Shown in pieces: positions 1 through 64,000 of a stretch of DNA of 64,000 nt. Location of the stretch: assembly GCF_000003815.2 (NCBI RefSeq), contig NC_049988.1, positions 16,860,088 to 16,924,087 on the forward strand. The letters run 5' to 3'. The number at the start of each line of letters is the position of its first letter. Position 1 is the first letter of the stretch. Position numbers and translations under genes: made by a program. The notes beneath the pieces were generated by a model. It was not told the DNA's origin. It saw nothing but the letters and a program-made list of their open reading frames with translations, and did no database searches. The DNA is from Branchiostoma floridae. Taxonomy: Eukaryota; Chordata; Leptocardii; Amphioxiformes; Branchiostomatidae.

Positions 1-28
1 GATACGTACATGACGATTACGTCAGACG

Positions 29-650
29 ATGGCGGTTCCAGTAGGTCAATCTTCGAAGCAGCTGCGGGTAAACGTCTTTCGGTATATCGTCAAGGTAAGT
101 AAGCACGATGGTCCAATAAGTCGAGTAACCAAAGTTCAAATTAGCACAACTTTAGGCAACTAAGTCAAAATCTGTACACTGCATTTCAGCTAACAAGGCA
201 TAGATAAGCTTACCTCACTCATGAATGCCGAAGAAAAGTTCTAATTTCTACAGTGCTTTCTGGTTGCTACGAATTGACAAGAAAGAGAAGAGAATTGTTT
301 TTGTACTTCAATTTTAACCTTTGTTCTCTGCGTGCGTTCTCCCTACGTACAGCAGCTCCTGAGATGAACATTAGCTAACTGTGACGGCCATCCATGTGGT
401 GACTTAGTCCATGTAGAACACCAACAGACGTGCAGCGATAGTAACAAATTCATTAGGGTGACTTTACAATAATCCATTATTGCTAGCATCACTATTATAT
501 TACTATAGTATATAAAACGGGTGAAACTGTGTTCTCTCGTGATCTAATGCACAGGTCAACCTACCGGACAAGAGCGACGACGGCGAGGTGTTCCTGACAG
601 ACGTATATCATGTCCATCAGGACGACGCATTCCCGCCACACCCAACATAG
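29..650 (+). CDS. Small two-exon coding unit, unknown product
   Basis: Exon 1 runs 29-94 (ATG at 29, an in-frame stop at 11-13 just upstream, donor AAG|GTAAGT at 95). Exon 2 runs 555-650 (acceptor CACAG at 550-554, stop TAG 648-650). Both junctions are phase 0 and give 53 residues: a basic start, then an acidic stretch rich in D and E with VFLTDVYHVHQDDAFPP near the end. I do not recognise a family. The window begins 28 bases upstream, so this may be the last two exons of a larger gene, although no pyrimidine-rich acceptor is visible before the ATG. The clean splice signals and the natural composition of the joined frame are the only support. Confidence 0.4.
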
Positions 651-1370
651 AGACTCTTACCGCCACAAGGGAAGTAGGTCGAGACCCTTCAGGAGAAGTG
701 GCCATCGCTGAGAGGAGCCAGAATATACGTTTGTGCGGCTTGAAAATTCTGAACAGAGGGGAGCCACACAACATCCAGAACAGCGCCATCGACAGAAGGA
801 GGGCAACATGATGGAAGTAGAGGCCAGTAGCAGAGCCAAGACGTACAGCCGATAGATTGCGATCATACTTGTACATGTATAGAAAACCTCACATGACACC
901 AGTTATAGAATTCACAGATTGACTGATTGATTGAATGTTAATATCACGAATATGTATTTTAGTGTATACATTATAGTAGTTGATTTTATATGTATATGAA
1001 TGGACCGTAGATGAAATAACCGTTGTTTTGTGGTGTGACAAGACCTGTATGTTTGATACGCCAAAATGTGACCACGAGATATAATGTATTTGTATGACAG
1101 AGAGTCAGAGATTACAGTTCAGAAGAGAAAGAGAGATCCTCAGCTAAGAACGAGGTTAGCGAGGCCAGCATTACTAGTATATAGTAACGTCAAACCACCT
1201 TAACAGACTCCCGTGCCCAGTGTACGGAAAACCTTGTCTCTGCGTCCTTCCTTTATTCTAGCTATGCTAGTCTTCAAAGCAGAATCTTAACAACTTGACA
1301 CCCATTGGTTTCAAGGCTTGTTTGAAACATGTGACTTCTTAACTTTCCAAAATCAGACTTTACGTAATCT

Positions 1371-1420
1371 GTATCTATATAGCCGGTATAACCGCCCTTC
1401 GGCGTAACACACCAGCTTCA
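1371..1420 (+). repeat. Dispersed short repeat, copy 1
   Basis: A block reading 'tatagccggtataaccgccc' followed by a GTAACACACCAGCTTCA-like end. Shared with 14950-15006 and 35590-35645, so interspersed rather than unique. Class unknown. Confidence 0.6.
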
Positions 1421-1918
1421 ATTCCAAACGACAACAACCTGAAAGCACATCATTTCATGTTTCATAAAAAGATATCGACAAAAATTTGTGGCACATTGGT
1501 CTTCATTATTTTTTTTGACCTCGTGAAAGCATATCATCCCACCTTGAAAAAGCTAAGCTCAAAAGATATTGGCAAAAGTTGTGCTATATTGGTCTTGTCT
1601 TCTTTAAAACATTTTATTTCTCTACCCCTCTTAATCAGGCTCTCTATGACTTCGAACGATAACCACTTGACAGCATTTCATTCCATATTGTAAAAAGTAC
1701 AGGCTTATAGAAGACATAACGGCAAAAAGCTGGGACATATTGGTCTTCATTGCAAATTCATAAAGCATGCGAAACATCGTACTAGTAATAATCTGTGTGT
1801 ACGGCTTATGATATGCAAGGAGCGCTGTCATTCCCGGCTATGTGAAAAGACCGTTCCCTTAAATCATTAATCCTGAAAACAAAAAATGCCTCAACAAAGA
1901 AAAATAACAGTAATGTAA

Positions 1919-2240
1919 CTTTATATCCGTACACAAAATAAAGCGCTTCCCAACAAGCTTTCGATCAGTCCTCTGATCCTTCTCAAGTTGTAATGACCCA
2001 AAACCTAAGTCGCACTTCCGGAACGGAAGTGTGACGTCAGTAAAGGGTCAAAGGTGCTTGGTAGTCGGTATCGGCCCCCGTCTCGGTTGAGGGAAGGTTG
2101 GTGGGCTCTGATGTAAATAGCCTCTTTCACTCCCCTAAGAAAGTAATCCTGTTCGGAATCAAGTATCTTCACCTTGTCAAAATCCACAGAGTGTCCCGGA
2201 GATTCTATGGATGTGCTTTATTTTGTGTACGGATATAAAG
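1919..2240 (-). mobile_element. Penelope-like element fragment inside 26-bp terminal inverted repeats
   Basis: On the minus strand, 2187-2005 encodes a roughly 60-residue frame containing RGVKEAIYIR, then PSLNRDGGRY. This matches the conserved C-terminal end of the GIY-YIG endonuclease domain of Penelope-like retroelements (family knowledge). The reverse transcriptase is absent. The fragment is bounded by perfect 26-bp inverted repeats at 1919-1944 and 2215-2240. The part next to the left repeat (about 1950-2015) recurs at 10993-11065. The inverted arms could be Penelope pseudo-LTR ends or a capture by a foldback element. Confidence 0.75.
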
Positions 2241-2559
2241 TCTTAAAAATTGTATCATTATGTTAACTACCGTCACAGATGAACTTACATTCAAACAGCT
2301 AGAATAGTCCTCAATTACCACTGTATGAACGACGCCCCTGCGGTTTAGCCAAAAATCAATTCCCAAGGGAATGCATTCGTGGAATTTTCTAAATTCTTTC
2401 AAAGCGATCGTAATACTGTAGAAAATGCCTCCGCCCCTGAGGCGTCGCCAAAAAATGTTCTGTAACAACTAGATTCGGATTTTCTTACAAGGATTTTGGC
2501 ACAAAATCGCGCTAGTTATCATCAAAAATCGATGAAAACCTCAATTTTGAAAATGATGC

Positions 2560-2733
2560 AGTCGTTATGGGTCCCAATTTGGGCCGGTCGCGGTCGCGTT
2601 GGCCAGGTGGTCGTTGAGAAAAGGTCGCTTAATGCTTACGTCAATGGGGAAAAAAATCGGGACCGAGAAAAAGCGGTCGAAATGGCCAGGTAGTCGCTGA
2701 GAAGAGGTGGTCGCTCGGGCAGGTTTGACTGTA
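2560..2733. mobile_element. Partial element of the TACAGTCAAACCTG inverted-repeat family
   Basis: Ends in CAGGTTTGACTGTA (2720-2733), with GGCCAGGTGGTCGTTGAG-like internal sequence. Complete relatives lie at 11515-11704, 17721-18209 and 20152-20353. The left terminus is not clear, so this is probably truncated or diverged. Confidence 0.6.
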
Positions 2734-4014
2734 CTTCAGTTCTATAAACATGCTCGTGGGTAATATAAGGAGCGAATTCTTTACACCAATAACGGGTTCA
2801 TTCTGAAGTATTAGCCTGTATGATATTGAATCGATTGTTTATACTGTTACATTAGTTTAGATTAGATTAGTTGTCAGGTTCTTGCAATAGTATATAGTTC
2901 AACTCCCATGTATATACTGATTGCTATACATTGTACCTGTTACAATTGTCGCGCAATAAAGTTCTTCTTCTCGCTTTTACAGCGTATTAAAGTGCTGATT
3001 GACCCATTTCATTTGCATTCCTTTTTGATTGTCCAAATATTTGTTAGCTGTCTTCTCAGCTTACAAATGAATGATTATAGTTACATGGCTTCTGAAACGT
3101 ACATACATGAAAACAAATTGCGTCTCCAAATACCCCTGAGGTGATTATTAACCTATTTTTTATGTTACATCTAAACAATGAGTAGATCTTATGTAACCTC
3201 CTGAATTATATGTACCTACGTGCAACCAACAACAACACCAAACAATTAGAAATGGGCTACATTTTGCGAAGGTGTTGACAAATCACACCATTTGTTTCAT
3301 GGATTATCTTAAATTACATTCCAACAACATGCTTATAGAATTGTTTGTTTATTTGTTTGTTTTCGGTAGTTTTTTTTTTTTGCGACAACGCTACCTTTCT
3401 GTTAACTTGAAAATACAACTGTACAACTTGGCCAAAATGAGTGAATGTTTGGCCAACCATGGTAGTTGATTGTCTACTATTAGTTTATAGTCCGCAGCGA
3501 AATCTAGCTAGTTTAGACCAGATTCCCTAGCTAGCCAAACTCGTTTGTGCCTGGCCGAATAGTAATAGAGGAATGTGGCTTAGTTAGGAATAAAAGCCTA
3601 GGCCTAGGAGTGAACTAACCGGCCGGTGATAGCTGGATACACTAAAAAAGACTGACTGAGATCCCACGGCAACTTATTTGTCCCCATTTGGCCAAATTCT
3701 TCTCTTTTGTCATCCAGCTGACACGTCTGCTTGGAGATAACACGTTTTGGCGGGAACTAGTTTGGGATGGCTCTAGGACAAAGGTCAGAGTAGCTGAGAA
3801 AAAAAAGTCGTCTGACAGGTTTCTCTGGGTGTGGTCACAAAATCTGCAGAAACACCGGGACAACACTCTCTAACACAGGCTGTATAAACACAACAAACAC
3901 CCGTTCAACGCTGTAACTGTGTCTGTAACAACGCTAGAATCAATTTGGATCGGATTTACAAGAAATTGTAGACTTGTGAAAAGTTTAAGTGACGCTTCGC
4001 AGCGGATCGTTGAG

Positions 4015-4088
4015 TATATATGTCCAGTTCAGGTGTTGTCTGAACTTTTCTTGCGGAGTAGAAAAGTCGTGGTTACACCCAAACTGAG
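4015..4088 (+). promoter_or_regulatory. Possible TATA promoter and first non-coding exon of the four-pass membrane gene
   Basis: TATATA at 4015-4020 is followed about 70 bp later by a donor-like GAG|GTAGGT at 4088/4089. An acceptor TTTTCAG at 4768-4774 could join this to a 5'UTR leading to the ATG at 4989. All of this is inferred from signals only; no transcript evidence is available. Confidence 0.3.
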
Positions 4089-4988
4089 GTAGGTACGACT
4101 GCGTTTGTTTACATCGTTCATGCAGTGCTCATATATTGCATGGAGGTTTTCTTATCATCCTATATGGTTAAATTAGTAGAATTTTATTATCCTTTATCGT
4201 TTGATTAGTAGAATTTTAAGTTCTATTCTGTATTCCTTTTCTTTGCAGTCTATAGTTGACCATGGTACAAGTCACTGTACCTTTATGTCTTGTCAATAAA
4301 GGTCTTGTCTTGTATTTTGAGGTGTGACCTAACGTAGCGTAAAAGCCGTGAACAGTATGTATAAGTAAAGATCAAGACACGTTAAACGTAAGCAGGTGGT
4401 GTGCATAATGATTATGCATGTGCCTGTCTTAGAAATAAGACACGGTGCAATTAAAATCGTGAGAAAATACGTCTCACGAGACATTGCATGTTTATTGGTT
4501 GTTTATCTTTATCTTTACGTGTGAACAAGTCTGACAATGTGCACATGTAGGTAAACATATTCATTTAGATATATTTGAAGTAGTTCTAGAGCTTAGAAAC
4601 TATTGTGTAAACCTTAGCTAAACCTCATATTGTGATATGCTCATATATATCATTCTTATTATGATAAATCATAGTATTACTTAAATTTGTGTATCTATAG
4701 CTGTAGATAATGTTAAGAAAGTATTTATAATGTTGTTGTGCTAAAAAAATAATGCGACACTCTCTAATTTTCAGTCCTAAGATCTTCGTTGCCGGTTGCT
4801 GCCGCCTGGGGCCAGATTGTCTGTTGAGTGTGTGTGTGAGGACACTTTCAACAGGGTCTCCTGTTCAGTGTTAGTAAAAGAGACAGTTCTATAACACTAG
4901 TAGATTCTTCGGAGATATTCTTAAAGGCTGGACAGGAGTCACAAGTTCAAGTTGTTCACAAGACGTGGGACTATTTTGTGAGAGAACC

Positions 4989-7900
4989 ATGCGGCTGGAG
5001 TCGTGCGGAGGGTGCTGTGACCTGAAGAGGGGTACACTGATCAGCGGCACCTTTACCCTGGTGAGTCTGATAATTAATCCGCCATATATCCGTCACACAG
5101 TACACGACAATATGGCTACTCTTATAAGCAAATCATGGATCCTTTATGTAACAGTTTCTTGCTAAAACTTGGAATGATATCAGTTTGATCTTCGTGAATT
5201 CGAAATGCGATAAATGAAGAGCATAGGTCACCAATGTCAAGTAGTGTCCACATCACTTTTTGCTAGCCCGATTAAGCAAGTGACAGAAATAATCAGGCAT
5301 ATAATATAACGTTATGGAAGTTGTGGACGTGGCAAAATCTGGTCTGACTTATTCAACCCATAGAAACAAAATATAACCGTTACGTTATATAACGTTATAA
5401 ACCATTATATTCAATTTTGTTTGTCTTTACTCTAAACTTCATTTGTGATACCGTATGATAATCTAATCGTACAAAAAACAGACACAGGTGCTGATTCGCT
5501 ACAAACAGTGACTGTAAACTCTATTTAAAACAGTGCAATACCTTCACCTTTAATTCAGCACTTTTAGGGTGTGCCCTTTTCAAAAGTTCAACTACATGCA
5601 GAGAAAGAGTACACACCCGCAAATATCATGACCTGATTCTTTCATTTACACACAACAATGATAATGTGCATATTTACTACGTGTTTGAGGAGATCCACAG
5701 CTCTATCACTTAAAAGAACCCACCATTGTTTGTTGTTTGAACCTTTATTAGTCATAGAAAGCTCAAATTAGCCTGCAGGCCGCTTTTTATTTCGGTCAAT
5801 GAGAGGGGGTAAGGGTCAGATAGAATATAACAGAGATATAGATTATATCGAGTCCTGATAGATCTATTATTTTATCGAAAAGAGTTGAGGTTCCTCCCGG
5901 TGTGACTGGATCACATCAAAAATCTGTCCAGATATATGCAGCTTCTACTCTTCAGTACAAACCTGATGTGTTATGCCATATTTGTAGGGCGGTTTACCGA
6001 ATAGGCAATACAAGCAAACAAGACACTTTCTGTAACATTAACTAAACATGACAGGAGGAAAACGCATAGATAAACTGGAACGAGTACCGACTAGTTTACG
6101 TACATTATGTAACAGATCACCATGACAATTGACCCCAGTAAAAGTGACAGTTGTGCCTGTGCAGCAGGTGTGAAAACTGAAGTACCCTCGGGTCACGTAA
6201 GGTGTAATTGATTGACATGTATCACCAAGACAACGTAGCTGTGATGACGTCAGGGGGACAAGTTATGACATCATTTGTTCTGGCCATGTAACATTTCAAT
6301 GGGCGTGATAATGACTCGACTTGTAAATCATTGAGTTCTTTATGCAATGAATCGTCGAACATGAATTAAAGCTACATAGTTGTTTCTTTTACTGAAGAAA
6401 GACAAATGTAAAGAAAAATGGAGGAGTCAAATGATCAAGTTGCAAGGCTAGCGGGTTCAATTTTTCGTGTTCCTGGCTAGATGTTGCATCGTTGGGAAAG
6501 GCACTTTGCACGACCCTACCCACACCACTTGATTTAACACTAGTGTTATGTATCACACTATCTTCTACTCTTGATCTTTGAGACGGTGCATGCAAATTAT
6601 TGACTTTAATTACGTTGAGACTGTACGTGCAATTAGCCCTCGGGCATGAGTTTGCAAATGAACAATTTGATCATAGCCGCAGGGGGACGATTTGCAAATA
6701 AAACACAATCAATCAATTGCAAAGAGTTGACATATTGTGTCATCAATCAGTTGCAATTGTAGAGAGGTGATTTCAACCTCCACTCCATCTTTGAAGTTTT
6801 ACCCATGAACGTTTATGACTGTAAAATCAGGGACGTTTTATCTGATGAAATCTCCTTTGTGAAATGGACACTGATGTTGTTTATGACGCCTCGGGTTCAC
6901 TAGTGATCTATTGTATGCTGCCCTCTGTTATTTTAACTCTGCCTGGATGTAACGCATTTTGTTTTGTTTTACATGTATGGTGGACCTCCTTGGAAATTAA
7001 CTTTCAAAAGTTGTAGAGGCTACCCGCCCGTTTTGAGATGAGAAGTAAATATTAAAATAAATTGCTCATACTCTAACCCCACAGTTAGTGGCTGGGGCGT
7101 ACTTCGCCGTGGACTTCCTGCAGTATCTTGGGCTGATGGAGCAGAAAGAGGTCGTCTCATCATCGGACACAAAAACACAAAAAGGTAAATAAGATTTACT
7201 AACCTGAAAAAAACTACCAGAACGAGATGGACGATATTAAATGGTAAAGCACACTGATATCCACATGTTAGATCACTCTTCTGTTTATCTTTATCATGTT
7301 TGGGCTTTCAATGAGTCTTAAGCTGTTAAGGAGGTATTCGAGTAAATAAAATGAATGGTGGAAACAGTTTTTGCATTGAAATCTGTATCAAACAGTATGA
7401 AATCTGTACCATCATAGTGGTCATTGTGTGTAACAGTACTTCACCTTTATCCGCGGGGTAATCTTTATCCGTTGTTTTTAAAACAAGGTAGATAGGGATA
7501 TCAAGTCGTCGAACGGTACGATAGTTTGAAAATAATTGCAATATTTTGAAAATACTGCAATTTGAATCCACCGTTCGCTGACCATTCTCCTGGGAACCAA
7601 AGACCTCTGTCGCTGACTTAATACCCCTGAATGCACTGGTTATGAAAACCACAGATATAGGTTACCCCTCGTATAAAGATTAACTATCGTTAATGTGTTA
7701 TTTGTGTAATTTTGTGCTGCTATGCAGTTTTGGACAACTCGTTGATTATCGTGTACGTGGAACTCGCCGCTCACGGCCTGGTGGTGCTCTGTTCGTTACT
7801 TCTCTTCATCGGGGTGTGCAAGGTGGGTGTTATGGTTTGTTTGTTTGTTTGTTTGTTTAAACCTTTGTTTATTTATCAAAGCTCCATTCGGCCTGTAGGT

Positions 7901-10900
7901 CACTTTTCATTGAGGTCATGAGGGAAGAGGCAAGGGTCAGACAAAGTATAGAGTCCTAATTAGTATTATAAGTCTCACCTTTATAAGTCTATAAGTCTAT
8001 ATATACACATTTTTACGTACATGGTACATTATTATAAATGCATGATAGTGAGAGTTGGTACATGACTAAAGAAAGTCGCTTTACTTTTGTTGTGTCAATA
8101 GAGATCTGCTGTATCATATGTCTTGGACGACAGGGGAAATATTGCGATATTCCATTTGCATTTTCCCACAGCTGAAGAAATGGCCGATGTATCCGTGGAT
8201 TTTTGCTGTCATCGTCGAGATTCTTACGGAGATTTCCGCACAGATAGCCATGTACGTTCTACACTGGAGCGAGGTAAGCAACTCGGAATGAGTAAAAGTT
8301 TGCAATTTGTATTTCATATTTCTTTCACAAAATTGACACATAGACTTTGTCAGCATTCCCCACGATGTCCCTATGTTCTTAGATTGCAAAAGTTGGGTCT
8401 TAAAAGACAGCGCGGCAAGACCAAGTACTGCATTAATCACTAAACGGATTCTATCGATTGAAACTATTGAAGATTGAACCCAAGACTCAAGTGGCTGAAT
8501 TGCAAGATTCATACTCAACATATTCTCAACAGACAGTCCATTATTCAAAATACTACGATACAGTGCAAAATAAAAACATTTCTGATTCAACTGCCACTCA
8601 GACAAAATATGAATCTGTCATACAGTATTGCATCGGACAGTCAGAAAAAAAATCAAACCTAAGTAAAACAAGATGAAACTAGACTTTGGCGGAGTTTTAT
8701 ATACATGTATCCAGTAGCCAAACACACTCCTTGGCCGGCTTCACTCCTCTAGCACCTTATGCTACCGTACTACTGCTTGGAGATTAGGGGTTTCCTGTAT
8801 ATGCGAATTTTTGTTGTATTTCTAATGAAATGCTATCTTGTTTTACGGCATCGTTATCTTGTTTTACGGCATCAGGGCATCACAGCGTACCAGTTCAGCC
8901 CGCTGTCCCTCACGAAGGACCTGTGGGCGGGGTATCTCATCAGCTACGCTGTCAGGGGACTGCTCGTCTTCTTCAAGGTATGTCAAAAAATGTAACATCG
9001 TGCATTAAACTGTAACATCATAAAAAATTCTGTAGTTCAATTCTTGAGGTTATTCCTTTTACGGTTATCACATTTGGATTCTGTTTGTGATACTAATTTT
9101 GTTCTTGTCCACGAAGATCTGGGGCATTCTTTGCGTGATCTACTTCATCAAGGAGATATCTTCCTCCAAAGGCGGAGGGCCGGGTTGGGCCAGCTATCAG
9201 GACTACGTACAGGTAAAAATATACACAACAAACAAACCAACAAACATACGAACCGACACGCCTTTTGATTCATCTGCAATTTCTGCTTTTCTCGCAATTC
9301 TCAAGCTTGGGATATCTAAGCATAGTAGCACGTAGTAGCATGTTGCAACTTTTGTGTATCATATGGCTTTTTACTTTCCTTAGCATCTTGCTGTTTAGCG
9401 CCAACTCTCAGAATTCCACCGATTATTCTAAGACCGCCACATGAAAAAAAAACGGTAATTTTTAAAATAAATTCTACAAATTAATTCTACAAATCGAGGT
9501 CTGCACACTTCAGATAATGGTGTTCAAGACATTCTTAAGAAGGCTTCGATAACACCTTTCTTTATGTGGCGGTATTAGAGCTAGAGCACCGGGCGGAATA
9601 AGGAGGGTCACGATTCTAAGTACGCGTGTTTAGCGAAATGCATTGTGGGTAATATGTCAAAGGCGAAGGCCCCTAACCCACAATGCACTCCGCTGCATAT
9701 GCGCACTTAGAATCGTGAACGTCCTTATAAGAAGAGTTGACTTTAATTTTTTTTTGTTGCCTTTTTGCTGCTTAAACATTTTTTGCTTGTTGCTGGATCT
9801 GTTTTTGCGCAGTCTGGGTTGAATTGGGGTGACGTTGTAGAGAACCTCTACCCGTCTTCACGGTGGCAAGACGAGCTTCGGGAGTGCGAGGTATATGGCA
9901 ACTTCTCCGTTTATCTGAAGGCCCTATCTTCTAGGGATGAATAAACAGTCTGGCTTTCAGGAAGCAATTTCTTTGGATATTAATCTGCTTCATGCATGAC
10001 TCTGTACATACATGCTACTTACTGGCTTTATGTTTGCACTCTTCTGCGGGCAAATCAGACAGACTTTTTTAAACAGATATGCTGTATCATCTATTTACAG
10101 TTACTGTAATAGTTCCTGCAATAATTTTTGAATACGTATAGATTTTACACTTCAATTTCGAATCTAATAGGTAATGTCTATGTTTTTTCCGTATTGTTTC
10201 AATCTGTCTCTTATTCTGTGTTTCTGAATTAACTACTCGTCAAAGAGGGTGAAGTCTACTATATCTGATTCCCTTCGTCTTTTCTAGTCGAATCCCTACG
10301 TCGGAGGACAGACATCGAAGGAGCGAAGGACTGCGTACCAACAACAAACGTCATACGAAGACTACGATCGCCGCCCGAACACCCTAAGGGTGCCTCCGGA
10401 AGATGCCGACGACCTCCGATCCCGCCCGAGCGCCCGAAGCATGCCTCCGGAAGAACCCGACGACATGCGACCGCCTCTTGGGGGTGAGGCTCCGACCAGG
10501 GATGACTACAACCGATCGCTGAGACGGAAGAGTTCGCAGGGCATGCGGGACGATACAATGCCAATAAGGGAGGAGCCAAGCACGTTCGCGCCTAGATCGC
10601 CAAGCGAAGTCTACTCACCGTTTCACGACTTTTCAGACCCCGCGGACGAAAATGAAACTTCCCTTCGGTTCCCTCCAGAGGTAAAAAAAATATATTGCTA
10701 CATCAATGGGGTTAAAGATGTTTTAATACCTTAATGGTTACATTTTGTATTTTGGTATTCTAACTTTTAAAAAGTATGTTACCCTGCAAGTTCACCTGGG
10801 TTGGTAGAAGCAGGATTTAAACAAGAGGGATGGGCTCCACCTTTAAAATGGCAATACCGCGCCCTGGACATAGGGAACACTGCCCTTACAGCCTGAAAAA

Positions 10901-11405
10901 GGCTAGTAACGCGATTGTTTGTTTTTTAAGTCTAAGTTCATCTGTGACGGTAGTCAACATCATGTTACAATTTTAAACTTTAACGTTTCATCCGTACCAA
11001 CAAGCTTTCGATCAGTCTTCTGATCCTTATCAAGTTTAAATGACCCAAAGCCTATGTCGCACAACCTTATTGTCGATTTTTTGTTTGTGTTTAAAAGACG
11101 GTTGATTAACAATCATGGATGTCTTGTTTCAGGACGACCAGTCCGTAGCAAGCTCAGTGAGAGCCGCCAGGCGATCCCGATACCCCAGCGACGGCTACTC
11201 CACCGCCTCGTACGACCCCATCGCCCGCCCGTACCGACCATCGCAGCAGGCCCGGGCCCCGGCGGGCCTACCCTACATCCCGCCCGCCGACTACCCGCCC
11301 TTCGACCGCCCCTCCTTCATCACCGACTCGTACGACTCGCGCAAGCCGGGAGAATACGGACAACAGGGCCTCAGTCGTGCTCAGCCACCCTCGAACAGAC
11401 TCTAG
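4989..11405 (+). CDS. Four-pass membrane protein with long disordered C-terminal tail (LAPTM/DUF4728-like)
   Basis: Nine coding exons in consistent phase: 4989-5060, 7085-7184, 7728-7822, 8172-8273, 8876-8977, 9117-9212, 9813-9890, 10288-10680 and 11133-11405 (TAG). The joined product is 436 residues. The N-terminus has a CGGCC cluster followed by DLKRGTLISG. Four hydrophobic segments lie near residues 15-43, 60-88, 94-119 and 140-172. Residues from about 190 to the end are hydrophilic and rich in P, R, D, S and Y, probably a cytoplasmic disordered tail. A Cys pair before a short four-pass core is typical of the LAPTM/Mtp and DUF4728 (Pasiflora-like) families; I place it near these by topology, not by a search. 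The acceptor region of exon 5 is tandemly duplicated (two TCTTGTTTTACGGCATC copies at about 8836-8875). Introns carry several MITEs. Start chosen at 4989 because upstream sequence lacks a better ATG. Confidence 0.82.
5735..5860 (+). repeat. Dispersed repeat (AACCTTTGTTTATT family), copy 1
   Basis: An approximately 115-bp block shared with 7835-7965 and 24293-24415: AACCTTTATTAGTC, a GGCCTGCAGGCC-type core, then GAGGGGGTAAGGGTCAGA. The other two copies are preceded by (GTTT)n. This looks like a SINE or LINE tail; class unproven. Confidence 0.6.
6425..6600 (+). repeat. Probable tRNA-derived SINE remnant
   Basis: Contains GGGTTCAATTTTTC (degraded B-box region), then CGTTGGGAAAGGCACTTTGCAC, which resembles the body of the better-preserved SINE at 56214-56400 (TTGGGAAAGGCACTTCACAC). 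Confidence 0.5.
7440..7683. mobile_element. MITE, TTCACCTTTATCCGCGG family
   Basis: Left end TTCACCTTTATCCGCGGGGTA and right end pair as long imperfect inverted repeats. The same family is at 19132-19686 (with a nested insert) and in part at 37791-37920. It lies in intron 2 of the four-pass membrane gene. Confidence 0.7.
7835..7965 (+). repeat. Dispersed repeat (AACCTTTGTTTATT family), copy 2
   Basis: (GTTT)n then AAACCTTTGTTTATTTATC and GAGGGAAGAGGCAAGGGTCA; close to the copy at 24293-24415. Located in intron 3 of the four-pass membrane gene. Confidence 0.65.
9598..9728. mobile_element. Near-palindromic foldback MITE
   Basis: Ends ATAAGGAGGGTCACGATTCT and its inverse at 9709-9728. The arms extend about 50 bp through a GCATTGTGGGT box. 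Related fragments with GCACATTGTGGGTAATATT occur at about 46800 and 48180. Confidence 0.7.
10993..11065. mobile_element. Penelope-related fragment
   Basis: Shares CAACAAGCTTTCGATCAGTC and the following roughly 45 bp with 1950-2015, next to the GIY-YIG fragment. It contains a GATCAG...CTGATC hairpin. Non-coding remnant in the last intron of the four-pass membrane gene. Confidence 0.55.
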
Positions 11406-11514
11406 ATCCGCATTAACCGATATTGACAACAATATTTTGGGAAAACATCAAGAATGGAGTAAAAAACAACATGCTGTAAGTTGCTCCGTATTGCAAGACC
11501 TACACAGAGTCTAG

Positions 11515-11704
11515 TACAGTCAACTCTGTACAATTTACCACCTCTGCATAAGGGCCACCTGGGCGTATTGTGATCATTTTCGGTGGTCGTTCGTATGATT
11601 TTCCCATTGGCACAAACATCGACACAAGAATCCTGTCTATAGCGACCACATAGACCAGATTTTATCGGTCTCCTGAGTGGTCGTCTTTGGCAGTTTTGAC
11701 TGTA
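11515..11704. mobile_element. MITE, TACAGTCAAACCTG family
   Basis: Starts TACAGTCAACTCTG and ends CAGTTTTGACTGTA, with internal GGCCACCTGG/GTGGTCGT motifs and CCCATTGGCACAAACAT shared with 20152-20353. Confidence 0.7.
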
Positions 11705-12451
11705 GATGTTTAAGAAATGCCTAACCATTTCAGAGCTTAGCATTTTCATACTCAAATGCTGCAAATCGAAATGAACAAAGGTCCTGTGGAATCTAGCTTT
11801 AAAAATTCCTTTTTTTGTAAACAATTGCTGCTAGTATGTTGATATATAGGGTATTTAAATTACACATGCAGATTGTAGTAAATAGAGGTGCTACGTTCAC
11901 ATTGTACGCCACAGTAATTTGCAACCAAAAGCGGCACCAAGCAAGAACTAGAAACATGTTTTTATTGGTTACAATCGATCAATATTTTCTTGTATGTGAT
12001 GATGGGTCTTAGAATTATATCATCTATTTCATTTCATTTATTTATTTCTATGAGAAGAGTTTGTGTAGCCCGATATCCGTATCAACGTTACATGTCACAA
12101 GACATTCAGCACCAAGGACAGGTGCTCCTATACATATATAAAAGTCCTGTTGCGCAATCAACAAGCTTCAGACGTATTTGCTGCTTGCCTGAAGTTCACC
12201 AAATTCCAAAATTACCAAGAAATCTTCTTCCCCCTCACATTGGACGGAGGTTGGGACCCGCGAACACTGGGCGATCCCTAAACATTGTACAATGATTGAG
12301 AGAATACTGGGTGTATTACTGCCAGAAGAAATGTCATTTAAAACTCGCACACTTTGCCAGTTGATTTCAATGCTGAAGCATACTTTGGGGCTGTTTAGAA
12401 ATAACCATGACATAGGAAATTCTGCCTAAGACTGTGCAAGAATATTATTAT

Positions 12452-12500
12452 TACCTTTGCCAGAATGGCTAAGGTTATGTTTTGGGCTTGTGAGTCTGTG

Positions 12501-12531
<31 letters not shown>

Positions 12532-13773
12532 TAACAGCATAACTCAAGAAGCCTTGGATGGATCCTGATAATATTTGGTAGGTGGATAGGGGTCGGGAAA
12601 ACGAAGGTCAAGTTCGATAATGGGCCCCCTAGCGGTTTGCTATGGTACTGCAGCAGAAACTCAATTTTTGATATCTCGTGTTCTGGACATGCTGTGGTCA
12701 TGGTTTTGGAGTGGTAGATAGCCCTCGGGACAGAGAGTAAGTGCTGTGAGTTTGGGCCCCCTAGCGACTTGTTTGGAACTGCAGGCGCCGGTTTCCTTTC
12801 AAACTTTGGACGAGAATAACTCTACAACGTGTTGACGGATCGTCGTGATTTTTGGTATGTAGATAGAATGAGTGATGACTTACATAATGGTATACTAATT
12901 ATGCAAATAACCAGCTAATTTGCATAATTAATGAGGAAAATTTATAAATCCACTGCATTCCATGATAGGACTTTCAAACTTGTCACATATGTAGCTGGGA
13001 AGGAAAGAAGTGTCGATAGATTTCAATTATGCAAATGATTGCCTCATTTGCATAATTAATGAGAAAATATGAACATAATGACGGATCATCATGTTTTTTG
13101 GTATGTAGGTAGCGTAAGTGAAGACCTACATAATGAGATACCAATTATGCAAATCAACAGCTAATTTGCATAACCAATGAGGATATTTTATTAATTCACT
13201 ACATTCCACGATAGGACTTTAAAACTTGTCACATATGTAACTGAGAAAGAGAGAAATGTCAATACATATTTATCATGCAAATGATGATCTCATTTGCATA
13301 ATTAATGAGAAAATATGAACGTGTTGACGGATCGTTATGATTTTTGGTATGTAGATAGCCCAAGTGAAGACTTATGTAATGTGATACTTATTATACAAGT
13401 TAACAGCTAATTTGCATAATTGATAAGGAAAAGCTCATAAATCCGCTGCATTTTACTATAGTACTTTCATCAAAGTTGTCACATATGTAGCTGAGAAAGA
13501 GGGAAGAGAGTAAGAGGTGTATTTAAAGACTTAAAGAGAATAAGTCAAGACTGGATCAAAGGATCATCATGATTTTTGGTATGCTGATAGCTTAAGTAAT
13601 GCTTGATACAATTTGATATCAATTAATTGTAACTTGGGATCTAATTTGCATAATCAATGCCAAAATTTTATAAACCAACTCCAAGCATATAATTATAAAG
13701 AAAATGAAATTAGTAACGCATTTGTCTACAGACATCATTCTACATTACAAACCTGGTTTATTTGGCAAAGGTA
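12452..13773. mobile_element. Long repeat element with TA-flanked inverted ends and about 246-bp internal tandem units
   Basis: Begins TACCTTTGCCA (12452) and ends TGGCAAAGGTA (13763-13773). Contains (TCTG)n at about 12503, then four tandem units beginning with GGATC(G/A)T near 12837, 13083, 13329 and 13561. Units carry inverted pairs of ATGCAAAT/ATTTGCAT. A shorter inverted relative is at 45521-46332; similarity extends past the TIR into CTAGAGTTCCACGA, so the true end may be further out (about 13792). Confidence 0.7.
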
Positions 13774-14949
13774 TGTGTTCGTGGAACTCTAGTTTTCCTT
13801 CTGTAGTACCTTATCTTCTGTAGATTCACTCACACTCATCAGTCTCATAGTTAGTAACCGTAGGGTCCTAGGGGCAGACTAGATACGTTTCTTAGAAGTG
13901 GACAAGCTGCCACAGGTTTTATCATATATTCTTGTTAAGCAATAAGATATATTGATATAATAATAATTATAATCGTAATTCTTCTTTGACTCAAACATTA
14001 GCAGGGATGTAAAGCCAAAGAACAATCTTGTCTAAATAGAAACAAAAACCCTCTGAGTTTGATAAAAGATTGTTAGCATGATATATCATACATAAGCAGT
14101 GCTGTAGGTATATGTATCACTAGGCCACAGAAATTGAGGTTCTTGCTTCTCTGATATATGAATTTTAAAGTGAAAGTTGTTTTTTCTGTGAGTTATGTAG
14201 ATTCAAAGGTATGGGATGGGGTATATGCGTATAGAGGGTGGTCTTTAAAATCACTGTGGGTACAATGTATCTTATATGTTGTGAAAGAATCAAATTTGCA
14301 AAGAAATAAACTATGATTTTAACATATTTTACCATGGCAAATGATGGGTTGATAAATATTTATTCCATAATCATTTTAAGTTGTGTATTTATTGCAAACG
14401 TTTAAGTAAAAAACATGAAATGAGCAAACAAATGCTTTGAACAAATATATATATAAAGAAATGTGAAATATACCATTAACCGGTATTCTCTTTAAAGGAT
14501 TATAGCAAAAATGCCCCTGCAGTTACAAGTACTACATGTAGGAGGCCAAAACTCATACTTTTTTGTCCCGACACCAAAGATTATCTGCCACCCAAATATC
14601 ATGTCCAGGACAAAAGATGAATAAAAAAAAATGCTGTCATAGAATTTTCCTTATTATTCATGCTAATGGATTCCTATCAATTATCTTAGTAGAAGGATAT
14701 ATATAACATTTGTATAAAGTATGATCTGTAGGTTCAACAAGTACTAAATAGACACCACATATACAAATCATTAGACAGATGGCATATGCCTTTATTTCCT
14801 CATCCGAGGCTTACAAGCTCTAGTTCCATGTTCTTAACTACATTGCCCATGCAAGAGGACCTTCTGTAGTACATTTTCCTTCAAATTCTTTATGCATTAA
14901 GAAGAAAAAGCTCATACATTTCAGAAAACAAAGAAGTTTCTTTATCTGT

Positions 14950-15006
14950 ATCTAATATATGCATGTATATCTGTATATATCCCTCTGGCGTAACACACCA
15001 GCTTCA
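14950..15006 (+). repeat. Dispersed short repeat, copy 2
   Basis: GGCGTAACACACCAGCTTCA after TATATCTGTATATATCCCTC; relative of 1371-1420. Confidence 0.55.
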
Positions 15007-15671
15007 AGTGTAGAACAGACCACTAAGACATTTTATTGCTAAATATGAAATTGAAGAAGGCAGACAAAAAAATTGTCATGCTATTCTGAGTTCATTCATC
15101 AGTCAGTACAACCAAACCTGCGACCATATTTGCAGGATTCTCAACCCCATAGCGTTGCAGCCAATATTTTGCAGTCCCTTAGATCATTTGATCATGAAAA
15201 GGTCCATGTTTTGGAGTTTTCAAGGCCAAAAAAGTTGACAAATTTTGCTTAATTTCCTTTGAGTATTAACATTTCCTCAATGATCCATTTTAATTTGTTG
15301 ATATGGCGCCATGTTGCTGTCTATTGGGCAATAAGACTCCATACTCAATCAACAAGAATGACTAAAAATGGCAAGAATTGTACATTAAATTCAATCTATC
15401 ATTGAAAGAGTCACCATGAGGTGTATGTAATTTGCTGTTTAGGGAGTAAAGCAAGTGACATTGACAAATCCACTCCTAAGATGAGATGGCGATTAATTTC
15501 TTCTGATCTTTTCTCCGCTTCATTCCAATTGTGCCTGTATGCTAGCTTCCGTGTAGTAGTAGCACCAGTTTACGACCAAATTATAGAAAAATCCCATATG
15601 GCAAAAGTGCGTAAGTAGAGCCAAGTGCATGGGAAGAAAGAGTTCAGTACAACTGTTAATATTAGGCAATT

Positions 15672-16038
15672 TTGATTTGATTATATGGATGACATCCACG
15701 CGCACATTAATTTTTTGCCGTGTCCAAAAACAAAGTTTTCAACCATACTCTAAATCGTACAAAGCAGCTTCAAAATACGTTGCAAAAAACAAATTTCGGA
15801 AAATGTATACTAATGTCATATCAATAGAACATTCCAAGGTCAAAAAAGATGTGAAAGAACAAATAAAATGAATCTATTGTTCGGTACACTATCTTCTGTG
15901 TGTTCAATCATATGTTCAACCTTCCTGACCACTTGATTTACAATGAATGCACCTATGTTTTTGGTCAAACTTTTTTTGTTCGCAAGCTCGCATCAGCTTT
16001 TGGGTTCCCAGAGGATGTCATCCATACAATCAAATCAA
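15672..16038. mobile_element. MITE with roughly 27-bp TIRs (TTGATTTGATT family), copy 1
   Basis: Left end TTGATTTGATTATATGGATG and right end its near-complement (ATCCATACAATCAAATCAA). A second full-length copy lies at 39541-39927 in an intron of the kringle gene. Internal similarity runs the whole length (AATCGTACAAAGCAGC, TGAAAGAACAAA). No transposase frame, so non-autonomous. Confidence 0.75.
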
Positions 16039-16407
16039 CATGGCCGAACGTTTGTGAGGAAAAGGGACTAAGATGCATGGTTTCATCTTACCAAGGAAGT
16101 GCGTCATTCCTTAAGAAATTTGTGACGTGTGCGTCTTTTAAAAGCTGTAGTCAATTTACAAGAAAAGGGAAGAAATGCGTGGCGTAAAATTTCCTCTTTA
16201 AGGATGTAAACTAGGCATGACGCAGGTAACTTATTTCGGCTTTGGGAGCTTATTCTCGAATTGCTGGATGCAACCCTAACCCAGTATCCATTTGTAAAAA
16301 GTTTGAAACCCAAATCCTTTCAACTTGTGAAGATAAACCATCCATTTCTGAAAGATCTGGACCAGATATGCAACATAGAGACCTAGAAAATCAGTCTCAC
16401 ATAAGGC

Positions 16408-16537
16408 TACTCTCCAAGCAGAGGTTGTTGGGAAAAATCGTGACCTTTTTTTTCATTTATGGGAATGTCGATCAAAAAAAAAAAAAAAACGGAAGAAAAG
16501 GTCACGATTTTTCCAACCAACTTCTGCTTGGAGAGTA
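16408..16537. mobile_element. Foldback MITE, CTCCAAGCAGA family
   Basis: Arms 16408-16445 and 16500-16537 are nearly perfect inverse complements (TACTCTCCAAGCAGA, then AAAAATCGTGACC). A spacer with a poly-A run separates them. Relatives at 21277-21482, 49634-49836, 56901-57040 and 59507-59736. Confidence 0.8.
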
Positions 16538-17720
16538 GTAACACTAATTACTTTTCTTGGCTTTCAGATATTTTTATTAAGATATGTAAAATGTTTTTAA
16601 GAGGAGATGAAAAAAGAATAGTAGGAGGTAGAATTGAACGTAACTATCACTCTCTAAACAGCGAGTACCATGGTACAGGCTTTCTTCTCCATCTGTTGCC
16701 AAGATAGTGACTTTACCATTCATCATATTTTTTTAAAACTCAGTGAACCAATAAACTGTATATTAATTGTGGCCTAATGGATATTTCCATGAGTGTGCAA
16801 TTACACATATAACTACATCCTATGAAAGACAGAATGTAACCATATTTATTACACAAACTGAATGTTCTTAACACTTGCAATGTATCATCCTACCAGTCCA
16901 CAATCAATCCATTACATTTTACCAGTACTCTGTGTTTTGTTAGAAGCAGCAATGTTTGGCTATTGGCCATAAAGACCACTGTCACATGAAGAGATCATAA
17001 AAATGACTTTCTTCTTTGCTTAAAGATTACATTTCCTTACCACTGAATTGCAGTTACAACAAAAGATCTTTTAAAAGCCAGACCTATGGCCCGATACAAA
17101 GGACATAATGATAATGATACCGTAATTTTCTTATTTTGGGTAAGACTTTGTTTGCTTAAATAGATGGCAAATAAACTTTACAGACAACTATGGAATTGGT
17201 TTTCTTTTACATCAGAGTATTTGCAATTTAGAGAGTCAAGATAGCATGAAACAACTTCAGAAACACTAAACTTTTTAAGAGATGAACATATATACATAAC
17301 GGAGTATAAGTAATGACACAAATTAAGAAACACATAAGGCTACTTATACAGAACATACCTCTGAAATAGCAAAATTTTACATACATGGATGAATATGTAA
17401 ATAAGATTCGAACAGAAAATTGATTGAGCAACAATATATTTTAACCTAGATACAAAGGATTGCCAGTGTACAATCATCATGTATATTGAAATATAACCCA
17501 GGAATATATTTTTTTTACTTTATTAGTTGGACATGCTTGTGAAACATAACAAAAGACCCCCTCCCACCAATATTTTTCTGAATTCAATCATTTTTAATCT
17601 CCTGCAAATCTCTTTTTCAAAAAGCATTGATGACTTTGCAAAAAGATACAATCTGTATACATGTACATGCCAAAAGATACAATTTGTATACATGTACTAT
17701 TAAGCACATGCCAAAATGGG

Positions 17721-18209
17721 TACAGTCAAACCTGTATTAGCGGCCACCTTTGCATAGCGACCACCTTGCCATAGTGGCCACTTTTTGTCGGTCCCTTGGA
17801 TTTGTAATGATTAAGAAATAGGCTTAGCGGCCACCTGTCCAACGCGGCCACGGCCACACGATTTTAGGTCCCGTTGATACAGAAACACTGCCTATTGCAA
17901 CCATACTGCAGCCTTATGTCACCCTGCACTGTGTTTGAAATTGTAGTTTGCAAGGATTTTGAGTTCCTGGCAGGGTCATTTTGGCGGTAGCAGAAGGTAT
18001 GCATGCCTTGAGCATTAAAGTACAAGTCTTTGTCGGTGAATTTACCGATCGAGACAATGTTACTTGGTGAGAAAGATTAGTAGAAACTGTAATCATGTGT
18101 AGCTTGCTCATGGTCAATTGATCAACATTTTCTCTATAGTGGCCACCTGTCTATAGTGGCCATATTTCTCCAGTCCCTTGATTGGCCGCTATAGACAGGT
18201 TTGACTGTA
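17721..18209. mobile_element. MITE, TACAGTCAAACCTG family, longest copy
   Basis: Perfect 15-bp TIRs: TACAGTCAAACCTGT at 17721-17735 and ACAGGTTTGACTGTA at 18195-18209. Near both ends it carries CATAGTGGCCAC-type and CTATAGTGGCCACCTGTC repeats. Confidence 0.8.
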
Positions 18210-19131
18210 TAAACAAATGATGTTTTGCAGATTTCTAATAGTATGTGAAACAACAACAATCAGAACTTCCCACAGCGCAAAAGTGGTTTGCCCGATGCTT
18301 GAAATAACTTATTAGAGGTAACATTTTTCTGCTAACAAAAATTGTCTCAGAGAAAAAAAGAGTTTTGGAGAATTCATTATTGTAAGAAGAAACTATCCAT
18401 CGACATAGATTTACAACTTATTTCAGTAAGAACTAAGTGCTTGCTAATAAGACTAACGATTCCCACATAGCCCTTTTAAAGCGAGTTGAAAATAAAGTTT
18501 ATAAGGACCGGGAGGCTGATCAAATGCTTGTTAGTAGGCACCTTACTTTGTGCACAGAAATAGCGAGTAAATTTATTTCAATGTCTATTACGGTACAGAG
18601 GAATCTTTGTACAACTCACTCATTCCCGCTTATCCTAGAATCCGTTGCAGTCTTTGAATGGGGCTGGTTTTTATGGGGGCGTTGGTTCGCGACTTTCAAC
18701 GGGACGGGGCAAAACTCCCTTTCATGGCAAACTCCCTTCCTCAGCAAAATCCCTTTCCCGGCACAACAGAACCTTGCCAACGTTGAAAATCGCCCCCCCC
18801 CCCCCAAGCAACAGAGTCTAGGGTTAGGGATGGTTTGAGGCACAAAAAAGATATTATCCTTTAGAGATTTTGATTTCACGCTTAGAATTTGGTTCAAAAT
18901 CTCCACAGAAAAACAATAACACGACTCCTTGAAAATAAACAATGGGAAAAAGGACACAGAGATAGCAGACTATTTAAAAGGTAACATCTTTACTACAGAA
19001 TGTATCATACAGCCAACTTATAGCATATCAATATAACCATCACATATATCAGCCTTCTCAATGTAACTTGAGCTATGCATTGATTATTGCTGTAAAAGTT
19101 GCTCAGCCACAAAAAAAGTCATATATGCTAG

Positions 19132-19686
19132 TTCACCTTTATCCGCGGAGTAGCCTATATCCGTTCTACTTATACAAACAGGGAATTTTGGGATATCAAG
19201 TCAATGGACGGTGGTTGAGAAAGGTGTATAATGTTTCATGGAGAGACTGTTTAACCAACAAGCAACTATACGGCCCACTCCCAGCCATTTCATCTGTGGT
19301 GAGGCAGCGCCGACTCGCCCTGGCAGGGCACGTGGTTCGTGGGAACGAGCCTGCAGGGAGACTAATGGACTGGCTACCAGAAGGAAGGCGCAGAGTTGGC
19401 CGACCGTACATTACCTTAAAGACAATGATAGAAAGAGACATTGGACTGTCAGGGCAAAGTTTACTGTCAGCAATGAAGGACAGATCATTCTGGAAATCTT
19501 GTGCTTCAGACTGTACCTCACCGGTGTAAAACCGGATGAATTATGTATGTATGTATGTATGGACGGTGGTTTCAAATTGCATTTTCTTAAAGTATTGCAC
19601 TTTGAAACCACCGTCCATTGACTTGATATCCCTAAATACTCTGATCTGGAGTACAACTGATAAAGGATACCCTGCGAATAAGGTGA
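19132..19686. mobile_element. MITE (TTCACCTTTATCCGCGG family) interrupted by an RTE insertion
   Basis: Outer ends TTCACCTTTATCCGCGG and AATAAGGTGAA pair as imperfect TIRs, and GATATCAAGTCAATGGACGG occurs in inverted form on the two sides. The element is split by the 19217-19559 insert. Confidence 0.75.
19217..19559 (+). mobile_element. 5'-truncated RTE-type LINE 3' end with 12-bp target duplication
   Basis: Encodes the tail of a non-LTR polymerase protein: RKVYNVSWRDCLTN, RQRRLALAGHVVR, GRRRVGRPYITLK, then DRSFWKSCASDCTSP and a stop. These are the familiar C-terminal motifs of RTE-clade elements. It ends in (ATGT)n, also typical of RTE. TGGACGGTGGTT flanks it at 19205-19216 and 19560-19571, which I read as the target-site duplication. 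It interrupts a MITE. Confidence 0.8.
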
Positions 19687-20151
19687 ATTAGTGTTATATG
19701 CCAACCATCACATCTTTATAATACAATATCATTCTAAGGCCAAACGTATTCATGTAAACATTCTTTTGTCATACTTAATATTTCCATATATCTCTACCAC
19801 TCAGAACGATGCTTTCTAACTAATGCAATTAAATACATGTACAATCATCTATTTTTAGGTATAACAGGATGCCATGGATTGAGGAATTTCCATGTGCATG
19901 AAATGCATCAATTTCAGAGGTGAATTCCATGGCCGTGAAAAAAACTGAATTACTTTTATTTCATAACTGCTTTCATGGTCGTTGGATAACCACAATTCTC
20001 TACTAAAAATAATTTTAAAAAACCCAAACTACTGATTTTGAACAAAGGTACATTCATAGCTTTGGAATTCATCACTAAAAAGTGAGAAATTTCATGACCA
20101 TGCATGGAAATCATCAATCCATGGTCTCCAGAAATAGATGCTACTTCTTGG

Positions 20152-20353
20152 TACAGTTGAACCTGTACCAGTGCTCACCTCTATATAAGGACCACCTGGC
20201 CATTGTGGCCACGTTTTGGTTGTCCCTTACATATAAGTAATTTTTCCCATTGACACAAGCATTTAAGAATTCTGTCTATAGTGACCACCTGTCTATAATG
20301 TGACCATATTCTTCAAGTTCCTTGAGCAGTAACTATAGACAGGCTTGACTGTA
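20152..20353. mobile_element. MITE, TACAGTCAAACCTG family
   Basis: Starts TACAGTTGAACCTGTA and ends ATAGACAGGCTTGACTGTA; internal GGCCACCTGG and CTGTCTATAGTGACCACC as in relatives. Confidence 0.75.
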
Positions 20354-21276
20354 TCTACTATGCTATGTACCTGAAAATCTGAAGTTTATGATAGAGTACT
20401 GATGGTAAAAATTGCAGAATCGGCGATTTTACTGGTAGAGATTGCGATCAAATTGCAGTTACCAGGAAACATATTGTGATACTAGACCAAGGAAATCTAG
20501 GAAGGAGTGTGTTAAGAAGTACATCAATGTGTGTGGACTTTCAAGTGTGAGCCCGCTGCACAGAGCCGCTTGGAAGCGTGGTGTGAAGACTTATGGCTGA
20601 CTGCTGCCCACCCATGTCAGGGACCAATGCAGCAGTAAATACTGATACTACTACTACCACTGCTATGAGTACATTTCTGTCTACAAAGACTTCGGTCAAG
20701 ATTGTAGAAGTCTGTCCACAGAAACACAAATCGCAATTTCTACCAGTAGGATCACCAATTCTACCAGATTGTAGTGTCTCTCCTGACATATATACTGGCC
20801 ACCTGTCTATCATTATCATTGTCTTCAGGCCACTAGAGTAAGGGTGGATACCAGTTGGCTTGACCTGGTCTAGACTTGGTACAACATCCCAGAACAGAGA
20901 CCAGAAAACTTGAAAGCTGCAACACAAGTACAACAATCCCTGATACTTAGTTGTCATGTATTGCCTGCTTCTTTTCTAAATGAGTTTACTTACTAGATCT
21001 ATGAAGTTTGGAGTTTTTTTAAAGCAAGTAATAAAAGATCATACATGCTTCAAGCTTACATTTGATGAATATTTAGGTGTTTTCCATCTCCCCTCTACTT
21101 GATTTTCATTGTCAAAAAAGAGGCGTAAAAAAAAAGGGCCAAAAAAAGTTTACATTGAAATATCAATATAATGGTTTAACACAACCTGACATCAGAACTT
21201 AACAGGATCAAGTCCGATCCATGACCTGGATCCAAACCTGGACTTGGACGTGATTAAGCAAAACCAGTATCCACCC

Positions 21277-21482
21277 CTCCTTTCCAAACAGAGGTTTGGC
21301 TCCGGATGTTTTTTATGTGTATCTTATAAGTTATAGGCATTTTTATTGGGCTTTCAATTGGGTCTGTCTTCTTGTCTCGAGGGAGGTCTTTACAAGCTGT
21401 ATGCCTATCTGGCTTCAAAACCATAAAAATGCAAAAACATGTCTCAAAAACAGCCAGAGCCAAACCTCAGCTTGGAGAGTAT
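21277..21482. mobile_element. Foldback MITE, CTCCAAGCAGA family
   Basis: Left TTTCCAAACAGAGGTTTGGC and right GCCAAACCTCAGCTTGGAGA are inverse complements. It lies just beyond the CUL2 stop codon and probably within its 3'UTR; a minus-strand AATAAA at 21342-21347 falls inside it. Confidence 0.65.
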
Positions 21483-21548
21483 CCCCCCTACCCTCTAGTG
21501 TCCACTACAGGCAGGTTTGCCCCCCCTAGCTGCTCTCTCCGGTACTGC

Positions 21549-36381
<14,833 letters not shown>

Positions 36382-37427
36382 TTAAGGATGAATAGGGAAA
36401 CTGGGCTCGAAATACTGAGTGCATGTGAACCCAAAATTGGAGCTGTGCACCCAAATTTTTTCTATGGGTGCACCGGTGCACACAAATATTTTTTTAGGTT
36501 TACATATATACAGATATCAAAGCATTGTTAGTATCATCATTATAGTTTACACCATATTCTTGACATCTACATTGTAAGTGTTAGCAAGACAATAACTGTT
36601 CAAAGCAAAATACAAATATGCAATTGTGTCCATACAGGCTTTTCATTTGACAACATCTGCGCCATGTTGGATTACACCCTACGTTTGTAAACCACATGAA
36701 GATGCTACTGATTTATAATTATTCCGACATCAATGAAAGGCATGTATGCCTTCCTTACCTTCTGGGCCCAAAAACTGGCCTGTTGTGCAAAATGTTTCTG
36801 GTGCAAATTTTTATTTCGCTCAACATACATCAAACAACCTTGGCCTTGGCACTGATGGCAGGGTATAAACTAGTTTCACCACCAAGTTCGCTCCGGCCTA
36901 TGTTTATTCCAGGAACCTTGATAAAAATAGACCCTACGTCAGTTCACACGTACATACATAACGTCCAAGGCTAGTTTTCAATGGCAAGTCAACGAATCCA
37001 AACAACGTAAGATGTCCCAGAACGCATGTATTCGAAAAAAAAAAATGATCCTTCAAAATTAATCGGAGTTGTGATCGAGAAAATGTTAAATGGAAAAATC
37101 ACTGAGTGACACACTACACGCTTTAGATTTGTAAAAGAATCACAGTACGTTTCAGTCCTGGCTGTAATCACGTAGTAGAATTTTACGTCGCGATAAATTT
37201 GGTGAAAACAAAAAAAAAAGAAATGCCCCCCTCCCATGGATCCCACTCCTATGATGCGACGTAAGGCCAAGCTACGCAGTTGCAAATCGATTCTTTTGAA
37301 ATTAGAGATGGATTTCCTAGTTATCAGACCTCTAATGTTGACGTATTGGGTATTGTCTTGCACATAAAATACAATTTAAGCCACAAAATGACAAGGAAAA
37401 GGCGAGAACTCACAATATTTGGCTTAC

Positions 37428-37560
37428 CTCACTTCGAAGTGCGCCTGACTCGGCGTTTTGGGGTTAAAGGTCAAAGCTCTGACGTCAGGAGACCGCCACC
37501 AAACCATGCGACAAACTTTGTCTTATATACAAAATACTTGATGTCTTGTCAATACAACGT
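37428..37560 (-). promoter_or_regulatory. Putative CUL2 5'UTR exon and promoter with a CRE site
   Basis: On the minus strand a donor GTGAG|GTAAGCC at 37428/37427 would join to the acceptor TTTCCACAG before the ATG-bearing exon (36339). A perfect cAMP-response element, TGACGTCA, lies at 37480-37487. The region is less AT-rich than its surroundings. Inferred from signals only. Confidence 0.45.
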
Positions 37561-37790
37561 CGTAACGGCGCACAAGTCAACATTATAAATCAAATAATGA
37601 ATTTAAATTTTATCAAGGCAATAGTTGTGATTTGAGAATACGTTGTGCAGTAATTAGACACTCAACAACGTATCAATTTTGCCAGTGGATGCGCTTAAAT
37701 GACATACCATTTCACTTACTAACATTTATCTATTTATTGACAAAAACTAACATTATAATGTTGAAGGATATAATTACATAAAACTATATT

Positions 37791-37920
37791 TCACCTTTAC
37801 CCACGGGGGTAACCTATATCCATTGGTTTTAAAACAGGTACTAGTATTTAGGGATGTCATGTCGACGGAAGAATTGCTTTCAAATTGCAATATCTTATAT
37901 TATAATGTTGCAAGTTAAGA
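37791..37920. mobile_element. Partial MITE, TTCACCTTTATCCGCGG family
   Basis: TTTCACCTTTACCCACGGGG, CCTATATCCATTGGTTTT, then TTAGGGATGTCATGTCGACG; one arm only. Confidence 0.6.
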
Positions 37921-38028
37921 TCAAGGACCTGACTCAAGACACGATGGTTCATCGACTCAAGTAACGTAATAGAAACTTTTTTTGTTTGTACCTCCCACCC
38001 CAAATCAACTTCTCTATCAAGAAAATTA

Positions 38029-38440
38029 GTCTGCCTCTTGCAGAAAAAAAAAATCACCAACTCACGTACAAACTTTTTGATATCTCTATATCTCCAAGCC
38101 CGGATTAAAGTTCTTTCTCAATCTTTGTCAAGAAAAGTAGTTTATTAGCTAGTCTGCAACTTGCAGAAAAGCAACATTCATCCATTCACGTACAAACTTT
38201 TTTGATGTCTCCATACCTTCCATCCCAGATTCAGTTCTTTATAAGAAAAATAGTCTGCCACTTGCAAAAAAAAAAAAAAATCACCAACTCACGTCAAACT
38301 TTTTTGATGTCTCTAGACCTTCTATCCTAGATTCAGTTCTTTTTGAGAAACATAGTCTGCCACTTGCAGAAAAACAAAATTCATCCATTCACGTACAAAC
38401 TTTTTTGATGTCTCGACCTCCCAACCCAGATTCTGTCACG
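38029..38440. repeat. Four-copy tandem repeat, unit about 100-120 bp
   Basis: Units begin TAGTCTGCC/TAGTCTGCA near 38029, 38150, 38250 and 38354. Each contains TCACGTACAAACTTTTTTGA and a poly-A stretch. It stops about 50 bp before the kringle-gene TATA box. Confidence 0.8.
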
Positions 38441-38490
38441 TGCACACAAACAAAGTACACTACCGCGCCTACTGCCACGTCATCGTTCCA

Positions 38491-38498
38491 TATAAAAG
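38491..38498 (+). promoter_or_regulatory. TATA box of the kringle gene
   Basis: TATAAAAG, 113 bp upstream of the ATG at 38611, in a GC-richer stretch. Position and match are good for a core promoter. Confidence 0.6.
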
Positions 38499-38610
38499 CT
38501 AAAGTGGCCTTACTTCGTCAGACTAATTAAGGTCTCATATGCTATATTAACGTATTTTCCACTCTGTTATACACTGCGCCACTATTGTCTGTAAAACACG
38601 GTTAGCTAGA

Positions 38611-41600
38611 ATGACTGAGCAAACAGAGCGTGCCCGTATCCCTTTCTCCGGCCCGAGCGGCGGCCAAACCAGCGGGCCGCCGCCACAACCCCCTCCTGGC
38701 TACCGGAATGTCTCAAGCGGGCGTGTTCGCCATGGAAAACCTGGCGCTTCTGACAAGTCGCTAGAAGAGCAAGAGACGTCTACCGACATTTACGAAGAAG
38801 CCGAGGCGGTGAAACGTGACGCAATGTTCACTGCAGGTAACCGGCGCTTTTGTTACTAGCTTCCCTTCTTCAGTATTTTCAGTATTGATATATGTGTGTT
38901 TATTTGTAAAATTCAAAATTAGTTAGATATCAGGTTTTCGTTGTTTGTTTGATTAGTTTACATTTCAGTGATTAGCCAGCCTTGCAGAGAAATAAGATTT
39001 CAGTTACCGGCTCCACAAAGATTTCTTGTTCTTTTTAAATCTGTAAACTGAAATAAGTAAAGAAATTTGTATCAGAACGTTTTCAAGACGATATGGTACC
39101 CAGGTATATGGCGACCGCGACCTCAAAAAATTGGGACAGCACAGGACAAAATCCCTGCGCATAACGCCCGCGTCATTTTCAAATCTTGAGGTGTCATCGA
39201 TATTCCATGATAATTAGCACGATTTTGTGCGGAATTCGGCCAGTTTGCGTCGGATTTTCACTACCATTATACGATGTTATGTTCAAAATAAAGATGGCGG
39301 CGGATGCAAGTGCGTGTGCTTCAGCTGCTATTTGCCATTAAACACAACGGAAACCATTTATACCATGCATCGGGCATGTTGTGAGTCGATACTCTTCTAA
39401 CCGACCACCTGACCTAATCGACCTCTTTTGCCCGGTCCCTCGGGTGGTCATCTTGGACAGGTTTGACTGTATTTTTCAATTTATTAACGACTTGTTGAAT
39501 CGATAGATGGACACATTTAGATATATTAAAGTAGGGTCATGTCGATTGATTATATGGATAGCATCCAGGCGCGCACCATTTTTGTCCATTTCAAACAATA
39601 CTCTGAACATTTCGACCATACCATAGATCGTACAAAGCAGCTGTTAGACAAGCAAATACATGTCTTAGATTTTTTTTTAATATTGGAAAACGAATACTAA
39701 TTTCGTAGAACTGAAAAGTTAATTTAATAGTCTAGGAGGAAAATATGAAAGAACAAAATGACGAATCTATTGTTTGGTACACCATACTCTCATTTAGTCA
39801 TTTTATTTGTTCATTCCGGACCATTTCGATTAATTAAGGCACCCTTTCTCCAAACATTTTTCCGGAAGCTCCCATCAGTTTTAGGTTTCCCAGGGAATGT
39901 TGCTATCATCCATTTAATCGAATTGATTGGAAGACCTAAACTTGAATGAATCAATATCTCTACAGACACGTATCCGGTTGGAACAAGCGGCCGCCGTGGT
40001 TTCGGTAGCTTCATCCGTTCCCACCACAGCTGCATCGCGGCCGGCATTGCCGTGCTGCTTAGTCTCGTTGCTGTTGGACTCGCCCCTCTGACGATTATCA
40101 ATAAGAAGGTAAGACTATCTTGTACCAGAAATTGGTATTCTGACACCGTTTCTGTTGCCATTGTACACCCAAGGGTATCAAAGCTCTCGAGTAGACTATT
40201 CTGACGTACATGCATGTTCGTTTATATAGGAAATATCCCAACTGTCCACCACTGTCGACGCCTTGAAGCGCTGTCTTGACGACATGCCCCTCGCTTCTAA
40301 TACCTTGAAGCACGACCAAGACCACATGCCCACCGCTGTTGGCGCCTTGAAACGCGACCAAAGCAACATGTCCACCACTGTTGACGCCTTGAAGCGCGAC
40401 CAAGGCAACATGTCCACCACTGCTGACGCCTTGAAACGCGACCAAGACGACATGCGTCAACTGTCCACCGCTGTTGGCGCCTTGAAGCGTGACCAAGACG
40501 ACATGCGCCAACTGCCCACCGCTGTTGACGCCTTGAAGCGTGACCAAGACGACATGCGCCAACTGTCCACCGCTGTTGACGCCTTGAAACGCAACCAAGA
40601 CGGCATATCCGCCACCGTTAACGCCTTGAAGCGCGACCAAGACGACATTCGCCAACTGTCCACCGCTGTTGACGCCATGAAGCGCGACCAAGACGACATG
40701 CGCCAACTGTCTACCGCTGTTGACGCATTGAAACGCAACCAAGACGGCATATCCGCCACCGTTAACGCCTTGAAGCGCGACCAAGACGACATTCGCCAAC
40801 TGTCCACCGCTGTTGACGTCTTGAAGCGTGACCTGGACAAGGAGCGAAATGGAAGGACCGCTTTGGAGCGGCGTTTTCACGAAATGAGTAAAATGTTACG
40901 TAAGTTGAGTTCCTGTTGCTATGTGTACTATTAGTGATTGTGCAAATACATTGGTATGGCCATTTAATTACAAAAACAGAGGTATTATGTACCATTCATT
41001 ATTATATCATTTCCGTCATCGATATTGTACTTACACATATCTTTACATGCATAACTTTTATGTAAATGACTTACATATTTGCAGAATTTATGCACGATAC
41101 TGTTCACCTTCAACTAATTTAAACATGTCACATGCAGTCCCCATCATTTAGCATTAAGGTGTTTTGTCGTTTTGGTATTAGTTATGCAATAAGTTCCTCT
41201 GTTGCATGTTTGGTATCTGTATATGTTCCAGCTGCAATGATTTACATATGTTACATTCATTATAGTTCAGTTATGGAAAACAATGGAATGCATCATACGA
41301 TTTCCTCTTCAATTATTAGAATTAAGTCCCCCTTTTCATAATACATAAATAATTGTTTGCATGCAGACAGACAAACAGACAAACACTGCTGAAAATATAA
41401 TATCCATGATAAACTCCATTGAGGCAATGATTTTTTTTTAAACATTTTATTCTTCATTCACAATGATACAGTCAACAATACAATCAAGAGTGCAAGTAAC
41501 CATGGTAACAAACAATAACAGAAATAGATTACGTCAAAATACATATACATATAACGAGCTACATATATTATAGTTCACAATATGTCCCCTGACTTCAGTA

Positions 41601-43637
41601 CTACACTAGTTCTGTCTGAAGAAAGAAGTGGCGAACAGAGTCCTGCAGAAGATAGGCATCAAGTTCATGGTAACCAAAATGTTACCTAGTATCTCTTTAC
41701 AGTGAACGTTGGCACTAAAGAACTTACTTCCACTCCCATCATAAAATGCAACGAGTAAGTGCTTCACAAAGGGAGAACAAAAGTACTAAAAGGCAAGCAT
41801 CGAAATACAAAAAAGCGGATACATCTGCAACACAACAGTACCTGTTCTATTGTCAGCTTATGGGCAAGACAGCAACTACTCAAGATTTTGTTTTTCTTAT
41901 TCCATACCACATATGTTCAGAAAACATGGATATTTCAATTCATGTGCAACATTAACCTTAAGTCTGTCAAAAATGTTTGAAATATGTTGTTGTATAACTC
42001 TGTATCAGTATCTATATGTCTCAACCACTGTTTGAAAATAGAGAACTTTGCAATAGAGATTACTTTGTTAACAGAACTTATGTTACTGGTTCCAAGAAAT
42101 ATAAGAGGTTTTGTTATTGTAACATGTAAACCTTTTTGATGTAACACATTTTCGACATTTTTCCAAAATATTCCCAGCTTTCTACAATTTACAAACATAT
42201 GGACATAAGTGTCTTTTTCATTACATAGTGTGCATACAGGGCTGTATATTCCACCCAGTTTGTTTTTAATTTGCCACTTATTTAGCTTTACTCCACAGGG
42301 TAAAATGTTGTGTAGGAGTTTGAAATTAAGTTCTTTTAATTTGTTCCCTTCAATGTTAACAATTAAGTTTTTCCAAATTAACTTCTTATCTAAAATTGTA
42401 ACATCAAGTAGTTCAATCCACTCATCAATACATTTACTTTCTATAGCATTCTGTGATTTTATCTGGTTATAAAGAGTCCTAGAGTTGAGTTTGTCTAGGG
42501 GAACAAAATCAGTCTTCAGAATTCCAAGCTGATTTGGTTGGAAATCAACATCCGTATGTTGATCCCCAACCTGGCTCAACAGTGTTTTCCAATGCCCTGG
42601 TATAGCACCCCATACATTATTATGTTCAGCTAGGAAATTCCTTGTGTCATGTAATTTCAAAATTAAATCTTGTGCGTTTATAAATTTCCCTTGTATGAAA
42701 ACATCTCGAATATGTATGAGGTTACAATCAATCCAGTGTTTATAATACAAAGTTCTATTACCCAGTTTTATATACTGACTTCCCCAGATAACCTCATTCA
42801 TGATCTCTTTTGCTGTTTCTGGTACCTTCTTTACCCCTCCACCTGCTTGATGCCAGGCCAATATTATCTCTTTATAAAAGGTTGGCATAACCGGTGTTTT
42901 GGGGCAGTCCCCCTTCCTACAAAAGTTCATATTGAAAATCAAATTATCTTTTCCACACTTACTGAAATAGTATTTTGGGATAAGTTTCCATTGCACATTA
43001 GGTCCTTGGTTGAGTCTCTTTACCCAAAGGGCTAAGAAGCCCTGGTGTTGGGCTCTCAAATCAACCATATTTATCCCTCCATCGCTGTGGTCACTGATCA
43101 TACATTTTCTACTTATCTTATCTTTCTTTCCATTCCATATAAAGGTCCAACATTCCTTTTCTACAGTCTTAAGTACCCATTCTGGGGTGTCTATGTTCAT
43201 CAAATTGTATGTAATCAGAGATAATGCTAACTGTTTCACTACGGTTACTTTTCCATAGAGTGTTAGTTTTCTATTTTTCCATATTTTTCCATTGAGGCAA
43301 TGATACATAACGACGTCTACGCGTGCGATGCGGTAATTATACTTCTTCTTTTTTTTTCTTCAAATTTCATGTACCAGACTTATGCCAGGAGGGAGATGGG
43401 TCATCCTACCGAGGAACAGTCTCTGTGACCAAAACCGGCAAGACGTGTCAGCGCTGGAGCATGCTGGCACCCCATCTACACGGTTTCCAGGCTATTATGT
43501 ATCCGTCTGCCGGACTGAAGAGGAACTACTGCCGCAACCCGGACGTCTCTACCGGCGGATCCGGGGTTTGGTGCTACACCACGGATCGCAAGACGAGATG
43601 GGAGCGGTGTGACATACCGGTGTGTGGTACGCTCTGA
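38611..43637 (+). CDS. Type II membrane protein with repetitive coiled coil and C-terminal kringle domain
   Basis: Four exons in phase: 38611-38836, 39966-40108, 40230-40899, 43378-43637 (TGA), 432 residues. Residues 1-97 are a cytoplasmic region with a proline-rich patch (GPPPQPPPGY). A single hydrophobic span lies at 98-120, preceded by basic residues (GRRGFGSFIRSHH), which predicts a type II orientation. Residues 124-346 are a coiled coil built from tandem 14- and 17-residue units (ALKRDQDDMRQLS type). The last 86 residues are a complete kringle: six cysteines, including KTCQRW, NYCRNP, WCYTT and ERCDIPVC. Kringles bind proteins or lysine residues and are extracellular (family knowledge), fitting the topology. 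No protease domain follows. It may be an adhesion or pattern-recognition receptor; function unknown. The last intron contains a LINE and intron 1 a MITE. Confidence 0.88.
39380..39471. mobile_element. One-armed TACAGTCAAACCTG-family remnant
   Basis: Ends GGACAGGTTTGACTGTA at 39455-39471, preceded by GGTGGTCATCTT. The left end is not identified; it may reach back to about 39100 (GTATATGGCGACCGCGACC). Confidence 0.5.
39541..39927. mobile_element. MITE with roughly 27-bp TIRs (TTGATTTGATT family), copy 2
   Basis: Full-length relative of 15672-16038, in the first intron of the kringle gene and ending about 40 bp before its second exon. Both copies share CATACTCT, ATCGTACAAAGCAGC and AATGAATCTATTGTT-like internal sequence. 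Confidence 0.72.
40272..40830 (+). repeat. Coding minisatellite, 42- and 51-bp units
   Basis: At least a dozen units of GCCTTGAAGCGCGACCAAGA alternate between 42 bp and 51 bp, with a larger duplicated block (about 40580-40680 repeats at 40730-40830). All unit lengths are multiples of three, so length changes keep the frame. It encodes the coiled coil of the kringle protein. Open frames on the opposite strand are shadows. Confidence 0.9.
41431..43287 (-). mobile_element. 5'-truncated L1/Tx1-type LINE with 16-bp target duplication
   Basis: A minus-strand frame of about 450 codons (43287 to 41935) encodes the C-terminal part of a non-LTR reverse transcriptase protein: WKNRKLTLYGKVTVVKQ and CWTFIWNGKKDKISR, then a CTLCNEKDTYVHMFVNC zinc-binding-like motif, as in L1/Tx1 proteins. 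The frame is intact. A poly-A tail (plus-strand T run, 41431-41439) and identical 16-bp flanks (41415-41430 and 43288-43303) show target-primed insertion. The polymerase core and endonuclease are missing. It lies in the last intron of the kringle gene, antisense to it. Confidence 0.93.
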
Positions 43638-44160
43638 GTCTGACGTACCAGTACGCATGTGGTACGACAGACTCAGACCATATAAAATGACGTTACCAGT
43701 ACGCATGTAGTACGGTCTGAGTCTGACGTACCAGTGTGTGGTACGGTCTGAGTCTGACGTACCAGTACGCATGTGGTACGCATTTGGTACGTCAGACTCA
43801 GACCATATCACATGCGTACCAGTACGCATGTGGTGCGGTCTGAGTCTGACGTACCAGTATATGGTACGGACTGAGTCTGACGTACCAGTATGTGGTACGG
43901 TCTGAATCTGACGTATACCAGTACGCATGTGGTACGGTCTGAGTCTGACGTACCAGTATGTGGTACGGACTGAGTCTGACGTACCAGTGTGTAGTACGGC
44001 CTGAGTCTGACGTACCGGTATTTCTGACGTACCAGTACGCATGTGGTACGGACTGAGTATGACGTACCAGTACGCATGTGGTACGGACTGAATCTGACGT
44101 ACCAGTAAGCATGCGGTACGGACTGAGTCTGACGTACCAGTATGTGGTGCGGTCCGAGTC
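43613..44160. repeat. Minisatellite arising at the kringle gene's stop codon
   Basis: About 13-15 irregular units combine GTACG(G/C)(T/A)CTGAGTCTGACG and TACCAGTACGCATGTGGTAC. The final codons and stop of the kringle gene (GTGTGTGGTACGCTCTGA) match the units, so the array appears to have grown from the gene end. Some segments are inverted (around 43660 and 43790). The array would form the start of the 3'UTR. Confidence 0.9.
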
Positions 44161-44264
44161 TTAAATGTTTCTAGCTTTTTTGTTATGCACCATGGATATA
44201 TTAGCGTGTGAGGCCACTATAAATACCTGATGTGTCTTATTGTGTGCGTATTTTCTTATTGCAT

Positions 44265-45235
44265 GCCAGTTTTATTGATTGTATGCTTGTTTTCGGGTTG
44301 AATAATTGTATTTTGTCCTTATGACTGTATACATTTTTTTCTGATTGTATACCAGTTTTTTTATTGTATACCAATTTTTCAATTGAATACCAGTTCAAGG
44401 ATTGTATGCTGGTTTTCTTATTGAATACTGATTTTCTTTATTCCATTTCAGTTTTCTGATTTGAATAAATTGTATACCATGGCCAGTTCTCTAACTGTAT
44501 TCTTAGCTTTCTGTCTGTATGATGATTGTTGAAATTGTATACCAATTTTCTGGTAAAATGCCATTTTTTGTTTGAATACTAAATTTAGCTTGTTTTTTGT
44601 TGTATAACACTTTTATAATAATTATTGTATTCTTTGTTTTGTGGCCGTATAACAGTTTTTATATAGTACGCTACTTTTCTGACCATATACCAGTTTTATG
44701 ATTGCATACTAGTTTTTGATTACTAGTATATACAATCATTCTGACTGTGTACCGGTTTTCTAACTAAATGCTAGTTTTCTGATTGTCCCCTCTTTTTCAC
44801 TGTTTAACAGTTTTCTATCTGAATAGGGTTTTCTAGATGTGTACCACTGTTTTCTGATTGTAGAACTGTTTTCTGATGAAGTATCAATTTTCTAATTGTA
44901 CACATTTTCTGATTTTATGCCAGGTTTCTATTTATATAGCAGTTTCCTGACTGTATACCATATTTTATTTATTGAATAACATTTTTATTTTGTACCGTTT
45001 TTATTGATTCCAACAAGATTTATGATTGTATACCAATTTTCTGATTGCATACACCAGTTTTCTGGTTGAATGAATATGCCGGCGTCAGTTTTCTGATTAT
45101 ATGTATCTTATTGAATTCCAGTTTGCTGAATGATTACCAGGTTTGTGCCTGAATACAAGTGTTGTGGTTTAACATCAGTTTTCTGACTGAATAAAATTTG
45201 CATTCTCGTTGTATAACAGATTTCTTTTCTTAAAT
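44265..45235. repeat. Degenerate AT-rich minisatellite
   Basis: Many variants of a 20-27-bp unit such as TTCTGATTGTATACCAGTTT. Non-coding. It follows the stop-codon minisatellite, with short unique sequence between. Confidence 0.75.
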
Positions 45236-45520
45236 TATTTGTTCATTATGCTTTTCCACAACATGAGCCTGGTTACCGAACCCCAGTCCAATCTCATGTA
45301 TCTATTGTGCAGGGGTCTGGCCGGATGGGATAGGAACTCTTCTCAATTTTGCCCCTTATAGTGGGCAAAAAACTCCACCAATAGAACAACACAGGATCAG
45401 CAGGAATTAATTACACCCCTGCCATGATTGGTTAAACACCCCCAACTGTACTTTTTTAATCCACTTAAGTACCTGATTCGCATATAAATCAAAACAAAAC
45501 ATCAACTCAACAGAAAAGAA

Positions 45521-46244
45521 ACTAGAGTTCCACGACCCCATATCTTCGCCAAATAATCCTACCCTTTACAACTGCTGTATTGAACGTACACGATCTAAAT
45601 TCAGAGAGAAGGCTTTTATCGCATTTTCTGACAATTTATGCAAATGAAGACATCATTTGCATAATTAATGTTCAACGATGTTCACCTATACATAGCTTCC
45701 AAATGCTACAAGTATGAAGTTCCCATCGTTTACCACAACGACATTACATTTAAAGCATTTCCTCATTAATCATGCAAATTAGGTCTTTATTTTGCATAAT
45801 ATATATCTCACAATATTCTTCTCTCTCAGTTACAAATGTCCCATGTTGCAATGGTCCTATAATGGACCCGAGCGTTTTTAGACAATTTCCTCATTAACTA
45901 TGCAAATTAGATACCAATTTGCATAAATAATATGTAATCATATGAAGCATGACTCAAGCTATCTACATGCCAAAAATCATGACAATCCGTTGACCCCTTC
46001 TTGAGTTATTCCCTTTCAAAGTCTGACACTAAACTTGCCCTGCAGTTCCAAAACAAGTTGCTAGGGGGCCGAAACCTATACCACTTACTCTCAGCATCAG
46101 GAGCTGTCTACCACTAAGAAATCCTAGCCTAAGCATGTCCAGAACTCGAGATATCAAACCAGGAAGTTACGCTGCAGTACAAGACCTTCCCACATACCGA
46201 ATATCAATACTATCCATCCAGGCGTTCTCAAATTATGCTGGTCT

Positions 46245-46300
<56 letters not shown>

Positions 46301-46332
46301 CTACCCAAAATATAACCTTCTTGGCGAAGGTA
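45521..46332. mobile_element. Inverted relative of the 12452-13773 repeat element
   Basis: Starts CTAGAGTTCCACGACC...TATCTTCGCCAAA and ends TTGGCGAAGGTA (46321-46332). Contains three inverted octamer pairs (ATGCAAAT/ATTTGCAT) and GTTGCTAGGGGGCC, as in the first copy. Where copy 1 has (TCTG)n, this one has (CA)n at 46248-46296. Confidence 0.72.
46248..46296. repeat. (CA)n microsatellite
   Basis: An uninterrupted CA run of about 49 bp inside the repeat element; it explains the HTHTH/VCVCV frames on both strands. Confidence 0.97.
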
Positions 46333-46482
46333 ATGATTAAATCAAATACAATTATAGTAATATAGTATAATATGAGATACAGTAGGTAATACACACCCTT
46401 CTCATGTCTGAGGACGAAGCTGTCAATCTCTATGGTCTTTACATCCGATCTCATTGCAGACGTGGACGAGTGCGCCAACCTA

Positions 46483-49400
46483 CTACAACCTACTACTAAA
46501 TAAAATGTTCTTGGCCTTCAGCTGGTGAAACACATCTTCTATGGCGTGTTCCACAGCACCCTGCTGGCTCTTTCTGTTCCCCGACTTGCCTGTCACCTTA
46601 CTGGCGATATCGTGGGCAGTGGCATTGTAGACCCATTTCCACCTGTAGAACCCACCATTATTGCAGTTGTAAGAGATGTTTCTTCCAGCTATGGTAACCT
46701 AGGGGTTTGGACAGACAGACAGACAGGAAAACATCAGATGACAAGACGCTATATACGTTGGTGATCAGAAGCAATAAGCTTGTTCCAGGTTTTAACTGCG
46801 CATGCACATTGTGGGTAATATTCAAACGCTGAAGGCCCGTGGGACTTAATCAATAATATAAGCACACCCGGATGTGGTAATAAGCATAGCATAGACAAGA
46901 GCTAATGTATTGTATCGCGGGAGTGAGAGCGTAGGGGTTCCAAAACTACGTAATAACTACAGTATTACCTGTCCACTGCTGCCGTAACTGGTACTTCTGA
47001 TGGTGTTGTATATCTCAGCTTCTGTAGCCAGCCTCTTCGCTTCTGCCTCTGCTGTTCGCCTTCTTTCCTCCTCTGCGGCTCTCGCTGCCTCCGCGCGCCT
47101 CTGAGCTTCAGCAGCTCTTTCAGCTGCCGCCCTGGCCTCTTCTTTCTGCCAATGGATAACCAGGTCATAGAGCAAGGTCACATACTAGGGGGCCAAAATC
47201 GTCCTTGACCTTCGTCCCCCTTAAGCCCCCTTCACACGAGAGCACGAATGAGCCGGAATGCCGTCCGAATGAATTTTTTTTCTATTCGTGGCAATTCCTC
47301 GCAATTCGTACTGTATTCTAAACATTCGTACTGCGTTCCAGATATTCGTCCCCGTTCTTTTGGCTGGCTCGAAAGTTTTTGACATGTCAAAAACTGTCGA
47401 GGTGCATTCGAAGTGTAGAAATATCGAATGGCATTCCAAATGGATTCTAATTGGATTCTAACTAGTCTAACTGCAGTCTGACCGCATTCTGTGGCATTCC
47501 AACATTATTCGAAACGTTTTTATCTCATTCGAAGGAGAACCGAAAAGGCAAGCCACTTCGAATCCTGCCCGAATGTGGCCAAAAGAATATCTCGAATGCA
47601 GTAAGAATTTCTAGAATACACTACGAATTCCCAGGAATAGAAAAGAATTTTCATTCTGACAGCATTCTGGCTCATTCTTTCTCGTATGAAGGGGATATCA
47701 AGTCCATTTGGAACCCCCGCTCGGAATGGCCCCGAATGTGGCACGAATTTTGCAAATACTTCATTCCGACTGGTTCGGCTTGATTCCTGCTAATTCGATT
47801 TCCATGTGAAGGCCCTTTAACACCAATTCACATACCAAGTACACTGTATCATTACAATCCATCAAGAGGCTGTTAAGTCATCCAGATCACAAATACCATA
47901 AACACAAACACACACACACACACGCGCGCGCAAGCGCGCACACACACACATATACGTGCACACACACACACACATACATACACACACACACGCACTAAAA
48001 TATGCCTACATTTTCATGGGGTGAATATGAATAGAAAAACTGTTATTTATTTACAGTGGGGCAAACATGAAACTGAATTATCATCTTCTATAAACTATGA
48101 CAAACAGAAAAACATCAGATGACAAGACGCTATATACGTTGGTGATCAGAAGCAATAAGCTTGTTCCAGGTTTGAATTGCGCATGCACATTGTGGGTAAT
48201 ATTCAAACGCTGAAGGCCCATGGGACTTAAGCACACCTGGATGTGGTAATACGCATAGCATAGACAAGACTTAATGTATTGTCTCGCAGAAGTGACAGCG
48301 TAGGGGTTCCAAAACTACGTAATAACTACAGTATTACCTGTCCACTGCTGCCGTAACTTCTGATGGTGCAGCTTTTGTAGCCAGCCTCTTCGCTTCTGAT
48401 GAGAATGCCAAGACAGCGACTGCGGCGAGGATGAGTGAGTGAGTGAGAGTGACTTCTGCCTCTGCTGTTCGCCTTCTTTCCTCCTCCGCCGCTCTCTCAG
48501 CCTCCGCGCGCCTCTGAGCTTCAGCGGCTCTTTCAGCTGCCGCCCTGGCCTCTTCTTTGTACCAATAGATAACCAGATCATAGAACAAAGTCACATCATG
48601 TGAGCCTTCGTCTTCCTAGCACCAATTCACATACCAAACACACATCATTAATCTTCATGCCAGAGCCTTTTCATACGCTATAACACATATAAGTCACAAG
48701 CCACACCTAATAATCGACATAGCCGCGTGATCGGCAAATTGTGCTGGAAAATGGGCTTCCCAAATAAGCGGATTTTACTGTACCTAGATATTTATCCTTA
48801 AGGTCGTCCGCAACAGTCTGTAAGTTTGCCTCAGACAGAGCACGCATCAGTGCTTCCATGGTGGCTCTCTCTCCACCTCGCTGATACCATTCCTCCAACA
48901 TGTCCATACAGCGGGACTTGTCATCCCTGTTTCTACCGTCAATGTTAGCGATGTCTGCCCCCACAAACCCAAGATGGAAGGCCAGGTCCTTCCAATCCGA
49001 GCTGACTTTTTCCTTGACGAAAAAGAAGTACTTGCGAACGTCTGCAAAGTGTTAAGAAACAAATTAATGATCATTATATGCATGTTATTCTTTCTTACAA
49101 AGATTAATGTCAAAGATTAATAATTCTATTATCAAGCACTTGTTGACTTCTGACATTTACTATAGAAACACATTTTTCCGCAACTGCTATGGCCTATTGT
49201 ACAGATATACACATTTTGTATAGATAGACGTTTTAATGTAGATGTATGTATGTGTGATCTTTTGTGTGTCTATGGGCTTTATACATGAAATAAAGAATAA
49301 ATAAGCATGGCCTCCTTCGGTCAATATTGACCATGGTAAAATCCTAATTGATATCAGCCCTACAGCGTCGGCTATGGCTAAACGGTCCTAGATATTGCGA

Positions 49401-50112
49401 ATGACAGTCTCTGTCAAATAGGGCACATCTGTAAGCTGACTTAGGTCTGCTCTTGATTATAAGTTACTATTATTAGTTACTATCAATGACTATTAGTTAT
49501 TACTATCGATCCACCGTTTCGTGGGGCGTAGTTCGGCCCAGTGGTTAGACAAACGCGCTCCGGATTTAGGGGTTACTAGTTCGATTCCTATCACTCCTTG
49601 CTAGAGATTGTGTCCCTGAGAGGGGCACTTAACTAGTCTCCAAGCAGACCTGTGCCTGCTGGATAAAAAAGAGAATAATTTGGCCAAAGAGGGACATATG
49701 ATTTGCCATGGGATCTTTTTGCAGTCTGCCGGACAGTTTACTCCTATGCCAATAACTCCTAGTACTAGGTTTTTATTCCTAACCAAAAGTCAGAATCCTA
49801 TCACTATTCAGCCAGGCCGGAGTCCGATAGAGACTACAACTTAACACGACTTTCCCCAGGCCATCCATGTGTAGAAATGGCCACCCTACTTTGGTTGGAG
49901 AGGTAAAAGACCTCCAATGAATGTGCCCTAGACATAGTGAAATTGGAAAAACACTTACTCTATCAAAGGATTCAAAAAGGCAAGGAGTGCACGTTTTTGC
50001 ATTGACTTTTTCGCCTGTGACACAAGGAGAGGGGTCAATATTTCGCTCAGGCACGCTCAGTCCTTCATAAGAAATAAATCTTACCTTCTAGATCTCGGCG
50101 GCGCTCTGCCAT
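46483..50112 (-). CDS. Gene A: Death domain - coiled coil - shared C-terminal module
   Basis: Exons 50112-50085, 49041-48784, 47141-46969 and 46698-46483 (TAG) join in phase to 224 residues. Residues 10-95 form a death-fold domain (DWKDLAFHLGF, then CMDMLEEWYQRGG and LMRALSEANLQTVADDL), characteristic of Death domains that pair in signalling complexes. Residues 96-135 are an Ala/Glu/Arg coiled coil (AAAERAAEAQRRAEAARAAE). Residues 137-224 are the module shared with genes B and C (AEI-x5-RSxSY, then SGNRKSQQGAVEHAIEDVF). No enzyme domain, so probably an adaptor. The third-exon acceptor is the least certain junction: AAAG|AA at 47142-47141 is the one that keeps frame. Introns contain a TTAA-flanked element and a copy of exon 3 (48102-48590). 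A kappaB-like site lies 40 bp upstream of the start. Confidence 0.82.
47221..47820. mobile_element. TTAA-flanked inverted-repeat element (piggyBac-type MITE?)
   Basis: Bounded exactly by TTAA (47221-47224 and 47817-47820) with imperfect TIRs (GCCCCCTTCACAC / GGGCCTTCACAT). The interior is packed with AATTCGTA, GAATG and CATTC motifs in both orientations. TTAA target duplication is the hallmark of piggyBac elements. No transposase. Confidence 0.7.
47905..47995. repeat. CA/CG alternating microsatellite
   Basis: (CA)n interrupted by CGCGCGCG and CAAGCGCGCA; alternating purine-pyrimidine. Confidence 0.9.
48102..48590 (-). pseudogene. Segmental duplicate of gene A exon 3 and flanking intron
   Basis: Matches 46725-47175 over the exon and about 240 bp of intron (ACATCAGATGACAAGACGCT through the donor CAG|GTAATACTG). 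The coiled-coil codons are retained, but a (GTGA)n-bearing insertion of about 60 bp adds a hydrophobic stretch (LILAAVAVLAF), and a deletion removes AEIYNTIRSTS. The end is therefore out of phase with the next exon. Probably a decayed copy; splicing into the mRNA would break the frame. Confidence 0.75.
49525..49633 (+). mobile_element. tRNA-derived SINE, interrupted
   Basis: A-box-like CAGTGGTTAGACAA and B-box GTTCGATTCC are spaced as in a tRNA, followed by GTCCCTGAGAGGGGCACTT. Cut at 49634 by a CTCCAAGCAGA-family MITE. Confidence 0.65.
49634..49836. mobile_element. MITE, TAGTCTCCAAGCAGA family
   Basis: TAGTCTCCAAGCAGAC at the left and GATAGAGACTA at the right. Shares GAGAATAATTTGGCCAAA and TTTTTGCAGTCT with 59507-59736. 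It lies in gene A's first intron. Confidence 0.75.
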
Positions 50113-50151
50113 CTTCAGAATTTCTTCGTGCCAACACCCACCAATACTGGT

Positions 50152-50161
50152 GGAAATTCCC
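50152..50161. promoter_or_regulatory. kappaB site upstream of gene A
   Basis: GGAAATTCCC, a palindromic match to the Rel/NF-kappaB consensus, 40 bp upstream of the start codon. The surrounding ATACTGGTGGAAATTCCCA is identical to the sequence upstream of gene B. Confidence 0.65.
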
Positions 50162-50459
50162 AATAAAGGCCATTCCATTCGACCTACGGGGGTGTACGTC
50201 TCTATCTCTATCCACCACGTCTTTTGTTCTACCACTTACGCCATCAGTTTACTGCATTTGAAATTTTCTAAAGCCTTTGGGTGACAGGGGGTTTGATTGT
50301 TCAATCTTAATTGCTTCCGTATCAATGTTGGTATATAAGGACGCCGTGTTTTACCCTGTGCTGTATTGGTATGGTCCCATTGTTCTGTGCTATCAGACAG
50401 GTAAATAGAGAGAGGTTCGAAGGTGAAACTATCACACCTGTATGACGTAACGTTCTTTT

Positions 50460-51445
50460 TTTATTTATTTATCTATTTCATCTTGAAACAGATGGGTAGC
50501 CCCTACAACAGTACATAGTTGATTTCCAAGGGGGCCCATCAAACATACATGTAAAATAATAAATACAGGACAAAACGTGGTTACAATCAGTCAAACTTTG
50601 AACATCGAGGGACAACATACAGTACAGAAAACATAAAACCGGTGCGTCAAAACATAATCAGTGTCCATACTCATGTCGAAAACGTTCCAAGGTCAAAATC
50701 AATATGTCAATAGATGGAGTGGAGGTCAGAGGTCAAATCATATATCAAATCATGTGTAAATCGAAAATTAATGAAACTGAAATTTACAAAGTATGGATAG
50801 TAAATCATATGTAAAGATTGAACAAACAAAAAAATTAAAACAGTAAGGCACATCAGAGACAAAGGTGCTTTTCCATACTAAGTTCCAATATTACTTGAGG
50901 TCAGATATACATGTGTTCTTCAGAGCTGTTTTAAAGCCTTTTAGTGTTGTGATGTTTCTTATGTTATCTGCTAGTTTGTTGTACTGGCTAGTGCCAGTGT
51001 ATGCAAATGTTTTTTGTCCACATGTGGTGGTGTAGCTTGGTGGGTGTAGTTTAGTGGTCTGCCTAGTGTTGTAAGTATGGATACGAGAGTTCTGCTGAAA
51101 TGTGGCGGATAGGTATGTTGGTGCCAAGCCTGTCAGACATTTGAAAACCATAATGCACGTGTGCTCAAATCTCCTATCAGCCAGGTATTTCCAGTTGAGA
51201 GTTTGGTGGAGGTTCACAATGCTGATGTCCCGTTGCCTACGTTGTAGCACCACCCTTGCCGCTCTGTTTTGTAGTATTTGTAGTTGCCGTTGTTTGGTGG
51301 CCCCACAGGTTCCCCAGACAGTGTCACAATAGTCGAAAATAGGCAATATCATAGTCTTGTACTTTACTGCATTGCAAGATATGTATAAAACAAAGAATTC
51401 AATACCATATTCTATACGGGTGTGTGAATACAACTTTTTCATAAC
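50460..51445 (-). mobile_element. 5'-truncated CR1/jockey-type LINE 3' end
   Basis: A minus-strand frame (51442-50891) carries the C-terminal landmarks of non-LTR reverse transcriptase proteins: ILPIFDYCDTVWG, LQILQNRAARVVL, LNWKYLADRR, GLAPTYL and YNKLADNIR...LKGFKTAL, then a stop. The remaining 430 bp is 3'UTR ending in an A-rich tail (plus-strand T run near 50455-50475). Clade within CR1/jockey-like elements not resolved. No clear target duplication found. Confidence 0.85.
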
Positions 51446-51552
51446 AAAATTATGATAACGGTGGAAAAGAAGTCTTGTTGTCAGGGTATTTGACTTAGAA
51501 TCTTAAGGTCCTGGGTTCCAGTCCCTAATAAGCCTTGTGTGTTGTGCCCTCG

Positions 51553-51746
51553 TACCCCCCTCACATTGGGCAAAAATCGATCGGACGACGAGTCTGCGAG
51601 CTCTAAATAAAGTACGAGGAGGTATGACCCTGACGGGAAGGAGAGAACTCTGCCATTTCTTCGTCGGCATCAGGGTCATGCCTCCTCGTAATTTAAAGCT
51701 CGCAGACTCGCCGTCCGATCGATTTTCACCCAATGTGAGGGGGGTA
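51553..51746. mobile_element. Foldback element, arms about 80 bp, next to an assembly gap
   Basis: TACCCCCCTCACATTGGG...ATCGATCGGACG at the left reappears inverted at the right (CGTCCGATCGAT...CCCAATGTGAGGGGGGTA). The loop is about 35 bp. It ends 10 bp before the 100-N gap. Confidence 0.88.
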
Positions 51747-51756
51747 TTAGGAGAGG

Positions 51757-51856
51757 NNNNNNNNNNNNNNNNNNNNNNNNNNNNNNNNNNNNNNNNNNNN
51801 NNNNNNNNNNNNNNNNNNNNNNNNNNNNNNNNNNNNNNNNNNNNNNNNNNNNNNNN
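51757..51856. other. Assembly gap (100 N)
   Basis: Exactly 100 N, the conventional size for an unknown gap. It sits between genes A and B, next to a foldback repeat. Confidence 0.99.
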
Positions 51857-52695
51857 AACGTTAAAAAGAGCCCACCACACTTATCAAAAAGAGTAGGAGT
51901 CTTCTCTCTGTGTGAGTAGATCAAACCTATCACGGCGTACGCGTATATGACCACTAACCAAAACCAGGTGCTACACTGTACATGTTTTTGAAAATAATTC
52001 ATCCACAATAGCACGGCACGAGTCTCACACGTTCACTCATTTTTCACAGCCTTTCTTCCTTGCGGAATGAGTCGTCATCCTTAATAGAATTATCAACTTT
52101 ATCTTTATTTGTTTAATAAAATTGACAGGGACCCAAAATAGACTCTAAACTTTGATCAACGCTACATAGCACACTATGATCCACTATGCATGTATTGAAC
52201 AAATGTGAAGAAATATTGGTACATGTTTACTGCAGTGTTTAGAAATTCATTACGCAATTATGCTGCTTAAAATTAGTAGACTATAACTCACAAATGATAC
52301 CAGTACTTCATGTATTAGAACAACATACTGGACTTTTTCCCCCGAATGGCGGTTATATAGGCTGAACATTTCAGATTCAGAACCTATAAAATTTCATACT
52401 TCTGTATACAAAGCAGCTTCTGATTACATTTGTACCACGAACTATCAGGCTAAAACTACTCTGAGATATCGATCACATGTCTAAAACTCTCGCGATTTTA
52501 CGTTCTTAAGTGATTGGTCATCAGTATTGATCCTGAAGAAGGCGACAGTGGTTGTTGAAAATGTGATCCGTGCATGTCTTTGTGTTGGAAGAAAGTTTAG
52601 CATTGTACTATGATTACTACCAACACAGATGAGCTTCCATGATACATTGATACATTCCCATACGAAAACAGACAACTAAGTACAACGGAAAGTCC
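51857..52695. other. Spacer between genes A and B
   Basis: No coding exon. CACACTTATCAAAAAGAGTA (about 51878) resembles 28935, an interspersed repeat. At 52530 GATCCTGAAGAAGGCGACAG may be another Penelope-type end. Confidence 0.45.
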
Positions 52696-55600
52696 TCAAA
52701 TGACCCCGTCTCCCCTCAGCCGTTTGAACAGGTGTTCGATCGCGTGCTCAGCTGCCCCCTGGCGACTCTCGCGTTTACCGGAGTTGTCGGACGTGCCGGT
52801 CCCGACGTCCCACGCTTCGCAGTAGAAGATCAGCTGCAGTGTGTTGAACTCGAACCTCATAGATGTGTTGTAGCGAATCCTTCTGTCCATTATGGTCACC
52901 TGTGGAGAAAAAAGTAGGGCAAACAAGGCAATAATAAATGGCAGACTTCACTTTGCACACACACACACACAAACACAAACGCGCGCGCGGACACACACAC
53001 AAACAAACAAACAAACAAGATGCGCGCGCACACACACTCGCACATGGACAAAAAGGCCGACACGCCAGAAGCAACATTGTACTTCACTTTCTTTGCCGGT
53101 GAAGAAGCAAACATGATATACACAATTGAAAGTCGACTTTAACTGTATAGAAAAAGTACCATGTACCCATTGACAACTTTTACTACAGTACGACTAATAC
53201 TAATGGTTTAGTTGAAATTGCTGAACATGAAGTTACATACTTCGCCAGTATCGCTGTAGCTGATGCTCCGGACCTGCTGTCTTATTTCTGCATCCGTCGG
53301 GCTGGTAGCGACTGCCGGTGCCGGTGTCTCCGACTGGTTACTGCCTGTGCAAGAACGCAAACCGTCATTTACTTCATAATGATACCATATCACTACATCA
53401 TGCAATGCAACCGCTGTGAGCATAGACCTCGAGTGTGATTATACGAAACTCTGAAGGCAACTAAACTGGGTATGATTTTGGAGACGGTCAGATGTTTCAG
53501 ATCGACAGCAACTGCCGTCACGGTGCCACTGAGGAAAGATAGCGGATGCTGTCTGAAACGTATGACCGTTTCCAAAATCATACCCTGTTGCCCGAGTAAC
53601 TATAATTTGGCGCACGTAATAGTTATACCAACTGACATATGAAATGCCGCAATAGAAAGGACAATTTTACTTCGGTTCTCGCTGGACACAGTGCTGGTGG
53701 CGACTTGCTGACGATCACGATTACCACTCCGTGATGCGTAACCAGCGTCGTCTCCTGTGCTGTTACAACCTGGAAAAAATATAACAGCCGCCATTAATTA
53801 CACATCATATACAAATATACAAGGTAAACAAATGCATAGCTTGCTGCTGTTGGCCGGGTAAACAAACAACTAACGTTACTGTACGCAAATTGCCTTTGTC
53901 AATATCAATGCCATTTTTTGACTTCTACAACATAAATGTGCTAGCTTGACTGCATGAAGGCATTACGTACCACCTAACATGTAGGTAACGTATACACTAT
54001 TGGATTATAAAGCATGCATACGAAAGTGAATACAATAGTCAGGTGATAGACAAAATGACGCTTATGTTACTTACAGCCGTCCACGCCACAGGCCTTAAGA
54101 AACTGCTCGTGGGATTTCTCCCAGTACTTCGACTCCCAGAGTCTGTCTTTGAGCCTTTGGGCAGCGTCGTGTTCCTTCTTTCCTTTCTCCAGGATCTTGA
54201 TGATCTTCTTAGCCAGCCTCTTCGCGTCTTCTTCATCGTTTCCCTCCATCTCGACGATGTTGCGGTCGAACTCGGGGTCCAGGTCCTTCTTGATGAACTC
54301 AGCCAGCCCGGACCTTTCGGAGATGATGACGGGAACACCGGCAGCGATAGCCTCCAGGCCGACAAGTCCGAACGGCTCGGCTCGGGACACCATGAGGACC
54401 ACGTGTGCCTGCTGGATGTCACGGCACAGATCCTCCTGCGTGCCGTACTCCAGGGGTGTGAAGTGGAAGGAGCCTGACCTGATGTTAGCATCGATGATCT
54501 CCTTGCTTCGTTGGAAGTCGTTCTTCCGTATCCCTTTGACTCGCCACTTTGCTCTTGGGAACCGCTGGATGACGTCAGGCATGGCGCTGGCGACAAGGTC
54601 GTAGCCTTTCAGCTTCTCCACGCCCTTGACCCTGCCGATGGACAGCACAACTTTCGTCTCCGTTTCCACGTACGTCCTCTTGGTGTTGAAGAAGATGTCT
54701 GACGGTTTAGGCAGGAACATGTAGTGCGGTTTTGACTCCCTCATCTCGTTCTGGTAGTAGTCATAGATGACAGGCCCCACCGAGAATATCGCATCAGCAT
54801 GTTCCATGTCATCTTGGATGGCTTTACGCTTGTCTCCGATCCCCATCGCCCGTTCGTCACTCTTGTAGTGCTCTGTATCTTCTGGTATCACGTGGCCGAA
54901 GAGAAAGAACTTCGCGTGTTGGAGGCGTTGTTCCTTGAGCGCTCTTGCGGCCTTGCTGGTGATATCTACATGGCCAATGATGTAGCCGATGTCTTCAGGA
55001 AGACTTGGATAACGACTTCGATGGTCATACGTGAGCCAGTCGAGAATGGGTTTCCTTTGATCGCCTTTTTGGACTTCGGGGAACAGCAGTTGAACGCCAT
55101 CGTCAACTCTTTCGTCTGGGTACAGCACTGTGTTGTACACCTTTACTTTTCTACTCCTCAAGGCGCGCGCCACCTGGCGGTTCATAGTAGACACGCCACC
55201 CTTCGCCGTGCCGTACTCGTCGTTGACCAAGAGAACCGCATGTTTGCCTACCAATTAAAACATGACGTATTAAGATTACTCCGTACTTGTATAGCATCTC
55301 TCTAACTTTCAAAGCTACAAGACAGAAACAACATGATTTGATGTTAACTGCTTGTATGTCCTGAAGCTATCGAAAAAGCATTATAACCTACCATGTTTTA
55401 AGTTGCCATCGGGAGTGTCCCCGTGTTGTGGAGATGTCGTGGTCACCTGCCCAGAGGATTGAACTGCAAAAGAAATGTGTAGATGCATCTTCGATTCATT
55501 TCTATCCTTTTCCATCCATTAATTGTAAGGGGTGAAAACAATGGTATTTCTACTCAGTGGTGACAATTATTCATATGCATTTTCCGCCTAAAAGAATTTA

Positions 55601-58600
55601 TGTTTAGCGTTTTGCTGTTGTTTTCGACATTGTCGATTCAATTGGATAGTAAACGAATTCTAGACAGTTTTTATTTTGTCAACTTACCATCCAGACTTGC
55701 ATAGTGGTTCTCGGCATAATGCCCCAGGAGCAGAGGAGGTTCTTTCGTGCCCACAGTCCCGGTACTTGGTGTCAGGATGGTGACGTAGTTCTCCGCCTCT
55801 ACACTGGACACGATGCTGACGTCATGACCAAACATGTCCGCCATGGCCTGTAGGACAATGTGGTCTCCCCACGTCCCATCACGTGACATGGTGCTCAGGT
55901 AACCTTCCCAGTTTTGATCTTGGACGAAGTCACTGAGATGGTCGCCGTTAAGCTGGAAATACGATTTGAAACATCAGCAACAGCCAACATGTTATTCCAT
56001 TTGTTTAAGGTCATATGTATATAGTTGATTTTTGTCTATAACGTTATTTGATGAATGGTATTCATCATAATGGTATATCAACGGAAAAATGAAGCCGAAG
56101 AGTGTGTACATTTCGTCACAAAAAAAAAACAAAAAACTTTTAAATCTTTCTATTCCTGGTAGTTAACCCACTAATGCCATGGTCCCATTTGCGCTAGTGC
56201 AATTTCCAGACCGTGTTTTGTCGGCGTCGGGCGTGGCGTATTACGGTAACTGGTAGAGCGTTCAGCTCGGAATCTATAGGTCATGAGTTCGATCCCCGCC
56301 GTGCCCCCGACGTTGTGCCCTTGGGAAAGGCACTTCACACGACCTTCCTCACTTCACCCAGGTGTAAAAATGGGTACCTGACTTCGGTCTGGGAGGTAAA
56401 ATTACCTTCTGTCTATACCATGTATGTGACACTGTTAATATAAGTTACAAAACTTGAGTGCAGTGCCACATCGTCCTCGTCTGTCCAAAAGCAAAATAGA
56501 AAAATTCCAGACCCTGCCGTGACGCAAAATAGCCCTGTAATCACAAGCCGTCCCGCGGGGCCACGTAGGGGGTCACACCCAAAAGTGCAGAAAACATCCC
56601 GAAAACTAAATGAAATGCTCACGTTGTATGGACAGCCTCTTAAGTAGTCAACAACTTGCTTGCGCAGATCCCCGTGGCTAATTTGTCTCCCCTCCGTACG
56701 GAACAGCTGATCAGCCACGGCGTGAAACATGCAGTTTCCGTCCTTCGGCACCTCATCCCGGAAGGTCAGCCCTGACTCCGCCACGTGCCTGGCCAGTCTG
56801 TTGTAGGTGTCAGGACGGGAGTCGTCTTCTACTCTTACCTCGGTCAGCAGGTGTTTCAGCGTCTCGAAGGCTTCTGAGGAAACAGACACTTGTAAGATAT
56901 TGTCCCTCCAAGACGCGAGAGGTTGGTGGGCAAGATTGTGACCTTCTTTTCTTATGCCCCGTTTCTTTGTCTGCTTGGCAGAAAACGGACATATGATAAG
57001 AAGGTCACAAACTTGCCTACGAGTCTCTGCTTGAAGAGTACATGTTCCTAGAAATGCTTAGAATTCATTTGACAATTAAATAGGGGAGTTTAAGACAATT
57101 ACATTACTGCGATATCCGGCATGGTCTTCTTATAATGGACAGGTCATCACGTCTGTATCGTGTTCAGTAGTCACACAAACACGCGCGCATATAATGTCCT
57201 ATGGGAAGTTTACCAGAAATATTGATAATGTCTTCTTTATTCCTACTCCTTTATTCCTTACTCCTAAGCATCCAAAGCATCCTTGTTGATAGCATCATGA
57301 AACCAACATAGCGACTGACAAAAAGCTAACAGTGTCTGCCTACTCCGTGCGTATCCTTGGATCTTGTCCGTGTGAAATCTTCCGTCAGTCTTCCAAGAGC
57401 TCCCCGCTCTGCTGTGGTCACCGCTATTCTCAGGCTGAAGAGTCATGTGTAGTCTTGGTGCTTTAGCTATGGCTGTGTCCACGTCTAGGTACAGTAGATT
57501 ATGAATATATATAAAGAGGTTTTTTTTTTATATGATGATAATATTTATTTGTAAAATCATACCCGAAGGCTAATTGCATGGTCATTCTCAAGAGCAAATA
57601 GTATCATAGATTATTATCTGTTATAGACTATAATAATAATTATAGATAATCGCTTGCACATTTAGAGGATTAACATATTACATGTTGTTTTTAACATGAT
57701 ATCATGATAGACTATAATTCAGCAGAAATATACCAATTTGCCATTTTTTGGGGGTATGATGCATCACAGATTCCTTTCTCAAGTCAGCTCCTCTTATGAC
57801 CTTGCAATACAACTCACCTTTCTCTCTTGCTCTTTTGGTCGCTTTGCTAAGTGCTGCAGTACGTCGTGATAACATCGAGAACAAAAGGACCAATGAATAA
57901 ACCAAAAAAAAGGGATTTTTATCAGCAAAGACGGCAGTAGATATAGAACACCAACATAGCATTGATATATTAAGATTTCCGTCAAATGGAAGTAAGAATT
58001 CATGAACTAAAATGTGCATTTTTCTTCAGTCCATGTTTAACGCATGAGCAGAAACCTGACACCAACACTATCAGTTACAAGGGCAGCCATATTTATTTAC
58101 GACATCGCTAAGTTGTGAACGTTTCAAAGTAGGCTTCGGCCATGATTTTCAGACATACATGTATGCTTTTGCACGCATATTTCTAGACCTAATGCCCCAG
58201 GAAGGGGTGTTAAAGTCAGTTTTTCATTGTACGACACAAGCCGTGCCTTCTGCTCCAACAAAAACGATCTATACTCGATTTTACTGGCCATTTTTAATCC
58301 CTCACCTTGTAATGCACAGTGGTTGCTTTCCCACTACTATAATCAATGAATGATGACAAACCTTTCGCTTCATCTTTAGCAATCTTCTCTGCCCTCTCAG
58401 CGAAGTCACGTCTGCCGATTTTTGTCAGCAGTCCTGCCAGAAGTGAGAGATCTCCTGGCTCCAACTTTCTTTCTTTTTCAAGTTGGGTAAAGATCTGGTG
58501 AGCGTCGGCTTTCTGGACGAATCTCGCTGGTAAGATCTCTGCACCGCTGACATAGTTACGGAGATCGGTAAGTTCTTCCTCTAACAGGTTTCGAGAAATC

Positions 58601-58635
58601 TTCAGGAAAAGATCTTGGCGAGGATTGTCTGCCAT
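52696..58635 (-). CDS. Gene B: DED - OTU deubiquitinase - GT-B glycosyltransferase - shared C-terminal module
   Basis: Core exons, all in phase: 58635-58362, 56873-56623, 55952-55688, 55463-55392, 55247-54075, 53769-53671, 53344-53241, 52899-52696 (TGA), 813 residues. Residues 5-88 are a death-effector-type domain (DLFLKISRNLLEEELTDLRN, LEPGDLSLLAGLLTKIGR). Residues 115-262 are an OTU cysteine protease with DGNCMFHAVADQL (Asp136, Cys139) and NHYASL (His258). Residues 288-677 are a GT4-like GT-B transferase with GTAKGGVSTMNRQVA, SIGRVKG and the EX7E motif EPFGLVGLE. Residues 730-813 are the module shared with A and C. A phase-compatible 36-nt exon (57853-57818) may add 12 residues after the DED. 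Start chosen by alignment to gene C; the frame is open upstream to 58779. OTU enzymes remove ubiquitin and GT4 enzymes use activated sugars; substrates are unknown. Confidence 0.87.
52955..53045. repeat. CA/CAAA microsatellite
   Basis: (CA)n, CGCGCGCG and (CAAA)n mix in the last intron of gene B. Confidence 0.9.
53462..53588. mobile_element. MITE of the GGTATGATTTTGGA(A/G)ACGG family
   Basis: GGGTATGATTTTGGAGACGG and CCGTTTCCAAAATCATACCC form long inverted arms, with GCTGTCTGAAACG inside. Relatives at 27248-27431 and about 62625-62705. In an intron of gene B. Confidence 0.75.
54075..55247 (-). CDS. Single-exon glycosyltransferase domain of gene B
   Basis: A 1173-bp exon (part of gene B) carries the entire GT-B fold, about 390 residues, without an intron; all other domains of the gene are split or short. 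The N-terminal half starts KHAVLLVNDEYG with the GGVS loop typical of GT4 donors/acceptors. The C-terminal half has TKVVLSIGRV, the EX7E motif and AAGVPVIISERSG. Acceptor TTGGTAG|GC and donor T|GTAAGT. Listed separately because its intron-free structure is notable. Confidence 0.88.
56214..56400 (+). mobile_element. tRNA-derived SINE
   Basis: A box ACTGGTAGAGCG and B box GAGTTCGATCCCCG at tRNA-like spacing are followed by a body TTGGGAAAGGCACTTCACAC and AGGTGTAAAAATGGGTACCT, common in deuterostome tRNA SINEs. In an intron of gene B. Confidence 0.8.
56901..57040. mobile_element. Foldback MITE, CTCCAAGCAGA family
   Basis: CTCCAAGACGCGAGAGGTTGG...ATTGTGACCTTCTT and the inverted AAGAAGGTCACAAACTTGCC...CTGCTTGAAGAG; a relative of 16408-16537. 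It begins about 30 bp upstream of the OTU exon in gene B. Confidence 0.75.
57264..57484 (-). CDS. Possible extra or alternative terminal exon of gene B
   Basis: An acceptor CTAG|AC at 57484, phase-compatible with the DED exon (G+AC), opens a 73-codon frame (DVDTAIAKAPRLHMTLQPEN...) ending at TAG 57264. As a terminal exon it would give a short DED-only isoform. A donor-like GTAGGC inside (CACGGA|GTAGGC) would also be phase-compatible with the OTU exon. No recognised domain. Low certainty. Confidence 0.3.
57818..57853 (-). CDS. Possible 36-nt microexon of gene B
   Basis: TACTGCAG|CACTTAGC at the 5' side and GAAAG|GTGAGTT at the 3' side. Phase 1 to phase 1, 12 residues (ALSKATKRAREK), symmetric, so inclusion would not change the downstream frame. 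The KRAREK sequence resembles the basic end of the DED exon in gene C (AKERKGQ). Confidence 0.45.
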
Positions 58636-58694
58636 TGAACTTAACGGCCGGCGCGGTGCTACACCTGTCATCACTCTGGCATGTCGATACTGGT

Positions 58695-58704
58695 GGAAAT
58701 TCCC
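58695..58704. promoter_or_regulatory. kappaB site upstream of gene B
   Basis: GGAAATTCCC, 60 bp upstream of the start codon, within a 19-bp block identical to that upstream of gene A. Confidence 0.65.
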
Positions 58705-60185
58705 AGTTACACCTGGATGGAGCGATGTCAGTTGGGAGGGGGCCATTTTGGTATGTAGTTTAGTATATTCTTTTTCCACTGTAACTTACGTTAAGTCGAC
58801 TTGACAGCATTGTGCAAGAAACAGCAAGAAATGCGTATTATGACGAAATGCAACACGTCTTTATAGAAATGTCAACGTAGAATAAGACGTACCCCTAGAA
58901 TGTCTTGGTCCGGTCCATTGTTACTCAAGTTACGGTCATGACAGAAAGGTAAATCAAGACAGGAGTTCAAAGGTTCCGTTGTAAACAAGACCATCTGCTG
59001 AGTGCGCTGGGCTTTTGTAAAAGTGTGCTTCATACGTTGTTAGTAGTTGTTATTGGTTGCCATACATTGTACCCTGTGCGATTGACCAAAAACTTCATTC
59101 ATTCATTCTTTCATATGTCCGCCGAAAACAAACAGGCGTGGAAGAAGTCAAAATAGCCTGTTTGGAGTGTAATGCAGAATGGCAGTATCATTATGCCCCT
59201 TTTCCTCCATAACCTACATTCTTCTACTTAGGAGCTACCTTCTTTTACTGAAGACGTTACACCAAGACACCGTGTTGTATCCAAATGAAAGACATATTTC
59301 TAGACATGTAAGTTATAAGCCATAAGACGCCACTTCTATAATGATGATTATAAAGGTCTTTATTGTAAATTCATGCCCTATAGGGCTTAGTTCAAATTAT
59401 ATAAGCTTATATTGCTTTCTTTACAATGTTTGTACATGAATACATCATGTTATATGCTTTAGTTCATAACCAGTTCATAATATTCTGCCAGACAGACGGT
59501 ATATAGTAGTCTCCAAGCAGACGCGTCAGCTGGATGAAAAAAGAGAATTATTTGGCCAAAAATAAAATGCCATGGGATTTCAGTTTTGCAGTCTTTTGCA
59601 GTCTATCCAGCTATCACGTCGGCCGGTCAGTTCACTCCTAGGCCAATTAACTCCTACTAGACTTTTGTTCTTACTTATAACTTGGCCAAAGTCCCATGTT
59701 GCTATATTCGGCTAGACCGGAGTCTGGTAGAGACTAGGTAAATAGTGAGAGAGGTTCGAAGGCAAAACAATCGCGTGATCTGCATGACGTCACTTTCGTT
59801 TCGGGAGGGTTACATCATGCAGGCACCTGCGTGATAGGGCGTGTATCATTATACAGAGCGCGAGACAGTTCATTGACTACTCCTGCCTTCAAAGAAGAAG
59901 TCAAACGTGACAATAGTATACATTGTTCATATAATTGATTAGACGCTTGCATAGTGTAACGTATTACTCCATTTTCTACTTTTAAACCCTTCGAGACTGT
60001 ACATGCAATTAGCCTTCGGGGATGATTTTGCAAAGATATTTTACCATATTCTGTATGGGTGTGTATGAATACCCATTTTCTATCAAAATACAACAACAAC
60101 AATAACAACAAATGGGTGGCAATGTGGTATTGTGTTTTCCCTAGCAGACCCTAGTGCTGTGTCCTTGGGAAACGCTGACAAGTCC
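58705..60185. other. Spacer between genes C and B
   Basis: No coding exon seen. Holds a MITE (59507-59736), a GCAATTAGCCTTCGGGGATG repeat (about 60005, also at 6630) and AT-rich sequence resembling a LINE tail at 59340-59400. Confidence 0.5.
59507..59736. mobile_element. MITE, TAGTCTCCAAGCAGA family
   Basis: TAGTCTCCAAGCAGACGCG at the left and GGTAGAGACTA at the right; near-full-length relative of 49634-49836. Confidence 0.75.
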
Positions 60186-61673
60186 TTAAATGACCCCGTC
60201 TCCCCTCAGCCGTTTGAACAGGCGTTCGATTGCGTGCTCAGCTGCCCCCTGGTGACTCTGGCGTTGACCGGAGTTTTCGGACGTGCCGCTGGCTTTGTCC
60301 AGAGCTTCGCAGTAGAACATCATCTGAAACAGGTTCAGCTGGAAGTGCTTGTTGGTGTCGTAGCAAATCCATCTGCCCATTATTTGAACCTGTGGAAACG
60401 AACGGTGGGAAACTGTTAGACAATCCACCCCCTTCTTATGACAGAAACACACAGAAAGCATTTCCTTCTGTACATGTGTGGCACTGTTAAAATGAGCTAT
60501 GCTCGAGCGCAGTGCCAGTTTGTCTTTGCTTGCACTGTCTTAAAGTAAAAAGAAGAAGAAACAACACGCAATAGACTACATAAAAAGAAGAACATTTTTC
60601 CGTGAACTAACAAACATGCTGAAGGTACTTGAAAGCCGACTTCAATGATATAAGAATATATCAAATAATAATGGACTATACTACCACGTAACCATCGTGA
60701 AATACCACTAGTAGTATATGTTGTGTTGCTTAAAAATTTCCGAACAGGATTTTGCACATATACTAACCTGGCCACCATCGCCGTAGCTGATAGAGCGGAC
60801 TTTCTGTCTTATTTCTGCATCAGTCGGACTGGTATAGGCTGCTGGTGCCGCTGCCTCCGATTGGCTGTTGGCAGGGCTATCTGCATATTCTAAAGATAAA
60901 TTTTCATTGGTTAGTATACGCGTGTTTAAGAGTGTGTTGTGAAAGTTATGATCCTCGTGTATAATTATAATGGAATGAATACAAGAAGTATTCTTCTATT
61001 AGTGGCCTCAGGTTATAAATAGAAAATATTGGCGCAGTACCTATCTAACAAAGAATTGTACATTTGTATCATACCCATATAGGGTAGCCTCCATAGCAAG
61101 CTTCTTGGGCTTTTTTTCCTTATGGTACACTTTTGCTGGCCAGTTAAGTTTTACTGGGTCGTAAGGGCCGGTAGCACAAGCAACGCAGTACAAAAAAGAA
61201 ATGGCAGGCAAAAATGTATTATGGCCCCCAAGGAACGAAAAAAAAGGCACAGGGAGCCTGCTTAGAGGCTACATATGGGCATCAAATCATGTCTGTACTT
61301 TGTAGATTAAGCCAAGAGAAAGCGAAGATAATTGTCTCGTTCTGTGGTTTGATTGCATGCCTTCGTGTGTGATTTTTAACACATTTAACTTACCTTGTCC
61401 TTTCCGCTCCTTTGCCGCAATTCTCTCCGCCTCCTCTGCGTACTCCGTCCGTCCGATCTTCCTCATGAGCTCGGCTAACAGTGACAGGTCTCCTGGCTTC
61501 ATTTTACCGTCATTCTGCAGTTTGTTGAATATCTGGTGAGGGTTCGCGTGCTGAATCCGACCCGACGGCAGAAGTTTGCGACCTCCGACATAATTCCGGA
61601 GGTCCCTGACTTCATCGTCTTCAAGGTTTTGAGAGATTTCGAGAAAAAGATCGTGTCGAGAAGGCTCAGACAT
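60186..61673 (-). CDS. Gene C: DED - linker - shared C-terminal module
   Basis: Three exons in phase: 61673-61394, 60889-60768, 60389-60186 (TAA), 201 residues. Residues 1-90 are a death-effector-type domain (RHDLFLEISQNLEDDEVRDL, MKPGDLSLLAELMRKIGR), closely related to gene B's. A short Ser/Ala/Pro linker (94-117) leads to the shared module at 118-201, the same length as in gene B and ending in the same FKRLRGDGVI. It lacks the OTU and GT parts. It may act as a regulator or decoy of gene B, or an adaptor, in the way short DED proteins regulate caspase-8 complexes (analogy only). An upstream in-frame ATG at 61715 would add a basic KKKK stretch; 61673 is preferred by alignment to gene B. Confidence 0.87.
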
Positions 61674-61756
61674 TTTTTTCTTCTTGCCAGTGAAACGTCT
61701 GGAAAGCCCCGACAAAGAGAAAAGCTCCAGGTGAAAAGTCCCGGTGACATCATTCT

Positions 61757-61766
61757 GGATTTCCCC
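61757..61766. promoter_or_regulatory. kappaB-like site upstream of gene C
   Basis: GGATTTCCCC (reverse GGGGAAATCC), 84 bp upstream of the start codon, a plausible Rel-type half-palindrome. Weaker than the sites of A and B. Confidence 0.4.
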
Positions 61767-62038
61767 CGTTGGAGCATTCTACTTGCAATATAGGGGTGTG
61801 TCTTTAGCAATACTTATCCAAAAAAAATCGCCAGTTTCCCTCAAAAATATGCCGTCCAGACTGAAATAGTTGTAAAAGGTCAGTGCTTACGATCTCCTAG
61901 TGTTCTGAGCCACCTTATTCCCCTTTTTGGTACTTAAATTCATGTATTTTCTTTCGCAAAAACTTTTCTGTTCTTTCACTTTCTATCCACCTGTCGTACA
62001 CACTCCCGACATGCCTCAGTATCATGACGTAATCCAAG

Positions 62039-64000
62039 ATGGCGGCGCCCATGCGGATTGGTGCCCTTCTAGGAAAGGTGCTTATATTTTCATCAATTTA
62101 CACAGGAAACAGTAGTTTATAAAGTAATACATCTATTCCGATGAAAGCATAAGGGTTTGGTGGGTGTACCGGAAATGTTTCAGGTGCGGGGCCAGGGTGG
62201 GGAGTAAAGATCTGACCTGGTTTCAAAATCAGTAAAAAGCGACAACAAATTTAACGATACAAAGTGTGGGGTAAAAAACATTACAACAGCACGTCTCTAC
62301 AATATTGGACAAGAAGTATCATATTATTTGTAATTCAATGGACCAAGCCCATAGATATTCACAGTGCAAATTGATTAAAATTAGCTATACAGTATTGCCC
62401 AAATTACACTGTACCAGATTCACGTGTAACGTTACCAATTGGTTTAGTAGGTCTAGGGGGAGGGGTTGCATCCTTGTCCTAGGGGCCTTCACATATACAA
62501 ACAATTCATGTTGCTGCACATGTGTACTCAGAACTGTGAATGTTCATAAGAATCGTATACTAGTACACTGGTAATTTTCATCGATGAAGGTTAGACATCC
62601 AGGTAATAAGATATGCCAAAAAACAGTTACTCAAGCAACTGGATATGATTAATATTTTGGAAACGGTCAGACTTTTAAACTAGAATCCACCAGTTTTCGT
62701 CAGTAAAACTGATAATTTTCATTCTTCCTTCACTGTTGTTGTTCCTGTACAGTATGTGCTGAGACCAGGGATGACCAGACCATGTGCAGCCCTCACCACA
62801 GATGCAGGGGGGAGTAAGGCCACCACTGCCCCACCCCAGGGGGCCAAGGCACCCCCACCCCCTCCCCCAAAGGCAGCAGGTAACCTTTCCATGATGGCTA
62901 CAATTTTGTCAAAACTGTGACCACTACATACTACAGCCCAAAGCTAACATGGCTGGACTTCTTGGCTGCAACATGCTGACTTTGATATGCTTATACATAG
63001 ATTTGTTACTATGCTGAAACTTTGTGCAAGGAAAAAGGGTATTCTGTATATTACTAGCTGCATTTAAGCTTGCAGTCTAATTAAAGCATTGTGAGGTGAT
63101 TTCAACCAAGACAGCCAAGTGCTGATGTACATTTAGTATAGTTTTTGGAGTTTTTTGTGTCTTAACAATGATAACATGTATTTAACCACTAGTGTGAGGT
63201 ATGTATCGGATATATTTCTGAAGGAAGGACAGGGTGTATTGTTACACATAGAACAAGAATCGTACATGTATCATAACCATTGCAGTTGCAAGTGCATACA
63301 TTTTGTAGTACTTGTACTTACATCTAATGACTCAAGGACTTTATCAGTAATCTGCAGTTTTCTATTACATTTGGGCATAACACCTTTATAACATTGAATC
63401 ATCCTGTCATCATCATGGATTGTAATACCTTGTTCTTTGGTGGAAAAATGGCTCTGTACATCAATTATTATCACTTTTTCCCTGTATAATGCCACCATTC
63501 TTGATCATACATGTAACACCACTGCATCCCTCACTTCAGCTAACCCTACCCATTTTCACTATCCCCACAACCCCAATGCCTTACCAAACTGTTGCAACAA
63601 CCACACCCATTCCCTCGAACTATAACCAGTCCCGAACACTGATTATTTTTACAGGTTTTTAAATCAGCTGCTGATTTTCCACAATTTTGTTGCCTCATTG
63701 AAAACTTCAGTCTTCTTTAGACTATTTTAGTGGTTCCAGGGCCGTTATATCTTACTGTCCTCTTTTAGGCTGACCAATTGGAGAATAAATGACCAAAAAT
63801 TCATCAAGAAAACATTTTTGTGATTTTTGCCCTTGTCTTTTTCTTTTTAGATCCAGTGCCTAATAAGGCAAATGATGGCAAGAGAGAAAGCAGACTGAAG
63901 TCTAAAAATGAGGCAACAACAACAGCAGGGACACCTACTAGTAATCATGTAGCCAGCCAGTGGACTGTGTCAGTCCTAAAACAACTTCTCAAACAAAAAG
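62039..64000 (+). CDS. 5' part of a gene with a mitochondrial-type N-terminus (partial)
   Basis: ATG at 62039 (MAAPMRIGALLGK, exon to 62077), exon 62753-62813 (YVLRPGMTRPCAALTTDAGG), exon 63851 to beyond 64000 (PVPNKANDGKRESRLKSKNE...). These phases agree if the donor GGA|GTAAGG at 62813 is used. The later donor at 62880 would shift the next exon into an early stop unless the sequence has an indel there. The basic, Ala/Leu-rich, acid-poor start suggests a mitochondrial presequence. Composition is reminiscent of small accessory subunits such as NDUFV3, but I cannot confirm that. Divergent from gene C with 365 bp between start codons. It continues past the window. Confidence 0.5.

What the first reader, a model, noticed from the sequence alone, without database searches (positions are those of the whole stretch)
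52696..58635. A single gene joining a death-effector domain, an OTU deubiquitinase and a bacterial-style GT4 glycosyltransferase
Gene B strings together a DED (residues 5-88), an OTU domain with intact DGNC and NHY motifs, and a full GT-B transferase with the EX7E motif. Each domain is well known alone, but I know of no described protein with this order. It would place ubiquitin removal and sugar transfer on a death-fold scaffold, a possible new immune or cell-death effector type.
Basis: partly seen in the sequence, partly recalled or inferred. Interest (0 to 1): 0.92.

Follow-up and report, generated by a model that had tools for sequence, protein, structure and literature searches.

The report
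Amphioxus-type DED–deubiquitinase–glycosyltransferase immune gene
In what looks like an amphioxus genome, one gene very probably joins a cell-death docking domain, a ubiquitin-removing enzyme and a sugar-adding enzyme of bacterial defence type, and related genes carry the same enzyme pair behind different sensor parts, which suggests that the animal builds immune proteins by swapping a ready-made two-enzyme module.

Summary
Confirmed at domain level; very likely one gene, unproven without RNA. On the minus strand five exons (58635-54067) join in frame into 680 aa: DED (Pfam 38.3 bits, close to cut-off), OTU (64.5) and GT4-conflict (236.4), with OTU DGNC/NHY and GT4 EX7E intact. The GT is PF20706, known from bacterial and invertebrate conflict systems (Kaur 2021). 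Not found in print in my searches: OTU-GT4 as a recurrent cassette (7 loci, 4 chromosomes) behind LRR-Roc-COR, ankyrin or DED front ends, and a second array gene ordered DED-OTU-pseudocaspase. All 10 related OTU first exons fetched have a phase-1 acceptor at the homologous place and the 9 array DED exons fetched offer a phase-1 donor near the DED end, so exon shuffling explains the join. Against: the window's DED donor there is weak, and 3 of 7 other array DEDs lead to Death exons, only one to OTU. Inferred mechanism: the DED docks on DED assemblies (ASC/FADD/caspase) and brings deubiquitination and glycosylation there. New variant of a known kind.

The parts
58362..58635 (-). Exon 1: ATG and DED (aa 1-91)
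   Evidence: Pfam DED 40.3 bits for the exon ORF; conserved blocks with most paralogs stop at or just past this donor, 58356-58363; donor AAAG|gtttgt phase 1, weak, 4.88
58306..58306 (-). Alternative strong phase-0 donor (TACAAG|gtgagg), score 10.91
   Evidence: with acceptor 56970 it also joins DED to OTU in frame, 731 aa
56623..56873 (-). Exon 2: OTU N-half with Cys motif DGNC; phase 1 in, phase 0 out
   Evidence: OTU 30 bits; phase-1 acceptor at the homologous place in 10 of 10 copies
55688..55952 (-). Exon 3: OTU C-half with NHY; phase 0 in, phase 1 out
   Evidence: OTU 34.6 bits; splice sites
55392..55463 (-). Exon 4: 24-codon linker, phase 1-1
   Evidence: the same linker lies before GT4 in a paralog (L051)
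54067..55247 (-). Exon 5: GT4-conflict glycosyltransferase, ends TAA
   Evidence: PF20706 238.7 bits; AlphaFold pLDDT 86.5; Foldseek BshA/MshA/PimA
58846..58975 (-). Stretch upstream of the DED exon conserved with 5' flanks of two paralog DED exons (possible promoter or 5' UTR)
   Evidence: blastn: 80% over 86 columns with C10b, 69% over 130 with L047
61394..61673 (-). Second DED exon, probably the start of a neighbouring gene
   Evidence: DED 35.3 bits, just under cut-off; phase-1 donor at 61394
52696..52899 (-). Array-specific exon-like stretch (67 aa, own stop) 3' of the GT4 stop; not part of the DED-OTU-GT4 protein in my model
   Evidence: 3 copies in the genome search, all in the C10 array; frame conserved

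Best explanation
A single gene encodes an approximately 680-aa protein DED-OTU-GT4. It arose when a DED first exon of the local array (phase-1 donor) was joined to a pre-existing OTU-GT4 cassette whose first exon has a phase-1 acceptor; elsewhere the cassette sits behind LRR-Roc-COR or ankyrin modules. Mechanism (inferred): the DED enters DED assemblies of the ASC/FADD/caspase type; the OTU trims ubiquitin from the clustered signalling proteins; the GT4 enzyme transfers a nucleotide-sugar onto a client there (signalling protein or invader molecule). It would thus change or end the signal from a death-fold platform. Shown: domains, motifs, splice-phase compatibility, purifying selection, recurrence of the cassette. 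Inferred: one transcript, recruitment, both activities, substrates.
For: Joined frame and domain scores. 10 of 10 fetched OTU-N exons on 4 chromosomes have a phase-1 acceptor 119-131 nt before the DGNC codon (3 of the 10 also show other candidate AGs). All 9 DED exons fetched in the array, the window's two included, offer a phase-1 donor near the DED end (7, 2; 8 of 9 also show other donors scoring 3 or more). The L047 Death exon (249 nt) and the window's two-exon OTU module (516 nt) are both phase 1-1, hence exchangeable after a DED. Two in-frame DED-OTU routes exist, 680 and 731 aa; the two mixed routes hit stops. Conservation with paralogs is essentially confined to the exons plus a DED-type upstream stretch. 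No Roc, COR or ankyrin match in the window; the Roc and COR queries did find a sister unit as control. At L047 the order is DED, OTU, caspase exons. OTU-GT4 at 7 loci. dN/dS. DED nearest FADD and caspase-8 by sequence and FADD DED filaments by fold. B. belcheri Caspase-1/2, a cloned DED-DD-caspase, binds ASC through its DED (PMC3196919, passages).
Against: No transcript evidence. The conserved-position DED donor in the window is weak (4.88, against 7.9-9.6 in 5 of the 7 other-locus DED exons; the two in L120 are weak too, 4.1-4.7 and 5.3; rough consensus matrix from recall). Five AATAAA/ATTAAA motifs lie between DED and OTU and none in the 1.17 kb after the GT4 stop. Of the 7 array DEDs fetched outside the window, 3 are followed by Death exons, 1 by OTU, 1 lies at the end of the fetched stretch and 2 (L120) show no Death or OTU match behind them. 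Two Roc-COR-OTU units show no DED directly before them. DED score is only 2-4 bits above cut-off and its single-sequence model has no Foldseek match under E 0.001. Nothing tests binding or catalysis.
Confidence: 0.62

Rival explanations
1. Two neighbouring genes: a DED gene (DED alone, or DED spliced to the 52.7-kb terminal exon) and a truncated OTU-GT4 gene that lost its Roc-COR front end.
For: Strong phase-0 donor at 58306 and an exon-like stretch at 52899-52696 whose acceptor is also phase 0; polyA-like motifs between DED and OTU; array DEDs go more often with Death exons (3 of 7) than with OTU (1 of 7) outside the window.
Against: OTU-N is an internal exon with a conserved acceptor, and I recognised no first exon of its own; OTU and GT4 stay under purifying selection; L047 also has DED followed by OTU; the 58306 donor too joins OTU in frame through acceptor 56970.
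Confidence: 0.22
2. A non-functional chimera left by recombination in an unstable array.
For: The array is rich in duplicates, with reverse-transcriptase-like ORFs inside one OTU (L056) and a sister GT4 copy that lost its glycine motif.
Against: All five exons are open, catalytic motifs intact, dN/dS 0.20-0.35 for OTU and GT4 pairs with the window.
Confidence: 0.1
3. The gene is a regulator or decoy of sister LRR-Roc-COR-OTU-GT4 receptors, acting through its OTU-GT4 half rather than through DED platforms.
For: The same OTU-GT4 cassette is the C-terminal part of Roco-type loci.
Against: The DED is conserved and FADD-like.
Confidence: 0.12

Closest known systems
GT4-conflict glycosyltransferases (PF20706; Kaur et al. 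2021, eLife, PMC8195603)
   Same: The window GT scores 238.7 bits over 383 of 385 positions; 21 bacterial relatives are 25-31% identical. Of 8 bacterial proteins scanned, 4 carry partners over cut-off (AAA_22 in 2, TPR in 2, NB-ARC, VMAP-M0, CATRA-N), 1 only sub-threshold EAD1 and YukD-like matches, 3 none; such partners are described in the paper
   Different: An OTU sits directly before the GT4 and a DED before that; 'OTU' has 0 occurrences in the paper's main text (figures and source data not seen)
Prokaryotic LRR-AP-GTPase-COR-GT4 conflict proteins (same paper, section 15)
   Same: Sister loci on C8 and C14 read LRR-Roc-COR-OTU-GT4
   Different: Extra OTU; the window gene has a DED in place of LRR-Roc-COR
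Amphioxus Caspase-1/2 (DED-DD-caspase, PMC3196919, passages)
   Same: DED first exon; one array locus (C10b 27904-33010) has the order DED-Death-caspase
   Different: Death and caspase replaced by OTU and GT4; the two array caspases examined lack the catalytic motif letters
OTUD5/DUBA and OTUD1 deubiquitinases
   Same: OTU core matches 3tmo, E 3.8e-11, and 4bop, E 9e-7
   Different: Embedded between a DED and a glycosyltransferase
Coral NACHT/NB-ARC proteins with glycosyl transferase group 1 domain (PMC4083563, passages)
   Same: Immune-type protein with a group 1 glycosyltransferase domain
   Different: NTPase receptors; no OTU mentioned in the passages read

Membership tests
Death effector domain (PF01335) | Profile score over the curated cut-off | tested here: met
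   40.3 / 38.3 against 35.9
Death effector domain (PF01335) | Six-helix death fold | tested here: met
   Single-sequence AlphaFold model, six helices (one of 4 residues), pLDDT 76; best Foldseek match FADD DED filament, prob 1.00 but E 0.043
Death effector domain (PF01335) | Homotypic binding or filament formation | not testable with these tools
   needs a bench assay
OTU deubiquitinase (PF02338) | Profile score over cut-off and Cys/His motifs | tested here: met
   64.5 bits; DGNC and NHY present
OTU deubiquitinase (PF02338) | Ubiquitin hydrolysis | not testable with these tools
   needs a bench assay
GT4-conflict (PF20706) | Profile score over cut-off, full length | tested here: met
   238.7 against 26, positions 1-383/385
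GT4-conflict (PF20706) | GT-B fold and EX7E | tested here: met
   AlphaFold pTM 0.88; BshA, MshA, PimA among the top 5 Foldseek rows; EPFGLVGLE
GT4-conflict (PF20706) | Placement in a conflict or immune system | tested here: inconclusive
   Context (death-fold array, Roco sisters) fits; function untested
Roco / AP-GTPase conflict protein | Roc GTPase and COR domains | tested here: not met
   No Roc or COR match in the window with queries that do find a sister unit (the Roc query was insensitive); sister loci have them
Single-gene DED-OTU-GT4 | One transcript | not testable with these tools
   only splice-phase and comparative evidence

The most novel reading that the evidence does not exclude
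OTU-GT4 is a portable two-enzyme effector cassette that this animal plugs, through phase-1 introns, behind interchangeable front ends (LRR-Roc-COR GTPase sensor, ankyrin repeats, DED), the animal counterpart of the swappable effectors of prokaryotic AP-GTPase conflict proteins; the DED form is a second-tier component recruited to the same death-fold platforms as its array neighbours.
Probability: 0.35. Interest if true: 0.78.

Novelty: new variant of a known kind. Interest (0 to 1): 0.62.

Why it matters
It would put ubiquitin removal and protein or metabolite glycosylation on one DED scaffold, giving a testable case in which a bacterial-type conflict enzyme works inside an animal death-fold signalling platform. 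It also shows exchangeable, phase-matched exons producing immune architectures in one array, and the Roco sisters link animal immunity to bacterial LRR-GTPase-GT4 systems.

Tried and rejected
Considered and rejected: (1) GT4 as bacterial contamination: it lies on a 23.9-Mb contig among introned genes, and the genome has 57 scored matches; 24 rows of this genome separate from 8 bacterial rows at 100/100 (unrooted). (2) The 52.7-kb stretch as last exon of this protein: the GT4 frame stops at 54067, and the donor-like site over that stop (exon end 54075, phase 1, score 6.2) does not match the phase 0 of that exon. (3) RNA gene: no Rfam match over gathering score in 46-64 kb. (4) Defence-system models: 0 PADLOC matches for the GT4 and for the C14 LRR-Roc-COR ORF. 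(5) A single origin of the OTU-GT4 pair within the GT4 tree: OTU-bearing GT4s (6 rows; the C4 copy was not in the tree) lie among GT4s for which no OTU was found in 1.5 kb of flank, so gain, loss or exchange probably happened more than once; the tool's OTU-against-bacteria count of one change does not speak to this, because rows without a label were not counted. (6) Death-GT4 fusions: Death pieces upstream of GT4 at L030 and L044 are below Pfam cut-off (19.2 and 20.3 against 22.6), no match at the L042 piece scanned; left as 'Death-like'. Splice scores use a small consensus matrix written from recall, so they rank sites only. Results that do not fit the cassette picture: C14 1.947 Mb has Roc-COR before GT4 without an OTU match in the 3.2 kb fetched, and C14 2.006 Mb shows no Roc, COR or OTU match in 3.1 kb; one Roc-COR-OTU unit (C10b 36649-41007) has no GT4 match before the next DED. 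No wider taxon test was possible (no other animal genomes held). A listed paper holding 'amphioxus' and 'OTU domain' (PMC7644770, on A20, listing only) was not read.

Full report
WHERE IT IS. The window is C10:16860088-16924087 of a 513,431,437-base assembly in 431 contigs. In the tables the contigs numbered up to C19 carry multi-megabase coordinates and the higher-numbered ones seen are small; with the size and the mass of DED, Death and caspase genes this points to amphioxus (Branchiostoma, probably B. floridae).

THE OBSERVATION. Four minus-strand ORFs carry the domains: DED 40.3 bits, OTU in two exons (30.0 and 34.6), GT4-conflict 238.7. A five-exon model (58635-58362, 56873-56623, 55952-55688, 55463-55392, 55247-54067) is 2043 nt, open, and ends in TAA. 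On the joined 680 aa Pfam gives DED 8-85, OTU 135-255 (64.5 bits, near the sum of the halves), GT4-conflict 293-668. Catalytic motifs are present.

ONE GENE OR TWO. For one gene: OTU-N exons have a phase-1 acceptor at the homologous place in 10 of 10 fetched copies (six on C10, two on C14, one each on C8 and C4). All 9 array DED exons fetched offer a phase-1 donor near the DED end: window DED1 4.88, window DED2 12.59, five others 7.9-9.6, the two in L120 only 4.1-4.7 and 5.3. Two in-frame joins exist in the window, 58362/56873 (680 aa) and 58306/56970 (731 aa); the two mixed joins reach stops at codons 116 and 145. Blast conservation with paralogs covers the exons and a stretch upstream of the DED ATG, not the region between DED and OTU apart from one 51-bp match. 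The window holds no Roc, COR or ankyrin match at E 0.01, with queries that do find a sister Roc-COR unit (the Roc query, from C14, was insensitive and missed the C10 Roc exons). Against: the window donor is weak; polyA-like motifs occur between DED and OTU (5) and none in 1.17 kb after the GT4 stop; of 7 array DEDs fetched outside the window 3 lead to Death exons, 1 to OTU, 1 is at the edge of the fetched stretch and 2 show neither. No RNA was available. I put one gene at about 0.75.

THE FAMILY. GT4-conflict matches: 57 scored of 102 first-look candidates. OTU directly upstream of GT4 occurs at 7 loci found: the window; C10 17.02 and 17.03 Mb; C14 1.97 and 2.90 Mb; C8 12.56 Mb; C4 22.41 Mb. 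Front ends: LRR-Roc-COR at C14 2.90 (Pfam) and C8 (LRR and Roc by Pfam; COR by tblastn); Roc-COR at C10 17.03; COR seen at C14 1.97 (flank incomplete); ankyrin exons 2.5-3.4 kb upstream of the OTU at C4; DED in the window; unresolved at C10 17.02. Of the 30 GT4 loci with 1.5-kb flanks, 3 have OTU. OTU with another follower: L047 has DED, OTU, caspase exons in order. There the DED with its 5' flank is 82% identical over 621 bp to the DED-Death-caspase locus, the caspase part 91% over 907 bp to the same locus, and the OTU part 79% over 824 bp to a Roc-COR-OTU unit: a chimera with OTU where the Death exon would be. The L047 Death exon (249 nt) and the window OTU module (251+265 nt) are both phase 1-1, which would explain the exchange. 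One Roc-COR-OTU unit has no GT4 match before the next DED, and one C14 locus has Roc-COR-GT4 with no OTU match, so the cassette is not strictly kept.

SELECTION AND STRUCTURE. Window OTU against four array copies: dN/dS 0.20, 0.26, 0.28, 0.28; GT4 against two copies 0.35 and 0.21. GT4 model: pLDDT 86.5, pTM 0.88 from 22 sequences, the other 21 bacterial; best Foldseek matches BshA with UDP/GlcNAc (E 4e-15), MshA, PimA, retaining GT-B enzymes using UDP- or GDP-sugars (enzyme class partly recalled). The nearest PDB sequences are OTUD5 for OTU and caspase-8/FADD for DED (E 0.002); the DED model is single-sequence and its Foldseek E-values are weak (best 0.043, probability 1.00). In a 32-row tree the window GT4 groups with the two C10 copies at 100/100.

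HOW IT PROBABLY WORKS. In B. belcheri, Caspase-1/2 (DED-DD-caspase) interacts with ASC through the DED and with FADD2 through the DD (PMC3196919, passages read). One array locus (C10b 27904-33010) has that order, and the DEDs of the five paralog exons compared are 72-82% identical to the window's first DED, except L047's second at 63%. By inference the window DED competes for or joins such DED assemblies and brings OTU and GT4 with it: OTU removes ubiquitin from clustered partners, GT4 adds a sugar to a client. Kaur 2021 proposes that GT4 domains modify invader molecules or block invader-host contacts (section 15 read). Which client is used is unknown; I favour signalling proteins of the platform or invader proteins caught there, at about 0.35 for this mechanism as a whole.

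KNOWN AND NEW. Known: GT4-conflict enzymes in bacterial conflict systems and invertebrate immune-like proteins, the prokaryotic LRR-AP-GTPase-COR-GT4 layout (PMC8195603, section 15 and passages), coral NACHT-glycosyl transferase proteins (PMC4083563, passages), DED shuffling in amphioxus (PMC2575513 passages: 0 'OTU', 0 'glycosyl' as whole words; PMC3196919), and Death and DED among domains enriched in dispensable amphioxus genes (PMC12373286 passages). Not found in the searched library (open-licence papers; listings, of which searches were shown only in part): an OTU-GT4 pair, DED-OTU, or LRR-Roc-COR-OTU-GT4. Figures and supplements of PMC8195603 were not seen and may show some of these. Verdict: new variant of a known kind, interest 0.62.

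Noticed in passing
L047:7896-8478 (C10:16991896-16992478) and C10b 32415-32995 (C10:17038914-17039494): Caspase exons read SNG and QASGG or QATVGG where active caspases have SHG and QACxG (SHG recalled; QACQG and QSCRG in PMC3196919): FLIP-like pseudocaspases, one of them downstream of DED-OTU.
   Followed up: partly
window 52696-52899(-), 60186-60389(-), L123 3688-3902 (C10:16961187-16961401): Frame-conserved exon-like stretch of 67 aa with its own stop in two of three copies; the genome search found 3 copies, all in this array; no Pfam match over cut-off. Possible terminal exon of DED genes.
   Followed up: partly
L052:2947-9501 (C14) and L057 with L041 (C8): LRR-Roc-COR-OTU-GT4 loci, an animal parallel to prokaryotic LRR-AP-GTPase-COR-GT4 proteins with an added OTU.
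   Followed up: partly
L054:54-1259 (C10:17022554-17023759): GT4 copy behind OTU that lost conserved letters (VIDAYENANVGVPT where the window has VNDEYGTAKGGVST): likely inactive enzyme.
   Followed up: no
L056:1850-7884 (C10:16963349-16969383): OTU N and C exons about 5.5 kb apart with reverse-transcriptase-like ORFs between them, followed by a Roc-like exon at 8527 (by eye, no family search).
   Followed up: no
L119:2339-6763 (C4:22406838-22411262): Ankyrin exons upstream of OTU-GT4, another front end for the cassette.
   Followed up: partly
window 48710-49051(-): Death domain exon, 55.8 bits, 3' of the DED-OTU-GT4 gene; its gene was not resolved.
   Followed up: no
L053:2450-4571 (C10:17012950-17015071): ZU5-like and Death-like exons (below Pfam cut-offs) behind DED-Death, an UNC5/PIDD-like layout (comparison recalled).
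   Followed up: no
window 41938-43359(-): Reverse-transcriptase remnant (zf-RVT, 22.4 bits, under cut-off).
   Followed up: no
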